64,000 nucleotides of DNA from Candidatus Woesearchaeota archaeon (GCA_030651375.1 JAUSFM010000003.1:1-64000), one strand, 5' to 3'. Shown: positions 1 through 64,000, counted from the stretch's first letter. Numbers and translations are program-made. Notes: generated by a model not told the origin, from the sequence alone.

Positions 1-123
1 AAATAGTCACGAAGTGATTGTTTGAGTTTTCGTTTTCTCGATTTAACGAAGGCACCTATCTTTTATGATTTTCGGGAACGAAGTGAACCTAAAAGGCAGT
101 AAGAAAATTTTGGCTAACACCTA

Positions 124-146
124 TTAAGCGCTATATTCGCGCTTAA
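124..146. repeat. Perfect inverted repeat upstream of xerA
   Basis: Two 8-nt arms (TTAAGCGC and GCGCTTAA) are separated by a 7-nt A/T-rich spacer. The repeat ends about 60 nt before the chosen xerA start and about 30 nt before its TATA-like element. It could be a hairpin, an operator or a dif-like recombinase site. The arm lengths differ from the usual 11-6-11 dif layout, so no function is assigned. Confidence 0.5.
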
Positions 147-206
147 TTATGCCATTTTCAAACAAAAAGCGAAATATTTATATGGTTGCAGCCATCAAAG
201 AGATTC

Positions 207-1001
207 ATGCTCAACGGCGATCAGGATGCACAGATTCAAAAGCTTAAGGAGGAATGTAAGCTCCGCAAATACTCGCCAGAGACCGCGAAGGCATACCTTG
301 GTGTGATTACTCATTTTCTTGAATCAGGGAAAGAACCGCGGCAGTTCTTGCTGGAAATCACCGATAAAAGCAGGGCAACCATGCGGGGCACGTATTTCGC
401 GCTCAGATTTTTCTATGAAGCGGTATTAAACAAAAAATTCAGCGAAGCCATCCCGCTGGCCAAGAAGAATATCCGGCTCCCTGAAGTGTTAAGCAGGGAA
501 GAAGTTATGAAGATGTGTGAAGCAGTCAAAAATCAGAAGCATAAACTTGTTCTTGCGTTGCTGTACTACGCCGGTTTGCGCCTGTCAGAAGTCATCAACC
601 TGCGATGGAAAGACATTGATTTTGAGCGCGGTCTCATTCATGTCAAGATAGCAAAGGGGGAGCACGAACGGGTTGTTTTCCTGCACGAAAAAGTGGCGGG
701 TTTATTGAAACGGTTTAACGAAGAAAACGACCTGAACAAACAAATCCTCATTTCAGAGCGTGGCAACAAGTACAGCAAACGAACAGTACAGCTTATTGTA
801 AGACACGTCGCACGCAAAGCAGGCATCAGAAAAGAGGTTCATCCGCACATGCTTCGGCACAGCTTTGCCACTCACCTTCTTGAAGGGGGTGCGGACATTC
901 GTTACATCCAGCAGCTGCTGGGTCATAAGAACTTGCAAACAACACAAATCTATACGCACGTGGCGAATAAAGATATCAAGAAATTAGCGAACCTTCTCTG
1001 A
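207..1001 (+). CDS. xerA: XerA-type tyrosine recombinase
   Basis: This is a 264-residue site-specific tyrosine recombinase of the XerC/XerD/XerA family, which resolves chromosome dimers at dif sites. An N-terminal SAM-like core-binding domain (about 1-85) precedes the catalytic domain. The catalytic set is visible: R125 (in GLRLSE), K150 (in AKGEHE), H214 and R217 (in HPHMLRHS), H240 (in LLGHKN) and nucleophile Y249 (in QIYTH). I chose ATG 207 because a TTTATAT element near 176-182 lies about 25-30 nt upstream, as in a leaderless archaeal gene. An in-frame TTG at 186 would overlap the promoter. No phage or integron genes are adjacent, so a housekeeping XerA is more likely than a mobile integrase. 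Confidence 0.92.
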   Translation: MLNGDQDAQIQKLKEECKLRKYSPETAKAYLGVITHFLESGKEPRQFLLEITDKSRATMRGTYFALRFFYEAVLNKKFSEAIPLAKKNIRLPEVLSREEVMKMCEAVKNQKHKLVLALLYYAGLRLSEVINLRWKDIDFERGLIHVKIAKGEHERVVFLHEKVAGLLKRFNEENDLNKQILISERGNKYSKRTVQLIVRHVARKAGIRKEVHPHMLRHSFATHLLEGGADIRYIQQLLGHKNLQTTQIYTHVANKDIKKLANLL

Positions 1002-1049
1002 TCCTAAATTACCATAACCTATAAATAATACCTGCTCTTTCTTCCGGTA

Positions 1050-1559
1050 ATGGTAGCGTTGCCTAGCTCAAGAGACCTTTCGTCTTTGCTCGATTACTTT
1101 TTAGATGAAATCGCATTTGATAATGCCCCTTCGCAGGGGGAGAAACTCACTACCCAACAGCTGGAACTCGTTGTTAACCAAGACGATCTCACTATTCATG
1201 TTTTACACAAAGATGGGGAATTGCAGGACGCGATTTCGTATAGTCCTGAAACACGTTGCGAGTATGGATTTACTTCGGATTACCTTCGACAGATTTCTGC
1301 TCAAGCAAAAGGTCGGGCTCAGTGGAGAACAGGGGATGGCGTTCCCGTGATTGCGCACAAACACGGTGGAATTAATGTTCCTGCGGTAGGGTTCTTCAAG
1401 GTTACTCAAGAACCGGACAGGATTCTGTTTACCTACCTTGGCTTTTTCGTGACGGAAACATCTACTCTCACTGATGGTAAAGTAGTGACGAAAAAAATAT
1501 CGTTCGGACATGAACCCATTCAACTTCCGTATACTAAATCTACTGTCTATCCGCAGTGA
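1050..1559 (+). CDS. Hypothetical protein, 169 aa
   Basis: I do not recognise this protein. It is soluble-looking, with no signal peptide or membrane segment, and its second half is beta-rich with many aromatic residues and lysines. A CTATAAATAAT element lies about 30 nt before ATG 1050, supporting a real leaderless gene. It follows xerA on the same strand after 48 nt but appears to have its own promoter. Function unknown. Confidence 0.6.
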   Translation: MVALPSSRDLSSLLDYFLDEIAFDNAPSQGEKLTTQQLELVVNQDDLTIHVLHKDGELQDAISYSPETRCEYGFTSDYLRQISAQAKGRAQWRTGDGVPVIAHKHGGINVPAVGFFKVTQEPDRILFTYLGFFVTETSTLTDGKVVTKKISFGHEPIQLPYTKSTVYPQ

Positions 1560-1604
1560 TTTTTCTTCATTTTGAGATTTAAGAAATTAGCAAACCTTCT
1601 CTAA

Positions 1605-2027
1605 CTATTCCTTCTTCTGTGCTGCTTTCTTCGGCGCTTCTGTCTTACTTTCTGTTTCTTTTTTCTCGTTTGCCTTCTTTTCTTCTTTCTTATCGTCTGC
1701 TTTCTTCTCTTTCTTTTCCTCGGTGGTCTTTTTCTGTTTTTCTATCTCAGCGTTGACATCAAGATAGTGCTTTCCAAAGAGTTCCGCAGTTACCGAACCG
1801 TCTTCATCTTTGATTGCAGTAACCTTGACAAATCGCGGCGGATTTTTCATGCTGCGCGCCCAGATTTGCATATTGACAAAATTGCCGAGTTTGACATTCT
1901 CTGACTTCATGTGGCGAACGAGGAATGCGCGCAGTGCCCGAACTGCCCTTTTCGCGCGCTTGTGCGCAGGCACTTTCATGAATTCCTTGCGGAGCGGTAC
2001 AATATACGTTCGTTCGAGTTTTGCCAT
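1605..2027 (-). CDS. rpl31e: Large-subunit ribosomal protein eL31 with charged tail
   Basis: Residues 1-85 match eL31, which lines the peptide exit tunnel rim: it begins MAKLERTYIVPLRKEF, has a run of basic helices (HKRAKRAVRALRAFL), then VKLGNFVNMQIWARS and NPPRFVKVTA. A C-terminal tail of about 50 residues made almost only of K, E, D and A follows, which is much longer than a usual eL31 (about 85-95 aa). It is the last gene of an operon read leftwards (eS19, PDCD5, eL39, eL31), 4 nt after eL39. Confidence 0.93.
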   Translation of the reverse strand: MAKLERTYIVPLRKEFMKVPAHKRAKRAVRALRAFLVRHMKSENVKLGNFVNMQIWARSMKNPPRFVKVTAIKDEDGSVTAELFGKHYLDVNAEIEKQKKTTEEKKEKKADDKKEEKKANEKKETESKTEAPKKAAQKKE

Positions 2028-2031
2028 TGTT

Positions 2032-2205
2032 TTATGCCTTCAGTTTTTTGCGGCGCCAATTTCTTTTGACGACGGTGTGTCGTCCCGGATGCACTTTTCG
2101 TCCCGGTCCGTAAATTTTAAGGACGGTCCAGAATGGTGCCCAACGTGTCTGGCGGCCATACTTGGCAAGCCGTCTTTTTCTGCTGGGATGTTTGAATCGT
2201 GCCAT
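2032..2205 (-). CDS. rpl39e: Large-subunit ribosomal protein eL39
   Basis: This is a 57-residue, very basic protein starting MARFKHPSRKRRLAKYGRQ and containing RWAPFWTVLK and RNWRRKKLKA, the standard eL39 layout, a tunnel protein of the large subunit. It is short and easily overlooked. It lies between PDCD5 and eL31 with spacers of 1 nt and 4 nt, matching a gene order common in archaea. Confidence 0.95.
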   Translation of the reverse strand: MARFKHPSRKRRLAKYGRQTRWAPFWTVLKIYGPGRKVHPGRHTVVKRNWRRKKLKA

Positions 2206-2206
2206 G

Positions 2207-2551
2207 TTAAACTCGTTTGATTGTTGTTTCCTTTTTATCAGGTGTCATCATCCTTATGATGTCCTTGAATTGTTCGTCACTCAACGGCGCGCGTATCTTG
2301 CCGGCTTTGATAAACTGGCCGAGTACGACCATCGCCTGCAGCGCTTTTTCCGGATGGGCAAGTTTCAGTGTGCCCAGCCGCGCAATAGCATCTGCAGCCA
2401 AATACTGCTTGACCACTGCCTCGAGCATTTCGATCTGTTGTTGCAGCTCGGCTTGTTTTTCATACGGGCTATTGCCATACTCCTGCGGCGCTTGGTGCGC
2501 TGCATTGAGTGCTGCACGTTTTTGTGCCCGAAGTATTTCAAGCTCATCCAT
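2207..2551 (-). CDS. PDCD5/TFAR19-family DNA-binding protein
   Basis: This 114-residue protein matches the archaeal PDCD5 family. It has an N-terminal helix (MDELEILRAQKRAAL), a central helix bundle with YLAADAIARLGTLKLAHPEKA, and a C-terminal segment (LSDEQFKDIIRMM) ending in basic residues. Archaeal members are small DNA-binding proteins usually encoded next to eS19, eL39 and eL31, as here. The gene lies 1 nt downstream of eS19 and is surely co-transcribed with it. Its cellular role is not well defined. Confidence 0.9.
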   Translation of the reverse strand: MDELEILRAQKRAALNAAHQAPQEYGNSPYEKQAELQQQIEMLEAVVKQYLAADAIARLGTLKLAHPEKALQAMVVLGQFIKAGKIRAPLSDEQFKDIIRMMTPDKKETTIKRV

Positions 2552-2552
2552 G

Positions 2553-3131
2553 TTATGCTTGGATGCTTATTTTTTTCTTTTTTTCCTCAGCCGGCTTTTC
2601 TGATTTTTCCTTTTCCATCTTCTCTGTTTTTTCTCCGGGCTTTGCGTCAACACCTGATTCGGTTGGTGCTGCGGGTGCAGGCCGAGGTTTTAGCCGCGGT
2701 GAGGCTTTGATAAGAGTGAGTGCTACCTTGTCAAGAAGTGAATGTCCTTTTGGTGAGACAATGCGCCCCTTGTGTTCCGCGTCTTTCGGCGTCTGCTTCA
2801 AGAGGTCTGCTTTTTCGAGCTGCTGGAACATCTTTCGGATAAGGTTGCCGGCGCCGCGGTAGAATCGGTCAGGCTTGTGGCCTCTGTTTTTTCTGCCGCC
2901 GTATCGCGTGCGGAGTTTTGAAACGCCAATCGGGCCATGCATTGCAGCAGTTCGGAGAATCGATGCGGCGCGAAGATACCACCAATCGGTTTGCGTTGGT
3001 GGGCGTTCCTTGCTCATGCCTGTTTTACAGAATGTTGCCCACACCGGTGGCTTTATCGACTGAATCTTCTTCAGCTCGTCAGCGGTTTTGTAGATGAGGG
3101 TTGTCGCGTCAACGTCGTACAGTAAGCTCAT
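2553..3131 (-). CDS. rps19e: Small-subunit ribosomal protein eS19 with charged tail
   Basis: This 192-residue protein begins MSLLYDVDATTLIYKTADELK. The eS19 core is clear: PPVWATFCKTG, DWWYLRAASILRT, YGGRKNRGHKPDRFYRGAGN and the C-terminal winged helix with KGRIVSPKG. After about residue 150 it carries a tail rich in P, A, K and E that a normal eS19 lacks. An upstream in-frame ATG (3224) would add 31 residues unlike eS19, so 3131 is the start. It is the first gene of the four-gene operon. Confidence 0.94.
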   Translation of the reverse strand: MSLLYDVDATTLIYKTADELKKIQSIKPPVWATFCKTGMSKERPPTQTDWWYLRAASILRTAAMHGPIGVSKLRTRYGGRKNRGHKPDRFYRGAGNLIRKMFQQLEKADLLKQTPKDAEHKGRIVSPKGHSLLDKVALTLIKASPRLKPRPAPAAPTESGVDAKPGEKTEKMEKEKSEKPAEEKKKKISIQA

Positions 3132-3274
3132 AGGTATCGCTTTTTGTTTTTTTGATTTTGATGAGGTGAACCTTGCGGTTCGATGGGGGATGCGGACATC
3201 CCAAAAGGATATGATGAGAAACAAGGCGGTTGTTTATAAAGGTTTCTGTTCCAGCGGCTTTGTTCGTCGTCAAA

Positions 3275-3283
3275 TTTATAAAT
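3275..3283 (+). promoter_or_regulatory. TATA-like promoter element
   Basis: TTTATAAAT lies 22-30 nt before ATG 3306, in the short region between the divergent eS19 operon and the nucleotidyltransferase gene. The spacing is typical of an archaeal TATA box. Confidence 0.5.
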
Positions 3284-3305
3284 AAGTTTCATTTTTTGAA
3301 TCGCC

Positions 3306-4115
3306 ATGAAAGCAATCATCATCGCCGCGGGCATGAGCAAGCGTCTCATGCCTATTACCACAAATCTTCCGAAATGCATGCTCAAGATAAAAGGCAAGCC
3401 CTTGATTCAGCACGCCCTTGATATTTTCAAGGCAAATGGCGTGGCCGACATTTCAGTCATCCGCGGCTACCAGAAAGATAAAATTAATTTTCCCGGCCTC
3501 TCGTATTTCGAAAATCCGGACTTTGAAAACAACAACATTCTGCATTCGCTGATGTGCGCAAAACAAAAACTGAAAGAGGCCATTGAAAATAATGAAGACA
3601 TCATCGTGACCTATTCAGACATTTTGTTCAAAGATGAGATTGTAAAAAAACTGTTGCCATCACGCGAGCCGGTTTCAATCGTGGTTGACACCGAGTGGCA
3701 TGAATACTACAATGGAAGAACCGACCATCCCATTACTGAAGCAGAAAACGTCGTGTTCAACGACAACCTGCACGTCATAAAAATCGGCAAGGATGTTATC
3801 ACGGACAGCGTTCCGCACCACCAGCAGGGAGAATTTATTGGTCTCTGGAAATTTTCCCCGAAGGGCGCAAAAACATTTATCGAGCAGTTCGAGAAGCTCA
3901 ACAGCACCATTGTCAAAACAAACCCCTACCAAAACGCGAAAGAGTGGCGCAAGGCATACATCACCGACATCCTTCAAGACCTCGTGAACCACGGCCAAAA
4001 AATTCATTGCACGCTCATCCAGAAGGGCTGGAAAGAATTTGACACGGTGCAAGACTTTCTCCGCGTTGGCGGCCAGTTGCCTGAAGAACCAGCGCAGCGT
4101 CTTGCCACAAAATGA
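3306..4115 (+). CDS. NTP-transferase, phosphonate/phosphocholine cytidylyltransferase-like
   Basis: This 269-residue GT-A-fold nucleotidyltransferase starts with the nucleotide-binding loop IIIAAGMSKRLMPIT and the conserved KCMLKIKGKPLIQ. The segments FENNNILHSLMCAK, VTYSDILF and SIVVDTEWHEYYNGR resemble the cytidylyltransferase domain often fused to or partnered with PEP mutase (PntC type), which activates 2-aminoethyl- or hydroxyethyl-phosphonate with CTP. LicC-like phosphocholine cytidylyltransferase is an alternative. Its stop overlaps the start of the next gene (ATGA), so the two are translationally coupled. PEP mutase and phosphonopyruvate decarboxylase are not in the window. Confidence 0.75.
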   Translation: MKAIIIAAGMSKRLMPITTNLPKCMLKIKGKPLIQHALDIFKANGVADISVIRGYQKDKINFPGLSYFENPDFENNNILHSLMCAKQKLKEAIENNEDIIVTYSDILFKDEIVKKLLPSREPVSIVVDTEWHEYYNGRTDHPITEAENVVFNDNLHVIKIGKDVITDSVPHHQQGEFIGLWKFSPKGAKTFIEQFEKLNSTIVKTNPYQNAKEWRKAYITDILQDLVNHGQKIHCTLIQKGWKEFDTVQDFLRVGGQLPEEPAQRLATK

Positions 4116-5245
4116 GCCAGACTTTTTTTTTCGGTGCAGGAAGCATTTCGCGCGTACAAACTATTCTTGAAAAAGAAAAACCAAGCCATATTTTTCTCGT
4201 GCACGGAAAAAAATCCTATGAATCATCCGGCGCAGCAGCAGTGCTTGACCCGCTTCTTAAAAAATATCACGTCACCCGTTTTTCTGATTTTGACGTCAAT
4301 CCAAAAATTGAGGATGTGCGAAAAGGCATTGCCCTCTTCAAACAGTATGCCTGCGACTTTGTCATTGCCGTGGGCGGCGGCACATCTATAGACATTGCGA
4401 AAGCAGTTGCCGTGCTTGCATGCCACCATGATGCGCCGGAAATATATCTTGCTGGAAAAAACGAAATAACCCACCGCGCGGTTACTTTTCTCGCCATTCC
4501 CACAACATCCGGCTCTGGTTCCGAAGCAACGCCGTTTGCCGTGGTGTACATGAACAAAATAAAATACTCCTTAAGCCATCCGTGCGTTCTTCCAGACTAC
4601 GCGATTGTTGACCCCAAGCTCACGATGAGCCTTTCACCGCATCAGACCGCATATACTGGCATGGACGCATTGTCTCAAGCGATTGAATCATTTTGGAGCA
4701 TCAACTCAACCGAGGAATCAAAGCAGTACGCCCGCGAGGCAATTCCGCTTGCGCTTGCGCATCTTTCTGACGCTGTCACCGCGCCAACGCTTGCCGCACG
4801 GGAAGCAATGGCAAAAGCATCACATCTTGCCGGAAAAGCAATCGCCATCACCAAAACAACCGCGCCGCACGCGATTTCATATTATTTCACCACCTATCAT
4901 GGTGTGCCGCACGGCCACGCAGTCGCATTGACGCTTCCATCGCTTCTTGTTTTCAACAGCGGCGTGACCGATGCTGACGTGAATGACGAGCGCGGTTCGG
5001 CGCAAGCAAAAAAAACAATGCGTGAATTGGTTACACTTCTCGGAGCTTCATCAGTTGAATCTGCCGCAGAAAAAATAACTGTGTTGATGAAACATATCGG
5101 CCTCGCTGTCCAGCTTCGCGACCTCGGCGTGGCTGAAACAGAGCATCCACGCATTGTGGCGAGCGTTGATCTGGAGCGCGTGAAAAATAATCCACGGCTG
5201 TTGACGGCTGGTGCATTGAACACTATTTTACAGAAGATACAATAG
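4112..5245 (+). CDS. Iron-containing alcohol dehydrogenase, phosphonoacetaldehyde-reductase-like
   Basis: This 377-residue protein belongs to the group III iron-dependent alcohol dehydrogenases. Visible features are the NAD(P)-binding VIAVGGGTSIDIAKA, the family signature FLAIPTTSGSGSEATPFAV, and metal-ligand-type segments YTGMDALSQAIES, KTTAPHAISYYFT and HGVPHGHAVAL. With the cytidylyltransferase one overlapping codon upstream, the best guess is reduction of phosphonoacetaldehyde to 2-hydroxyethylphosphonate. A generic butanol- or lactaldehyde-type dehydrogenase is the fallback. The family call is firm; the substrate is inference from context. Confidence 0.8.
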   Translation: MSQTFFFGAGSISRVQTILEKEKPSHIFLVHGKKSYESSGAAAVLDPLLKKYHVTRFSDFDVNPKIEDVRKGIALFKQYACDFVIAVGGGTSIDIAKAVAVLACHHDAPEIYLAGKNEITHRAVTFLAIPTTSGSGSEATPFAVVYMNKIKYSLSHPCVLPDYAIVDPKLTMSLSPHQTAYTGMDALSQAIESFWSINSTEESKQYAREAIPLALAHLSDAVTAPTLAAREAMAKASHLAGKAIAITKTTAPHAISYYFTTYHGVPHGHAVALTLPSLLVFNSGVTDADVNDERGSAQAKKTMRELVTLLGASSVESAAEKITVLMKHIGLAVQLRDLGVAETEHPRIVASVDLERVKNNPRLLTAGALNTILQKIQ

Positions 5246-5272
5246 ACCCAATCTAAATACGCTCATCAACAA

Positions 5273-5629
5273 TCAACAGCACGACCGTTCACATTCCATA
5301 CAATTTGTCTTGCTGCACATTCGCGGCACCAGCTTTCCTTCGGTGCCCCATTTTTTCATGCCGTCAAAAATCTGCATGACACCCGTTCCCTTTTCTGTGA
5401 GTTGGTATTCAACTGCACGGGGAATTTCCCGGATTATTTTTTTCTGAATAAGGCCATCAGTTTCAAGTTCCTGCAGCCGCATCGATAGCACACGGTTCGT
5501 GGCATGCTTTAGCCTTCCGCTCAGCTGGTTGAAATTCCGTTTTTCGTTGTGGTACAATTCCTGAAGAATCAGAATTGTCCATTTTTTCCCCAGGACGTGC
5601 TGTATTTCCAAAAGCGCACAGTTTGCCAT
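5273..5629 (-). CDS. HxlR-family winged-helix regulator
   Basis: This 118-residue single-domain winged-helix protein matches HxlR: MANCALLEIQHVLGKKWTILIL at the start, then NQLSGRLKHATNRVLSMRLQELE (recognition helix) and VEYQLTEKG (wing). The C-terminus is Cys-rich (MCSKTNCMECERSCC), which may bind a metal or sense oxidants; this is not seen in typical HxlR. It is divergent from the radical SAM gene, with a short palindrome between them. Confidence 0.88.
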   Translation of the reverse strand: MANCALLEIQHVLGKKWTILILQELYHNEKRNFNQLSGRLKHATNRVLSMRLQELETDGLIQKKIIREIPRAVEYQLTEKGTGVMQIFDGMKKWGTEGKLVPRMCSKTNCMECERSCC

Positions 5630-5635
5630 TTTCAG

Positions 5636-5651
5636 GTATCCTAATTGATAC
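5636..5651. promoter_or_regulatory. Candidate HxlR operator
   Basis: GTATC and GATAC form an inverted repeat spaced by 6 nt, located between the HxlR start and the TATA-like TTTTAAATATT of the radical SAM gene. This is where an autoregulatory operator would be expected. Only the short arms and the position support it. Confidence 0.35.
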
Positions 5652-5700
5652 GCTTCTTTTAAATATTACTTTTTCCCCCGTATATTTCGAGGTGTTTTCC

Positions 5701-7221
5701 ATGGCTGATGAATCATGTGCTCCGTGTACTCCTGTTAAAATAAAAGTGCCCATGACGCCGACACTAGAGCGTCTTCTTAATCCTGACCTCTTTCGACGAG
5801 ATGAGCCGCTTTTTACCGGTACTCTCTCGCCGCCGCAGGGCGGTGATAAAGTGTATAATCTTACTCCTGACGAAATCAACGCGATTCTCAAACGGCGCGG
5901 GGCTGTCGTTGATCTTCATCCAGGCATGGGCGGCATTTCACCGGATAAATTGCGAGAAGAAATTAGAGCAGGCCACATGCTTACATCCCTTGATTATATG
6001 CTTACGCGCGGCTGTAACTTTGAATGCACCTGGTGTTTTGCGAGTTCCAGCCCGCTCCAAAAAGACATTATTCCTTACGGTATTCTTGAAAAACTGACTG
6101 CTGATGCAGTTGCTATTGGAACGTCCCTGTTTATACTTACCGGCGGCGAGCCGCTGATGTATCATGATCCGGCACTGGGGAGACAGCAGGGCCGCGGCGA
6201 TCATTTTTTCAGGGTGGTTGACATGATTCGCCGCACTGCTGCTGCCGCAGGAAGAGAAGTAAAAATTCTCACATTCGACGATGTAGCGCTGATAACTCCT
6301 GAAATCGCGCGCCGGTTTGCTGATTACAAAGTTGGCTTATGCACGAAAGGCGACACGCTCATTGCTGAACTGCAGGACTACAAAGTGAATCAGGTCGGTG
6401 CGTTTGACAAAATGACGCGCGGCTACCAACATCTTATTGATGCTGGCTATGGGAAAGATCCAGCGCTTCGCCTCGTTGTCAATTCAGTTCTTGACCACAC
6501 CACATTCGATGGCATGGTTGACTTGCACTCATGGGTGATGGATCACGGCTTTGACCATTCTATTGTGCCAGTGCATTACTGCGGCAACGCTGTCAATGAG
6601 GATCAGGAAGGCGGCATTCATTCTCCGCATGTAAAAGTTCTTCTCGATTTGATTGCCCGCGTTGATGCAGACCGGTATGGGATTGTGTGGAAACCCTGGT
6701 CTGCTTTCACGTACGACAAAACGTGCAACCGGAATCTTTCCGGACTGCACGTGCGCGCAGACGGAAATGTTACTGCGTGCTCTGAATCGCCTGGCCCCGA
6801 CGAGACTGATCGATACACCTTTGGCAATGTCACGACGCCCGGCTTTTCGCTGAAAGATTTAGTGGCGAGTGAGCGCCTGCGGCAGTACCGTGATGAATTT
6901 GCGCATGGCTATGGAACGTATGTATGCAATCCGGATGTGTGTGACTTGAATGCAAATGACCTGTGCAGAGGCGGTTGTGCGACACGTTCGGCGTATTCAA
7001 AAATTGATCCGGAAACTGGACTCATTGTCCAAAATACCAATCCCCATAACTACAGCGAGCATCGCGAGGATCCATTCTGCCCTGCGTGGACAGTGCTTGC
7101 TGAACGCCAGGGCGTGCTTCGACCCGGAGTGTTGCAAGAAATTCACGAGCGCCTGCTCGCAAAATCAACATCCCTCCAACCTGTCGATTTCCCTTATCAA
7201 GGAGCTGCGCAAATCGCGTAG
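5701..7221 (+). CDS. Radical SAM/SPASM-like protein
   Basis: This 506-residue radical SAM enzyme has its [4Fe-4S]-binding CNFECTWC (CxxxCxxC) about residue 108 and a GGEPL motif shortly after. The C-terminal region carries more cysteines (TACSES, YVCNPDVCDLN, DLCRGGC, DPFCPAW) arranged like a SPASM or twitch auxiliary-cluster domain. ATG 5701 follows GAGGTG by 7 nt; an earlier in-frame start would overlap the divergent HxlR gene. Such proteins modify peptides or make cofactors, but no obvious precursor peptide is adjacent. A SAM-enzyme role is firm; the substrate is unknown. Confidence 0.85.
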   Translation: MADESCAPCTPVKIKVPMTPTLERLLNPDLFRRDEPLFTGTLSPPQGGDKVYNLTPDEINAILKRRGAVVDLHPGMGGISPDKLREEIRAGHMLTSLDYMLTRGCNFECTWCFASSSPLQKDIIPYGILEKLTADAVAIGTSLFILTGGEPLMYHDPALGRQQGRGDHFFRVVDMIRRTAAAAGREVKILTFDDVALITPEIARRFADYKVGLCTKGDTLIAELQDYKVNQVGAFDKMTRGYQHLIDAGYGKDPALRLVVNSVLDHTTFDGMVDLHSWVMDHGFDHSIVPVHYCGNAVNEDQEGGIHSPHVKVLLDLIARVDADRYGIVWKPWSAFTYDKTCNRNLSGLHVRADGNVTACSESPGPDETDRYTFGNVTTPGFSLKDLVASERLRQYRDEFAHGYGTYVCNPDVCDLNANDLCRGGCATRSAYSKIDPETGLIVQNTNPHNYSEHREDPFCPAWTVLAERQGVLRPGVLQEIHERLLAKSTSLQPVDFPYQGAAQIA

Positions 7222-7310
7222 CCTCTTCTTAAACACTCTCGTTAAAAAACCACAAACAATATAAACAGCAATTGCCTTTAGTATAATAAACCTATTTAAA
7301 CAACACTTAA

Positions 7311-7318
7311 AGGAGGTG
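7311..7318 (+). promoter_or_regulatory. Strong Shine-Dalgarno site
   Basis: AGGAGGTG is the strongest ribosome-binding site in the window and lies 4 nt before ATG 7323. It decides ATG 7323 over the in-frame GTG at 7320. Confidence 0.7.
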
Positions 7319-7322
7319 TGTG

Positions 7323-7538
7323 ATGGGTGAAGTTGTTTCATTAGTACGAAAAGGAAATGGTGTAAAGGTAGAATCCAAAGGCTGGACAACTGCCAAAGTC
7401 AGCGTTGATGCTTCCCTGAAGCAGCGCCTGAGCGGTATGGATAAAAACAAACCATTCAGAGGCCGTGTAGAAAAAGTTGGCGGCAGCGGCAAGAGCGACC
7501 AACAGCAGACGCTCAAACTGGTTGAGATTCTCGGATAA
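7323..7538 (+). CDS. Small basic protein, 71 aa
   Basis: I do not recognise this 71-residue protein. It is basic and beta-like (EVVSLVRKGNGVKVESKGW, FRGRVEKVGGSGK) and might be a small OB- or SH3-like nucleic-acid-binding fold. Its very strong Shine-Dalgarno site and the TATA-like CTATTTAAAC upstream suggest an abundant protein. It stands alone between the radical SAM gene and glmS. Confidence 0.7.
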   Translation: MGEVVSLVRKGNGVKVESKGWTTAKVSVDASLKQRLSGMDKNKPFRGRVEKVGGSGKSDQQQTLKLVEILG

Positions 7539-7542
7539 ACTT

Positions 7543-7588
7543 TTATTTTTTTCTGTCTTTTTATTCATTTCTTTTTTTTCTTCCTTTT
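7543..7588 (+). terminator. T-rich termination region
   Basis: Several runs of T (up to 8) follow the stop codon of the small basic protein gene, as expected for intrinsic archaeal termination on oligo-T tracts. Confidence 0.45.
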
Positions 7589-7675
7589 CATTGTACTGTT
7601 ATCTTAACGCTCTCGCACTCCCATTAAAAAACAACCCAAAACTATAAAAGGCACCCGGTTGTTGGTCGATGAACC

Positions 7676-9547
7676 ATGTGTGGAATTATCGGTTATGTCG
7701 GAATGAAGAATCCCGTGGACACCTTGGTCGCGGGGCTCGAGCGGCTTGAGTACCGCGGCTATGATTCAGCAGGCCTTGCTATAATCAGCCAGCTGCCTCC
7801 GGCGGTTGCATTGCCTGCGTCGCTTGGCGCATCAGGCCTCACGTCAACGCTGGCACGCAGGGTTTCATGCATTGAAATAAAAAAAGTTGCCGGTAGGGTT
7901 GAAAATCTGAAACAGCATCTTGCTCGCTATCCCTTCAAAGGTGTTTTAAAAACCGCTGGAGGTGTTGCCGTTGGCATCGGCCACACCCGCTGGGCAACCC
8001 ATGGCCAGCCGAGCGATGAAAATGCGCATCCCCACACCGACTGTTCAGGCAAAATTTCACTGGTGCATAACGGCATCATTGAAAATTTTTTTGAAATAAA
8101 AAATCGGTTGAGCAGCCATCGTTTTTCTTCGCAGACCGACAGCGAAGTTGTTGCGCACCTTATTGAGGAATATTACAACGAATGTGGCAATCTCCGGACG
8201 GCTGTCCAGCATGCGCTCAAAGAATTGCATGGCACCTACGCGCTTGCGGTTATCCACCAGAATACTGGTGAGATTGTGGCGGCGCGCCATGGCAGCCCGC
8301 TCATTATTGGCGTGGGCACGGGCGAGCATTTTGTTGCGTCAGATGTTTCTGCGGTTGTTGAGCACACACGGAATGTCGTCTATCTTGAAGATCTTGAGCT
8401 CGGCGTCATCCGGCAAAATGGGTTTGAAGTGTACGGGAAGGATGGCCAACGAATACAAAAAGAGCTCGTGCCAGTTGACTGGGACCTTGAGCAATCTCAA
8501 AAGCAGGGCTTCAATCATTTCATGCTGAAAGAAATTCACGAGCAGCCGGCCGTGGCCAAGGAAACCATGCGCATTAATCTTGATACCTATTTCACCGAAG
8601 AAAATCCACCGGTCAATTTTTCCTCCTTCAAAAAATTATTTGTTGTCGCCTGCGGAAGCGCTGGGTACGCAAGCCTAATTGGAAAATATGTCATTGAAAA
8701 ACTGTCGCGCGTGCCGGTGGAGTTCGATGTCGCCTCTGAATTCCGGTACAAAGACCCCATTCTGGGGCCGGACGATCTCGTGATTGCGGTCTCACAGTCC
8801 GGCGAAACAGCAGATACACTTGCAGCGCTTCGCATTGCCAAGGAAAAAGGCGCGAAAACACTCGGCATTATTAACGTCGTGAACAGCACGATTGCGCGTG
8901 AAGCAGACTCAGTGATATACACGCGCGCCGGCCCTGAAATTTCAGTTGCCTCCACCAAAGCGTTTATGTCCCAGATGATTGTATTTTACAAGATTGCTGA
9001 AAAACTATCCGGAAAAAAAATTGACCTTGAAAAAATTCCCGGCATGATTCTTCGAAACATTCTCGACCGCAAAGACGATATTCGTGCGGTTGCGCAGAAG
9101 TATTACCACGTCTATAATTTTATTTACATCGGCAGAAACGTGAATTATCCTGTTGCGCTTGAAGGGGCGCTGAAGCTGAAAGAAATTTCGTACATTCACG
9201 CCGAGGGGTATCCGTCTGGGGAGATGAAGCATGGCCCCATCGCGCTGGTGACTGACGAGGTGCCGACGGTTGCCATTGTTCCCTTGGATTCCATGTACCC
9301 AAAAATGATGAGCAACATTCAGGAAATCAAGGCACGGAACGGTAAGGTCATTGCGATTGCGACAGCCGGCGATGAGGACATTAAAAAACACTGCGACGAC
9401 GTCTTGTATGTTCCGGTAGTTGATGAAATTCTCTATCCAATTCTCGCGGTGGTGGTGGCACAGCTGTTTGCCTACTACATCGCTGACTTCCGCCACTGTG
9501 ACATTGACAAGCCGAGGAATCTGGCCAAAAGCGTGACGGTTGAATAA
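7676..9547 (+). CDS. glmS: Glutamine-fructose-6-phosphate aminotransferase (isomerizing)
   Basis: GlmS makes glucosamine-6-phosphate from fructose-6-phosphate and glutamine, the entry to UDP-GlcNAc and glycan synthesis. The N-terminal Ntn glutaminase domain starts MCGIIGYVG, giving nucleophile Cys2, with RLEYRGYDSAG, GHTRWATHG and the HNG loop. Two SIS isomerase domains follow (VACGSAGYASL, SQSGETADTL, YPSGEMKHGPIAL) and the usual LAKSVTVE end. Compared with the family there is an extra stretch of about 30 residues (about 38-70, rich in A, L, P and S) between the YDSAG segment and KVAGRVENL. A TATA-like ACTATAAAAG is about 33 nt upstream. Confidence 0.95.
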   Translation: MCGIIGYVGMKNPVDTLVAGLERLEYRGYDSAGLAIISQLPPAVALPASLGASGLTSTLARRVSCIEIKKVAGRVENLKQHLARYPFKGVLKTAGGVAVGIGHTRWATHGQPSDENAHPHTDCSGKISLVHNGIIENFFEIKNRLSSHRFSSQTDSEVVAHLIEEYYNECGNLRTAVQHALKELHGTYALAVIHQNTGEIVAARHGSPLIIGVGTGEHFVASDVSAVVEHTRNVVYLEDLELGVIRQNGFEVYGKDGQRIQKELVPVDWDLEQSQKQGFNHFMLKEIHEQPAVAKETMRINLDTYFTEENPPVNFSSFKKLFVVACGSAGYASLIGKYVIEKLSRVPVEFDVASEFRYKDPILGPDDLVIAVSQSGETADTLAALRIAKEKGAKTLGIINVVNSTIAREADSVIYTRAGPEISVASTKAFMSQMIVFYKIAEKLSGKKIDLEKIPGMILRNILDRKDDIRAVAQKYYHVYNFIYIGRNVNYPVALEGALKLKEISYIHAEGYPSGEMKHGPIALVTDEVPTVAIVPLDSMYPKMMSNIQEIKARNGKVIAIATAGDEDIKKHCDDVLYVPVVDEILYPILAVVVAQLFAYYIADFRHCDIDKPRNLAKSVTVE

Positions 9548-9616
9548 TCACAAACTTTATATAATATGATGCCTCCGGATAACTTAGCAAATTATATTCC
9601 AAACTGAGGTGTTATA

Positions 9617-9781
9617 ATGGCAAAAAAAACAAGTGTGAGTCAAGTGCTGCGCAAGACGCAGAAAACCGTGGTCAGCGACAAGGGCCGCGTGACGTTTGGT
9701 AAGCGCAAGGGACTTATGGGTAAAGGGCCAGCAGACATTTTTGGCGGCGATTCTCCCCTACCAAAAAAGCGCAAGAAATAA
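9617..9781 (+). CDS. Small lysine-rich protein, 54 aa
   Basis: This is a 54-residue, strongly basic protein (MAKKTSVSQVLRKTQKT, then GRVTFGKRKGL and ending KKRKK). The start follows GAGGTG by 5 nt. It may be an RNA- or DNA-binding protein, but I recognise no family. It lies 69 nt downstream of glmS on the same strand. Confidence 0.6.
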   Translation: MAKKTSVSQVLRKTQKTVVSDKGRVTFGKRKGLMGKGPADIFGGDSPLPKKRKK

Positions 9782-9787
9782 GAATCA

Positions 9788-9834
9788 ATTTTTTTAATTC
9801 TTACTTTTTTTTATGTGGTGTTTTTTTCTCTTGT
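9788..9834 (+). terminator. T-rich termination region
   Basis: Runs of 8 and 9 T, then mixed T-rich sequence, follow the small lysine-rich gene, consistent with oligo-T termination. Confidence 0.4.
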
Positions 9835-9862
9835 TTTAAAAAACTATTCACCAACCAGAAAA

Positions 9863-10078
9863 CTAATCATCATCAAAATCGTTTCTTCCCTCAAGATAAT
9901 TCTCAAAGCTTTCAAAGATAGACCTAACATAATCTCCAGCTCCGTCAATCGCTTCCCACGCCGTTCTTTCTACCGCTTGATCAATATTATTACCTATCCT
10001 CTCACCTAATCGTTGAACTTCACGCTCCAGTCCTTCACAAAAAGATTCTGGTGCATCTTGTTGAGGTACATACGTCAT
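9863..10078 (-). CDS. Small acidic protein, 71 aa
   Basis: This 71-residue acidic, helical protein has no membrane segment and ends in NDFDDD. A GTTTATATAG element about 26 nt before ATG 10078 (minus strand) supports a leaderless gene. No family is recognised. Confidence 0.5.
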   Translation of the reverse strand: MTYVPQQDAPESFCEGLEREVQRLGERIGNNIDQAVERTAWEAIDGAGDYVRSIFESFENYLEGRNDFDDD

Positions 10079-10235
10079 TGTGCACTAAAATATTGAAAAC
10101 TATATAAACTTTCTGTGTAAAAAAAGGGTACGGGACAAAACAATTCAACCTAACCAGTATAACTTATTCCCTACTAGGGTAAGAAACAAAAAACAATATA
10201 CTCGACTATACACTCCAAAATATACTCCCTCCTAT

Positions 10236-10442
10236 TCACGCTGCAGAATACAGGCGATATGCTTTCCGAAAATCAATGGTGTGGTTCCGGATTTGCTTGT
10301 TGAGAAAACTTCTGGTTGGTATTTTTCTGCTTGAAATCTTCGCCAATAAAGAAAACGTCTGCGTTTGATGTTCTCTCTGCTCTCGTTTCTGTTCTTCAGT
10401 CACACTCATCATATTTTTCAGCACGGTTGTTTGCACAATCAT
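10236..10442 (-). CDS. Possible small protein, 68 aa
   Basis: This 68-residue frame has a charged middle segment (TEEQKREQREHQTQ) and no recognisable domain. A CAGGTG Shine-Dalgarno motif lies 4 nt before ATG 10442, and a TATA-like element is further upstream. It could be real, but nothing beyond the start signals supports it. Confidence 0.35.
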   Translation of the reverse strand: MIVQTTVLKNMMSVTEEQKREQREHQTQTFSLLAKISSRKIPTRSFLNKQIRNHTIDFRKAYRLYSAA

Positions 10443-10602
10443 TGAGCACCTGGGGCGGACACATTCGCGAGAAGATTAGATGAGACGCTGAAATATATAA
10501 ATATTTCCATCAAACAACTGTTTTTTCGTGGTGAAACAACCACCGGTTGGTATATACTTTATATCCTCACTATTTATGTAGCATCTCAGCCTGTTCTTCT
10601 TG

Positions 10603-11505
10603 ATGTCATTTGACGCAGTGTTCGGGGAACTGAAAAACCGCTACGGCCTCAAGAGCCAGCATCTTGACATTCTTGGGTGCCTGCAGCACTCCGACCGATC
10701 TGCCGATGCCATCAGCAAGCAGACGCAGATTCCTCTCGGTCGGTTGTACGGCTTTCTCAACGAACTGCTCGATAACGGACTGGTCGACAAAAGCGGGCGA
10801 AAGCCGTTTCAGTACTCGGTACAGCCGCCGCAGGAAAAAATTCTGCTGTTCATGCAGCGCCAGTTTGACACCGCAGTTCGTAACCAGTCTGAAATCATGA
10901 ACCTGCTCGAGCAGAAAGACCGTCTGCATCACCTTGAGGTGATTGAAAGTAGTGAGCGGTTTAGCTATTCAATGCTGCAGATGCTCAACGAGGGCAAATA
11001 TTTCAAGGCCATGGCGCGCCAGACCTCGTTTCCTTTTTCGCTGTATTCGCACGACAAGAAGGATTTTCTGGCGATTCGCGAGGCAATCGGCAGGCGTCGG
11101 CAAACACTTGCCTACCACACGCCTGAAATTGCGGCAATCATGTTCAATACCATCACCGAATTCCACCGCAAGCGCCGGCCATATACTGAAATCGTCTGCA
11201 AGGAAGCGTTTGACACGCATCTCTCGTTCATCCGCGAGGAATTTGGCAGCGATATGCACCAGCGGATTCTTGATGGGCTTGCACACAAAATCAAGCATTT
11301 TAATTTCAAGGCGTTTGTGGTTGATGAAATCAACCCTATGCAGATTTTCATCACGGACAAGCGTGTGCTCTTTTCGCTGATTTTCAAGGGCAAGACATCC
11401 GGTGTGGTCATCCGGAGCAGTGACGTGGTCAACCTCTATGAACACCTGTTTGCCACTATGCAGTCCCGCGCCGTGCCGATTGAGGACTATTTGAAACTGA
11501 AGTAG
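10603..11505 (+). CDS. TrmB-like transcriptional regulator
   Basis: This 300-residue protein has an N-terminal winged helix (about 1-75: SRSADAISKQTQIPLGRLYGFL style helix-turn-helix, then LDNGLVDKSGRKPFQYSV as the wing). This is the arrangement of TrmB/TrmBL archaeal regulators, which often respond to sugars. A helical linker and an alpha/beta C-terminal effector domain follow, without a clear ligand motif. ATG 10603 is preferred over the TTG just before it. TATA-like elements lie near 10550-10565. Confidence 0.7.
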   Translation: MSFDAVFGELKNRYGLKSQHLDILGCLQHSDRSADAISKQTQIPLGRLYGFLNELLDNGLVDKSGRKPFQYSVQPPQEKILLFMQRQFDTAVRNQSEIMNLLEQKDRLHHLEVIESSERFSYSMLQMLNEGKYFKAMARQTSFPFSLYSHDKKDFLAIREAIGRRRQTLAYHTPEIAAIMFNTITEFHRKRRPYTEIVCKEAFDTHLSFIREEFGSDMHQRILDGLAHKIKHFNFKAFVVDEINPMQIFITDKRVLFSLIFKGKTSGVVIRSSDVVNLYEHLFATMQSRAVPIEDYLKLK

Positions 11506-11614
11506 GCTTTGTCTTAACAGTTTATAACAAGTCGGCTATTTGGGCAAGTAGGGAACCTTTTGAGCAACCCAAAAGAGGGAATATCTTTTTAAACAGAAAG
11601 GCATTAAAAGATGT

Positions 11615-12004
11615 ATGCCTTTAAAGTTTTATACTCAGGTCAAAGGAATGATCAATCTCTTCATGTCAGTTTTAATTGCGCTTGGGGTAAATTACCTGAA
11701 CACATTCAAGGGGTGGGCAGTAGCAGCTATCGTACTTGCATTCATAGTCCAAATAACGATGCTCTTCATCCAATCAGTAGAAGAAAAACATTTTGCCACT
11801 GATGTTGGACATATGCAAAAAATGCATGGATTAGACCATGATAAAGATGAGGAGGCCAAAGCAATCAAAAATAGTGGGGAAATTAAGAAATTGCGAGAAC
11901 GTGTGCAGAAAGTGACGGATAAAAACAAGGAAAAAAAAGTAGTAGACCCTAAATATTATCAGAACGTATTGAACTTGTTGAATCGGTTCAGGGAACGAAA
12001 ATGA
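11615..12004 (+). CDS. Small membrane protein with charged C-terminus
   Basis: This 129-residue protein has two hydrophobic segments (about 11-28 and 34-52) and a charged, probably coiled tail (about 70-129, rich in K and E). It overlaps the next gene by 4 nt (ATGA), so the two are translationally coupled. A/T content is higher than in the neighbours, hinting at transfer. A second frame starting 4 nt earlier is shorter and non-hydrophobic. No family is recognised. Confidence 0.6.
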   Translation: MPLKFYTQVKGMINLFMSVLIALGVNYLNTFKGWAVAAIVLAFIVQITMLFIQSVEEKHFATDVGHMQKMHGLDHDKDEEAKAIKNSGEIKKLRERVQKVTDKNKEKKVVDPKYYQNVLNLLNRFRERK

Positions 12005-12480
12005 TGGCGCCCATAAACTACTCCAATTTACCTACAAAAATGATAATGGAGAATGATATACTCGGAGATATACTTTATACTAACGATAGACTAACTACTA
12101 TTCTTGAAAAGCTAGAAAAAAAGCTAAACCATCTGAAAGATGCGCGTGACTTCTTCTTTGTCTTATTAGATAGTCAGACTAAATCAGTTAAAGGTATTAT
12201 TACTCTCCTAGAACTAAAAGAACTATTAAAATTTGTGAATGAAGAATTAAAAAAGACTAATAAAAACCTTCCTGATATTGAAATCCATACACCCACCTAC
12301 TGTAAGAAACCTGTCTTGATAAAATCAGACAACACTATCACAGAGGTATTGTCTATTTTTGATTCAAATCAGGAAAATATATTGATTGTAGTTAATGATA
12401 AAAATGTTTATATCGGTAAGATTCGACGGACGACACTCAAAGATAAACTTGATGAGCTCATAAAATCTATTACAAGTTAA
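12001..12480 (+). CDS. CBS-like regulatory domain protein
   Basis: This 159-residue, A/T-rich gene is coupled to the membrane protein upstream. The middle and end look like a CBS pair: VKGIITLLELKELL, then KPVLIKSDNTITEVLSIF and ENILIVVNDKNVYIGKIRR. CBS domains bind adenine nucleotides and gate membrane proteins or enzymes, so this might be the sensor for its membrane partner. The domain call is tentative because no CBS signature is strongly conserved. Confidence 0.5.
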   Translation: MMAPINYSNLPTKMIMENDILGDILYTNDRLTTILEKLEKKLNHLKDARDFFFVLLDSQTKSVKGIITLLELKELLKFVNEELKKTNKNLPDIEIHTPTYCKKPVLIKSDNTITEVLSIFDSNQENILIVVNDKNVYIGKIRRTTLKDKLDELIKSITS

Positions 12481-12616
12481 AGGCAAGATTCACTATGATC
12501 TTTTAGGCATGGGCTATCTATCTGGCAAAACCAGTCAATATTTATTTGAACTTTTTGGGTAGAACTAGCACTAAAAAGGTAGCATTATATTGGGCAGAAC
12601 CACTGAAGTAGAAAAC

Positions 12617-12627
12617 TATATAAATCC
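12617..12627 (+). promoter_or_regulatory. TATA box of eL33
   Basis: CTATATAAATC lies about 25 nt before ATG 12647. It shows the gene is leaderless and that an upstream in-frame start at 12590 cannot be used. Confidence 0.65.
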
Positions 12628-12646
12628 CCTCTTAATCGAAGGGTTT

Positions 12647-12910
12647 ATGGACGCAGTTATTAGCAATTTCCGGCGAAGTCTAAAGCGCACCTCGGGCAAC
12701 CACATGGTGATTGTCGTGCCTTCTATTACTAAGCGCGCTGATGCAGAAAAGCTGGTTGGCAAGAAAGTCTCATGGAAGTCACCTGGCAAGGAGCACAAAG
12801 AAATCACCGGTGTCATTCGCTCAGCCCATGGCAACTCTGGCGCTGTCCGCGCCATCTTTGAGTCTGGTATGCCGGGACAGGCAGTTGGAAAAAAAGTGCA
12901 GATAAGTTAA
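12647..12910 (+). CDS. rpl35ae: Large-subunit ribosomal protein eL33 (L35Ae)
   Basis: This 87-residue protein has the L35Ae beta-barrel pattern: RRSLKRTSGNHMVI, AEKLVGKKVSWKSPGKE, GVIRSAHGNSGAVRAIFE and ending GQAVGKKVQIS. The length is right for archaeal L35Ae. The start is fixed by the TATA box. It stands alone, apart from the other ribosomal genes. Confidence 0.92.
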   Translation: MDAVISNFRRSLKRTSGNHMVIVVPSITKRADAEKLVGKKVSWKSPGKEHKEITGVIRSAHGNSGAVRAIFESGMPGQAVGKKVQIS

Positions 12911-12943
12911 TGCCCCCTAATCCAAGTAATAAAATCAACTAAA

Positions 12944-13483
12944 TCAGCGTAATTCTCTCTTTAAAATCTTATGCGCATTATTTATTTTTTTGAACATCTC
13001 AACATCGCCTTCAGGCATATCCGGGTGGTACTTCTTTGCCAATTTTTTGTATTTCTTATCGATGTCATCCATGTCAAGAGAATGCTCCTCAACACCGAGC
13101 GTCTCCCGCGCTTCTTTGCGCATTTGCTCAACATCATCTTTTTCCGTGAAATCTAAGAGAAACTCCTCAAACGTCTTTTTTCCGGCGAGCAGGTCGGCTA
13201 CTTCGAATTCTATGACTTTGAAAACCACATACAGATTATCAACATATTTTTGAGCGGATTTATAGCTGTAATACATGCGATATCCGTCAGCATACCAAGT
13301 CGCTGATGCAGGAAGATTTTTTATCGCAACCGGCTCAATATCTATAATTATATCATCATCTGCTACCTCAATTTTACCGAGTGTGGCGATTATATTATTT
13401 TTGTACTGCTGTGCCCGCCTGCCATAGGAATCTCGTGCAAGCACGGCGTTGAATGTGTGCCCTTTTATGCTGGTGGTTGCCAT
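12944..13483 (-). CDS. J-domain protein
   Basis: This 179-residue protein ends in a J-domain: YKKLAKKYHPDMPEGD with the HPD motif that stimulates Hsp70 ATPase, then MFKKINNAHKIL. The N-terminal 110 residues form an unrecognised domain with many tyrosines (WYADGYRMYYSY). The J-domain sits at the C-terminus, unlike DnaJ. It may recruit an Hsp70-type chaperone to an unknown client; no DnaK is in the window. Confidence 0.8.
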   Translation of the reverse strand: MATTSIKGHTFNAVLARDSYGRRAQQYKNNIIATLGKIEVADDDIIIDIEPVAIKNLPASATWYADGYRMYYSYKSAQKYVDNLYVVFKVIEFEVADLLAGKKTFEEFLLDFTEKDDVEQMRKEARETLGVEEHSLDMDDIDKKYKKLAKKYHPDMPEGDVEMFKKINNAHKILKRELR

Positions 13484-13597
13484 TGTTTCAAAACAAAATC
13501 CGGAGAATTTTGTATACTCTTCAGGAAAACCGGTAGTTTATAAACCTATCTATAAAAAGAGGCATCTTTATATTGTGCCTCCTCTCTTAATCATTGC

Positions 13598-14716
13598 ATG
13601 GGAAACTTTTCTAACCTCGGCTTAAAAAAAGAAATACTGGCAGTGTTGTCCCGATTACATTTCACCGAATCATTAGAAGTTCAAGATGCAATAATCCCTC
13701 TGGCACTGCGCGGCAAAGATATCGTATTCACCTCACGAACCGGCAGCGGGAAAACACTCGCGTATCTTCTCGGCTTTCTTGGAAAAATCAATCCAAAACA
13801 CGGCATCCAAATGCTGGTACTCGTTCCCACGCGGGAACTTTGTATCCAAGTTGGGAAAGAAATAACTAAAGTGTGCGATCCTCTCGGAATCAAAGTGGGC
13901 ATGCTCTACGGCGGCAGGGAAATAGCCGGAGACCACATGACCACAAAAAAACGAAACAACATCATGGTTGGCACTCCGGGACGGCTTATCCAGCATATAA
14001 ACGCAAAAAATATCAAAGTGGGAGACGTCAAATACCTTGTTTATGATGAGAGCGACCAGATGTTTGACCGCGGCTTTTTTGACGAATGCGTGTATGTAAA
14101 AAAACGGGTGAGTTCAGATGTTCAGACGATTTTTTCTTCAGCTACCATGACTGAAAAAGTGCAACAATTTATTGAAACAGCGCTGCCGGGCCATGAAGTA
14201 TTAAAAATAGGCGACTTAGTCCCCAAAAAAATTATTCAAGAAAAACTGTTTTGCACTATCCCTGAAAAGAAAGAAGTGTTGCTGCGCTTTCTTCGCCATA
14301 AAAAATTTAGTCGCGTGATGGTTTTTTGCAATAGGAAAGACCGAACTGCGGAACTTACTCGATTTTTATCAGCCCACAAATTCCATGCCAAAGAATTAAG
14401 CAGCAACCTCATGCAAGATGAGCGTTTTAACACGCTCAACCTTTTCAAGGATGGAAAAATCCACATTCTCATAACGACTGATGTTGCTGCTCGCGGGCTT
14501 CAAATTGAAAATGTGGATCTGGTTGTCAATTACGATGCTCCGACACGGGCGGAGTTTTACATCCATCGAATAGGAAGGACTGGTCGGCGGGATAAGCCCG
14601 GGTATTGTTTATCGTTAATATGCCCCGAAGATGACAACCGGTTTGCTGATATTGAATTTGATTTTGACGTGAGCGTCGCAGAACTTGATACAGAATTTAA
14701 AAGAAAGAAAATGTAA
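13598..14716 (+). CDS. DEAD-box RNA helicase (DESD variant)
   Basis: This 372-residue, minimal two-domain SF2 helicase shows motif I SRTGSGKT, Ia PTREL, Ib GTPGR, motif II DESD (instead of DEAD), motif III SAT, motif V DVAARGLQIENVD and motif VI HRIGRTGR. It has no extensions, like archaeal and bacterial core DEAD-box proteins used in RNA remodelling. A TCTTTATATT element lies about 30 nt upstream of ATG 13598. Confidence 0.93.
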   Translation: MGNFSNLGLKKEILAVLSRLHFTESLEVQDAIIPLALRGKDIVFTSRTGSGKTLAYLLGFLGKINPKHGIQMLVLVPTRELCIQVGKEITKVCDPLGIKVGMLYGGREIAGDHMTTKKRNNIMVGTPGRLIQHINAKNIKVGDVKYLVYDESDQMFDRGFFDECVYVKKRVSSDVQTIFSSATMTEKVQQFIETALPGHEVLKIGDLVPKKIIQEKLFCTIPEKKEVLLRFLRHKKFSRVMVFCNRKDRTAELTRFLSAHKFHAKELSSNLMQDERFNTLNLFKDGKIHILITTDVAARGLQIENVDLVVNYDAPTRAEFYIHRIGRTGRRDKPGYCLSLICPEDDNRFADIEFDFDVSVAELDTEFKRKKM

Positions 14717-14725
14717 AATAAAGAA

Positions 14726-14965
14726 TTATACTACAATCTTGTTTCTCGTAATCGTCTTGTACATCATATACAATCCGCCCACCGCACTGCCAACACCTGC
14801 AATCCAGTACAGCACGCGTTCAGGAATATAATTAAGAACCACGAGCGGGTAGTTTGCGAGTTTGGCAATAAGAAACAGGCCAAAAACAAGGAACACCAAA
14901 CCCATCAAGAACTTATGTCCGGTGGGCTTTGGCTTGAGCATATTTTGGAGCTGGTGCGGATTCAT
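14726..14965 (-). CDS. Small membrane protein, 79 aa
   Basis: This 79-residue protein has two hydrophobic segments (about 21-40 and 50-68) and a basic end. ATG 14965 follows GTGAGG. It is the second gene of a two-gene unit with the 49-residue membrane protein 24 nt upstream. No family is recognised. Confidence 0.65.
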   Translation of the reverse strand: MNPHQLQNMLKPKPTGHKFLMGLVFLVFGLFLIAKLANYPLVVLNYIPERVLYWIAGVGSAVGGLYMMYKTITRNKIVV

Positions 14966-14989
14966 GGTTTTCCTCACTTCTCACAGTTC

Positions 14990-15139
14990 TTAGACAAAGG
15001 GAATCTTCACGACGCCCTTGCAGCCGAGAATGAACAGCACCGAGCCGGCAATAAAGCCAACAATCAGGCCCTTAAACAGGTCGCCCCAGTCAGTGACAAA
15101 CGCTTTTCGAGAATGAAACAGTTGCAGTAACAATGCCAT
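14990..15139 (-). CDS. Small membrane protein, 49 aa
   Basis: This 49-residue protein starts MALLLQLFHSRKAF and has one hydrophobic helix (GLIVGFIAGSVLFILGC). The start follows AAGGTGATT with good spacing, which strongly supports translation. It is divergent from the membrane/coiled-coil operon and may be a partner of it. Confidence 0.6.
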   Translation of the reverse strand: MALLLQLFHSRKAFVTDWGDLFKGLIVGFIAGSVLFILGCKGVVKIPFV

Positions 15140-15292
15140 GCAATCACCTTTTTTGTTTTTTATTTGTTTTTTTATTTTTTGTTTTGATAATCGTGTACGG
15201 TAATCTATTTAAAGTTTGTGTTGCGCTGGACCAATAATCAAACAACATTTGAACAACAACATTTAAATATCAAACAGCGCATTATCGGATGC

Positions 15293-16222
15293 ATGGTGTT
15301 CAATAAGAGGTTGATGGCGGTTTCACTTCTCGTGCTCCTCTTTTTGCCTCTTTTTTCCTCGTCAGCTGCTGCGCAGGAAAAAACCATCAGTGATACGCTC
15401 TATGAAACCGTGAGCTCCGTATTCGGCTTCATGGACCAGATTCAAATTTCCCTTATCGGCGAGCAGGGAGATGCCGCTGCAAAATCAACTTTCTGGGCGC
15501 GTTTCCTGATTTGGATTCTCGTGTTTACCATCTGTTATTATGTTTTCAGACTGTTTTTGCCGGGAAATATCGCCGGCACCATCGGATTTGTGCTCGCGCT
15601 GATTTCTGTTCTGGGAATTCCCGGCACGCTGCTTCGCGACATCATCATCAACTACAGCCTCATCGCCACGCTGATTCTTCTCGGCGGGCCGATACTTGGC
15701 TTGCTGTTATTCCGCTTCAAGATGAAACAACAGCACGGCGGCAGCGTGTGGACACACGTCGGATTTGTGCTGCTGGATGTGTTCATCCTTATTCTCCTCA
15801 TCAAATTTATGGCCTCACTTAACACCACATTCAGCTCGATTATCTCATCATGGCAGTCCATCACCCAATGGAGCAGCCTATTCCTTGTTGGCATGGTTAT
15901 CATTCTCGCATTTGACATCTTTGATGTGTGGCGTGCTGCAAAAGGCCGCTACACTCAACCGTACATGCCCTCAATTATTCCCGGCGCAGCTGGCGTGCGC
16001 GACCTGACGCAACAGGCGGAACGCACAATCACTGATGGGGAACGGCTCGCCGAGATTATTAGGCAGTATGACCATGCAATAGAAGAAAAAGAAGCCGTGA
16101 GTGCGCGGTTTGCTGCCGGTGAAATCGGCCTCTCCACACGGCTCACTGCTATCGAGCGGCAAATCGAGAGCATTGTCTTAGATCTCCAACAGCTGCAACG
16201 AGAAATTCAGTCTCATATTTAG
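15293..16222 (+). CDS. Multi-pass membrane protein, paralogue A
   Basis: This 309-residue protein has an N-terminal signal-like segment (about 5-27) followed by at least five hydrophobic helices, then a charged helical C-terminus (about 240-309). The block FWARFLIWILVFTICYYVFR through SVLGIPGTLLRD is clearly shared with the protein at 17034. ATG 15293 is about 25-30 nt after ATTTAAATAT. It is the first gene of an operon of alternating membrane and coiled-coil proteins. Function unknown. Confidence 0.8.
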   Translation: MVFNKRLMAVSLLVLLFLPLFSSSAAAQEKTISDTLYETVSSVFGFMDQIQISLIGEQGDAAAKSTFWARFLIWILVFTICYYVFRLFLPGNIAGTIGFVLALISVLGIPGTLLRDIIINYSLIATLILLGGPILGLLLFRFKMKQQHGGSVWTHVGFVLLDVFILILLIKFMASLNTTFSSIISSWQSITQWSSLFLVGMVIILAFDIFDVWRAAKGRYTQPYMPSIIPGAAGVRDLTQQAERTITDGERLAEIIRQYDHAIEEKEAVSARFAAGEIGLSTRLTAIERQIESIVLDLQQLQREIQSHI

Positions 16223-16230
16223 GTGATACT

Positions 16231-16989
16231 ATGCCGACGGTTCAAGAGTTATTAGCCAAATGCGATGACCTAAAATCCAAAGCAATTGCACTCCTCGCAG
16301 AAGTCCGCGAGCTGTTGGCAAAAGACCGTGCCGCGCTTGAGCAGGAGCAATCCGAAGACAATAAAATAATCCAGATGCATCTTGAAAAAGAACAGCGCGG
16401 AAAAAAAGCAGGGCGTCTTGCACAACGTGCAGCAAAAAAAGAACTCGCCGTTAACATGATGACACACAACGAGCGCGTCAAAGAGCTTGCGTCAAAATCA
16501 GCAAACATGAGCGTGCTCGTGTATAAAGCGGAGCGTGGTGAAGAGCAGGACGATAAGCGTATTCAAGACCTGCTCGCTCTTGTTGTTGCCGCTGAAAAAG
16601 AGGAGCTTGTCGAGGAGCAGAGCCACGCCGCCGTGCTTGAACAGCTTGAACAAGATCTCAAATCACTCAAAACTGACCCGCGGCAAATCAGCCGGCTGAA
16701 TCCATCGGGACAGGCAGAAAATCTCCAGACCTGGGCGCGTATCCACGCACAACTCCAGAAATTAAATGCGCTCGGTCAGGCGCAGTATCTCATGCAGGGC
16801 CGCATCAAGCGGCTGCGTGAAGAACTCATGCCGCTGCTTGCCAAGGAAACTGAAACCGACACTAAAATTGAACGGCTCCTCGCGTGGCTTCGCGACCTCG
16901 ACGAGCAGGAACGGCTTGTTGAAGAAAAAGAAGATGAAAAAACAGCAGAAGGAACTGCTGACATTGAAGAATACAAACAGGCAGCGTAA
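16231..16989 (+). CDS. Coiled-coil protein, 252 aa
   Basis: This 252-residue, almost wholly helical and charged protein (K, E, Q, A, L) has predicted coiled coils throughout and no membrane segment. GGTGAT lies 4 nt before the ATG, and it follows paralogue A by 8 nt. It is probably a cytoplasmic partner of the membrane protein. No family is recognised. Confidence 0.8.
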   Translation: MPTVQELLAKCDDLKSKAIALLAEVRELLAKDRAALEQEQSEDNKIIQMHLEKEQRGKKAGRLAQRAAKKELAVNMMTHNERVKELASKSANMSVLVYKAERGEEQDDKRIQDLLALVVAAEKEELVEEQSHAAVLEQLEQDLKSLKTDPRQISRLNPSGQAENLQTWARIHAQLQKLNALGQAQYLMQGRIKRLREELMPLLAKETETDTKIERLLAWLRDLDEQERLVEEKEDEKTAEGTADIEEYKQAA

Positions 16990-17033
16990 TAAACAAACTT
17001 TAAAAAGACCGGAACACACAAATCAGGTAAAAG

Positions 17034-18143
17034 ATGGTGAAGCATCAACTGAAAAGGGCACTCGCAGATTTGACGTTCCTATTTTCATTCCTCTTTTCTT
17101 TCCTTCCAACAGTTTCAGCAGCGCCCTTCGCCGGTGACATTGGCAATGTGGGCGATACAGTCATGCAGCTGTTTTATCCCATCTTCGGCGTAAACATGCT
17201 CGAGAGCGCCAACTTCGCCTTCTGGGCAAAATTCCTGATTTGGATTCTGCTGTTCGCTTTGTTTTACGCAGTTTTTCGCATGCTGTTCAAAGAGAACAAA
17301 AACATTGCGGTGACGCTCGGCGTTATTGTCGCTGCAATCTCCACACTCGGCATGCCGGAAAGTATGCTGCGCGGCATTATTGAATCGTACACCTTTTTTG
17401 CAACATTTATTCTCTACATCGCGCCGATTGCAGGAACCTTATTTCTCATGCACAAGTTTTTCGGCGAGGACAATCGGTTCAACCACATCATCAAGGCAGT
17501 CCTCTTTTTCCTGCTTGCTGCACTGCTGACACACTTCACTTCAGCAATGCAAACTGCGGGCATTCCCAGCTTTAATATTACTCAAGGCATTGCAGGGTTT
17601 GCAACGAGCGTGTGTATTATTGCAGGACTGTATCACATCTTCAAAGCGATTTTTGCGGGACCAGCGGGAGCTGCTCCAACAGCACCAACCTGGCCGTTTG
17701 GAACCACACCAGCACATCCCGGGCCAACACCCGTGCCGCCTAATTTCACTGCGCGCCTTGACGCCCTTGAAGCGGCTATTACTGCCTACAACAACATTCG
17801 CGAAACTGCGCTGCGCGTTCCTGCAATGCGTGATTTGCTGAATGCAAACGCTGCGGGAGGCATTCCTCCTTATCCCACTCCACCGTATCCTGCGCCCGTT
17901 ACGACAGGTCTCGACTGGGGACCATACAATGCGGCGCAAGCAGCACTTGATGGTGAGGCTCGGCGTATTATTACCCATCTACAACACATTAGTCGTCATC
18001 CTGATATCGGCCGGATTACTAACGCTGAATCCGTACGTTTTGATAATCTCCGTATTGATTTTGGAAATGCAACTGCTGCAACACTAAATTTGTTGCATGA
18101 ATTTGAACGTCATCGAATACACAACGATCCATCACCTTGGTAA
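17034..18143 (+). CDS. Multi-pass membrane protein, paralogue B
   Basis: This 369-residue paralogue of the 15293 gene has a signal-like N-terminus (about 10-30), then FWAKFLIWILLFALFYAVFR and AISTLGMPESMLRG as in paralogue A, and further helices to about 205. Its C-terminal half differs: two Pro-rich linkers (about 210-235 and 275-290) around helical segments. TTTAAAAAG about 30 nt before ATG may be an internal promoter. Confidence 0.8.
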   Translation: MVKHQLKRALADLTFLFSFLFSFLPTVSAAPFAGDIGNVGDTVMQLFYPIFGVNMLESANFAFWAKFLIWILLFALFYAVFRMLFKENKNIAVTLGVIVAAISTLGMPESMLRGIIESYTFFATFILYIAPIAGTLFLMHKFFGEDNRFNHIIKAVLFFLLAALLTHFTSAMQTAGIPSFNITQGIAGFATSVCIIAGLYHIFKAIFAGPAGAAPTAPTWPFGTTPAHPGPTPVPPNFTARLDALEAAITAYNNIRETALRVPAMRDLLNANAAGGIPPYPTPPYPAPVTTGLDWGPYNAAQAALDGEARRIITHLQHISRHPDIGRITNAESVRFDNLRIDFGNATAATLNLLHEFERHRIHNDPSPW

Positions 18144-18163
18144 ATTAGTAAAACGTGATACTC

Positions 18164-19036
18164 ATGGCACCACCAATTCCAGTTCAAAAAAGTGCACAAG
18201 AACTTGACGAAGTTATTGCACTATTTATCACAGAAGTAGACGAGCACCGGCGCAGTGGCACTCGACAGTCTCCCGAAGTATTCTCATCTCTTCTCCTTAG
18301 TCTTACCAAGCAACGTGAACTGCTTCGACATCTTGGTCAAGGCGGAGATACCATCTCCCCCATTTCCCACACTCCCGGCACCATTCGCCCCGATATCCGT
18401 GCGCGCGAAGAAGAAACAATGATGCGCGCTGCGCAGGAAAAATCTGAAATCTTGCAACGCTTGCGCGACACGATGAAAGCGGAGACTGATATTTACCGTA
18501 TGCAGGAAGAGGAACGGGCAGATCTTGACAAAATAGGCAAGATGCTTGACTCAATGAGAACCATGCTCGAAAAAACACCACCCCAAGCTAACCTTGATGT
18601 TCAGTTTGATTCATTCCTTCATACTATCCGCGACGTTTTGCAAACTGACTTGCTCGGCCCATTAACCGACCGACAAGCGGCTTTGCTTCGTTTTGTAGAA
18701 AACACTGAAGCAGTGCTTGAAACGCAATACTCAAAATATTTCACTGCAGAAGAACTGCGTCATCTCGACGAAGTTCGCGAGCGAATAACCCAACGCGCAC
18801 GGTCGTTCCTTGAGCGCAGAACAAAAGCATACCAAGGATTCCCAAAAGTCCTCGCCCAAATAAAGCCAGCTACACAATTGCGCACGGATGCTGACCGCCA
18901 TCAGGCGCGTTCGCTCATTGATCGCGTCAAAAAAAACGGCATTGATGTTATGGTGCGCGACGGCATGGAAACTGGCCGCATGGTTCGTCTCGAGCACAAT
19001 GAATTCGAAACACTCGCTGATAAATTCGCATCCTGA
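18164..19036 (+). CDS. Coiled-coil protein, 290 aa
   Basis: This 290-residue, charged, helical protein has long heptad-like stretches (REEETMMRAAQEKSEILQRL and onwards). ATG 18164 follows GTGAT; a GTG at 18155 is less likely. It follows paralogue B just as the 252-residue protein follows paralogue A, so it is probably that protein's functional counterpart. Confidence 0.78.
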   Translation: MAPPIPVQKSAQELDEVIALFITEVDEHRRSGTRQSPEVFSSLLLSLTKQRELLRHLGQGGDTISPISHTPGTIRPDIRAREEETMMRAAQEKSEILQRLRDTMKAETDIYRMQEEERADLDKIGKMLDSMRTMLEKTPPQANLDVQFDSFLHTIRDVLQTDLLGPLTDRQAALLRFVENTEAVLETQYSKYFTAEELRHLDEVRERITQRARSFLERRTKAYQGFPKVLAQIKPATQLRTDADRHQARSLIDRVKKNGIDVMVRDGMETGRMVRLEHNEFETLADKFAS

Positions 19037-19044
19037 GGTGTCAT

Positions 19045-19776
19045 ATGGTCGATGTTGCAATTGAACTGAAAAAAAAGCCAAAAGGCGTAATCCTCGTGCA
19101 GGGCTTTCCCGGCTTCGGCCTCATTGGCACCATTACGACCGAGTTTCTCATTGACACGCTGAAAGCAGAACTTATTGGCACCGTCTTATTTCCCGACATT
19201 CCAACCATGGTGGCAATCCACGACGGCAAGCTCGTGAATCCAGTCGGCATTTTTTATGACAAGAAAACAAACCTCGCCATTCTCCACGTCATCACCAGCG
19301 TTGCCGGCATTGAATGGAAGCTGACCGAAGCAATTCTCGAAGTGGCAAAACAGCTCGAAGCAAAAGAAATTGTAAGCCTTGAAGGCGTTGCGTCGCCCAT
19401 GGCAGATGGCACCGGTGGCGAACCGGATGCGCGCTGTTTCTTCTACACCACGCTCGCTGGCGCTGCCGCAAGATTCCAAAAAAGCAAAACCCAACTGCTC
19501 AAGGAAGGAATTATTATCGGCGTCACCGGCGCACTGCTGATTAAAGAAGCAAAAAATCTATCCTGCATTTTTGTTGAAACCCACACCGGCCTGCCTGACA
19601 GCAAGGCAGCTGCAGAAATAATCAAAGTGCTCGATGGCTACTTGGGCTTGAAACTTGACCCAAAGCCGCTGCTTGACCAAGCAGAAAAATTCGAGGAGAA
19701 ACTTCGCGGGCTTCTTGAGCAAACAAAAATGGCCAAGGACACGCAACAGAAGAAGAGCTTGAATTATGTTGGATAG
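19045..19776 (+). CDS. PAC2-family proteasome-assembly-chaperone-like protein
   Basis: This 243-residue protein matches the archaeal PAC2 family: GVILVQGFPGFGLIGTITTEFL, VNPVGIFYDKK, IVSLEGVASP and GIIIGVTGALL. The C-terminus is helical. Relatives assist proteasome assembly or have unknown roles. GAGGTGT lies just before ATG 19045, and the gene is 8 nt after the coiled-coil gene, so it belongs to the same operon. Confidence 0.85.
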   Translation: MVDVAIELKKKPKGVILVQGFPGFGLIGTITTEFLIDTLKAELIGTVLFPDIPTMVAIHDGKLVNPVGIFYDKKTNLAILHVITSVAGIEWKLTEAILEVAKQLEAKEIVSLEGVASPMADGTGGEPDARCFFYTTLAGAAARFQKSKTQLLKEGIIIGVTGALLIKEAKNLSCIFVETHTGLPDSKAAAEIIKVLDGYLGLKLDPKPLLDQAEKFEEKLRGLLEQTKMAKDTQQKKSLNYVG

Positions 19777-19789
19777 ATTGATAGATTAA

Positions 19790-19825
19790 TAGGCTATTTT
19801 TTATCTTATTTTTTTTATGTTCTTC
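19790..19825 (+). terminator. T-rich termination region
   Basis: T runs of 6 and 8 follow the PAC2 gene at the end of the five-gene operon and before the aEF1A promoter. Confidence 0.4.
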
Positions 19826-19879
19826 TCTTTATCGTAACTCTCCATTAAGATATTTAAATTGTACCATCGCCCTCTCCAA

Positions 19880-20013
19880 AAGCTTTATAAAGGGGTGGCG
19901 TTTTGTAGAGGTTCATAAACGCCAGAAATGGCAGAAAATAAAGAAAATTCAAGAGATTAAGGAAGATTCCTTACTCTCCTTATCATAAAAAAGAGTGAAC
20001 GGAGGAAATCCCT
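19880..20013 (+). promoter_or_regulatory. aEF1A promoter and leader with a tiny upstream ORF
   Basis: CTTTATAAAG near 19880 is a TATA-like element, but ATG 20014 is over 120 nt downstream, so the mRNA should have a leader of about 100 nt. This leader contains a 10-codon frame at 19928-19960 (ATG to TAA). The coding start has its own GGAGG at 20001-20005. A long leader is unusual in this window. Confidence 0.45.
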
Positions 20014-21309
20014 ATGGCAAGAGAAAAGCCCCACATAAATTTGATATTCATCGGACACGTTGACCACGGAAAGTCCACTACAGTCGGACGACTGATGTAC
20101 GATACCAAGAACATTGACGAAGCAGCCATGCGCAAGCTCAAGGAAAAAGCAGAAGAGCTCGGCAAGAAAGGATTTGAATTCGCCTTCGTTATGGACAATC
20201 TCAAAGAAGAGCGGGAACGTGGTGTCACCATTGACCTCTCCCACCGCAAGTTTGAGACCAGCAAATACTACTTTACTATTATCGACGCACCCGGACACAA
20301 GGACTTCATCAAGAACATGATTACCGGAACGTCACAGGCAGACGCCGCAGTACTTGTTGTTGCTGCAACCGACGGCATCATGGCTCAGACCAAGGAGCAC
20401 GTGTTCCTTGCAAAGACCCTCGGTGTCCAGCAGATTATCATCGCCATCAACAAAATGGACATGCCGGGCGTTGAATACAAACAGGAAAAGTTCAACCAGA
20501 CCAAGGAAGATGTTTCCAAGCTGCTCAAATCAGTCGGCTACAAGCCTGACCAGATTCCGTTTGTGGCGATGGCATCACTTCACGGCGAGAACGTTGCAAC
20601 CAAAACAACAAAAATGCCATGGTACACGGGCAAATCACTGCTTGAAACCATCGACGATCTCAAATCACCTGAAAAGCCAACCAACCTTCCGATGCGCATG
20701 CCTATACAGGATGTCTATAACATCACTGGTATCGGCGTTGTTCCGGTCGGAAGAATTGAAACCGGCATTCTCAAGGTAAACGACAAAGTCATGATTGTAC
20801 CCGGCCGCGAAGGAAAAGGCGTGCCCGGCGAAGTCAAAACAATCGAGATGCACCACGAACAGATGCAACAGGCAGAGCCCGGCGACAACGTCGGCCTTTC
20901 AGTGCGTGGCGTTGGTAAAAAAGACATTACCCGCGGCGATGTTATGGGTCACCCTGACAACATTCCAAAAGTTGCCAGCGAGTTCACCGCACAAATTATC
21001 GTGCTGAACCACCCAACCGTTATCACGGCAGGATACACTCCGGTGTTCCACATCCACACTGCACAGGTTGCGTGCCAGTTCATCGAACTGGTCAAGAAAT
21101 TGAACCCTGCAACCGGCGAAGTGCTTCAAGAGAAGCCTGACTTCATCAAGAACGGCGATGCTGCGATCGTAAAAATCAGACCGCTCCAGCCGCTTGTCAT
21201 TGAGAAGCAGAAAGACATTCCCCAGCTTGCCCGATTCGCAATTCGCGACTCTGGTGCAACCGTTGCTGCGGGCATGTGCATTGACATTGTCGAGAAAAAG
21301 CTCGCCTAA
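20014..21309 (+). CDS. tef1A: Translation elongation factor 1A
   Basis: This is a 431-residue aEF1A, the GTPase that delivers aminoacyl-tRNA to the ribosome. It has G1 [10 protein letters not shown]2/switch I RGVTIDL, G3 DAPGH, G4 NKMD and the two beta-barrel domains. Length and sequence are those of archaeal EF1A, and it is followed by uS10, the classic archaeal order. Confidence 0.97.
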
Positions 21310-21404
21310 ATTTTTTTAATTTATTTTCATTATACCATACATCGATAGCTCACAAGGGGTACAGGCATGATGAATAAGAATTTTATCATGTAAGGAACAA
21401 AACA

Positions 21405-21716
21405 ATGCAAAAAGCAAGAATCAAACTGGTCTGCGCTGAGATTGACAGCATCAATCAAGTGTGCGACTACATTCGGGGCATTGCTGAAAAGACCGGCGTA
21501 CAAATGCGCGGTCCCATTCCACTGCCGACGAAGAGGCTCAAGCTCACGACCAGAAAGAGCCCCTGTGGCAACGGCAAGGCAACCTGGGAGCGCTATGAAA
21601 TGCGTGTCCACAAGCGGCTGATTGATTTGGGGCTTGATGAACGTGCGCTTCGCCTTGTGATGCGTGTGCCGATTCCCGAAGGCCTGAATATTGAGATAGA
21701 AATGATTGAGAATTAA
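21405..21716 (+). CDS. rps10: Small-subunit ribosomal protein uS10
   Basis: This 103-residue protein contains [39 protein letters not shown] and [11 protein letters not shown], diagnostic of archaeal uS10. It lies 95 nt downstream of aEF1A and overlaps the convergent regulator gene by 4 nt at the 3' ends. Confidence 0.96.
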
Positions 21717-22393
21717 TTCTTCATAACTTTCTTGACTTTTTCAAAAAAAGCAATAACATTTGTCGGCATTGATTTTACTAATCCTTCTTTGTACACTTCA
21801 TAATCCATCTTCGCCATCTGTTCACCTTTCATCGCCTCTTCATACATCGACAATTCTTCAATAAGCCGGTGTTTGCGAATGAGCCGAACAATGAGGTCAG
21901 CTTGTTGAACAACATTATCTCTAAAGTGCGGTATGTGCTCATTTTCTTTTCTGTGTTTGAATTGCTTCAGCACTAATTCTTGCAATACTTTTAATGCTGT
22001 CGTCATTCGTTTGATGTGGTTGGGCAACTCTTCCGGTTTTTCCTCGTATACGCTTTTAATCGTACACGTTGCTGTTGTTATCTCAATGGTTTCAAACCCG
22101 TAGAGTTTCCCGACGACACTCTGTATTTTCGAGAGTGTTTTCGCGTTGGAGAATCGGGCAACGATACGGTCGTATCCCCCCCGATATAATTCGCGTATTT
22201 TTTCTTCTGCTCCTTCGACAATCGTTATTTCCGCTGTTTTTTCTTCAGCAGGCGCGCTACTTAGAATCAGTTCCTGTCCTTCTTCGCGCACATCAACTTG
22301 ATTTCCTGGGGTGAGGCCGTGAGTGTGTACCCACGATGCCGGAATCGTGACCGTCAGTGCATTATCTCCTTGCTTGACCAGTTTTCTCTTCAT
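21713..22393 (-). CDS. AbrB-PhoU-type regulator
   Basis: This 226-residue protein has an N-terminal SpoVT/AbrB swapped-hairpin domain ([20 protein letters not shown], then LTPGNQVDV) and a helical PhoU-like region (about 90-226). This domain pair is known in archaeal phosphate-uptake-type regulators. ATG 22393 begins exactly at the AbrB motif; the longer upstream extension is low quality. No phosphate transporter is nearby. Confidence 0.82.
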
Positions 22394-22679
22394 GAGGTAG
22401 GACCGTGTTTTTGTTGTTCGCGTTGTCAGTACACGTTCATGCCGCTTCCAGTGTTGTCTGAAGGTGGAATGGCACGCTCGCGTGCACTTTCGGCTTGAAC
22501 CCTTTGCCAAAATAGCAAAAGTCAATAGTTTTCTGCATCTCCATCACCTCAATGATTAATCTTGTTCTGTAGCGTAACTTATATATAAATGTTTTGTTTT
22601 TATATTTATTATATTATAAAATGGAGTACTTATATAAGTCTCATAGTGGGCGCCGCGGCATTAATCGGTGTGTCGTACG

Positions 22680-22692
22680 TAAAATTTATATA
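22680..22692 (+). promoter_or_regulatory. TATA box of the RelBE-like operon
   Basis: AAATTTATATACT lies about 25-30 nt before ATG 22718, so the antitoxin is leaderless and starts there. Confidence 0.55.
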
Positions 22693-22717
22693 CTATAACC
22701 ACTATATCTGCTATAGA

Positions 22718-22924
22718 ATGACCACCACAACCATCCAACTCAGCAAAGAAACCAAAGCAGCCATAAGCACTTTTGGCGGGAAAGAAGATACGTACGATGA
22801 TATTGTCAAACGGATGTACGATCTCGCTGTCAAAGAACAATTGCGCGAACTTCTTTTTTCGTCTGAAAACACTATAACCCTTGCCGAAGCCCGTAAACGG
22901 CATGCTGAACGATGGCACAAATAG
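22718..22924 (+). CDS. Antitoxin of a RelBE/ParDE-like pair
   Basis: This 68-residue protein starts MTTTTIQLSKETKAAISTFG, the short ribbon-helix-helix style N-terminus of archaeal antitoxins (strand TTIQL, then two helices, YDDIVKRMY). The C-terminus would bind the toxin. It overlaps the toxin gene by 13 nt. Confidence 0.75.
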   Translation: MTTTTIQLSKETKAAISTFGGKEDTYDDIVKRMYDLAVKEQLRELLFSSENTITLAEARKRHAERWHK

Positions 22925-23253
22925 AAATTGTAGAAAGCCTCTTTGAAGAAATAGAAAAAACGTTTAAACAAGACGCTGACCGTGTTTTTGATTTGATCGA
23001 GGAGCTTGAAGAAAATCCTCACAAAGGAAAACTTCTGGGAACCGTTGGCGGCATCGTCATCAAAGAATTAAAATATAACACTTTCCGATTCTACTTTATT
23101 GTCGATGGATTTAAACTTAGATGTATCCAACAGGAAGAATTAACCGACATCCTTCTCAAATTTGTCAGAATGTCTGATAAAAAACATCAACAACAAACCA
23201 TTGGCGAAATTAAGCATATTCTTAGAACAATCGGTGTAGGCGGGTTTGTGTAA
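22912..23253 (+). CDS. RelE/ParE-like toxin
   Basis: This 113-residue protein has the RelE/ParE pattern: two N-terminal helices, LIEELEENPHKGKLLG, then beta strands with ELKYNTFRFYFIVDG and a strand with LTDILLKFVRMSDKK. RelE homologues cut mRNA at the ribosome. A C-terminal extension (HQQQTIGEIKHILRTIG) is longer than in many members. Confidence 0.75.
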   Translation: MAQIEIVESLFEEIEKTFKQDADRVFDLIEELEENPHKGKLLGTVGGIVIKELKYNTFRFYFIVDGFKLRCIQQEELTDILLKFVRMSDKKHQQQTIGEIKHILRTIGVGGFV

Positions 23254-23270
23254 TCCTCATTTTCTCTTCC

Positions 23271-24335
23271 TTAAGAAATCTGCCAGCGGTATTCCTGCAT
23301 GCGCGGATCAACCGGGCCTCTGCGAGAGTCAGTATTGACATAACACGTCCGGTCATGGCCGTAGTGCGCAACCGCTTTCCACAAGACTAATTCAACCTCA
23401 CCTTTGTTCAGCGGCCGTTTTATTTTTCTTGTTTTTTCCTTTTCAGTCACTTCCTCAAGTATCATTGTTCGTCCGCGAAGAACGTTGTAGACTTTCTCGA
23501 CGAGAAATGGTGTGGGGAGCGGGAAGGGCATATCCATAAATCCGCGTTTTTTCTCCTGTTTTGCCACCGCCATGTGCGCTGCGACAACATGGGGACAAAA
23601 TACGTGCTCGCCAGTTCGCCGCCGATAACTGAAATAGTATAAGTTCTCTTCACATCCATGCCCGTACGCATGCTCGTCAGTCCAGACGACATGGCGCTGC
23701 TCGCTGTTCGGCAGCGGGACGGATTGAAGGCGAAAGAGATACGGTGTTGTTCGTGAGCGTGAAGGAACTTCAACAATATAAAATGCCCCTTGTGTTGGCG
23801 CTGTTTTAGTGTCAGCGTAGGCGTTGACGTCGATGCGATCAGGCGAGCGCTTGTGCCGGGTATCGGCGTATACAAAAAGTTTCACTCCTTCAATCGCATC
23901 AACCAGATGCACTTTTCGCTTGGTTCTGGTGCGGATGCCGGTCCAGACCAAGCCGCAGTAGTCAACATGTTCATCAAGGCCAGCAAATTTTTCTCTGCGA
24001 AGCTTGACTTCTGATGTCTGTTGGGCAAGCGCCTCTCTGATTGAGCGGGGAACGCGCAGGTTAACTTCCTCTCCATACTTCAAGAAAACACGCCATGGTT
24101 CAAGTGCAAGTTCCCACTCCTCGTGTGGTTGAACATTTTCCGGCAGAAGTGCTCCTTGAATCAGCACCGCACGATTGTCGGGGTCTTCTGCACAGCGGGC
24201 AACTGCTTCGAGCACGCTGTCTCTTGTTGCCTCAATTACCGTCCTGCTGCCTATACTATCCCTGACTGTGCTCGGACGGTTGAAAAATGCTTCTCGCTGT
24301 TCTTCTTCGCGGCGGGTGAGTTTGGAAGGTGTCAT
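23271..24335 (-). CDS. Unknown protein, SWIM-like Cys/His site
   Basis: This 354-residue soluble protein is not recognised. A stretch at about 235-262 has GHGCEENLYYFSY then HVFCPHVVAAHMA, similar to the CxCx(n)CxH zinc-binding SWIM module, except that the first cysteine is replaced by His. The rest is rich in Arg and Lys, compatible with nucleic-acid binding. It is a single gene between the toxin pair and tRNA-Gln. Confidence 0.6.
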   Translation of the reverse strand: MTPSKLTRREEEQREAFFNRPSTVRDSIGSRTVIEATRDSVLEAVARCAEDPDNRAVLIQGALLPENVQPHEEWELALEPWRVFLKYGEEVNLRVPRSIREALAQQTSEVKLRREKFAGLDEHVDYCGLVWTGIRTRTKRKVHLVDAIEGVKLFVYADTRHKRSPDRIDVNAYADTKTAPTQGAFYIVEVPSRSRTTPYLFRLQSVPLPNSEQRHVVWTDEHAYGHGCEENLYYFSYRRRTGEHVFCPHVVAAHMAVAKQEKKRGFMDMPFPLPTPFLVEKVYNVLRGRTMILEEVTEKEKTRKIKRPLNKGEVELVLWKAVAHYGHDRTCYVNTDSRRGPVDPRMQEYRWQIS

Positions 24336-24395
24336 TTATTGTGGTGGAACATGAGTGATTTATAAACCTGTTGAAAATAACAGAAAAATAATAAT

Positions 24396-24467
24396 AGCCC
24401 CGCGCGGATTTGAACCGCGGTCCTCAGGACCAGAGCCTGATATCCTTGGCCACTAGACGACGGGGCT
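24396..24467 (-). tRNA. tRNA-Gln (CTG anticodon)
   Basis: The minus strand folds as a tRNA: acceptor AGCCCCG/CGGGGCT, anticodon stem TCAGG/CCTGA closing loop CTCTGGT (anticodon CTG), and T-arm CGCGG-TTCAAAT-CCGCG. It is 72 nt without encoded CCA and without an intron. A TTTATAAAG promoter lies about 25 nt upstream. Confidence 0.95.
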
Positions 24468-24516
24468 GTATGAATCGTTGTGAGAGGTTTCTTTATAAAA
24501 ATTGCGCTTCAAAGTC

Positions 24517-25107
24517 TTATTTTACTTGAACTTCTCTCGGCCGTTTCAGAAATGGAAGGTTTGCCATAAGCTGCTCAACAACTGGCTTGACTGCAGGCGA
24601 ATATCCCTGCACGCGCAGCATGCCGAGCGGTTCAGGCACCGTAACTGCAACGCCGTGCAAGAGATATGCTCGCTCATGGAAATGCGGCCAGTGCGGCTCT
24701 TCGTGCGGATGAATTCGTTGTGCCCTTTTGTCTAAATAAGCGACCGCAGCAACATAATCATCTACCGTGAGTCCTTTTCCAATGCTGCAGTTAATTCTGA
24801 CGGTTGTTTGTTGGTCACCATACTGGCGAAAACTATCATCTCCGACTTGTGTGAATTCAACAATATTGTCTCCTTCTTCGCGGATTTGCGGATCGTCAGT
24901 TGCTCTTGGTCCCGTGCTGCGTTGTATTGTCCGTGCTGGCTCTGCAGTTGGGGTGAGTTGCTGTGCAATTCCCGATGCTCCATAGTCGCGTACTCTACTT
25001 CTCAGAACATACCAGTGACCAAGCGTTACTGTGCCGGCAATTACACCTATCATCACCGAAGTAAGTGCCATTTCAGTAAGTATCTCAAGACTTTGTTGGT
25101 CAACCAT
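24517..25107 (-). CDS. Single-pass membrane protein, 196 aa
   Basis: This 196-residue protein has one hydrophobic helix near the N-terminus (about 12-33), a low-complexity linker with R, T and P, and a small C-terminal domain (about 95-190) with a His-rich stretch (HPHEEPHWPHFHERAYLLHG). That stretch may bind metal. It is divergent from the amidase operon, with a CTTAAATAG promoter element. No family is recognised. Confidence 0.6.
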   Translation of the reverse strand: MVDQQSLEILTEMALTSVMIGVIAGTVTLGHWYVLRSRVRDYGASGIAQQLTPTAEPARTIQRSTGPRATDDPQIREEGDNIVEFTQVGDDSFRQYGDQQTTVRINCSIGKGLTVDDYVAAVAYLDKRAQRIHPHEEPHWPHFHERAYLLHGVAVTVPEPLGMLRVQGYSPAVKPVVEQLMANLPFLKRPREVQVK

Positions 25108-25216
25108 ACCCCTGAAAAATCACTCATCTCTATTTAAGGTTTTTTATTCTGGAACGGCTTTTCTGCTGTCCGTTGGCTTGATTCATCCCTCCTAATTCCT
25201 ATATAAACCTCCCCGA

Positions 25217-25228
25217 AACGTTTATAAA
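25217..25228 (+). promoter_or_regulatory. TATA box of the amidoligase operon
   Basis: CGTTTATAAAC lies about 25-30 nt before ATG 25251 and is the only clear promoter for the five coupled or closely spaced genes that follow. Confidence 0.5.
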
Positions 25229-25250
25229 CATCGTCGCTCGGCTCGAACCT

Positions 25251-25955
25251 ATGCTTACTTTTGCTGCAGCTCGGCTTGGGCGTTTGCCTGTTGTTGAATG
25301 TCGATATCCACTTCGTGCAAACCATGAACCCATGAAGGGGTTTGATAGGATCTATCTGCACAATACCTACAAACATAGTGACCTGTCAGACCTTTTGGCA
25401 TTTTCTCTTGGGCGTGGCTTTGCAGGCATCGGCTACCATTTTGCCATTCATCCTGACGGAACAATTTATTCCACGCGCCCACTGGATGTGCAGGGCGCGC
25501 ACACGCTCGGTAAAAACCAGCACAGTGTTGGCGTGGTGCTTTTGCATGCCGATAAATGCGCTTCGTCATCGCCGGCGCTTGCTGCTTTTTATGCGCTTCG
25601 GTCAGAATTATCAAGCCGAGCAGGCATCTCTCTTCCGGTGTTGTCCCACACCTTTGGCCAATTTGAACATCTGAACGATTTAATTGAACGCTACAATGGA
25701 TTGGTTGGCACGTCAGGCATGCCGTTGTCGGATGTCGGTATGGATGTGTGTGACCATGGCCCTTTTTCTGTTGCACGCGAAGCAATCAGCAGAGCAATCG
25801 ACGCGCAGTTTCAGCGTGGCGTACAACGTGCTTTTGCTGAACCATTTCAGCGTGTTGTTTCCATGTTTCACTTATTAAAACTCTGTCCGGGCCCCTCGTA
25901 TCTCCGCGTTATGGAAGCAGGGCAGCGCTACAGCGGTGGAAATGATGGCAGATAA
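25251..25955 (+). CDS. N-acetylmuramoyl-alanine amidase/PGRP-like hydrolase
   Basis: This 234-residue protein resembles the amidase_2/PGRP fold, a zinc amidase that usually cuts the lactyl-peptide bond of peptidoglycan. Matches are IYLHNTYKH (first zinc His, H37), FAGIGYHFAIHPDGTIYSTRP, DVQGAHTLGKNQHSVGVVL and VLSHTFGQFEH (H133). The usual final Cys ligand (in CPG) is not in the standard place, so the metal site is uncertain. No signal peptide is seen, unlike secreted cell-wall amidases. It is the first gene of the operon and overlaps the next gene by 11 nt. Confidence 0.75.
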   Translation: MLTFAAARLGRLPVVECRYPLRANHEPMKGFDRIYLHNTYKHSDLSDLLAFSLGRGFAGIGYHFAIHPDGTIYSTRPLDVQGAHTLGKNQHSVGVVLLHADKCASSSPALAAFYALRSELSSRAGISLPVLSHTFGQFEHLNDLIERYNGLVGTSGMPLSDVGMDVCDHGPFSVAREAISRAIDAQFQRGVQRAFAEPFQRVVSMFHLLKLCPGPSYLRVMEAGQRYSGGNDGR

Positions 25956-27162
25956 ACCAAAGAGGCCTCGTCGCCAGTCTCTTTTTCAACGCATTCAGGA
26001 TGACCTATCTCTTGATTTTTCAGGTTTCTCTTCTGCTGACTCAAGTCGTTTTTCCGGATATCAGCAAAGAGTGGGTTATACCTACACTCCTTCCCAATCG
26101 CTACTGGAACAACTTTCTCGTGCTGAACTGCAGCGCGAGTTTGGTGACATGATTCCAGAAACACTTGGTGAAAAACTTGCAGAAAAAGTGCGGAGCTATG
26201 AATCCACTCTTGACATGTACATCAGCGTGAGCTTTTACGATCTTACTGGGCGCGTTCCTTCTTTTTCTATTTCTGGCGACCGTATGGGTTGGTCAGCATC
26301 AACTATCAAAGTTCCCGTCATGATTGCCGTGTTTCACGCTATCGACCAAGGAACACTCGACCTCACTGATAAACTGGTGGTTGATCATCGATATTCTCTT
26401 GAAAGTTATGACGCAGTAACTAACATAAAACTCGGAACAGCAGTCTCTGTCTATGACCTGCTCGATCTCATGATTAGTGCTTCAGATAATGAAGCGACCA
26501 ACATGCTTGCTCATCATGTGACCCTTCCGTACATTAATGCGCTTATGCAGGAGCTTGGTGCCACTCGCACCATGATGGGCCATCTTCTAAGCGCGAATGT
26601 GCCGCGAACGCGTACCGAGTGGAACCCCGATGGGAGCAACCCGACAACAGCAAACAATCTCACGCTGCTCATGGCGCGGATTTATGAGCTGACTGCTGCT
26701 TCACCAGCCAGTTGTCTGCAGATGCAGAGGATTCTTGAACAAAATAGTTCTTCCCCGTTAGGCACCTACCTACCTATCGGCACCATCATCGGTAGCAAGA
26801 TGGGATCTATCACCGACTCTCGTGATGGCGACGATCTTCTTGTTACTGGCGTCATTGACCAACGGTATGCGCTGACCATCATGTGTAACCGCATTGGCCA
26901 GCACAAGAGAAATTCTGTGCTAACTGAGGTTCATACTGCTGTTCCCGTGGAACCATCACCAATCGACATTGCGTATCTCCAATTGCAGGGTGTGCTTGAT
27001 GAATTTCATCGTCAACATTCATTGCCTTTTGTGTTTAATGTCGAAGTACATCCACAACCATTGCTTCCGGCGGTGAGCAGTGCTGGAAGCGTTATGAATG
27101 TTATTTCAAGAATAGTGTATGATGTGTACTATCACGGCATGATGCGGGGTTTTGACCGATGA
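25945..27162 (+). CDS. Class A beta-lactamase-like serine hydrolase
   Basis: This 405-residue protein has an N-terminal helical extension (about 1-90) followed by a class A beta-lactamase-like domain. Catalytic motifs are visible: SxxK as STIK (S119, K122), SASDNEATN with SDN at 180-182, and SKMGS in place of KTG (K285). An E in RTRTEWN (E225) may match the general base. No signal peptide is present, so a cytoplasmic peptidase, transpeptidase or esterase of the penicillin-binding fold is likelier than antibiotic resistance. GGTGG lies just before ATG 25945; it overlaps both neighbours. Confidence 0.8.
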   Translation: MADKPKRPRRQSLFQRIQDDLSLDFSGFSSADSSRFSGYQQRVGYTYTPSQSLLEQLSRAELQREFGDMIPETLGEKLAEKVRSYESTLDMYISVSFYDLTGRVPSFSISGDRMGWSASTIKVPVMIAVFHAIDQGTLDLTDKLVVDHRYSLESYDAVTNIKLGTAVSVYDLLDLMISASDNEATNMLAHHVTLPYINALMQELGATRTMMGHLLSANVPRTRTEWNPDGSNPTTANNLTLLMARIYELTAASPASCLQMQRILEQNSSSPLGTYLPIGTIIGSKMGSITDSRDGDDLLVTGVIDQRYALTIMCNRIGQHKRNSVLTEVHTAVPVEPSPIDIAYLQLQGVLDEFHRQHSLPFVFNVEVHPQPLLPAVSSAGSVMNVISRIVYDVYYHGMMRGFDR

Positions 27163-28775
27163 CCGAACCAGTCTACGTCGGAATTGAAAACGAGTTTCAG
27201 ATTATGGACACGTCTACTCAATCCTATCGTCAACTTACTTCCGGACCTGATTTTTTTTGGAGAGATCTACTAAAAAGATATAAGCAGCCTCACTTTAGAA
27301 AAAGTCCGACGTCTATCAGAACACGCGTTGGCTCTGGCATTTACATTGATGGGGAAGATCCTGAAGTATGCACGCCACCTGTGCGGGTTGAACAGGGGTT
27401 TGCCACAAAGGCAGCAGCAGCATTGTACGCTGGCAGAAAAGAACTTCTCGATTTGCTTTCGTCAGAGCCCGCCGCGCGTCTTGTTGGTTTTTCAACGCAC
27501 TGGAATATTTCTGTTCCTTCCATCGACAATGGCAGTGCTGACAGTTCGTCTCACATGAAATCATACGTTGTTCCTTATTCTCTTTTCACCTTAAACCCGC
27601 TCTCGGTGGGAACTAATCTTCGCCTGAAACAGAACAATCGGCAGGACGGCCCAGTAGTCCGCTGGGAACTGTTAGGAGACTACATTGAAGACATGGATCA
27701 GATTATTTCATTTTTACTCTTGTACGCTGCAAGTGTTTTTAGTACAGGGAACGGCGGAAAAATGCCCCTTCAATCTGGTGAGTTTCCTCTCATTGACCTA
27801 AAATATGCACATCCTGTTCTTGACGGCAGGCATACTAAGGTCACTGCATTTCTTCATGGTACATTTACCACCATCACTGCCCAAACATATCTTGAATTAA
27901 CGTATGACTATCTGAAACCAGTTATTCTCAAGCTTGGCACGCCAGAAGAAGTGGCCACGCTTGAAGATTTTGTGCAGGGAAAACGAACACTTGATATGGA
28001 CCGGTTCAGGCGGTTTGCAGTGCAGTATTCATATAAAGGAGCAGACCTGAAACTTGCGTATGACCCACTTTTTTGTCTCGATGCAAAAGCGTATGCAGAA
28101 GAAAAAAAACTGCCGCCGCTCGCCGCGTTTCTTGGTTCAGTCGTCGAGCAACAGCGTGTGCACGAAATGAGTTCATGGGATGCCATCACCATTAGTGATG
28201 CTTCTGGCCGGGCAATTTCGCTTTTATCTCTGCCTGCTATGGATGTTATCGCAGAAACCCTCCCACGCCTGAAGCCCGTACAACAAAAAAGATTAGTTTC
28301 GGCTCTTACTGACCAATACGATTCTGTGGTTCATGAGGATATACTTGAACTTCCCAATTCTCTTGCAACTGATGTAACAATCCCCCAAAGAGATCGTAAA
28401 GTATTGTCAAAAGAACTTTCACGCGCTGTCAGGGCGGTTTTTGAGCCAGCTGTTTCGTTGAAATCACCACTCTCATTTCCCATCCGGAATCTTGATGATT
28501 TTATTGAACATGAGCATCCTCCGTACGATTCTTCTGCAGATGCCTCTCTCCCTGAAGGCTATTCTCCTTCAGACTCACAACGCCAAGTGAGCTGGCGTCG
28601 GGCGTGGCATGCGTCAAAACTTTCACGTTCCAACTATCTTGCCGTAGGTGTTGTTGGAGCTGTTGCCGCCCTTGTCATAGGAGTTATATCCTACATTGAT
28701 TATATTCATCCCACTGTCCTTGCTGAACAAAAAAAAGTTGAAACAACGTCTGCCCCTGGGGATGTAAATAAATAG
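27159..28775 (+). CDS. Glutamine-synthetase-fold amidoligase, paralogue 1, tail-anchored
   Basis: This 538-residue protein begins TEPVYVGIENEFQ, the Glu-containing metal/ATP motif of the PafA/Dop, GCS2 and amidoligase families. It continues with RTRVGSGIYIDGEDPEVCTPPVR (compare NG-R-Y-D-x-PE-x-TP in PafA/Dop), STHWNIS, RWELLGDYIEDMDQI and ITAQTYLEL. These enzymes join a carboxylate to an amine using ATP, or reverse it. A transmembrane helix at about 493-516 near the C-terminus should anchor it with the catalytic domain inside. It overlaps the previous gene by 4 nt. Substrate unknown. Confidence 0.65.
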   Translation: MTEPVYVGIENEFQIMDTSTQSYRQLTSGPDFFWRDLLKRYKQPHFRKSPTSIRTRVGSGIYIDGEDPEVCTPPVRVEQGFATKAAAALYAGRKELLDLLSSEPAARLVGFSTHWNISVPSIDNGSADSSSHMKSYVVPYSLFTLNPLSVGTNLRLKQNNRQDGPVVRWELLGDYIEDMDQIISFLLLYAASVFSTGNGGKMPLQSGEFPLIDLKYAHPVLDGRHTKVTAFLHGTFTTITAQTYLELTYDYLKPVILKLGTPEEVATLEDFVQGKRTLDMDRFRRFAVQYSYKGADLKLAYDPLFCLDAKAYAEEKKLPPLAAFLGSVVEQQRVHEMSSWDAITISDASGRAISLLSLPAMDVIAETLPRLKPVQQKRLVSALTDQYDSVVHEDILELPNSLATDVTIPQRDRKVLSKELSRAVRAVFEPAVSLKSPLSFPIRNLDDFIEHEHPPYDSSADASLPEGYSPSDSQRQVSWRRAWHASKLSRSNYLAVGVVGAVAALVIGVISYIDYIHPTVLAEQKKVETTSAPGDVNK

Positions 28776-28784
28776 GTACTGCCC

Positions 28785-30308
28785 ATGGAAAAAAAAATTG
28801 GCTCAATCATCGAAAGCTTGCTCGGGAGCTTACAAAAGATTAGAGAGCATAACAAACTGGTTGCTGCTCGTGAAACTAAACTGGCATCACGATTTAAGTT
28901 CTATCGTGCATGGGGTTCTGTCCTGCTTTCCACAGCTCTTGCATCTACCATTATCTACAGTTCTTGCCATCCTCGTGCGGTGCGCCAGCGGAAATTAAAC
29001 GAAGCAATAGCAAACGTCGAGGTGGGAAATTACGAGACTGCAGAACGTTTGTTTGATGAAACAAAAAAGGAGCAAGGAGTCGGTGCTCTTGAGGTACTTC
29101 TCTCAAAAACTACTATGACTGCACAAATTAATACCTATTTTCAACGGCACTGTAGTTGGCAAGATAATCTAACTGTTCGGTTAGTTGCTGGCTCTGACTT
29201 TAGTACTCCCATCCAACCAGTTGTTGTTCCCCCGTACAGCAGCCCCCTTCTTGTAGTGGGGCACGTTGACGGATTGTTTTCAGTTTTTAACAATTATGGC
29301 TCCAGTTCAACCTATTTAATGCGCTTTTCTGGTTTGATTTCAGCAGGCACCGCCGCAGTGCTGGCAACAACTGATCATGGTATTTATCGGATTGAACTTT
29401 CTTATGCGCAGGAAGAAAACTCGCCTAAAATCACCTTGACTCCTCTTTTCTCGTCTAATGAAAAAATAAGCGAAGTGCGCCGCTACGCCTATAATGGCAA
29501 CACTGCTTATTTCTTCATGACTGAACAAGGCAACGTTCGCGGTATTTCAGAAACAGGCGAACCGCTTTATTCGAGTGACAATAAACCCCCAAAGATCCTA
29601 CTGCCCCCGGTAGTGATTGACCAAGTACGGGGGCCGAGTGTTGTGCTTAGTTATTCCGATAATAAATTCGTTCTTTCATCTGAATTAAGCGAACCGACGA
29701 TGAAAGCTCTTCAAGAACTAACAATCTCCGTTCATCCCTCTGCAGTTGGTGATTTTGATGGCAATGGAAAACGCGAAGCAGTTTTGTTCAGCGACCGAGG
29801 AACGTACCTTCTTGATGGTGAGCGTGGATTGGTACAGCTTCCGGGAAATGATTATACCCTCCAAAACAAGTTGCACATTTCTGTTGCTGATGCTAACCAT
29901 GATGGAATTGATGATCTTCTTATTGGCCGTGAAGACAGCAGTGATACTGGCCTGTATGTATTTCCGGGTGACGAGTATTTGCCGCTTCGTTACCGTTTTC
30001 GTTTGACGTCTGATGAGCCGGGTGCACCTGCAAGCGTACTGTGGATTGGTGCGCAGACGGTGATTGCATATCCTGACCATGAGTGGACAAATCACGCTCG
30101 TTTTATGGATGCGCGCGGCAATCCACTTTTCTCATTCGCTGCAGACACTCCGGATTATCACTCTCTTTTTGAAGCACAGTTCGAAGGCAGACTTTATTTG
30201 GGAGTGGCATTATCTTCATCGGTTGGATTTATCCCCCATTGTTTCATTGAACCAAATATCCCCCCTCATCTTTCATTAGCAGAGAACAATGGCCGGAATG
30301 CAAAATGA
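28785..30308 (+). CDS. Membrane-anchored FG-GAP/VCBS-type protein
   Basis: This 507-residue protein has a short N-terminal cytoplasmic helix, one membrane helix (about 43-61, ending in Cys), then a helical segment and a large beta domain. Two calcium-type repeats are clear: VGDFDGNGKREAVLF and VADANHDGIDDLLIG, as in FG-GAP/VCBS beta-propellers. These usually bind proteins or glycans outside the cell. It lies between the two amidoligase genes, 9 nt after one and overlapping the other. Confidence 0.7.
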   Translation: MEKKIGSIIESLLGSLQKIREHNKLVAARETKLASRFKFYRAWGSVLLSTALASTIIYSSCHPRAVRQRKLNEAIANVEVGNYETAERLFDETKKEQGVGALEVLLSKTTMTAQINTYFQRHCSWQDNLTVRLVAGSDFSTPIQPVVVPPYSSPLLVVGHVDGLFSVFNNYGSSSTYLMRFSGLISAGTAAVLATTDHGIYRIELSYAQEENSPKITLTPLFSSNEKISEVRRYAYNGNTAYFFMTEQGNVRGISETGEPLYSSDNKPPKILLPPVVIDQVRGPSVVLSYSDNKFVLSSELSEPTMKALQELTISVHPSAVGDFDGNGKREAVLFSDRGTYLLDGERGLVQLPGNDYTLQNKLHISVADANHDGIDDLLIGREDSSDTGLYVFPGDEYLPLRYRFRLTSDEPGAPASVLWIGAQTVIAYPDHEWTNHARFMDARGNPLFSFAADTPDYHSLFEAQFEGRLYLGVALSSSVGFIPHCFIEPNIPPHLSLAENNGRNAK

Positions 30309-31822
30309 GCCCGCCCCTTTACGTCGGCATTGAAAACGAATTTCAGGCATTTGATGCGTTAAAATGGAGTCCAGAGCCGCTTGATTTTAAAACTCTGTGG
30401 CCGGGCCTTCTCAAAAAATATCCACCTACCTATCACAAACTATCAGATACTGCGATTCGCACGCGCATGGGTAATGGCATGTATGTGGATGAGCACGATC
30501 CAGAAATCTGTACACCGCCGGTGCGCGTCCAGCCGGGATTTACCCAGCAGGCCTATGACACGCTCTATCTTGCACGGCGGGAATTACTCCGATTTATTTA
30601 TTCTGATCAAGATATCCGTGTTATTGGCCATTCTACCCACTGGAATATGAGCAATCCGGGCGGCACTGATTATAGCGCTGACCATTTCGGCTTTGAGCTT
30701 TTTTACGCACTTGCTGTTCCCTATGCCCTTTTTATGCTCACGCCCCATTCAGTCGGGAGCAATGTCCGCGTTAAAAACAATGGCTCACGAATTGAACTGC
30801 TCGGTGATTATATCGAATCGGAAGACCAAATAAAAGCATTCCTTCTCTTCTCGGTGAGCAGTGCAGTGTATTTTCATGAGCATGGATTAAAATCGCTGCC
30901 TCTGTCTCTTGGCATGCGCACTCTTTTTAAGAATCGAGAAAATGACGAATCACAGTATTACCCTAATCTTGTGCACGATGGAAGATACACCGATGTTCCG
31001 GTTGTTGCGCATCGCCATAAAAAAAGTATCACTGCGCAAACCTATCTTGAAGCAGTATTTCATTTTTTTAAAAAAAGGCAGGCATTTATTGGGACACCTG
31101 AAGAAATACAAAATCTCGAAGACTTTGTGACCGGCAGAAAAAAGCTGGAGATTGACGACTTCAAGGAGCATGCAGTTCGGACTTCCTATAAACACGGCGG
31201 TGAACTAAGTTTCAGCCCTTCTTTTGCACTTGATCCTTGGGCATATCACGATGAACGCCCGCTTCCGACCGTGCTGGCTGATTTTTTAGGCGACCTTGCA
31301 CAGCCCCATGGCGGAAGCGAATCTGGCCCGTACCTTCCTTCTTCTGTGCAGGTTGAAAGACTCGCATGGGATTATGTAAAATTTCGGTATGCTTCCTCTC
31401 GCCATAGCACTGGCTATTTTGAAGCCAACGGCGTGGGCTCTATTGATATGCTTGCCGAATTTCTTCTGCGCACGCCGAGAAACCAACGCACGCAAATCTT
31501 TCGCTGGAATAACCGCGCTCTTGCACAGCCCGCTCTTGCAGGGTTTTTAAAAAATCTAAAAGAAATATATCCCAGTCCTCATGAAAGAAGGACTTTCTAT
31601 AACCTTTCAGGCCCTGCGTTTGAGCGGCTGTGTGCAGCGTATGAACAAGTCTATGCTTCTCTTCCTCCTAACATACAGCCAGCATCTCCTTCACCGCCTG
31701 CCTCTTTTTTAGGTCAGCTCACAAAACTCGAGCGGAAAAATCGTGCAGCTCTCGAGCGTGATCCCCTTCTTAGTTTTGAAGAATACTGCAAATCTCACAA
31801 AAAAAGAAAAGATAGAAAATAA
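30305..31822 (+). CDS. Glutamine-synthetase-fold amidoligase, paralogue 2
   Basis: This 505-residue paralogue of the 27159 product shares YVGIENEFQ, RTRMGNGMYVDEHDPEICTPP, STHWNMS, RIELLGDYIESEDQI, ITAQTYLEA and the GTPEE---LEDFV-G segment. It lacks the C-terminal membrane helix, ending in a basic tail. The two ligases could act on different substrates, or as a ligase/deamidase pair like PafA and Dop. It is the last gene of the operon, overlapping the FG-GAP gene by 4 nt. Confidence 0.65.
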   Translation: MSPPLYVGIENEFQAFDALKWSPEPLDFKTLWPGLLKKYPPTYHKLSDTAIRTRMGNGMYVDEHDPEICTPPVRVQPGFTQQAYDTLYLARRELLRFIYSDQDIRVIGHSTHWNMSNPGGTDYSADHFGFELFYALAVPYALFMLTPHSVGSNVRVKNNGSRIELLGDYIESEDQIKAFLLFSVSSAVYFHEHGLKSLPLSLGMRTLFKNRENDESQYYPNLVHDGRYTDVPVVAHRHKKSITAQTYLEAVFHFFKKRQAFIGTPEEIQNLEDFVTGRKKLEIDDFKEHAVRTSYKHGGELSFSPSFALDPWAYHDERPLPTVLADFLGDLAQPHGGSESGPYLPSSVQVERLAWDYVKFRYASSRHSTGYFEANGVGSIDMLAEFLLRTPRNQRTQIFRWNNRALAQPALAGFLKNLKEIYPSPHERRTFYNLSGPAFERLCAAYEQVYASLPPNIQPASPSPPASFLGQLTKLERKNRAALERDPLLSFEEYCKSHKKRKDRK

Positions 31823-31847
31823 TTACGGGTAGGTGGCCACTCGAATC

Positions 31848-32696
31848 TCAAATTATCCCGTGAGAAATTCGTGTCGGCACTGGTGCAAATGCATGTCGAA
31901 CAAAATCATCGTTAAATGCCTTTGGCGCTTTTCCTGTTTTTGCATAGGTGTACAATGCCGTGGTAAAGATGCCGTTGAGGCTTGAACTAATGATGCCTAA
32001 GAGTACCCAATATAAAACAACAAACGGAAGCGAGATTAGCACCAGCAAACCCGACTTTAAGATAATGCCTGCAGCAATGGGAATAACACCCAGCAGCCCA
32101 AGTATCATGAAAAAGAATCCCATTGAAAATTGGCCAATAACATTCTCTCCCCATGTTTTTTTGAAAAGATGCCCTGACTGTTTAATGGATTGAATGACGC
32201 TTACATTTTCAAAGATCATGACCGGCACAACAAAAAAGGTAAGCAGGCTCCATGCCATGCCAACGAGTGCCACAGCGATTTTGCCGAGCATGTTTGATCT
32301 TTCTGAAATCATCTGCAAAACTATTCCAACGGTCGCTGAGATAAGGGCCCAGACAAAAATTCTGCCGATATGTTTTGCTGCATTTCGAATGCCGTCGCTG
32401 AATGTTGGATTGCCGCCATGCAGCCTGATATGCGCGCAGGTAATAAGCCCTGTATTAAAAAAGATGACAATAAAATAGCTGATGAGGTAATAGCCAAACA
32501 ATCCAAGATAGTACATACTGGAATGTTGTGGGGGCGCACCGCCACTCATAAAGAAGAGCGGTATCATAAAGGAAAAAAATAATGCGACGGTCAATATCAT
32601 TGAAATCAGCGGAAAGAGCATGATTTCTTTATCGTGCTTCAGAACAGCATAGCTCTGTTGAACAAGGGCAAGGCCACGGGTAAATCGGCTGAACAT
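31848..32696 (-). CDS. Multi-pass membrane protein, DUF6159-like
   Basis: This 282-residue protein has about six hydrophobic helices and the pattern FTRGLALVQQSYAVLKHDKEI, MLFPLISMI and NVSVIQSIKQSGHLFKKTWGEN, which I associate with the DUF6159 family. No catalytic motif is seen. ATATTAGTT/TTATAAAGG elements precede the start. The role is unknown. Confidence 0.7.
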   Translation of the reverse strand: MFSRFTRGLALVQQSYAVLKHDKEIMLFPLISMILTVALFFSFMIPLFFMSGGAPPQHSSMYYLGLFGYYLISYFIVIFFNTGLITCAHIRLHGGNPTFSDGIRNAAKHIGRIFVWALISATVGIVLQMISERSNMLGKIAVALVGMAWSLLTFFVVPVMIFENVSVIQSIKQSGHLFKKTWGENVIGQFSMGFFFMILGLLGVIPIAAGIILKSGLLVLISLPFVVLYWVLLGIISSSLNGIFTTALYTYAKTGKAPKAFNDDFVRHAFAPVPTRISHGII

Positions 32697-32758
32697 ATGG
32701 GTAAAAATGAAGAACTAATATAAAAACCTTTATAATATACCTGAATGAACTAAATGCC

Positions 32759-32782
32759 ATTGCCGCAGTCGCATAAACAGGT
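32759..32782 (+). repeat. Imperfect copy of the tRNA-Ser 5' end
   Basis: This 24-nt stretch matches 20 of 24 positions with the sequence spanning the 5' end of tRNA-Ser at 32903-32926 (ATTGCCG--GTCGCATAA). Both copies sit about 25-35 nt after a TATA-like element. It may be a decayed tRNA start or half of an attachment-site duplication. Confidence 0.45.
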
Positions 32783-32858
32783 CAATCTTTTTGCGCTGAT
32801 GCGCAAAAAGCTGCACACGACGAACGTTTTCGCCTCCGGCGAAAACAGCGCTCCGCGC
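32762..32858 (+). ncRNA. Putative structured RNA with three hairpins
   Basis: Three consecutive perfect hairpins occur: a 10-bp stem with TGAT loop (32787-32810), a 9-bp stem with TCC loop (32826-32846) and a 4-bp GCGC stem with TCC loop (32848-32858). A TATA-like CTTTATAATATA near 32728 would start transcription near 32760. The family is not recognised. It could also be a DNA structure or the 5' leader of the tRNA transcript. Confidence 0.4.
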
Positions 32859-32905
32859 AAAACGACGAAAAACTTAAAAACCCTACACCAAGTCACATTC
32901 CTATT

Positions 32906-32989
32906 GCCGACGTCGCATAATCCGGTATTGCGCTGGTCTTGAAAACCAGTTTCCGAAAGGATATCTCGGTTCAAATCCGAGCGTCGGCG
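32906..32989 (+). tRNA. tRNA-Ser (TGA anticodon)
   Basis: Acceptor GCCGACG/CGTCGGC, anticodon stem CTGGT/ACCAG with loop CTTGAAA (anticodon TGA), a long variable arm typical of class II tRNA, and T-arm CTCGG-TTCAAAT-CCGAG. It is 84 nt with discriminator G, without encoded CCA or intron. ACTTAAAAACC lies about 30 nt upstream. Confidence 0.95.
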
Positions 32990-33028
32990 TATTATTTTTT
33001 TCTTTGGCATTCATGCTATCAGAACAGG

Positions 33029-33160
33029 TCAAATGGATTGTTTCAGCCGTTCCTCAAATTCTTTTCGCAGTTGGCGGTGTTCTTTTTCTCTTTTTTTCCA
33101 GTTTTTATTTTTGAGTACACCAAAAAATCGGAGAATGTGCTCTGGTTTAGCGCTTTTCAT
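33029..33160 (-). CDS. Possible orphan small antitoxin-like protein, 43 aa
   Basis: This 43-residue frame starts MKSAKPEHILRFFGVLKNKN and ends in a basic helical tail. Its opening resembles small archaeal antitoxins of VapBC/RelBE type. A TTTAAATGT element lies about 25 nt upstream. No toxin is next to it. Evidence is start context and sequence flavour only. Confidence 0.35.
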   Translation of the reverse strand: MKSAKPEHILRFFGVLKNKNWKKREKEHRQLRKEFEERLKQSI

Positions 33161-33214
33161 AACAACATTTAGTGGATGTACTCACATTTAAAGATTATGC
33201 TTTTCGTGCCCTGT

Positions 33215-34468
33215 TCACAATATCAGCGTCGCCAGCCCCAAGAACGTGAGAAAGCCGAATACATCGGTTGCGGTTGTGATAAAGATGGTGGCTGATGCAG
33301 CGGGGTCTTTGCCCATCTTTTTCATGATGAGCGGGATGATGGTGCCGAAGAAGCCGGCAACAACGAGATTAATGACCATAGATATGCCAATAATAAGCCC
33401 CAACAGCGGATTTTTGTTCCAGAGTGTTGCGACAATCGCGACAATAACGCCGTTAATCAGGCCGTTAATGGCGCCGGCAGTGACCTCATTGATGATGACT
33501 GGCCTTGCTGTTTGCATGTGGATTTCTTTTAATGCCAGTCCGCGGACGACGACTGCAAGTGTTTGTGTTCCTGCGTTGCCGCCCATGCCGGCAACAATTG
33601 GCATGTACACAGCAAGTAGGACGAATGAGGATATAGTTTCTGCAAAAAGACTCACGACATACGCCGCAAGAAATGCCGTTGCGAGGTTAAGAATGAGCCA
33701 TTGGTAGCGTTGTTTTACTTTCATGAACGCAGAGTCAAGTACGCTCTCTTCCTGCGTGACACCGGCGAATTCATACAAGTTTCGTGCCGGCTGTTTTTCG
33801 ATAAGGCGCAGGACGTCTTCAGAATAAATAAGTCCGAGGATGCTGTTGTCGTGGTCCAACACCACTACTTTATTGTTGCGGTATTTCTTGAACAGCTTGA
33901 TAACTCCTGTTTCATCGCTGTCGTACCGGATGGTCGGGACTTTTTTTATGTACCGCGTTATTTTTTCATTTCCGCGGTGGAGCACGACCAGATGGCCTTG
34001 CAGCGTGCCAACGCAATAGCCGTCCTTGACGACAAGAAGTGTGGGGAATTTCTGATTGCGCTTCTCATATCTTTTAATAATTCCATAGACGTCTCTGAAT
34101 CTGCTGTTGAGCTCGACCTGCACATAATTCAGGCTCATCAGGCCTGCTGCGGTGCGCGGGTTGAATCGGAGCAGAAACTCAACTTTTTCTTTTATGTCAT
34201 CGTTCAGCGCCTGCAGTATCCGGTGGCTTCGGTAGTCGCGCATATTCTGAATAATATCAGTTGTTTCGTCGGGGTCAAGGTAATGAAGCAGGGGAATGAG
34301 TTCCTTGTCCGGCGTGTTGATAACAATCTCTTGCTGTATCCGCCGCGGCAGGCCCAGAAGAATAAATCCACGCTTGTTAATAGGAATCTCGTTAAAGACC
34401 GCCATCCTTTTTTCAGGCGATAGCAGAAGCCGGTAGGTAAAATCGTTGTGGCGGTATTTTTTAGCCAT
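33215..34468 (-). CDS. mgtE: Magnesium transporter MgtE
   Basis: This 417-residue MgtE family magnesium channel has an N-terminal helical superhelix with GLPRRIQQEIVI and LDPDETTDIIQNM, two CBS domains (about 120-230) and five membrane helices carrying MPIVAGMGGNAGTQT and DPAASATIFITTATDVFGF, the pore-forming motifs. Cytosolic Mg2+ closes such channels through the N and CBS domains. It is a single gene; the A/T-rich upstream region has TTTAAACC elements. Confidence 0.93.
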   Translation of the reverse strand: MAKKYRHNDFTYRLLLSPEKRMAVFNEIPINKRGFILLGLPRRIQQEIVINTPDKELIPLLHYLDPDETTDIIQNMRDYRSHRILQALNDDIKEKVEFLLRFNPRTAAGLMSLNYVQVELNSRFRDVYGIIKRYEKRNQKFPTLLVVKDGYCVGTLQGHLVVLHRGNEKITRYIKKVPTIRYDSDETGVIKLFKKYRNNKVVVLDHDNSILGLIYSEDVLRLIEKQPARNLYEFAGVTQEESVLDSAFMKVKQRYQWLILNLATAFLAAYVVSLFAETISSFVLLAVYMPIVAGMGGNAGTQTLAVVVRGLALKEIHMQTARPVIINEVTAGAINGLINGVIVAIVATLWNKNPLLGLIIGISMVINLVVAGFFGTIIPLIMKKMGKDPAASATIFITTATDVFGFLTFLGLATLIL

Positions 34469-34610
34469 GCAAGGGTTTACGCATTCTTTTTCTTATTAAA
34501 GCTTTTCCTTTTTTGTTTGTTCCCTTCTTTTTCTTTTCCCTTATTTAAACCACAATCATTATAAACCTTCTTTCTCCAGTATAATCCATTAACCTTAGAG
34601 GGTGGTACCT

Positions 34611-34799
34611 ATGATGAAATGCTGTAGTAAATGTGGAAAAATGTGCGGCGTACTATTGCTGGCGCTGGGTGTGGTGTTTGTGCTGAAAGACCTGAATGTC
34701 TGGAATTTCTGGGGCGTAAACTGGTGGAGTGCACTGTTGCTCCTCGTCGGTCTCGGCAAGCTCGGTGCATCGCACTGCCCTGATTGCCAGAAGTGTTAA
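34611..34799 (+). CDS. Small membrane protein with two CxxC motifs
   Basis: This 62-residue protein has MMKCCSKCGKMC at the start and CPDCQKC at the end, with two hydrophobic helices between (about 13-28 and 40-53). Both CxxC ends could face the same side and bind zinc or iron together. The start follows GAGGGTGGT. A TATA-like ATTATAAACC is upstream. Confidence 0.7.
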   Translation: MMKCCSKCGKMCGVLLLALGVVFVLKDLNVWNFWGVNWWSALLLLVGLGKLGASHCPDCQKC

Positions 34800-34833
34800 G
34801 TTTTTTATTTTATCTTTTTTTTACTTTTTATCT

Positions 34834-36249
34834 TCAAGCTACTTCTCGTGAATAATTCGGATTAAGAATCATCTGTTTGATGGCGTCAATAAGTGGCGTG
34901 TAGGGCGCGTCTGTTCCAGTGCGCTGTTGTTCTATTTCTTCAATAGTCCTCTGTCCAAACCGCTGCTGTTTTACTTCTGCAGAAACAGGAAGGCGGCTTT
35001 GTGATTCTTTTACGGTTCGATACTGGCAGTCGATGCCAAAGATGTGGAGCGCTTCTACAAACGCCGGAAGCAGCAGTTTTTCGCGGACAGCGTCAACATC
35101 ATATTCGGGCATGCCTCGTGCAGAGGTAGTTTCCTTTGGTATCTCTGCCTGTGCAAGAACGTCTTCAACAGTCTTTTTCCCAAGGTCAAGGAAGGTTGTT
35201 ATCTGTTCTATTGGGACCATGTCCATAAACACCATCTGGCCAATGAGTGCTGCATACAATGAGCCAGTTGCATGTACCACCTCATCGCTGATATGAAACG
35301 GCTGTAACACTCTGCGGAGTATTCTATTTTCACTAACGTACCTTGTTTTTTCAATAGAATTAATAGGCACTCCTTCTGTTTTATTATCAAGCAGTGCCCG
35401 TGGTATTTCACCTGTTTCTCGGATTCTGTTCCTCTCTTGTTCGGCGAGAGTGATATATCCCGGCGTGATGTGACCTTCTCGCTCTGCGCGGTACACAAAA
35501 AGCTGTGCAAGATAGTTTATGTATCCGGCAACAGTTACTTTTTCTGGTTCGCTTGGTTTTTCTATGTCTTGTTCTTTGTCTTTCAGTCGTTGGTAGCGGC
35601 GTCCGAGTAACATTAATTCCGTGGTAAGGCGTTCTACTTCATCTGTAAGCCGTTTGTTTATTTCTTCTGCTTCTCCCGTTTCTTCACTAATCGGAATCTC
35701 ATGTTTTTCAACGTAGCGAATGAAAAAGCCGAGCGGAATATCAACTCCAGCATCATGCAGGTCAGCCATCCGGACAATTCTGCTGTTGCCATTGAAATCT
35801 GCTGTGTGAATAGAAATTTCATTGCTTGTTAGGGCAAGGAAAAGAGCATTGTAACACTGTGTCGTTGGATGGTCCTCACCCAATTCTTTGATGGCTGTTT
35901 CAAGTTTTCCAAGATTAAAGACTGGTTCTTTACTTGGTTGGAACCACTCATCATCGCTTATTGTTTTTGATTCGAGAACGCCTGACTTTTTCAGCTGTTC
36001 ATGTACTGCGTCGCTGTGGGTGATTCCACTGTCGACTATTCCCACATCTTCATTCAGATCTGCCAGCGAGACATATACTGTTGGGTTATCTTCAAATTCA
36101 ACCGTGCCAACGGTCGTGCCAATGTTGGCTTTAACAAGATGATAGAACTCAAGCAGGTCACGCTGGTCGTTGGTTGGCTCATCGCCCTCAACTACGCTGC
36201 CCAGTGCCTTTTCAAAAGCAGTCCAATTGAGCAGGGTTTCTTTGGCCAT
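34834..36249 (-). CDS. Hypothetical protein, 471 aa
   Basis: This large soluble protein is not recognised. It has acidic N-terminal repeats of a similar shape (about 45-75 and 150-180, both with F-D-N and a VSLADL/VRMADL motif), a coiled-coil stretch (about 195-235) and a helical C-terminal half. The two similar segments suggest an internal duplication. A TTTATAAAG promoter lies just upstream of ATG 36249. Confidence 0.65.
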   Translation of the reverse strand: MAKETLLNWTAFEKALGSVVEGDEPTNDQRDLLEFYHLVKANIGTTVGTVEFEDNPTVYVSLADLNEDVGIVDSGITHSDAVHEQLKKSGVLESKTISDDEWFQPSKEPVFNLGKLETAIKELGEDHPTTQCYNALFLALTSNEISIHTADFNGNSRIVRMADLHDAGVDIPLGFFIRYVEKHEIPISEETGEAEEINKRLTDEVERLTTELMLLGRRYQRLKDKEQDIEKPSEPEKVTVAGYINYLAQLFVYRAEREGHITPGYITLAEQERNRIRETGEIPRALLDNKTEGVPINSIEKTRYVSENRILRRVLQPFHISDEVVHATGSLYAALIGQMVFMDMVPIEQITTFLDLGKKTVEDVLAQAEIPKETTSARGMPEYDVDAVREKLLLPAFVEALHIFGIDCQYRTVKESQSRLPVSAEVKQQRFGQRTIEEIEQQRTGTDAPYTPLIDAIKQMILNPNYSREVA

Positions 36250-36555
36250 ATGGTTGCTTTATAAAGAGGCTGTATTTAAACCTTTGTGTGATGATTACCG
36301 GGGGTGTTAATTAACCAGAGTATATCTGTCCCTCACTTTCTCCGTCCCTTTCCCTCATTTTGCCAGAATCTCGTAAGCGTACGCTCACTTTCCGGCGCAT
36401 GTTTTGTTATTTTCCCGACATCTGCCGGAAAAATAGTGTGCCGTCTTTTTATCGTTTTAATTCGCTATTTTTCCTATTTGCTGTCGGCTTTTTAACGAAT
36501 TAAAATTGGTAAAATACCGTATCAAATTCAAAAAAATAAAAAATGATAAAAACTT
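36250..36555. other. Intergenic region without a gene
   Basis: About 300 nt, T-rich, holding the promoter of the 471-aa gene at the left and an imperfect inverted repeat TTTCCGGC...GCCGGAAA near 36388-36432. I see no coding frame with start signals and no RNA gene. Confidence 0.5.
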
Positions 36556-37092
36556 TTAAGCTTCTATCGCAACTTTCTCTTCAATTTTGAAGGGTTCATC
36601 TGCCTTGCCGCTCTGGGTCTCTGAAATTTTCTCATTCTTCACCAGCCGCTGGAGCTCCCGAATATACCGTTGGGTTAGTTCCATGTTGATTTTAATTCGG
36701 TTCATGACCTTTTCAAACGATTGTTCCAGCGTATTGCCTGTTAATTTGTAGCCAATGGTTACCTTACTGTTGGCAATATAGCTTGTTTTATTGATGATAT
36801 TCAGCGTGGTCCATCGATTGAGGTAGTCATACATGGTCTGGCGCGAGATGCCAGCGTAACAGCCCATTTGTTCGACGGTCATGACTGCAAGCTCAGGTTT
36901 TTTCTGACGATACGACTGCTTTGCGCGCTCGTATAATTCAAGCAAAACGCGATGCATTTTGTCAGTTGAGCCTTGTTTGCGAGGCATTAAGCCGATTCTC
37001 GCAAGAATAATCGCAGCCAGCTCTTCGCTGGTTGGGTTGATGCTCGGCTCGTGGTCTTGAATGATTATTTTGTTTTTTTTGAAGGGTTTCAC
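36556..37092 (-). CDS. Predicted helix-turn-helix regulator
   Basis: This 178-residue, probably DNA-binding protein has a helix-turn-helix in the middle: LAVMTVEQMGCYAGISRQTMYDYLNRW, then a wing-like IANSKVTIGYKL and a coiled helical end. The first Met is at residue about 41; GTG 37092 is preferred because GATATAAACT lies about 25 nt upstream, giving a leaderless start. Target unknown. Confidence 0.6.
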   Translation of the reverse strand: MKPFKKNKIIIQDHEPSINPTSEELAAIILARIGLMPRKQGSTDKMHRVLLELYERAKQSYRQKKPELAVMTVEQMGCYAGISRQTMYDYLNRWTTLNIINKTSYIANSKVTIGYKLTGNTLEQSFEKVMNRIKINMELTQRYIRELQRLVKNEKISETQSGKADEPFKIEEKVAIEA

Positions 37093-37311
37093 CTCTTTTG
37101 TTTTTAGTTTATATCCTCTTTGTTTCCCTTTTAAATTTTGCCAAAATATCGACGACAGTATGAAAAAACAACAAAAGGTTGCTGTCATTACTCGCGATTT
37201 TCAGCCCAGAAATCAGATCTGGGGATAGACAGAGATGACTAAGATTAAAAAGCTGTTCATTTTGCGCTTAAACTATTCTGGCGAAGCATAAAGCTTTTAA
37301 GTTTGTTCTTG

Positions 37312-37638
37312 ATGCGGGAAGGCATGATTGAAGAAATTGCGTATACTCTGGCTGGAATGTACAGTTCTGATACTGCACGTTTTAGTACTATAACTCATTA
37401 TGTTAATCTGGATAAAGGAAGACACACACTCAATGCTTTTACTGGTTTTGTGCCCGGTGCGTGTATTGGCTACATTGCAGGACTTATCTTTGGCCGTACT
37501 GGACTTATGGAGATCGGTGCTTTTGTTGGTGTTGTCTTCAACTTTTCAAATGAATTTCCTGTTAAACCGGGCATGACGCCGGCTGAAATTGATGAAATGT
37601 ACACAAAATTACGCCAAGGTAGTACAAGAAAAGATTAA
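37312..37638 (+). CDS. Small membrane-associated protein, 108 aa
   Basis: This 108-residue protein has a glycine-rich hydrophobic stretch (about 40-80, with FVPGACIGYIAGLIFG and GAFVGVVF) that may form one or two membrane helices, and polar ends. ATG 37312 follows a TTTTAAG element by about 18-20 nt. No family is recognised. Confidence 0.5.
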   Translation: MREGMIEEIAYTLAGMYSSDTARFSTITHYVNLDKGRHTLNAFTGFVPGACIGYIAGLIFGRTGLMEIGAFVGVVFNFSNEFPVKPGMTPAEIDEMYTKLRQGSTRKD

Positions 37639-37992
37639 ATCTTTTTAGCAGAATCGATTGCGTTCGTTCTACGCAACGATCTCATCACAAGCGTACCAAA
37701 ACAAGGCCGAAAAACTCGTTTTTTTCTGTTCATTTTTCCACTTTTTTATTTATTCGGCATTATCTCGAATGACCTGTTTTTGAAAAACCATCCCATTCTG
37801 TCATTATGCCATAAGAAACTTCTCTTTCGTGCATGTTCCCAGAATTTTTCCCCAAACCAGTTTGAGGGGTCAAAACTCTCTACGTCCCCTTGTTGGATAG
37901 GAATAGGGTGCAAGACGCATAAATGGGGGGGTTTGGGATGTTTGTATGGGATGATACCTGAAAGGGATACTGGTAGAGAAAATGTTATTCTA
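37639..37992. other. Intergenic region without a clear gene
   Basis: About 350 nt between two genes that end towards each other. One open frame on the plus strand (from 37780) runs into the antisense of the next gene and lacks start signals, so I reject it. There are G runs near 37925 but no recognisable repeat or RNA. Confidence 0.5.
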
Positions 37993-38730
37993 TTACTTCA
38001 TCAATCCAACGCGCTGTTTTTCTTCGTTTCTAAGGTGGTCGAATATATGATACGCTGCGGGATAGTCTTTAAAAAGTATTTCTTCTATCTTTATTCCCAT
38101 GAGGTCATCAAAACCATACGCCAAACCTACAAGGGCTGGATAAAATTCGTTCATCGGATTTGATCCTACTTTCTTCACTTCTGCAAAAAATACTTCGGGA
38201 ATGATGTTTCGCTGATGCAATTTGTTGTACGCATCAGAAAGAATATTATGTTCGTTGTGTGGAAGGTTTGGTATGCGCTTATGTAACCGTTCATGAACAA
38301 GTATTTCCCGAAAATAAAGTGATTGGAATGTTTCTTCTGAAATAACAATATTGCCTATTGTGGTCAGCACACCATAATACCACCATGCATCATGTTCACT
38401 ATAACCTGCTTTCTGTAATCCGCCAATAAGTGGCCCAGAATCATAAAGAGATGTTTCATCCAGAAAAAAACCAGCAGCAGGTGCTCTCCCTTTTTGTGCG
38501 TCGTCAACTTGCATCACTTTGTCAGGGACAATAAACTCATGCGGCCCAAGAAGGTGCCGGTGACCAAGCGGATCAGGTATCTCTGTCTGCTTGATATCAT
38601 GGTACGCAGTAAGTGCTGAGCTGCTGACGACGACTTCTTTGAATTCTCGGGGCACAAGTGCGGGAATACGACCAGAAACAAGCGTTTCAAGGCCTACGGC
38701 AAAAACAAGGGCAGGAAATGAGCGTTTCAT
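37993..38730 (-). CDS. Putative HExxH metalloprotein with signal segment
   Basis: This 245-residue protein has a hydrophobic N-terminus (MKRSFPALVFAVGLETLVSG) that may be a signal or anchor, then a domain with ILVHERLHKRIP at about 140-151. HERLH fits the HExxH zinc-protease signature, with more His and Glu residues following (NLPHNEHN). The downstream glutamate ligand cannot be assigned. Related to no family I know. Confidence 0.55.
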   Translation of the reverse strand: MKRSFPALVFAVGLETLVSGRIPALVPREFKEVVVSSSALTAYHDIKQTEIPDPLGHRHLLGPHEFIVPDKVMQVDDAQKGRAPAAGFFLDETSLYDSGPLIGGLQKAGYSEHDAWWYYGVLTTIGNIVISEETFQSLYFREILVHERLHKRIPNLPHNEHNILSDAYNKLHQRNIIPEVFFAEVKKVGSNPMNEFYPALVGLAYGFDDLMGIKIEEILFKDYPAAYHIFDHLRNEEKQRVGLMK

Positions 38731-38830
38731 CTTTTTTTCAACGTTGCACCATTATATGAACCTTTCTCTGTTTACCACTAATTAGGGGTCATTAAATGAT
38801 TATACTTTTATAACAAGTTATAAAAAACAA

Positions 38831-38846
38831 AAGATTTATATAAATC
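38831..38846 (+). promoter_or_regulatory. TATA box of vapBC
   Basis: AGATTTATATAAATCC lies about 25 nt before ATG 38865 and fixes the antitoxin start there, giving a leaderless mRNA. Confidence 0.55.
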
Positions 38847-38864
38847 CACTATTTGAGAGTATCC

Positions 38865-39125
38865 ATGGACGCCTGCATCAAGAACATTAACGATGAAGAA
38901 TGGCGCGAATTCAAGTCAGAATCTGCACGCCATGGCATGAAGATGGGAGACTTCTTCACCAAGCTGGTGGCAGATCACCGCCAGCAGTGTACTAAAGGCA
39001 ATGCAAAAGAAATCCTCTTTGGGGAAAAACCGCTCAAAGATTTACTTAAAGATGTTGATTACAAAAAAATTCGCGGGCACTTCAAAAAAACGTTTAAAAT
39101 GAGGCGGCATAACGTATCTCTTTGA
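38865..39125 (+). CDS. VapB-like antitoxin
   Basis: This 86-residue protein starts MDACIKNINDEEWREFKSES with a ribbon-helix-helix-like motif (ARHGMKMGDFFTKLV), then a toxin-binding tail rich in K and D ending KMRRHNVSL. Its end overlaps the PIN-domain frame by 17 nt. Together they form a VapBC module. Confidence 0.75.
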   Translation: MDACIKNINDEEWREFKSESARHGMKMGDFFTKLVADHRQQCTKGNAKEILFGEKPLKDLLKDVDYKKIRGHFKKTFKMRRHNVSL

Positions 39126-39504
39126 CACCAGTATTCTTATTGAAGTTGAAAAAGGAAACCGAGAGGTAATTGAAAAACTTTCTTTTATTAACGAAGATGA
39201 GGATGATATTTTCCTTAGTTTTTTTACGTTTTATGAATTTTATTATGGCCTTCGGCATAAAAATCTTAAAAACAAACAAGCTCTTTTAGAAGGTCTGAAA
39301 AAATATCATTTTTTAAATCCAACCATGCCAACAGCGATTATCTATTGTGATCTTCTCTTTGAATTAGAAACCAAAGGGAAAGCACCTGCAACCTTTGACC
39401 TCTTCATCGCTGCACTCGCTATGGAACATGATTACACACTCGTCACTGGCGATACTGATTTTAAAGAAATTCCAGGTCTGAAGTTGAAGTATATAGAACT
39501 TTGA
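39109..39504 (+). CDS. VapC-like PIN-domain toxin with non-standard start
   Basis: This 131-codon frame encodes TYLFDTSILIEVEKG, FFTFYEFYYGLRHK, TFDLFIAALAMEHDYTL and VTGDTDFKEI, the PIN RNase fold with its acidic residues (D, E, D, D). No ATG, GTG or TTG exists before the first Asp motif. The frame opens only 2 codons before ATA ACG TAT, where the family has ATG. Start at ATA, or a -1 frameshift from vapB, or a disabling mutation are the options. Confidence 0.7.
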   Translation: MTYLFDTSILIEVEKGNREVIEKLSFINEDEDDIFLSFFTFYEFYYGLRHKNLKNKQALLEGLKKYHFLNPTMPTAIIYCDLLFELETKGKAPATFDLFIAALAMEHDYTLVTGDTDFKEIPGLKLKYIEL

Positions 39505-39609
39505 CTGCTGTTCATCCGTATGGTGCAAGAGTAGCTTTTTGTTTTTCAGGAACCACGGTTTAAATACCGTACCCAAAAGCATTTATTCAGGTTCTTTTTG
39601 CTCCTCGGT

Positions 39610-40605
39610 ATGATTATAATAGCCGAGAAGAATGGAACTCTTGATGCTCTCCTTGAACATGTTCATGCACTCGACTTCAAAACAGATGTCTCAACCGGCG
39701 ACGAACGAGTGGTCATCGGCCTCATCGGCGATACCCGTGCATTAGCAGAAGACCAGTTTTCTCCGCTCCCCGGCGTGTTAGAAGTGCGGCGCATCACGAG
39801 CAAGTACAAGCTCGTGAGCAGGCAGTTTCGGCCAACCCACACTGTATCCATTGGTAGGCAGGTTATTGGAGACGTAATGCCCCATCCTCTCATTATCGCC
39901 GGGCCGTGCGCTGTTGAAACTGAAGAGCAGGCACTGCGCACCTTTGCAGAAATTGCCCCGTTCGCCGATGTCTTTCGCGGATTTCTCTACAAGCCGCGTA
40001 CCAGTCCGTACGAGTTTCAAGGCCTTCGCGAAGAAGGCATACACATTTTGCAGGAAGTTAAACGCCTCTATCCGGAAAAACCGATGGTGCAGGAAGTGCT
40101 CGACCCTCGCCATCTGGACGTGCTCAATGCAGTAACTGATGTGTACCAAATCGGCATGCGCAACATGTACAACTATGAGCTTTTACAAGAAGTGGGCAGA
40201 ACCGGCAAACCTATTATTTTGAAACGGAACTGTGCTGCAAAACTCGAAGAGTGGCTCCTCGCTGCAGAATATATTGCAACAACGGGCAACATGCAGATTA
40301 TTCTCTGCGAGCGTGGCATACGGACGTCGCTTTCGGGAGAATACAGCAGAAACACACCTGACCTTGGTGTCATTCCTGCCATCAAAACAGCAAGTTGCCT
40401 TCCCATTATTTTTGATCCCAGCCACAGCACCGGACATGCTGACATGGTCGAGGCCATGAGCTCTGCTGCATTGCAGCTTGGTGCTCACGGGCTGGAAATT
40501 GACGTCATGCCCGTCGGATATGACCGAACAAAATTACGAGTTGATGGCGCGCAGGCCATCACGGCGGTCGAGCTTGAGCGCGTTGCACGGGCTGCGCGGA
40601 AATAA
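39610..40605 (+). CDS. aroF: DAHP synthase, AroA-I-beta type
   Basis: This 331-residue 3-deoxy-7-phosphoheptulonate synthase joins PEP and erythrose-4-phosphate, the first step to aromatic amino acids. An N-terminal ferredoxin-like regulatory domain (about 1-70) precedes the barrel with IIAGPCAVETEEQ, YKPRTSPYEFQG, QIGMRNMYNYELL, ILKRN, CERGIRT, DPSHSTGH and GLEIDVMP. ATG 39610 is taken as the start. No other shikimate genes are in the window. Confidence 0.93.
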   Translation: MIIIAEKNGTLDALLEHVHALDFKTDVSTGDERVVIGLIGDTRALAEDQFSPLPGVLEVRRITSKYKLVSRQFRPTHTVSIGRQVIGDVMPHPLIIAGPCAVETEEQALRTFAEIAPFADVFRGFLYKPRTSPYEFQGLREEGIHILQEVKRLYPEKPMVQEVLDPRHLDVLNAVTDVYQIGMRNMYNYELLQEVGRTGKPIILKRNCAAKLEEWLLAAEYIATTGNMQIILCERGIRTSLSGEYSRNTPDLGVIPAIKTASCLPIIFDPSHSTGHADMVEAMSSAALQLGAHGLEIDVMPVGYDRTKLRVDGAQAITAVELERVARAARK

Positions 40606-40646
40606 ATTAGAAACGCTTAAATATTCCACCCCATTTTTGATGGCAT

Positions 40647-41579
40647 ATGAGACTCACTCCAATCCTGTTGGCGCTCGGCCTCGTCGGCTGTGGTGACACT
40701 GTTGAAAAAACAGTCTATATCTATCGTTATCCTGATGCTGGCAGTGTGGCTGATACTACCCAGTCTGACGTGCGCCCACCTGAACACGGGAATGGCGAAG
40801 GTGAAGGGCAGTCTGCTGAACTCGATGCTGGCTCACTGGATGGCCGTGTTCAGGATGCAGCTGCAGATGCAGCGGTTTCTGCTGACGCGACAGTTCTTCC
40901 GGTAACTATTGATCATCACTTTTTTTCCGATTATTTCCGTTATGGCAGTGAACGCCGGTTTCAGGCGATTACCCAGAACGCAGAAAAAGTAGTGTTTGAG
41001 CTGACGAACGCTCTTGGTGAAATTGAGACAATCACCGTGCCGCAGCAGAACGCAACCATCCGTGGCTCCCGCGCGGTTTATCAAGCCCTTTTTCCCGGTG
41101 TGTGGAACCAGCCGGGAGTGTATCCAATTACAGCAACTGCAGTTGGCGCTGAAGGCAACCGTGTTTCAGATTCTGATTCCGCTGCGGCCTATAACCAACT
41201 GGTTACTGAGATGCCACCGGCGCTCGGCGTTTCGGTGTTCATCCTATCCTACGATGTATGGAAGCGGGACGTTCTGGGCAGTCCGCTGTTTCGCGACATT
41301 TTTGACCAGCCCAGCAGAAACCGCGGCGAGACATGGGCTGATGCAATTCTCGCCTATGAGCAAACATTCGGCCAGCGCGTGATTGACGGGCGCGAATACA
41401 CCAAACTGCCCGTGAGAGTTCATATCGTCGAATCCCCCGATGAGCGGGGAGCAGTTGGTGTGGTGTATGAACAGGGTAACGGCAACAACTATTTTGCCAA
41501 CATGAACCGACTGGTGTTTGAGGGCATTGGCGCGGTGACCACTCGAGAACAAATTGGCCAAATTTTGGGAACGCACTGA
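40647..41579 (+). CDS. Putative lipoprotein
   Basis: This 310-residue protein has a bacterial-style signal and lipobox at the N-terminus (MRLTPILLALGLVGCG, Cys15). A low-complexity linker rich in D, A, G and E (about 28-80) leads to an Ig-like segment and an unknown domain (about 180-310). The linker resembles surface lipoproteins of bacteria. GCTTAAATATT is about 30 nt upstream. Whether an archaeon lipidates it is open. Confidence 0.65.
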   Translation: MRLTPILLALGLVGCGDTVEKTVYIYRYPDAGSVADTTQSDVRPPEHGNGEGEGQSAELDAGSLDGRVQDAAADAAVSADATVLPVTIDHHFFSDYFRYGSERRFQAITQNAEKVVFELTNALGEIETITVPQQNATIRGSRAVYQALFPGVWNQPGVYPITATAVGAEGNRVSDSDSAAAYNQLVTEMPPALGVSVFILSYDVWKRDVLGSPLFRDIFDQPSRNRGETWADAILAYEQTFGQRVIDGREYTKLPVRVHIVESPDERGAVGVVYEQGNGNNYFANMNRLVFEGIGAVTTREQIGQILGTH

Positions 41580-41615
41580 GATACATTTATTAATTCCTTC
41601 TTTTTTTTCAGTGCC

Positions 41616-42050
41616 ATGAAACCTGGCAAAGACTACATCGGCGTTGGCTGCGGCGCTGTGATTCTGAATGAGAACAATCAAATTCTCCTGATGAAACGAG
41701 GCGCTGGCTGCAGGAACTGTGTTGGCTACTGGGCGATTCCCGGCGGCTGCATTGACCGCTTTGAAACCGCTGAAGACGCAGTCAAACGGGAAATCAAGGA
41801 AGAGATTGGTGTCGATATTGAACTTCTCCAGCTCTTGAGCGTGACCAACGATTTTATCCAAGAGGAAAACGAGCATTGGATAACGCCTCAATTTCTGTGC
41901 AAAATTGTTGCAGGTACGCCTACCATTTGTGAACCAAAAAAGTGTGACGAATTGCAGTGGTTCGATCTTCATGCGCTGCCAGAAAAACTGACGCTGCCGG
42001 CCATCAATGGAATTCGCGCGATAAAAACTATTCTTGAAAAGAAAAAATAA
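41616..42050 (+). CDS. NUDIX hydrolase
   Basis: This 144-residue protein has the full Nudix box GX5EX7REUXEEXGU within GGCIDRFETAEDAVKREIKEE then IGVDI. It is a short single-domain member that may clean oxidised or unusual nucleotides. Residues before the box (RGAGCRNCVGYWAIPGG) fit the ADP-ribose/MutT-like subgroup. Single gene. Confidence 0.92.
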   Translation: MKPGKDYIGVGCGAVILNENNQILLMKRGAGCRNCVGYWAIPGGCIDRFETAEDAVKREIKEEIGVDIELLQLLSVTNDFIQEENEHWITPQFLCKIVAGTPTICEPKKCDELQWFDLHALPEKLTLPAINGIRAIKTILEKKK

Positions 42051-42075
42051 GAAAAAAATAAATAAAAAAATCCTT

Positions 42076-42459
42076 CTAATTCCCCACCTTCATAGACCCC
42101 GGCCCAAGCGCGTAGATATTCAACAGCGCTGCAATGCCAAGCAGGTGGAATAGCACGGTAATCATGCTCATTCCGTTTCCAAAACTCATGTTCGGAATAT
42201 GCACCGTGAACAATGCAACAACAAGCACGAGCATGAGCGGCCACACCGCATATCTGGCTTTGTAGCCGAGAATTAATGCGCCGCCAAACACGACTTCTGA
42301 CAGAAGCAGCAGCCATCCGAACAACGTCGGTATCGGAAAGCCAATCTGGCCGAGCATGGCGCTGATTCCACTGGGATTTATCAGTTTCGTCAATCCCGCA
42401 ACGAGAAACAGCAAACCGGCGCATATGCGCAAAACAACTTTTCCAAAATCTTCATTCAT
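42076..42459 (-). CDS. DoxX-family membrane protein
   Basis: This 127-residue protein has four hydrophobic helices and the DoxX pattern VLRICAGLLFLVAGLTKLINP and FGWLLLLSEVVFGGALILGY. GGGGGTG precedes ATG 42459; an upstream in-frame ATG is not supported. DoxX proteins are linked to thiosulfate or quinone oxidation, but this one has no such neighbours. Confidence 0.85.
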   Translation of the reverse strand: MNEDFGKVVLRICAGLLFLVAGLTKLINPSGISAMLGQIGFPIPTLFGWLLLLSEVVFGGALILGYKARYAVWPLMLVLVVALFTVHIPNMSFGNGMSMITVLFHLLGIAALLNIYALGPGSMKVGN

Positions 42460-42563
42460 CACAACACCCCCTTTACAGGTTAAAAAAGAGAAGTCCGGCT
42501 TATTTTTATATTTTCTGGTTTTCAACAGCTACCTTTTTATATTCATGCCAGTAATCATGGTGT

Positions 42564-43184
42564 GTGGTCAAGCTCATTATCATGGACCTTGGCGGTGTGT
42601 ACTTCACGTCAGCCACGCAAACCCTTGTTGATGAAGTTGCCCAACTTGTTTCTGCACCAAAACAGCGAATAAAAGAAATTTTCAGCTGCAGCCCGGGCAA
42701 GGAAGGCCTTGCGTACCGGCAGGGAAAATTCACGCGCGACGAATTCTGGAGCTGTGTAGCGAACGAGCTGGGCATTAAAAAAGAGCTCATTCCCCTGCTT
42801 GAAAAGTTGTGGTTTGAGGCGTACATTCCCAAGCCGACCATGCAGGAACTCGTCAGAAAACTCCGCAAGAAATACCTGGTCATCGTCTTCTCCGGCAACT
42901 TCAAGGCAAGAATAGACTACCTCAATCGCCACTATCACCTCAAAAATGAATTCGATGATTTCCTCTACTCATTCGACGCGGGCTGCAGCAAGGGCGATTC
43001 CCATTTTTATGAGTCTCTCGCCAAAAAAATAAAAAAGCACGGCGTCAAGCCGGAAGAATCTATCTTCATCGACGACCACCAAAAATTCCTCGACAAGGCA
43101 AAACCATTTGGTATTAAGACCTTGTTGTTTGAGTCGCCGGAAAAGCTTGAGCATGACCTCAAGGCGCTTGGTGTGAAGTGGTAG
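42564..43184 (+). CDS. HAD-superfamily hydrolase, YihX-like
   Basis: This 206-residue phosphatase-like protein has motif I as IIMDLGGVYF (nucleophile Asp, second Asp replaced by Gly), motif II VIVFSGN, and the C-terminal IFIDDHQKFLDKAK (acidic motif IV). Some HAD families have GG in the first motif, so it may still be active. A GTG start is used; an ATG at 42557 is out of frame. Confidence 0.82.
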   Translation: MVKLIIMDLGGVYFTSATQTLVDEVAQLVSAPKQRIKEIFSCSPGKEGLAYRQGKFTRDEFWSCVANELGIKKELIPLLEKLWFEAYIPKPTMQELVRKLRKKYLVIVFSGNFKARIDYLNRHYHLKNEFDDFLYSFDAGCSKGDSHFYESLAKKIKKHGVKPEESIFIDDHQKFLDKAKPFGIKTLLFESPEKLEHDLKALGVKW

Positions 43185-43271
43185 TTCAGTATTCGTTTTA
43201 GAATTTTTTTAAAGAAACTTTATAAAGCTCTTTTGTGTTGTTTAATCTTGTTTACTATTCGAGGTAGATAG

Positions 43272-44408
43272 ATGCTCTCAAAGAAAGCCCAGATTAGTAT
43301 GTACCTTATTTTGGGAATTATCATCCTCCTTTTTGTTTTGATACTCTCATCACCAAAAAAGGAACAGCAAACAACATCTTCGTCGTTCACTTTTGCCACT
43401 GCTGCAAAATCAGCACGGCTCCAGGTTACGGAATGCTTGCGGGAAAAAATCAAGGAAGCAGTGCTCTTTGTGGCGCACCGTGGTGGTTATGCGGTTCCTC
43501 CGGAGAACTATGTTGACTTTGCTGCAGAAGAATCACCGCTTATTTCTTCGATTCCGTATTATCAAGTGCGCGATGAGCTTTTTATTCCCAGCGATGAAAC
43601 GGTCAAAAAAGGAATTGGTGACTATCTCGCTCTCACCATGCGCAACTGCACTGGCACCATTCAACTTCCTGATTTCAATATCACGTTTGGTGTGCCGTTG
43701 TTTGTGGTTGACCTTGTGACAGAACAAACCAGTTCCAGCAAGATAACCGTGTCTGCCGCAATTCCGACAATACTGACTTCTGTTGATACTCGTGAACAGA
43801 TAACTATTAGCGGGTATGTAGTGGTCATTCCCTCACGCCTTGGCGAGGCGCTTCGCATCAGCAGGAATATTATAGGCGACAATCACCTTGCGCTGTGCCT
43901 TTCATGCATGGCACAACAGACGCCGCGTGACATGGAATTACAAACATTTGAATCAAATCAGCCGCCGGATTATGTCATGGTGTATCAGCTGCTCTACAAC
44001 GAAACATTTGATGAAACACGTCTTGGTACAAAGATGCCGGCAGTATTCCAGTTTGCTGCAAAATACGCATCAGACAGTAACCAAACAGCTGGCAGCATCA
44101 ACATTATTAACGAGCATGAATTGGCGAGTGTGACTGCAGTTGTTGGCACGCCATTCTCACTTGACATCAAAACAAACGCAGCGCGCGCTCCTGGTCAGTT
44201 TGTGCAACCTATTGCACATACAGTTCAGTTTTCCGACGACAGCGACCTGTTTGACATCGTTGCTGATTCGGTCATCGGCACCGGCAAAATTGCATTTACT
44301 CCAACGCCCAACATGGTTGGTCCCCACATCATTGAAATAAAAGCCACTGATGAAACAGGCGCGTGGGACAGCACGGTTATGGTTCTTGAGGTGAAGGAGC
44401 ATGAATAA
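43272..44408 (+). CDS. Pilin-like surface protein with Ig-like end, cassette 1
   Basis: This 378-residue protein opens with a class III (type IV pilin-like) signal peptide: MLSKKAQISMYLILGIIILL, with cleavage expected before Gln. An ectodomain with a conserved pattern (ECLREKI, GGYAVP, VPLFVVDL) follows, then a C-terminal Ig/He_PIG-like domain ending IIEIKATDETGAWDSTVMV. GAGGTAGAT precedes the ATG. It overlaps the giant gene downstream by 8 nt. A paralogue sits at 48504. Confidence 0.78.
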   Translation: MLSKKAQISMYLILGIIILLFVLILSSPKKEQQTTSSSFTFATAAKSARLQVTECLREKIKEAVLFVAHRGGYAVPPENYVDFAAEESPLISSIPYYQVRDELFIPSDETVKKGIGDYLALTMRNCTGTIQLPDFNITFGVPLFVVDLVTEQTSSSKITVSAAIPTILTSVDTREQITISGYVVVIPSRLGEALRISRNIIGDNHLALCLSCMAQQTPRDMELQTFESNQPPDYVMVYQLLYNETFDETRLGTKMPAVFQFAAKYASDSNQTAGSINIINEHELASVTAVVGTPFSLDIKTNAARAPGQFVQPIAHTVQFSDDSDLFDIVADSVIGTGKIAFTPTPNMVGPHIIEIKATDETGAWDSTVMVLEVKEHE

Positions 44409-47400
44409 CGAACTGCCCGCTCCTTCTTCCCGCTTGTTCTTCCCCCTGTTTGTATTCCTTATTCTTTTTCTTATACATGTTCCTTCATTACTCGCTGCTC
44501 CACCGAATCAAATGAACCAAATCCAACTATCGTTCAATCAACAGCCAACGCTTGATGCGTTCTTAAAAATTGAACATCCCACTGCTGCTGACCTTCTCCT
44601 GCTCCATCAGCGCAATCCTTCATTGGTCAATCTCAATGCGTGGAATAAACTGTCTTCTGACAATAAAATTTTGTTTCTCACCCAACAGTATATTAGCGAA
44701 TATGCGCGCGACGCCGTTGCTCATGCATCATTCACTTCAGGAACCTCGTCTCTTGCTGATGAGCAAAAGATTGCAGAGCTCTTTTTTTCCAAAAGCGCAG
44801 AAAATATTAATGGCCAGCGTCCAGCATTTGTCAACTATCTTTCATCATACGGTGTTGATATCCGGGTTGACGGAAACGTGCAGGGATACACTGCGTTAGG
44901 CGTGCTGAAAGGAAACAACGGCGAAGTAAATGTGCGCCTGCTCAAAGAGCGTTTTGCCTTTGGGGTGCAGCCTGATGGAAGCATTGTGCTTGTGCGCAAA
45001 GGCGCTGACCGAAAAACAGCAGTGGCGCATTCATTTACGGGAAAGATTCTGGCAGCAAAAGACGGCTCAATTTCCTTGATTAGGGGCTCGTTTGACGGGA
45101 ATACGGTTGAGCAGGTGACCAACTTGGTTATTGACTCGCATGACCGGGTTGTTGCGCGGGCAGAACTATTTGGCCCATTTGCATTTACCAAGCCGACGTT
45201 GCTTATGTTTATGAAAGGAGATTCAGGGGCTGGAAAACCCGACCGCTATCGGATACAGCAAGACACTCGTTTGCGGGGCTTTTCCCATATCATTGGCGGA
45301 ACATTCTCACTGCGTGGGGATGCGCGCGAACCATTTTCTCGGCGGCTGTTTGTTGAGCAAGGAGATGAAGGTGTTGTTGATGGATATGAAATTCGTGGTG
45401 TCAATAACCGCGTAAAAATTGCCTTTGAGAAAACTGATTTTGACAGCCGGGCATCTGCAAATACCGTTTTTTTTGCGCCCGACGGAAAAAACGTCTTTAT
45501 GGCCAGTGCCGGCGCGAATCCCTACGAAGTTGCTGCTGACCCTGCTTCAGTTATTGCGGGACGAAAACTAATCGGGCAGAGTGTGCCGTTTCTTGAGGTG
45601 CCTGACCGCGGCTATAAACCCGGAGACCAGTTTGAGCCGGGGACGACTGATTTTTTTAATCTCATGATGATTCAGCGGATTATTGGCGATCGGCAAACCG
45701 GAAAATATACTACAGCAACCAGCTCAAAAGTTATCGCGTGGCAGAATGCCTACAACAAACGCCATCAACTCCAGTCGGTCGATGCTGGCTGGCTCTCTCC
45801 TACTGGCCGCTGGGATGTGCAGAACAGTGACGCTTTTTTCCAAGAAGCAAGCGCTTCATCGACGATGATTTTCAGGCCGAGCGGCGGAACGGTTGCCATA
45901 ACTGAAGGCGCCACACTGAGTGTCCAAGTAAAAGGCAAGGTTAGTTTTTCATATGGCAACGAACAGTATGACCATCTGACTGGGCGTTTGACGCGGAAAA
46001 AAACTTTTTTTAATCCCGTAAGCCCGTTGCCAGTTAGTATTGTTGCGTATGATGATGCGGGAAAACAGGCCGCGATTGTGACGAGGGAAGGAAACAAGAA
46101 TAGTGTTTTTGCTTTTAACCAAGGGTTTATGAGCGGCGAGAATTGCCTGCCCTGTTTCATTGCGGCAAACATGGATTTGAGCCAGGTTGAATGCGCTGGT
46201 TTTGTGCGCAGGCTTGCCCGCTTGGAGGGAGGGTATTATCAGGCCTATGGGCTGCGTAAACAATCATTTGACCTGTACACTGGACAGTATGGCAATGCAT
46301 GGGAAATTTCAGAAAATATTCGCGACCATGGCGGAACGAGTTTGTACTGGAAAGAAGCAGGGGGCGATTTGCCACTGCGTGATCCACGCCTTGCTGCGCA
46401 GGTTTCCTATGATTTTGGCTCATTTAAAGAAGGCGACGTCATCAGCATGTACTTTACGGGCAGCAATTATCTCGATGAATCATTTGCCGACGGGAAAGAC
46501 GGCCGCCAGAATACCCACGTCGCAAAAGTACTCGGCACAACCACTGAAGTCTTGAGCTATGATCCTTCACCCGGTTCCTTGGGGCAGTTTCTTAAAAAAG
46601 AAATCGGCGTGCAGAATCCGACCTTGTTGGCCAACTTCCCGGTTTGGGTAAAAAAAGAGGATGATGGTGCTGATGCGTATCAGCGCGTTCGTTTGCACCC
46701 TGATGGAAATTATTATGATGGATCAGGACACCGTGTTGTTCCCGGGCGCGATACTGTTGTCAAAGTGGAAAAAATTATCATTGCGCAACTCTGGCATCAA
46801 AATCCCAACCAGCCTGAAGTCGAAGCGGTTCGCCAAGAAGATTTCGGAAGATTTTTGGATGACAATCCTTCATTTTCCCTCTATGAACACCTGCGCCCGA
46901 ATGAAAAACGAATGGCTGACGCTTCGGCAAATAACGACCTGAACGGTGTGCAGGCGATGCAGTTGCGCTATAAAACAATTGAAGAGGAGTTGCAAGCACG
47001 CCAGGTTCCCGAGCGTGATATTCCTGCGCTGGCAAAATCAATCAAACTGCGCAACGCAATGAACGCACCAAAGGCCGGTGATGTGTTATTTGTTTCGCGA
47101 ACCAGCCCCTATGAAGAGGAGCGTGCAGAGCCATCGCTTTCCCTTAGTGAATCGCTTGAAAAACAGGGAGTGGATGATGCTGAAACATGGCGCACATTAA
47201 TTACAAAATCAACTGAAGAACGAATGCGGGAGTATCCGCTGGCTGAAAGCGATGCACAGGACTTTGAGTTGCTCACGCTCTCGGTCGGTCTCAAGGAATC
47301 AGGACTGACTGATAGTGTTTGGGGATATCACAAAGCAAAAAAACAAGCAGAAGACGCTGCTGCGTTGCTCGGTTCTTGGGCGCCTGATTTTAGTTACGGC

Positions 47401-47940
47401 TATTACCAGCTTCTGCCGGAGAATGCACAACAAAATGCAGCGGAATTATCATTCCAGGGCGTTATTCCCGAGAATGATTTTGACGGTCCCCGTGAGCTTA
47501 CTGGCAAAGAGGGCGCGGTGAAACATGGCCAGCGGCAGTTGGCAAAACTATGGACAAAATATGTGACGCCTGATATGGATCGGCAGCAGAAAATCCAACT
47601 GGTTGCTGCTGCGTACAATTGCGGTGAATGGTGCCCACGGAATGCTGCATTCCAGCAGCAGTTTAATGATATTGCAGGAACCTCAATCACTCCTGATGGC
47701 AGGCTCGGTGACCAAACAGTAGATTCCGTAACCGTGTATGCACAGGCGCACGGGATTGAATTCAAACGAGAGGATATTCTTGCTTCAGGTACTTTGTTTG
47801 AACAAACGCCCCTCTATCAACATATAAAAGAACAGTGGCGCATAAAAAACAGCCGAGAGCCTGCATATGGAACCATCCCTGCATGGCCATATGGCGCACA
47901 GGTAATGAATATCTGCCGTGAACTTTCAGCACGCTGCTGA
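44401..47940 (+). CDS. Exported multi-domain peptidoglycan-hydrolase-like protein
   Basis: This 1179-residue protein has a signal or anchor helix (about 13-32). A beta-rich region (about 140-400) contains PDG-type turns. A PG-binding-like domain (about 418-482, MMIQRIIGDRQTGKYTT) follows. Then comes an NlpC/P60-like domain with Cys598 in VECAGFVRR and His706 in NTHVAKVLG. A lysozyme/SLT-like domain (about 950-1080) has Glu966 in VGLKESGL, FSYGYYQLL and AAAYNCGEW. Each is a fold that cuts peptidoglycan. It is coupled to the pilin-like gene and is very unusual for an archaeon. The exact bond cut is inference. Confidence 0.75.
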   Translation: MNNELPAPSSRLFFPLFVFLILFLIHVPSLLAAPPNQMNQIQLSFNQQPTLDAFLKIEHPTAADLLLLHQRNPSLVNLNAWNKLSSDNKILFLTQQYISEYARDAVAHASFTSGTSSLADEQKIAELFFSKSAENINGQRPAFVNYLSSYGVDIRVDGNVQGYTALGVLKGNNGEVNVRLLKERFAFGVQPDGSIVLVRKGADRKTAVAHSFTGKILAAKDGSISLIRGSFDGNTVEQVTNLVIDSHDRVVARAELFGPFAFTKPTLLMFMKGDSGAGKPDRYRIQQDTRLRGFSHIIGGTFSLRGDAREPFSRRLFVEQGDEGVVDGYEIRGVNNRVKIAFEKTDFDSRASANTVFFAPDGKNVFMASAGANPYEVAADPASVIAGRKLIGQSVPFLEVPDRGYKPGDQFEPGTTDFFNLMMIQRIIGDRQTGKYTTATSSKVIAWQNAYNKRHQLQSVDAGWLSPTGRWDVQNSDAFFQEASASSTMIFRPSGGTVAITEGATLSVQVKGKVSFSYGNEQYDHLTGRLTRKKTFFNPVSPLPVSIVAYDDAGKQAAIVTREGNKNSVFAFNQGFMSGENCLPCFIAANMDLSQVECAGFVRRLARLEGGYYQAYGLRKQSFDLYTGQYGNAWEISENIRDHGGTSLYWKEAGGDLPLRDPRLAAQVSYDFGSFKEGDVISMYFTGSNYLDESFADGKDGRQNTHVAKVLGTTTEVLSYDPSPGSLGQFLKKEIGVQNPTLLANFPVWVKKEDDGADAYQRVRLHPDGNYYDGSGHRVVPGRDTVVKVEKIIIAQLWHQNPNQPEVEAVRQEDFGRFLDDNPSFSLYEHLRPNEKRMADASANNDLNGVQAMQLRYKTIEEELQARQVPERDIPALAKSIKLRNAMNAPKAGDVLFVSRTSPYEEERAEPSLSLSESLEKQGVDDAETWRTLITKSTEERMREYPLAESDAQDFELLTLSVGLKESGLTDSVWGYHKAKKQAEDAAALLGSWAPDFSYGYYQLLPENAQQNAAELSFQGVIPENDFDGPRELTGKEGAVKHGQRQLAKLWTKYVTPDMDRQQKIQLVAAAYNCGEWCPRNAAFQQQFNDIAGTSITPDGRLGDQTVDSVTVYAQAHGIEFKREDILASGTLFEQTPLYQHIKEQWRIKNSREPAYGTIPAWPYGAQVMNICRELSARC

Positions 47941-47990
47941 ATGCTGCTAAAATTTGTCAAAACTGATTACTCCCTACTAAATCCTACCGA

Positions 47991-48422
47991 CTAACCTCCT
48001 ATCTGGTCAACTTCCTGAATTAAATTAATCACGTTCTGAACACGTGTTCTGCTGCAGTATGGGCAGCGCATTGTTGTTTTTGTTTGTTTTGTTTTTGAAA
48101 AGCGGTAGCCACAGTCAAGGCACTTGTACTGCCCCATTGGTTCGCTGCCGGGCTTTGCCACGGTTGATTTTTTTGTTTTGCTTTCCGCAGCAAGCTGCTC
48201 CTTGCTCATACCAACAACCGGCCACTCTTTACTGTCCGTCAGGCTGGGTTTGTTTATTTTTAACTTGCTGCCGATGCTCCCGAAGAAAGAGGATGGAGAA
48301 GCTGGCTTGTCTTTTTTCGTCATGCATGCAGCACAGACCACTGATTGAGAGCCCGGTGGGCATTTTAGCTTATCCATAGGAAAGCGATTTTTGCAGGACG
48401 AACAAGGTAATTCAAGCGCCAT
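47991..48422 (-). CDS. Zinc-ribbon protein, 143 aa
   Basis: This 143-residue protein has two cysteine clusters: LPCSSCKNRF with VVCAACMTKK at the N-terminus, and YKCLDCGYRF with RCPYCSR at the C-terminus, each fitting a zinc ribbon. A charged linker joins them. It lies between the two surface cassettes on the opposite strand. It may bind nucleic acid or act as a cofactor of transcription or translation. Confidence 0.65.
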   Translation of the reverse strand: MALELPCSSCKNRFPMDKLKCPPGSQSVVCAACMTKKDKPASPSSFFGSIGSKLKINKPSLTDSKEWPVVGMSKEQLAAESKTKKSTVAKPGSEPMGQYKCLDCGYRFSKTKQTKTTMRCPYCSRTRVQNVINLIQEVDQIGG

Positions 48423-48503
48423 ACAGGGGAGATGAGCAGATGAATTATTTAAAGTTAATTACTCCATAATATTTATAAAGAAAATTCCCTGATACGTCTC
48501 CAG

Positions 48504-49571
48504 ATGGACCAAAAAAAGGGGCAGATTTCGCTATTTATAATACTCGGCATTATCCTTCTCATAATCGCCTCGCTTTGGTTCTATTATCAGCGCGTCAGCG
48601 TGCAAAAACCCACAGCAGTTGAGGCGCCAACGGATATCAAGGCAGTGCAGGAATATGTGGAACAGTGCATTAAAAAAATAACGCCTCCTGGTGTGTACCT
48701 GCTTGCGTATCAGGGGGGCAGGATGTATACAGACAAGGATTTCCAGCAGGATGATTTTACTGAAAAAAACTTTCTCACCTTTGAGCGTGCGTTTCCGTAC
48801 TATCTGCTTAACGGAAAAAAAGTGATGCCAAGCCGTAGCGACATCGAAAAGGAACTGGGAGCATACGTTGCTGAAAATCTTCCCTTGTGTGTTGACTTTT
48901 CTGGCTTTGCCCAACAAGGAATGGCTATTGCCGAAGGCGACGTCACGGCAAAAACAACCATTGCGCGCGACCGCGTTATTGTTGATGTGACATACCCGCT
49001 TGAAATAATCGTTAAAGACAAAGTAAGTACGCTATCAAAATTCAGTGCTGAGGTTCCGAGTAGAGCATTTGATTTGCTTGCGGCTGCCGAAAAAATGCTC
49101 GGCATCATAACCAAAAACCCCGAGCGTGCCAATCTTCCTGCATTTGCCCAGCTCAACAGCCAGTACACAGTCATGATTTCTCTCCTGCCGTTTGACAAGG
49201 AAACAATGGTTTACTCCATGTATGACGACGATGAAAAATTCTGGGTTGATAACGCACCGCTCATCTGGTGGTTTGGCGTTAGTGAAACACGGCCGCGCAA
49301 GGACGCCACGGGAAACAGTGCGCCACGCATTTTGAACCTGAAGGATTTCGTGCTCCGAAGAAGCGTGCCGTTCACGTACGATGTGGACGCATTTGACGCA
49401 GACAATGATGCCGTATCGTTCACCTCAAATAACCCTTCAATTCCTATTACCAGCGACGGGCTGTTTTCCTTTACACCAATAAATATTGGCACCTTCACCG
49501 TCAAAATAAAAGCAACTGATACTCATGGCTCCAGTGATGAACGCAGTGTCCGCTTCGTGGTCGAGGACTGA
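48504..49571 (+). CDS. Pilin-like surface protein with Ig-like end, cassette 2
   Basis: This 355-residue paralogue of the 43272 gene starts MDQKKGQISLFIILGIILLI, an ideal class III signal (KKG before Gln). The ectodomain keeps the same pattern (EQCIKKI, QGGRMY, PLCVDF). The C-terminal Ig-like domain has FTPINIGTFTVKIKATDTHG. The gene overlaps the giant gene by 47 nt. The pair again looks like an anchor plus large exported partner. Confidence 0.78.
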   Translation: MDQKKGQISLFIILGIILLIIASLWFYYQRVSVQKPTAVEAPTDIKAVQEYVEQCIKKITPPGVYLLAYQGGRMYTDKDFQQDDFTEKNFLTFERAFPYYLLNGKKVMPSRSDIEKELGAYVAENLPLCVDFSGFAQQGMAIAEGDVTAKTTIARDRVIVDVTYPLEIIVKDKVSTLSKFSAEVPSRAFDLLAAAEKMLGIITKNPERANLPAFAQLNSQYTVMISLLPFDKETMVYSMYDDDEKFWVDNAPLIWWFGVSETRPRKDATGNSAPRILNLKDFVLRRSVPFTYDVDAFDADNDAVSFTSNNPSIPITSDGLFSFTPINIGTFTVKIKATDTHGSSDERSVRFVVED

Positions 49572-52500
49572 GAAAAAACGAGCAGTGATGGTGCTGTTCC
49601 TAGTTTTACTCCTCGTTTTCACTCTCCTCGTTTCGCTTTCTGTTGGTGCAGCAAGTGCCACGACTCCTGATACTTCCATCACTGGTGATATAAGCCCTGA
49701 TGCATTTAAGGCGCTCTCTCCTGAAGATCAGCTGCATCAATTGCAGGCACAGTACCGTGATGAGCTCGCCGCGCTTTTTTACGGCGACACAACAAACATC
49801 GGCAAAGATGCGCAACTTGACCTTCGCTATTTTAACACGCCTGCCAACGTGCTGAAAAATCTGGAAACAAGCAAGACCTATTTTCAGCGTCCGGACACCC
49901 TACAACAGGCTCGTGAAGGTGCGCGCGCTTTTTTCGCTAATGCCTACCAAGCGAATTATGTTTTTGACGCATCGGCGACGCGCCTTGCTTATAATTCAGA
50001 CGCGGGAACGCTGTCGTCCGGCGGCAAAATAATTCGTCTTGCTGATTTTTTCAACAACAAAAAAATAAAAGAAATCCGCGCGGTTCGCGATGATTTTGAA
50101 ATCACTGAAGTTGATGGCGTACAACAAAAAACAATCACTTTTTCCGGCGCAGCGCCGGTTGCACTGGCGTACAAAGAGGGTGTATTCTCCCTCAAAAACC
50201 AGAACGGAGAAACGCACACCGTACAACCCGACGGGTCCAGCAGATTTGCCTTGCAGCCTGATGGAACGCTGACCATTGAAGGAGCTGCGCACGGCACGCT
50301 TACCATCAACAAAGTGCCCATGGATTTTCGTATTCGCGAGCGCATCGTTGACACCGATGACACGCCATCACTCACGATTCAACAAAATGGCGATATCACC
50401 ACTGGAGTCAGAAGTGATGTCGAACTTAACACGCCAACCTTGTATCTCGATGGTACTTTTGCTATCACCGGCGGCGGAAAAGAGGTGTACACCTACAGTC
50501 TCGGTGGAAAACAGGGTATGCGAAAAGGCGTTGACCTTGATGACCAGGAAACAAATGGCGAAACGGTTCTTGTCGATAAAATGTCAGGCATCGGCGTGAT
50601 TAGCAGCGGGCAGGACCGCAAAAAAAACGAGTTTGTGCTGACACATCTCGATCAACTGAGCGATTCCTCGGAACTGGTGCCAAAAAAACTGGCGAGTGCT
50701 GAACAGGCGCGGGAAAAGGCAGATGGCCTACGACGCGAATCCTCTCCATCAGCAGGACAGAGCGCCGAAGTGTTCATCAACCATGCCAGCGGCGCAACAA
50801 CGGTGTACAGCCGCGGAAAAGTCATGGTGCGCAATTACTTTGTCAGCAGTGGCCAAGTAGTTGGTACGAATCAAAACAAAGCATCATTTACCGGCTCAAC
50901 TGCCTCGTCAACTTTTGACTTTGTCAGCGACCAGCTTACGCCGCCGGCTCGCACGTCAGAAACATTTGTTATGAACGGCGAAGGAATCTATACCGACAAG
51001 CACTATCGTGCAGAAACACAGCAATCAGGAGCACGGCTGAGCAAGCGCGACAACGAGGCGTTTCTGTCAGTCGCGTGCAATGGCTGTCAGAATGGAAACG
51101 CGGCAAAGATTGTAAAAAACATTGCAGTTGTTTCTACGGGCGACGAGATAACCAGCGATGACATCCATCGGCAAAGCCTTGAAATCACCGCTGATGTGCG
51201 CGGCGGAAAACTGGAATTTGATGTTCCAGCGGCGGCATTGAAAGATATGAATGACGCGCTCGACGCTGATGAGTCATCATTTTTGGCATTTGACAGCCCG
51301 CTGTATGTCAGTGCCGAGGGGGGAAAAACCTTTTTTGGTATTGGTAGCCAAGGCATTGGCAGATATGAAACAAAAATCAACGGCAAGACCCAAGCAGTCA
51401 GCATAGTGATGAACGGCAAGAGTATGCTCGGCCAGCCGCAGGAAATAAAAACCGGAATTGACGTCGGGCTTCTCTCAAATCCAGCGTACGCAAAACATCT
51501 TCAGCAATCCTTCTCACTTCAAGACCGTGCAGAAGCGCAGGCGCGCACACTCGGCAAGCAATTCAACATCCGAATTGGTGCAGACGGCTCGTGCCTTGAC
51601 AAGGCATGCAGCGCCGCAATGAAACAGTCGTCAGCGGCGCTTGGTATCGCCATGAATGAACTGCAAAAGACCAACATTCAGGCTTCAAACGAATTGAACA
51701 ATGCCCTTCTTGTTTCTGCGCAAAAGAACGGCGAAGAAACCAAAGGAATCAAAAAAGCAATAAAACAAAATGACGCGCTGTACCGAACACTTGTTGCCGA
51801 GGTTGCAGGCCAAAAAAAAGCAGGTGAAGACAAACAAGACGACCTGAAACGCGCAGCATTTATCGGCGAGCAGCTGCGCAGCGTCGATGTTATCATTCGC
51901 GGCAAAGAGCGGAAAATTGCAGAATTGCAGGAACAGATTAGCGCCTCAAAAGAGGAGCAAGACTGGCAGAAATTATTGAAGCAAGTAAACGACATGAAAG
52001 ACGATCGTGACCGATTGGACCGGCAGCGTTACCAGCTCGAAAAGCAAGCAGCAATTCTTGACGCAACCTACGCTGAATCAGATCCTGCAACGAGTGCGCG
52101 CATTTCCTTGTCTGCCATTGGCGTTGATGAACGATACCGCGGCGCCGAGCTGCAGCGTGCCAAGGACCGCATCGCATCCATCGAGAAAAAAGATCCTGCG
52201 CTTGCTGCGTTTATGGGCATGGAAGCAGACATGAAACAAGGCAGGTCTCCGATTCTTCTTCAGCAGGCATTAAAAAAATATGAAACAGTGCAACAGAGCG
52301 GCAGTGAATTGCTCAAGCTTCAGGCACAGCGGCTGAAAACCGATCTTATCGACCGTCCGCTTGCTGATGCCGAATACGAAAAAATGCGCAATGCGTATTA
52401 CGGCGAGATTGTCGACGATGAAACCGGCGTGCGCATTAGCAAACGAGAAGCAGGACGGCAGGAAAACGAATGGGATGGCTCAACGATGGTGACGGTTTTC

Positions 52501-55500
52501 GGCTGGGCACTGAAAGACGTCAAGGAAAAACGCGAGTCAGACGCTGACAAATATGGCCGTGACTTGCTGCAAGCGGCGAATGCGCAACGTATTGCTGCCG
52601 AGCGAGGGATTGGTATCGACGAATGGAACAAGATGGGCCCGCAAGAAAAGCATGACACTATCGGCGAAGAAATTCCTCTAGGTGACACCAGCGGGTTTTA
52701 CCGCAGCCATGGAAAATATATGATACATCAGGCTGCCGGTACGCTGACGCCGCAACAGGAATTCAATGTGCTGATGGCTGCTGCAGAAGAAAAAATGCAC
52801 CTTGCTGCAGACCCGTATGCTGCAAAAGAAGATCTTGCAGCAATACAGGACAAATTCTGGAACCAGCGCGGCTCACTTTCCGGATTTGATGAATTGCGAA
52901 AATTCCAGAAAGAGGTTGAAAAAGAAACAATCAAAGTTGGCATTACCTACGATCGCAGTTTTGACCTTGGACGGCGCACCACCACTGAAATGGCAGGGCG
53001 CGCTATTGACATTACTACTGCTCTTGATTTGCCCGTGGTTGGCTCTGTGCTTCTTGTTAAAGCCGCACAAACAGGTGTACAGCTCGCGCGCGCAGGAAAA
53101 CTCGGTCGTCGGCTTATGCGTATCGGCGAGACCGTGCATGAGATTGAACAGACACTTCCAACCGTTGCCATCAAAGTTGTCCGCCCGCTTGCTAAAGCAG
53201 CAGGTGGTGTTGCACGAACAACTGAAAAAATCGTTGCCCCGATTAGACGTCCCCTTGCGAAAGCAGCGTCTGCTGTTGGCTTTGAAAAAGCAGGGGACGC
53301 ATTCCGCTATCTTGCGCGCCGTGAAATAAAACTGGGCTCAGCAGAGCATGGTTTTCTTCCAGTAGTCGTTGAAAGCTCTACACGGAAACAACTTCAGAAC
53401 GCAGAACGCATGTACACTGCCTTTAACCAGGTGGGCAACGCTGAAGCAGCATCGATGGCAGCAAAAGATATTGCAGAATTAAAAATAGTCATTGCTGCAG
53501 AAAAAATTCAGGCAGCGCAGCGCAGTATTGGCAGCATTACTGTTTTTGGCAAAGAAAAGCCCGCGCCGCTGGAAACAGCTCTTGGCCTTTTTGAAACAAC
53601 AAAACAACTTGGCAAGGAACCAGAGATTCGGTTGGCCGCAGTAAAAGTTACCAAAGCTGCAAAGGAATACGAAAAATCACGTGATGTCGCTCTCATGTTT
53701 GATGAGTTTATCAAATCAAAAATGGCACTGCAGCGCAGCGCCGATGATGTTGCTGATGTTCTGCGCGGCGTCGCCGCAAATATCGACGAAGTTGTTGGCG
53801 TTAACTCGATCAAAAAGTGTGCATCACCCTGCGAATTAACTGATGCAGGAAAAGCAGCTGCAGAGCGCTTGGGGCTTTCAGAAGATACCGTGCGAGAGCG
53901 CTTCCAGCACGTGCACGACCTTGATGGCGCAGCTGAAACAACCGAAGTAACGCAGGGTATGCACGTGATGGAGCAGAATCGCGCAATCGTTGAAGTCGCG
54001 CCTCTGGGTTCTGGAGAATTGGCATCCGGAGCTTACGCGACACAACCTTCGATTGAAGGCCTTGAAGCAGCAGCCGGCCTTGCACCCGGCCACGTTCCAC
54101 AACCCGGATATGCAGCGCGTGCAGAAGTAAGTCGACACCAGATCGAAGCAGCAGCTGCAGCTCTTGAAAAAGATTTTGGCGCGGCAATGGCGAGCGTTGC
54201 CAAACCAGCAGAAGTGCCGGTTCCTCACGTCAGAGACGAAGCAGTAATTCAGGCAAGCATTGCAAAACTTACTCAAGCGCCTTCTGATACAATTGGCACG
54301 GGCGTTGCCAGATATCAACTCTGGGTTGACAAGCGTACCGGTGCGGTGCAGGCAGTGGGAAAATTTGGTGATGTTGGTGAAGCTGCGCGCAACCCGTCAA
54401 ATATCAACATTGTGATGATCAAAATAGTTGGCAAGGCCAGCACTCCGGTTGACCTTGGAAAATATCTTACTCCCACTGCACGGCAAACATTTTTAGACAC
54501 CATGAGAGAATTTGAGCGCGTTCGCATTGCTCGCACATCAGAATTGGACTCTCTTGCAAAACTGCAAACAGTAACCAGCGCTGAACGGCCCATTGCAAAA
54601 CAGATTCAATCTCCAGAACCTCTGCTCGACGTTCTTCCTGCTTCGCCAAGTCGTTTGGCTGGAGAATCACCAACAATCACGCAGACTCTTACCTTTCCTC
54701 CTCCTTCTCCTCCTCAATCGGTCAAACCTCCACAGCATCTGAACCAACAAGGTGTACTAACCAAACCGTTTGAACGTGTGCCTGAGATAGCATCTGACAT
54801 CCCACTTGACATGCCAGAAGGTACACTCCTTGAGACACGTGCCGAACCGCCAAAAATACCAATCCATCTCCGAACAGATATCAGTGATACCGTCAAAGAT
54901 GAACTTATTCGGCTCGGCGTCAAAGATATCATGCCGCTTCCCAGCGGCATCAAGGCAAAAAAACTAACCAGTGCAGTCGATGAACGGTCCATACTCGGAA
55001 AACTTGAAAAGGTAGACCTCGGCATTAGCCAGGCACGCATTGTTGAACGAACTGATGGAACAAAAGCAGTCTGGAAAATAGATACCTCAAATCCTATTTC
55101 TGCCCGTCTTCAGCATGGAGAAGTGATCGGGCTCACTGATGGAGGCAGGCGACAACTTGGAATGGCGTCGATTCTTGACGAATTTGATGATGTCGTTGTT
55201 CCACGCATGCGAAGGCTGCAAACCATCGACGGATATGGTGTTATTGAATCTGAGTTTATTCCCGACTATGTATCAATTAGCAAGAATCCTCGTTCGCAGT
55301 TCAAAAAATTAAGTGCGCTTCTCAAAGACAATCACCTTACCTCACGAGAATATACGGAAATTACAGAACAGGCAGAGCGGCAGGCAATAGTCAACCTAGT
55401 GTTTGGCAATGGCGATGTCGAGCTCGGCTTTATCAAATTGCCCCATTCAGCCGGAGACGATCCATCATCGTATATTCGCCTAGTCCGTTTTGATGAAGAA

Positions 55501-58500
55501 CAAGCGTTCTTGGGAATTCTTGATTATCCTATCCTGCATCAATCGGTCAGTTCTGACCGTATTCCCCAAGTATTGAGTTCTGCAAATGACCATATCTTTG
55601 GCTTGTTCAACTATGAAGATTTTATCAAACAGGGCGAATTTGATTTTGAAAAGGCAGAACGAAAATTCAGCGGTGTTGTGAAAAAACTTGACGACATTGT
55701 TTCAGATGAATCAGAATTTCTTGCAAAAATGAAACGTGCCGGCTATACTGATGATGAAGCGCGGACTATTTTGAAGGGCGCCCAAAAAAATGTAGGGAAA
55801 ATTAAGCAGGAATTAAGCCAGCAGGACCGCGGCCTTGTGCAAAAACTCATTGAAAATGACGGTGATTTACTCCCGACTGCAAACGGAGAATACATCTCAA
55901 TTAATGAGCGCATGGCACGCCAGTTCCCTCGGCAGCCCGGCCGATCCGAGCCGCGTGCTGATTATGCAAAACAGGTGCCTGATCAAGTTGTTGTTGGTGA
56001 GTTTGTGCCGCGGAGAGAACAAACAACAGCGCAAAAATCTTCTTTTGAATTGCCTGCGGAGTTCCACACTGCACCGCCTGAATACACTGCATCTATTCGC
56101 GGGAAAGTTCCACGTGCAGTGGTCACTCAAACACTGCCCGGTGGAGATTCAGGTGGGAGTGCAACTGTATTCATCGGGAGAATAGAAGGTGTAGATAAAG
56201 ATGTTGCACTTAAAATTGCAAAGAAAAGAGTGGTGACTACTAATCTTGAGGATGTCGTCAACAGTTGGAATCACGAAGTTAGTGCAGCGCAGGAACTTGA
56301 ACAGATTATTCCAACACCACATTATTACGGCATTGTTGATATTGGTGGCAATCCGGCAATGGCCCTGGAAATTGTTGAAGGCATTGCCCTTAAAGGAAGT
56401 GAACCCCTTCTGTCCACTACATCACTTGATGACATCGCCATGTATGTAAATGAAAAATCTATACGCCAGCTTGAACAAGGTCTGCGCACTGCAGAAGAGC
56501 ATGGGTGGCTTCCTGATGATATTCAATATATGGTGCTCACTAAAGACCAAGTACTTAATGGAAAGCAGTACACTCGCGGCGATGTTATCTTCTTTGATTT
56601 TGGAGGCTGGGAAAAAATTCCTGAGCCAAAAGAAAGCATCGTTGCAAAAACAGAAGCGGTTATGTTACGTGAGCGTTTACAAAAAGCAAAAGTTGCTGTT
56701 GCCACAAAACAAAAATACCCAGTTACTAACACGGTTGCTGATTCGCTTATCAGCCTAAAAGATGATGACCTTGAGCGTGCTCTTCTTAGTATTGGTGTTT
56801 CTCCTGAATCTGCTACACATATAAAATACAGCGGCGAACGCCGGCTTGAGGCAATTCTTGAAGAAGGGATTAATCCGAATGAGGTCTTGGCACGTGCGAC
56901 TGGAAAACAGGTACCCATCGTCAGTTCGGTTACACAAGCAAACCATAAAAATTTCCCTGTCAACATCCCTCCCGGCGCGGCGAAATTCGGGTTCACGCAT
57001 CTGGAAGAATTAGAAAGGTTGAGCGGTGAAGGAAAATCAGAACAAGCATGGTCGTACTTTACCAGATTCAAAGATGAAATTCTTCCTGACGATGCACAAA
57101 AACTTGAGCCGTACCTTCAAACAAACAGGCTTACCACACGGGCAAAAATAAATGACCTCGAAGCGTGGATTGGCATACCTGCAGGAAAAACATTCCTCGA
57201 AACACCGGAAGGAAAAGAGTGGTATGGCGAGCATAAACAATCATGGTTCTTTGGTCTCTTCCAGCCCGGCAAGCTCAAGAAAGGCACGCTTGAAACAGCA
57301 GAAACATTCCCCTCTGTATTTGTTGATGAATCGAAATATGCGGCGAAGGCAGAAACTGAAGTGGTGAAAGTGATGAAGGAAGAGGATTTGGCAGCGCGTG
57401 TTGACTCGTCGTCTCGTCAAGCATTACTCAAAGAAATTAATGCGCTCATTCCCAACTCAGAAACGGCACGTCCCGTTGCTGTGTATCAAATAGCGTTACA
57501 AACAAAAATAGATCACCTTAAGGAAACAAAGCCGACACTTGAGGATGTTGTTTCTTCAGAACTGGGTGCTCTTAAACAACAGTATGGTGTTCATGAAACG
57601 CTTCTTTCTTTGATGGATCTTTTCTATCTCGACACCAAAACCAAAGGCAACTTTTATTTTATTGAAGAAAAAGTCAGAACTGGTTTAGCAGCTACGTCAC
57701 TTCCTGGCAAAAAAAGAGAACAGCTTGTGCGGGTTGCAAACGCCTTACTTGACGGCATTAAAAAAAGAGCTTCTGAATTTGAATCAGTAAGTGCATTGGA
57801 ATACCGGACCGATCCTGTTCGTTTGAAACAAGTATATTCTGAAGTGTTAGAGGACATACTCACGCGCGAAGGGCTTGAAGAGACTGAAATCCTCGACGAT
57901 TTTGGCCGTGTTCTTGCCAATCAAAAAACACCGGGAAGTGTTCGTGCAAAATCTGAGGCAAATAGTGACCTGCTCATTGAGTTTGATAAAGCGCTTGATA
58001 CCCACATTCAGGAAAATGGGTTGCCGCCATCAACAAAAGTTGTCGGGCTCTTGGGAGATATTGAACCAGTTGCTGCGGTGCGCTTAGCTCGAAAAGGCGG
58101 TGATACACCCGTTCAACTTTCGTACGTCAGCAGAATATCAATGATGTCTGATGCAGAACGCTTGGACTATTATCGAATGATTGCGCGAGACCCTGGCATG
58201 GCAGCGGTTCAGCGCAGAACAGAAGAAGGCATGGTGTACAGCACACTCTATAAACAAGAAGACGAGTCAGGTATTATGGTTGAGGCGCGTGACGCAGTTG
58301 CGTCATCCGGGCTTGAAGGAAAAATTGCATATCAGCGGTTTATGCAAGAAGTAACTAATCGGCTCAAGGTTAAGCTCGATACTGATCCAGCATTTGCCCA
58401 AGAAGCATGGAGAATTTATCGGGAAGCAAATGTGGGCGATGAGGATGTTGTCTTTGTTGATTCAACCTTTAAGGGAACTATTCCGGCGTTTCTTGCAGCG

Positions 58501-58761
58501 CTTCACCAGATTAAGTACCCGCATCGAAGAGCCGTAGTGCTTATGTATGCGGTCAAGCCTGAATGGGCATCTTCGGTTCCTCATTTTATTGTTGGGACAA
58601 AAAAAGGGCTTAAATTTGAACATATGAGCAATTCTATCGAGATTGGCGCGTTTAGTGAAGTAGGCCCCTTAGTAAAGCCAACATCGCCAAAAGACCAGCT
58701 CTTGGCAGCTATTGATCTTGATGTTATTGCCCAAAAGACTGCTCAATCAGCAGCACCTTAA
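49525..58761 (+). CDS. Giant exported protein, 3078 aa, kinase-like domains
   Basis: An N-terminal signal or anchor (hydrophobic about 21-44, preceded by RTEKKRA) leads to a beta-rich region (about 100-650). A charged coiled coil (about 698-845) and a helical, partly hydrophobic stretch (about 1150-1270) follow. A Pro-rich linker is at about 1700-1742. A kinase-like fold lies at about 1810-2010 (Lys1851, GNGD 1961-1964, Asp1990). A second, clearer kinase-like domain has Lys2230 in DVALKIAKK, PDD near 2330 and DFG 2358-2360. An unknown C-terminal domain (about 2830-3060) has VVFVDSTFKGTIP. The start is uncertain (49525, 49537 or 49588). Topology is unproven. Confidence 0.72.
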   Translation: MAPVMNAVSASWSRTEKKRAVMVLFLVLLLVFTLLVSLSVGAASATTPDTSITGDISPDAFKALSPEDQLHQLQAQYRDELAALFYGDTTNIGKDAQLDLRYFNTPANVLKNLETSKTYFQRPDTLQQAREGARAFFANAYQANYVFDASATRLAYNSDAGTLSSGGKIIRLADFFNNKKIKEIRAVRDDFEITEVDGVQQKTITFSGAAPVALAYKEGVFSLKNQNGETHTVQPDGSSRFALQPDGTLTIEGAAHGTLTINKVPMDFRIRERIVDTDDTPSLTIQQNGDITTGVRSDVELNTPTLYLDGTFAITGGGKEVYTYSLGGKQGMRKGVDLDDQETNGETVLVDKMSGIGVISSGQDRKKNEFVLTHLDQLSDSSELVPKKLASAEQAREKADGLRRESSPSAGQSAEVFINHASGATTVYSRGKVMVRNYFVSSGQVVGTNQNKASFTGSTASSTFDFVSDQLTPPARTSETFVMNGEGIYTDKHYRAETQQSGARLSKRDNEAFLSVACNGCQNGNAAKIVKNIAVVSTGDEITSDDIHRQSLEITADVRGGKLEFDVPAAALKDMNDALDADESSFLAFDSPLYVSAEGGKTFFGIGSQGIGRYETKINGKTQAVSIVMNGKSMLGQPQEIKTGIDVGLLSNPAYAKHLQQSFSLQDRAEAQARTLGKQFNIRIGADGSCLDKACSAAMKQSSAALGIAMNELQKTNIQASNELNNALLVSAQKNGEETKGIKKAIKQNDALYRTLVAEVAGQKKAGEDKQDDLKRAAFIGEQLRSVDVIIRGKERKIAELQEQISASKEEQDWQKLLKQVNDMKDDRDRLDRQRYQLEKQAAILDATYAESDPATSARISLSAIGVDERYRGAELQRAKDRIASIEKKDPALAAFMGMEADMKQGRSPILLQQALKKYETVQQSGSELLKLQAQRLKTDLIDRPLADAEYEKMRNAYYGEIVDDETGVRISKREAGRQENEWDGSTMVTVFGWALKDVKEKRESDADKYGRDLLQAANAQRIAAERGIGIDEWNKMGPQEKHDTIGEEIPLGDTSGFYRSHGKYMIHQAAGTLTPQQEFNVLMAAAEEKMHLAADPYAAKEDLAAIQDKFWNQRGSLSGFDELRKFQKEVEKETIKVGITYDRSFDLGRRTTTEMAGRAIDITTALDLPVVGSVLLVKAAQTGVQLARAGKLGRRLMRIGETVHEIEQTLPTVAIKVVRPLAKAAGGVARTTEKIVAPIRRPLAKAASAVGFEKAGDAFRYLARREIKLGSAEHGFLPVVVESSTRKQLQNAERMYTAFNQVGNAEAASMAAKDIAELKIVIAAEKIQAAQRSIGSITVFGKEKPAPLETALGLFETTKQLGKEPEIRLAAVKVTKAAKEYEKSRDVALMFDEFIKSKMALQRSADDVADVLRGVAANIDEVVGVNSIKKCASPCELTDAGKAAAERLGLSEDTVRERFQHVHDLDGAAETTEVTQGMHVMEQNRAIVEVAPLGSGELASGAYATQPSIEGLEAAAGLAPGHVPQPGYAARAEVSRHQIEAAAAALEKDFGAAMASVAKPAEVPVPHVRDEAVIQASIAKLTQAPSDTIGTGVARYQLWVDKRTGAVQAVGKFGDVGEAARNPSNINIVMIKIVGKASTPVDLGKYLTPTARQTFLDTMREFERVRIARTSELDSLAKLQTVTSAERPIAKQIQSPEPLLDVLPASPSRLAGESPTITQTLTFPPPSPPQSVKPPQHLNQQGVLTKPFERVPEIASDIPLDMPEGTLLETRAEPPKIPIHLRTDISDTVKDELIRLGVKDIMPLPSGIKAKKLTSAVDERSILGKLEKVDLGISQARIVERTDGTKAVWKIDTSNPISARLQHGEVIGLTDGGRRQLGMASILDEFDDVVVPRMRRLQTIDGYGVIESEFIPDYVSISKNPRSQFKKLSALLKDNHLTSREYTEITEQAERQAIVNLVFGNGDVELGFIKLPHSAGDDPSSYIRLVRFDEEQAFLGILDYPILHQSVSSDRIPQVLSSANDHIFGLFNYEDFIKQGEFDFEKAERKFSGVVKKLDDIVSDESEFLAKMKRAGYTDDEARTILKGAQKNVGKIKQELSQQDRGLVQKLIENDGDLLPTANGEYISINERMARQFPRQPGRSEPRADYAKQVPDQVVVGEFVPRREQTTAQKSSFELPAEFHTAPPEYTASIRGKVPRAVVTQTLPGGDSGGSATVFIGRIEGVDKDVALKIAKKRVVTTNLEDVVNSWNHEVSAAQELEQIIPTPHYYGIVDIGGNPAMALEIVEGIALKGSEPLLSTTSLDDIAMYVNEKSIRQLEQGLRTAEEHGWLPDDIQYMVLTKDQVLNGKQYTRGDVIFFDFGGWEKIPEPKESIVAKTEAVMLRERLQKAKVAVATKQKYPVTNTVADSLISLKDDDLERALLSIGVSPESATHIKYSGERRLEAILEEGINPNEVLARATGKQVPIVSSVTQANHKNFPVNIPPGAAKFGFTHLEELERLSGEGKSEQAWSYFTRFKDEILPDDAQKLEPYLQTNRLTTRAKINDLEAWIGIPAGKTFLETPEGKEWYGEHKQSWFFGLFQPGKLKKGTLETAETFPSVFVDESKYAAKAETEVVKVMKEEDLAARVDSSSRQALLKEINALIPNSETARPVAVYQIALQTKIDHLKETKPTLEDVVSSELGALKQQYGVHETLLSLMDLFYLDTKTKGNFYFIEEKVRTGLAATSLPGKKREQLVRVANALLDGIKKRASEFESVSALEYRTDPVRLKQVYSEVLEDILTREGLEETEILDDFGRVLANQKTPGSVRAKSEANSDLLIEFDKALDTHIQENGLPPSTKVVGLLGDIEPVAAVRLARKGGDTPVQLSYVSRISMMSDAERLDYYRMIARDPGMAAVQRRTEEGMVYSTLYKQEDESGIMVEARDAVASSGLEGKIAYQRFMQEVTNRLKVKLDTDPAFAQEAWRIYREANVGDEDVVFVDSTFKGTIPAFLAALHQIKYPHRRAVVLMYAVKPEWASSVPHFIVGTKKGLKFEHMSNSIEIGAFSEVGPLVKPTSPKDQLLAAIDLDVIAQKTAQSAAP

Positions 58762-58846
58762 TTGGTTCTTTACTTTTTTATTTCTTATCGTTTAGTGGCA
58801 AAAAAAGAGAAAGGTTTAAATAGGGCGATTTTGTATCAGCGACAAT
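58762..58846. promoter_or_regulatory. Promoter of the 180-aa gene
   Basis: T-rich sequence after the giant gene may end its transcript, and AGGTTTAAATAG about 26-30 nt before ATG 58847 is a TATA-like element for a leaderless start. Confidence 0.45.
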
Positions 58847-59389
58847 ATGGTACTTTCTGAACGTACTCTGGATATGCGCGTACTCGCTGGGGTAAATCCA
58901 TTTCAGCTGACTGATCCTGGAGCTCCAATCCAAGATGTTCACTATGCCAGTTTGTTTGACGCCTACCTCACCTCTCTTCTTCGTGATGCATCCCCGGATG
59001 TGCAGGTATCTTTTGCTGCTTCTTCAACCTCAAGTTCAGCAGTTTATACAGCTCCTGGTGTAACCGTATCCTCCTCGTATATCGCTGGAAAAGAAAAAAT
59101 AACAGTGGAGATAGCTGATGAACTTTTGGCACAACGAATTGAACGCCTTGTTTCTGCCTTTGATGCATTGTCTCAACACAAATACCGCCAGCGAGAGGTT
59201 CCTTATCCCTCGGGGTTAACTTCCAGAAAAACATATTCACCTCCTATTGATATAATGGATACATTTCATTCTGCTGACACGACCTGCGCCCTTTTCAAAG
59301 AACAAGGCAGAGAAATAAACGGACTTCACTATCGGGGTTGGAGTCCACAATTCAAAAAAACCGTTTCTCTCACGTTTGAGTTTCTGTGA
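58847..59389 (+). CDS. Hypothetical protein, 180 aa
   Basis: This 180-residue soluble protein is not recognised. It has a Ser/Ala/Thr-rich segment (about 60-75) and a basic, Tyr-rich C-terminal part. It ends 5 nt before the start of the next gene and is likely translated together with it. Confidence 0.6.
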   Translation: MVLSERTLDMRVLAGVNPFQLTDPGAPIQDVHYASLFDAYLTSLLRDASPDVQVSFAASSTSSSAVYTAPGVTVSSSYIAGKEKITVEIADELLAQRIERLVSAFDALSQHKYRQREVPYPSGLTSRKTYSPPIDIMDTFHSADTTCALFKEQGREINGLHYRGWSPQFKKTVSLTFEFL

Positions 59390-59394
59390 TTCTC

Positions 59395-60078
59395 ATGTTC
59401 CCCCTTCCCAATCCCGACTGGATTTTGCTGTATCACGAGGCCGGTTATTTTGGCAAGAAGCGTGACGAACGTGTTGAAGGCCTGAACGCCCGTTTCGGTG
59501 AAGGCAACTGGACTCTTGCGTGGGATGTTGAGCGCCGCATTGTTGGACAACGTGACGCAATTCAATTATACGAAGATGCGTATGTTGAACATTTACAGAA
59601 CAACCCTCCCGTGCTTGACTGGCTTGTCAGTACCGCATCTGACGTCTATGATACTGCGTCATCAAACGTGAGCTCAGGACCGGATTATTCCATCCAAGAA
59701 GGACCTGCCACGCATCTGCAAGATATTGCACTCAGGCACGCGGTTCAACGGCTCGGAAAAAAATTTGCCGGCGATCATCTTGTCGAAGTTCGCGGACGAA
59801 AAAGTGAGGGAAGTATACTAAACCCAGGAGTTGTTCTGTTTCATCGACCCGAGATTATTCTTCCCCGTGCTCCTCATCATAGCCATCGGTGGTGGCAAGA
59901 TAATTCTATAGAATCATTTTATCAGCAGAACAAAGTACTCTGTGTTGCGCCGGAAAGCATTACTCTTTTGTCAGCGCATAAACAAGATGGCCTCTTTGTT
60001 GATTCTGTAACATCATGGTGTTATCGTGCTGATACAGACCATCCGGGCGCATATTGGAGAATTCAAGCACCTCGTTAG
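59395..60078 (+). CDS. Hypothetical protein, 227 aa
   Basis: This 227-residue soluble protein is not recognised. The N-terminus contains WILLYHEAGYFGKKRDERV and WDVERRIVGQRDAIQLYEDAY. A second half has a His-rich PRAPHHSHRWWQ segment. ATG 59395 follows GTGAT. It forms a two-gene unit with the 180-aa gene and is convergent with the 338-aa gene. Confidence 0.6.
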   Translation: MFPLPNPDWILLYHEAGYFGKKRDERVEGLNARFGEGNWTLAWDVERRIVGQRDAIQLYEDAYVEHLQNNPPVLDWLVSTASDVYDTASSNVSSGPDYSIQEGPATHLQDIALRHAVQRLGKKFAGDHLVEVRGRKSEGSILNPGVVLFHRPEIILPRAPHHSHRWWQDNSIESFYQQNKVLCVAPESITLLSAHKQDGLFVDSVTSWCYRADTDHPGAYWRIQAPR

Positions 60079-60083
60079 AAATT

Positions 60084-61100
60084 TTATATCCCATGCACAT
60101 ACTTTCCCAGCGCTTCGACAAGGTCGTTGCAGGCACGGGGAACTGATACGGTGAGCATGCTTTTTCTGCGTTCTCGGTTGCCATCCCCGTCCATGTGCAG
60201 GATCTCAACTTTCAGCTGACCGTGGCCATCAGGAAGTGTATACGTTCGCTCTCGTTTGTTCAGGCGGTATCCTGATTCCTCAAGCCCGTTGTGTACAGTC
60301 TCATGAGGTATATCAGTGATCCCCCTTAAGCCCAGAAGTGTATGGATGCGTCCAATATGCTGGTCAGCAAAAAGCCAGTCAATGCCGCCAACAACGGTGG
60401 TAAGGGTCATCATTGAAGGCTGAGCGTTTGCATACGACGGAGCGACCGCAATATAGGTGAGCCCTGCGTTGTCAAAGATGTCAAACAATGCTGGGTTGCA
60501 GCCGTCGCGAAGCTGTATCATCGCAATTCCCGGCCCCGAGCCCACATTTTTTCTAATAGCGTCCTTGTACAGGTTAAATCGCTCTATTTGGGCATTAAGG
60601 TACGCGTGTTGGTCTCGTGCAGCAATGGCAGTTGATTCAGCACCACGAAGATGGTGGTCAGCAACTCGCTGCGGCGGCGAAACGCGTACTCTTCTGAACT
60701 GAGTTATGAATTTACGCAGTTCTTGTGCCTGTTCAAAACGCACAATGCTTGCATCTTCAGTTGTTTCAAGAGTGGCAAGATAAAAATCAAAGAAGGGCAT
60801 GCCACGTTCGTACATTTGTGCGAATAATCCAACGGCGTGTTCAATGGTCGGGTCTTCCGGGTACTGTTTTTTGTCGGGAAGAAGCAAAATAAACAGGTTT
60901 GGGTCAGTCTGGTGTGCAAGGCGAACTGCATAGGGAATAAAATCTGCACTTCGCATTGTCGATACAAACTCGCGTGTTTTTGTTCCAAGACTTTCAGGCT
61001 TCGGTAGCGGCAGTGGATGCAGTTCACCCTTGAGAATTGCGTTGAGATGAGCAACTTGGTGCGCAAGCACCATGCTCTCAAGAACAGGTTTATGGTCCAT
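60084..61100 (-). CDS. Hypothetical protein, 338 aa
   Basis: This 338-residue soluble alpha/beta protein is not recognised. Beta-strand-like segments (NLFILLLPDKK, TYIAVAPSYAN, LKVEILHMDG) and a Gly-rich GSGPGIAMIQLRDG appear. A GTTTTATAAG promoter element lies upstream of ATG 61100. Its stop is 5 nt from the convergent gene. Confidence 0.6.
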   Translation of the reverse strand: MDHKPVLESMVLAHQVAHLNAILKGELHPLPLPKPESLGTKTREFVSTMRSADFIPYAVRLAHQTDPNLFILLLPDKKQYPEDPTIEHAVGLFAQMYERGMPFFDFYLATLETTEDASIVRFEQAQELRKFITQFRRVRVSPPQRVADHHLRGAESTAIAARDQHAYLNAQIERFNLYKDAIRKNVGSGPGIAMIQLRDGCNPALFDIFDNAGLTYIAVAPSYANAQPSMMTLTTVVGGIDWLFADQHIGRIHTLLGLRGITDIPHETVHNGLEESGYRLNKRERTYTLPDGHGQLKVEILHMDGDGNRERRKSMLTVSVPRACNDLVEALGKYVHGI

Positions 61101-61240
61101 TGCCTTTGCTGAACCCCGCTTTCTTATAAAACTTTCGAAATTTTACCACTAAATAATGACTTTAACATCCAAGGTGCTTTTCGAGGGCACGACGACAAAC
61201 TTTATAAAAATCAACGTATCAAACATGTTTAGGTGATAGC

Positions 61241-61501
61241 ATGGGACGATATGTAGGCATAATCAAAAAGACGCCATCAGGCACTGCTTTTGGTGAAATT
61301 ATTTCTGATCAGGTCAGCGGGCTGTCCGCCTTTTTTGACGAAGCAGCAGGCAAGCGCTCCACCGGCCCCGGCGGCATGATCAAGGGCGCCAAGGTGAGTT
61401 TTGAAATTGGCAGCAACGGCAGAGCAGTCAATATCATCAGGAGCTACTCAAACAACACGAAAACAGGGAGAAATAAACACTTCCAGTCAATTCCTGGATA
61501 A
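61241..61501 (+). CDS. Cold-shock-domain-like protein, 86 aa
   Basis: This 86-residue protein has a pattern like a cold-shock OB fold: GIIKKTPSGTAFGEI, SAFFDEAAG, MIKGAKVSFEI and GRAVNIIRS. RNA-binding aromatic residues of classic CspA (KGFGFI, VFVH) are only partly kept. AGGTGATAGC before ATG is a good Shine-Dalgarno. It may be an RNA chaperone. Confidence 0.6.
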   Translation: MGRYVGIIKKTPSGTAFGEIISDQVSGLSAFFDEAAGKRSTGPGGMIKGAKVSFEIGSNGRAVNIIRSYSNNTKTGRNKHFQSIPG

Positions 61502-61563
61502 AGATAGCCGATTTTAAGTTTATATACTTTTTTTATGTTTAATTATTATTCGTATACCCAGAA
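61502..61563. terminator. T-rich terminator between convergent genes
   Basis: A/T-rich sequence with a run of 7 T lies between the cold-shock-like gene and the convergent eS1 gene. Confidence 0.35.
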
Positions 61564-62370
61564 TTATTCTTCCTGCTCTTCAGATGATTCTTTTTTCCGC
61601 GATTTTTTCTGCTTTTTATCTTCGCTATCAGCTGCAGGGGCTGGTTCCATTGTTTCTTTTTTCTCTTCCTTCACTTCTCGTGCTGGCTCCGGTGCGGAAA
61701 CAGGAGCGTAGTCTGATTCTTTTTCTTCCCGTTCCTCATCAGAAAGCACCGGCTTTTCATCAGGAATAACCAGCGGCTTTTTCGTGGTCTTGCCAATAAC
61801 GTCAAGTACACGGATTTCGCACGCGCGCAGATTGTAAATATTTTTTACTGAATCGCGCAGGAGGCGCTGAAGTTTCATGGAGATAACATCACGAAGAATG
61901 GTGTCCTTGCTGTTTTTTGAAACAGCCCTGACGATAAACTCTTTTGCTTTTCTTCGCAGCGCGGTCTCAATGCTTCGCGGTGTTGCAAATCGTGTCAGGA
62001 GAAATGGCTTGACTTGGAGTTCCCAACCGTCAGCGGTGATGCAGGTGAATGAGTCATCCACTCTGCTTCTGTTTCGCCGAACCGAGCGCTTGATAAACGC
62101 AGGATTAATCTCATATCTTTTGACATCAGTAAACGCAGAATCGCCTTGCACCCGCTCAACTTCGAAGGTAACATCAATGTGCTGTTTCTTCATGTCGCGC
62201 GTCAGCGTCATCAGGTTTGCAGAAACCGTGCGGTGCTCAACCAGTACCGGCTCAAGACTTGGCGTCTCTCCCAGAATCTCGTTATTGAACAATGCAGGGG
62301 CAATCAGCTTATACCATCGTTTCTTCTTCCAAACGTCAATGGTGCGCTGAACTTTTGCCGGTTGTGCCAT
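61564..62370 (-). CDS. rps1e: Small-subunit ribosomal protein eS1 (S3Ae) with acidic/basic tail
   Basis: This 268-residue protein shows the eS1 core: DVWKKKRWYKLIAPALFN, ILGETPSLEPVLVEHRTV, RRNRSRVDDSFTCITADGWELQVKPF and CEIRVLDVIGKTTKK. A tail of about 60 residues full of K and E follows, longer than in usual archaeal S3Ae. GGTTTATAAAG precedes the start. Confidence 0.94.
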   Translation of the reverse strand: MAQPAKVQRTIDVWKKKRWYKLIAPALFNNEILGETPSLEPVLVEHRTVSANLMTLTRDMKKQHIDVTFEVERVQGDSAFTDVKRYEINPAFIKRSVRRNRSRVDDSFTCITADGWELQVKPFLLTRFATPRSIETALRRKAKEFIVRAVSKNSKDTILRDVISMKLQRLLRDSVKNIYNLRACEIRVLDVIGKTTKKPLVIPDEKPVLSDEEREEKESDYAPVSAPEPAREVKEEKKETMEPAPAADSEDKKQKKSRKKESSEEQEE

Positions 62371-62487
62371 AGAACTGGCTTGAAGACAGGTGGTTTATAA
62401 AGTTAATGGTTAGCCGCTGGTTAAAAAGCCATAATTGCACCCATAGCCGTAAGGTTTAAATAGGTAGACTTTTTGCACCTTGATTGT

Positions 62488-62506
62488 AACCTTAAGAACT
62501 AAGGTT
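62488..62506 (+). promoter_or_regulatory. 5' leader hairpin of the guanylate-kinase-like gene
   Basis: AACCTTA-AGAAC-TAAGGTT is a perfect 7-bp stem with 5-nt loop. The TATA-like GTTTAAATAG near 62453-62462 puts the transcript start near or just before it, so it would cap the mRNA 5' end. It may stabilise or regulate the message. Confidence 0.4.
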
Positions 62507-62528
62507 ATCTGTTTATGGGCTGAGGGAT

Positions 62529-63848
62529 ATGAGTTTTCGATATCTAGCAGAAGCGATTGGGGGACTACCAGTGACCACAGAACCGTCAGGTCTTACACTT
62601 AGGGACCGATTATTTCCACGATTCAGTCTAGTGCCAGGTGTGAGCCCGGGCCAAACTGATGAAACTCCCCAACTACCCGATGCAAGGAATTATGTATTCC
62701 TTATCGGAGGACCTACTGGTTCTGGTAAATCAGCTCTTGTTGCCCGTTTACAAAAAGTTGAAATTGCTTCTCGTGAAATGACCCGTGAAAAACGTCCTGT
62801 CGGCGATGAACAGGATGTTACTATTACCCGTGCTCAGTTTGAAGAGCGCGACGGGTTTGGCAATTATCTTTTTAGGTATAGTATTCCTTACAGCAAAGAT
62901 GCAACTGGGCGTCCGGCACTATATGGGTTTCCACGGCACAATCTTACTTTGTTGGAAGAACGCGATATGGTTCTTATGCTTGGCAATCCAGATGCAGTCA
63001 GAACTGCATATGACGCGTTAACAGACGTGGGGGTTTCTGTTGTTCCGATTCTTATTACACCGGACACTCCACAAGACCTTGAAACGCGTTTAGCATTGCG
63101 TGAAACCGATGATGCGTCACGAAAGTCAAGAATAGATATTGTTCGGGAAAATTTTCAAAAACATATAGAACTTGCAAAAGATGATGTTTATAGTCATGTT
63201 TTACACAACAATAATTCAAACAGAATGAGAAAGGAATGGAAACACAAACACGAAAGAATCTCCCTGACCGATGCCCTCGTTCGTTCAACAGCAACACGTA
63301 TTGATGTAACCTACGCTCGTTTGTCACAGGTCATTGCCTTTTATCAAGCAATAAAAGGACTTGTTCCGGTTCCTGATCCCGGTACGGTTCTCCGGCTCTA
63401 TGCAGAAACATGCTGTGCAGCATTTTTTGGACGTTCAGTTGACGAAATAAAAACAGAACGGGGAGTGACGAATGGCCTTTCAGGACTTGAACAGCTTAAA
63501 TTAATTATGGATGATATTCGATATCGTTTAAAAACCGACGGAAAAGTTCCTTTAAACACTAAACAATTTGCCAGTTCAATGCCATTTAGCTCTGATTACC
63601 TCCGAGAAACATACTGGTTGACTGACATTGAAGTTCCCCGACGCAGAAAAATGGTTCTCCACCTTAACCGGCGTGTTGCTGCAGAAGATGATGAGAGAAA
63701 TCTTGACGAATTCTTCCGATCTGCATTAGGGTCGCCTTTGGGGCGTCCGATGACTGATGAACAAGGTAATCGGGTCTTTAGTCTGACGGATCGTTGTTAT
63801 AACCATGATTGGTATTCTTCAGTTGCTGTTCGCTATACCCCAAAATAA
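62529..63848 (+). CDS. Guanylate-kinase-like P-loop protein with long C-terminal region
   Basis: This 439-residue protein has a P-loop GGPTGSGKSAL (about 60-70) and a guanylate-kinase pattern: SREMTREKRPVGDEQDV, YLFRYSIPY, ALYGFPRHNL and a lid-type DVGVSVVPILITPDTPQDLETRL. GMP-kinase-like enzymes are usually about 200 residues. Here about 50 residues precede and about 180 follow, forming an unknown helical domain. GAGGGAT precedes the ATG. Confidence 0.68.
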   Translation: MSFRYLAEAIGGLPVTTEPSGLTLRDRLFPRFSLVPGVSPGQTDETPQLPDARNYVFLIGGPTGSGKSALVARLQKVEIASREMTREKRPVGDEQDVTITRAQFEERDGFGNYLFRYSIPYSKDATGRPALYGFPRHNLTLLEERDMVLMLGNPDAVRTAYDALTDVGVSVVPILITPDTPQDLETRLALRETDDASRKSRIDIVRENFQKHIELAKDDVYSHVLHNNNSNRMRKEWKHKHERISLTDALVRSTATRIDVTYARLSQVIAFYQAIKGLVPVPDPGTVLRLYAETCCAAFFGRSVDEIKTERGVTNGLSGLEQLKLIMDDIRYRLKTDGKVPLNTKQFASSMPFSSDYLRETYWLTDIEVPRRRKMVLHLNRRVAAEDDERNLDEFFRSALGSPLGRPMTDEQGNRVFSLTDRCYNHDWYSSVAVRYTPK

Positions 63849-63852
63849 AAGA

Positions 63853-64000
63853 TTATAATTCTAAAATCATTTTTGTCTGCGTAAGATAAACCACCAGCTC
63901 ATTAATCTGGCCCATACGGTTGATAAGCATAAGCTCTTCAGGAATAAATTTCTTCAATGGCTTGTAGATTGAGGATATTATCCGCTGGCGAAGCTCATAC
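63853..64000 (-). CDS. Partial CDS at the window end (C-terminus)
   Basis: The last 49 codons of a gene run leftwards from the edge and end with TAA at 63853-63855: YELRQRIISSIYKPLKKFI, PEELMLINRMGQINE and QTKMILEL. No domain can be named from this piece. Its stop is 4 nt from the convergent guanylate-kinase-like gene. Confidence 0.5.
   Translation of the reverse strand, partial: YELRQRIISSIYKPLKKFIPEELMLINRMGQINELVVYLTQTKMILEL

Follow-up and report, generated by a model that had tools for sequence, protein, structure and literature searches.

A woesearchaeal operon joining a zinc amidase and a class-A-like serine hydrolase to PafA/Dop-like ligases: a candidate amide-bond module

The operon described here, carried by an archaeon of Candidatus Woesearchaeota, stably combines three partners, an amidase, a class-A-like hydrolase of the cytosol and a PafA/Dop-like ligase, and this combination is its new element; as a whole, the operon is read as a new module for the assembly and remodelling of amide bonds. 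It lies in a window of 64,000 nucleotides (the whole stretch of DNA analysed), where five open reading frames are arranged head-to-tail on the plus strand at positions 25251-31822, three of their junctions being overlaps (20, 4 and 4 nt) and the remaining one a gap of 9 nt, in agreement with the five genes, three overlaps and single gap described in an earlier sequence-only reading. The contig measures 262 kb and belongs to a genome of 1.3 Mb rated 100% complete with 0.9% contamination; since it also bears an archaeal marker, the EF-1A gene (20014-21309), bacterial contamination is an unlikely source of the operon. An alignment-based contig search returned three related loci, two titled Candidatus Woesearchaeota and the third 'archaeon', and the same kind of search with a single ligase protein as query returned no related locus. 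Searches of an open-access library turned up neither a description of PafA/Dop-like ligases from DPANN archaea nor one of this operon. The module suggests peptide-amide chemistry in organisms credited with almost no biosynthesis and with no peptidoglycan, and it offers expressible genes for addressing the origin of PafA/Dop chemistry and the use of peptide-linked surface or salvaged compounds by DPANN archaea.

A profile of the ligases was searched against 353 genomes of the order, and nine of them carried real ligases after one spurious match (G291, 8.5e-4), which sits in a peptidase-like frame, was discarded. The order amidase-hydrolase-ligase was found in five genomes (the operon's own, G000, together with G084, G036, G156 and G309) from four GTDB-type families, and a sixth (G294) keeps the hydrolase-ligase pair without the amidase, so the conserved gene order on which the sequence-only reading depended does exist. 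This recurrence in distant genomes of the order argues against a chance arrangement, and identities of only ~24-47% between module members whose catalytic residues are intact show long-term selection on function. In G000, G084, G036 and G294, the next gene after the ligase is of the FG-GAP type. In an all-against-all comparison of neighbourhoods, only these four gene types were common beside the module, apart from the synteny between G156 and its sister species G095, in which the corresponding position retains the amidase alone. A few further shared genes were scattered elsewhere in the compared stretches. Ligases stand alone in G295 and G296, and amidases in G095 and G405/G406; these solo genes indicate that the parts can work apart, which, like the rarity of the module (ligases in nine of 353 genomes), weighs against reading its members as a joint unit.

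The remaining ligase, in G248, is broken by one TAG and adjoins a TldD/PmbA peptidase. The TldD/PmbA family is known from peptide maturation and transacylases with a beta-lactamase fold are also known, and a pathway to a small modified peptide or natural product (RiPP-like compounds included), with the serine hydrolase as transacylase or peptide-releasing enzyme, would suit this neighbour. We consider such a pathway quite unlikely, as the module encodes neither a precursor peptide nor a tailoring enzyme nor an exporter (no substrate or dedicated transporter was found for it either) and the one suggestive ligase is interrupted by a stop. PAC2-like genes near the solo ligases of G295 and G296, reminiscent of actinobacterial neighbourhoods (PMC2588565), were set aside as coincidence, being present in G291 without a ligase. 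Searches of IMG/VR, plasmids and phages returned no relative of the ligases, and PADLOC and PHROGs returned nothing for them, leaving a phage, plasmid or defence origin without support.

Neither ligase was recognized by Pfam or NCBIfam, where no model scored above cut-off (in Pfam none at E<=1, Amidoligase_2, PF12224, included), and PDB sequence searches with a ligase or the ligase profile yielded noise only. An AF2 model of ligase 1 (27159-28775), built with four relatives, is of modest confidence (pLDDT 58, pTM 0.57); in Foldseek against the PDB, 16 of its 16 matches at E<=1e-3 were GS-fold carboxylate-amine ligases, the only fold matched and the one that the sequence-only reading had required of its ligases. 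Dop ranked first (1.1e-10), followed by PafA (9.3e-9) and YbdK (1r8g, 1.1e-6), with bifunctional glutathione synthetase and glutamine synthetase among the lower-ranked matches. The TM-scores to Dop and PafA reach only ~0.40-0.43, at a structural identity of 12-15%, and these values, together with the pLDDT, also count against the joint-unit reading. A profile of the nine archaeal ligases aligned by hhalign to PafA/Dop chains with P of 8e-5 to ~1e-4 over GIExEF...YxD..PE..T; the score of 42.1 exceeded all of 100 column-shuffled controls (maximum 26.6) and unrelated alignments (at most 23.1), whereas YbdK, represented by a single sequence and hence a weaker profile, scored 18.3, not above background. 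The PafA/Dop sequences in these comparisons are those of PDB chains. The model-based matches support a GS-type carboxylate-amine ligase fold for these proteins.

The motifs of ligase 1 comprise GIENE at 8-12, Y62-x-D64, P68-E69, H114-x-N116 and R168-x-E170. The GhExE motif lies on strand 1 in all ligase members (as GAENE in G294 and GIESE in G309), and D64, E69, H114-x-N116 and R168 are conserved among them except for HxS in G309 and LE in place of PE in G248. Members of the carboxylate-amine ligase superfamily are characterized by GhExE, acidic residues on strands 2/3, HxN on strand 4 and an Arg near strands 5/6 (PMC2588565), a set that the archaeal ligases largely possess, including the loop Asp of YxD. 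At this last position, the PafA chain of 4bjr has Asn and that of 4b0t has Asp, consistent with the Asn of 4bjr being an engineered catalytic mutant. Judging from their family, the ligases should catalyse ATP-dependent amide formation. Ligase 2 (30305-31822), a paralogue of ligase 1, has the same catalytic motifs and is 47% identical to it over 331 residues; in the ligase tree, ligase 1 groups weakly with the ligase of G084 and not with ligase 2 (84/91), leaving a recent duplication unsupported as the source of the pair.

The tagging pair PafA and Dop is known mainly from actinobacteria. Its position as the closest folds, the presence of two paralogous ligases as in PafA/Dop, and the proteasome subunits encoded in the genome would all fit a pupylation-like system, in which, in a host with a 20S proteasome, lysines would receive a small peptide from a ligase and lose it again through ligase 2 or the hydrolases. 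Several searches speak against it. PF03136 had no match in the operon's genome at E<=10, although the Corynebacterium control matched; the PafA/Dop block IINTRDEPHAD...RRLHVI.GD.N is absent from the ligases when aligned with PafA/Dop; no Pup (PF05639) scored above cut-off, the best match (16.1 bits) lying inside a 596-aa frame; and the neighbourhood comparison showed no shared small ORF of at least 50 aa beside the module. On these absences strict pupylation was rejected, and, with the second ligase confined to this genome among the genomes found, they make even a pupylation-like system decidedly unlikely. Because the RDEPHAD block is missing and PF03136 does not match the genome, the ligases are filed as a separate family of the superfamily, structurally nearest to PafA/Dop.

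The class-A-like serine hydrolase (25936-27162), whose gene overlaps that of ligase 1 by 4 nt, matches Pfam Beta-lactamase2 (PF13354) at 122 bits and, by phmmer against the PDB, 4ewf at 1.4e-19. An in-frame ATG at 25945 is a likely alternative to the GTG start at 25936, and the overlap with the amidase gene remains with either. The protein contains S122-x-x-K125, S183-D-N185 and K288-x-G, with SCN replacing SDN in the G309 homologue. No conserved acid equivalent to Glu166, the deacylation base, occurs in the corresponding stretch of the hydrolase family alignments, which makes beta-lactam hydrolysis unlikely. The protein is probably not a beta-lactamase, and a role as acyl-enzyme peptidase, esterase or transacylase appears more likely from its residues. 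The class A beta-lactamase-like assignment proposed earlier holds for the SxxK, SDN and KxG motifs but not for Glu166, and is better worded as a class-A-like acyl-enzyme serine hydrolase. The module hydrolases form one clade separate from the other class-A-like proteins of these genomes in a tree limited by long branches. By hydropathy, all six module hydrolases are free of signal peptides and transmembrane segments, while a second class-A-like protein of the operon's genome is membrane-anchored, with a clear hydrophobic segment (2.81 on the same hydropathy scale).

The amidase (25251-25955) matches Pfam Amidase_2 (PF01510) at 27.3 bits (cut-off 26) and PHROGs phrog_822 amidase at 1.6e-14. Its putative zinc ligands are H37, H133 and C212, with K210 two positions before the Cys and GYHF at 61; all eight amidase members have H/H/C and GYH, and seven have K/R-x-CPG, with Q-x-CPG in G405. 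T7 lysozyme uses His, His and Cys plus a Lys two positions ahead of the Cys, and the PGRP-like label first given to the amidase, which the Amidase_2 match upholds, can be refined by its motifs to a predicted zinc amidase of T7-lysozyme/PGRP type (H/H/K/C). The five amidases in modules have no signal or membrane segment by hydropathy. The export-signal test used here was hydropathy and not a signal-peptide predictor; on that measure no export signal is present in any amidase or hydrolase member or in ligase 2, as had been proposed for these three proteins.

Both hydrolases come from families of peptidoglycan chemistry, are cytosolic like AmpD and have intact catalytic residues, which could fit the salvage of muropeptides, an archaeal analogue of bacterial cell-wall recycling. 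In such a pathway, bacterial peptidoglycan fragments would be taken up, the amidase would cut the amide between sugar and peptide in the manner of AmpD, the hydrolase would shorten the peptide from its D-amino-acid end, and the ligase would put it to new use or render it harmless. An antagonism of Woesearchaeota against bacteria, which PMC12352652 discusses, would suit the same explanation. However, the zinc ligands of the amidase follow the HHC pattern of T7/PGRP enzymes and not the Asp pattern of AmpD, the only Mur ligase match of the genome is a FolC-like protein, and no muropeptide importer was seen in it, so we regard salvage as unlikely. With that FolC-like protein as the only Mur_ligase_M match, a peptidoglycan synthesis pathway was rejected. 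PMC12352652 also reports peptidoglycan hydrolases from nearly 5% of archaeal genomes, prominently in Nanoarchaeota. Such an operon had been called unexpected in an archaeon lacking peptidoglycan; the claim becomes less absolute, and the amidase alone less surprising, because archaeal peptidoglycan hydrolases were already known. According to the same source, signal-less archaeal peptidoglycan hydrolases show some enrichment where a genome has the sheath gene of a contractile system, in line with a use of the signal-less amidase and hydrolase as antibacterial cargo that a contractile injection system, for instance, might deliver and for which the ligase would provide maturation or immunity. Such a use is highly improbable given that the amidase and hydrolase contain no cell-wall-binding domains, that such a ligase is not known from any weapon, and that the ligases lack any PADLOC or phage association.

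The FG-GAP protein (28785-30308) matches Pfam FG-GAP at 22.6 bits (cut-off 22.1), and its G294 homologue at 37.7. It contains FG-GAP-type repeats, a stretch that looks TPR-like by eye, and, by hydropathy, a weak membrane helix near the N terminus (~42-60), while its AF2 model (pLDDT 40) is too poor for interpretation. Ligase 1 has a C-terminal membrane anchor at ~495-513 (hydropathy 2.44), and in four of the four operons with an FG-GAP gene (G000 ligase 1, G084, G036 and G294) the neighbouring ligase has such an anchor, its hydrophobic helix usually preceded by positive charge. By hydropathy, no anchor was detected in the ligases of G156, G309 and G296 or in ligase 2 of the window. The restriction of the anchor to exactly the four FG-GAP genomes suggests a joint action of the anchored ligase with the FG-GAP protein. 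The location first given as cytoplasmic or membrane-bound stands for the amidase and hydrolase, which have no export signal, while its loose membrane placement narrows to the C-terminal anchor of ligase 1 and its FG-GAP-linked homologues.

Our preferred, still tentative reading, to which we give somewhat less than an even chance, is that the operon encodes a cytoplasmic module, docked to the membrane in part of the lineages, by which amide bonds on a peptide-like compound are formed and cleaved. Its PafA/Dop-like ligase would spend ATP on phosphorylating a carboxylate, with a glutamate side chain or a peptide end as the likeliest choice, and pass the acyl phosphate to an amine, forming the amide bond. 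The zinc amidase would cleave an N-acyl amide and the serine hydrolase would form an acyl-enzyme on a peptide or amide, so that both may act on one and the same amide-linked group by trimming, transfer or release. We infer these reaction directions and the shared substrate, although the hydrolases and the ligase could also act on separate substrates; the target may be a peptide, a protein or a surface precursor. Where the FG-GAP protein is present, the tail-anchored ligase would probably sit in a complex with it at the inner membrane face, and this docked form would act on a surface precursor or membrane-linked peptide. A more specific version, which we consider doubtful, is that the docked ligase links a peptide or amino-acid group, by an isopeptide or gamma-amide bond, to proteins or to precursors of the cell surface, with the hydrolases as erasers or trimmers; if true, it would represent an ATP-dependent archaeal tagging chemistry unrelated to ubiquitin-like modifiers.

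Parts of this module resemble known systems. Like the archaeal peptidoglycan hydrolases of PMC12352652, which include Nanoarchaeota, it places peptidoglycan-type hydrolases in archaea; in the portion of that source drawn on here, those enzymes are modular, 32% have a signal peptide and none is described together with an amide ligase. The amidase shares with Amidase_2/PGRP-T7 lysozyme zinc amidases the zinc ligands and mostly the Lys/Arg two positions before the Cys, but has a long insert between the second His and CPG, is cytosolic and archaeal, and lies beside a ligase. With class A beta-lactamases (Beta-lactamase2; PDB 4ewf, Tll2115), the module hydrolase has in common the fold family, SxxK, SDN and KxG, and it differs in the unconserved Glu166, its cytosolic location and its separation from the membrane-anchored homologue of the same genome. 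GCS2/YbdK (PF04107) has the same fold as the ligases (1r8g, 1e-6) and the GhExE motif, with a weaker structural match and a glutathione-type context that the ligases lack. The PafA homologues of Rhodopirellula and Plesiocystis are likewise membrane-tied ligases linked to a membrane-protein gene and not to proteasome genes; they have four transmembrane helices inserted after strand 4 and occur with Pup (PMC2588565), whereas the archaeal ligases have one C-terminal helix and no Pup. The closest likeness is to PafA/Dop themselves, in GhExE on strand 1, the Y-x-D...PE...T loop with its catalytic Asp, an HxN-like strand 4 and a similar size with a C-terminal extension, from which the archaeal ligases are set apart by their different gene neighbours and by the C-terminal membrane anchor of some members.

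The ligase of one genome of the order, G248 (locus L029, positions 7467-8741), retains most of the motifs, namely GLENE, YxD and HWN, but is interrupted by a single in-frame TAG upstream of a highly conserved region; the next gene downstream codes for a TldD/PmbA peptidase. In two further genomes, G405 (L077, 7059-7706) and G406 (L078, 2075-2722), a cytosolic Amidase_2 protein, 215 aa long, is encoded on its own near peroxiredoxin genes. Outside the module of amidase, hydrolase and ligase genes, a second class-A-like serine hydrolase with a strong N-terminal membrane helix is present in the window's own genome (L086, 4661-5683), and additional weak matches of the class-A-like kind are dispersed across the order.

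Within the window, a divergently transcribed gene on the minus strand (24517-25107) encodes a 196-aa protein with a hydrophobic stretch at its N-terminus, for which neither a Pfam match nor a counterpart adjoining other modules was found. Two large ORFs encode products of 1179 aa (44401-47940; weak matches to DUF1615 and PG_binding_1) and 3078 aa (49525-58761), and two small overlapping genes (22589-23253) look, by eye, like an antitoxin and a RelE-type toxin.

At one syntenic spot, G156 (L011) carries the amidase, hydrolase and ligase together with an AsnRS-like gene, whereas its sister species G095 (L076) has retained the amidase alone. In the comparison of L076, 596-1492, with L011, 7041-7958, the two amidases share 37% identity, against 57-80% for the majority of flanking genes. 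Adjoining the G156 ligase module, a class II tRNA-synthetase-like protein of 343 aa (tRNA-synt_2; L011, 10900-11931) is possibly a paralogue of the asparagine-synthetase type.
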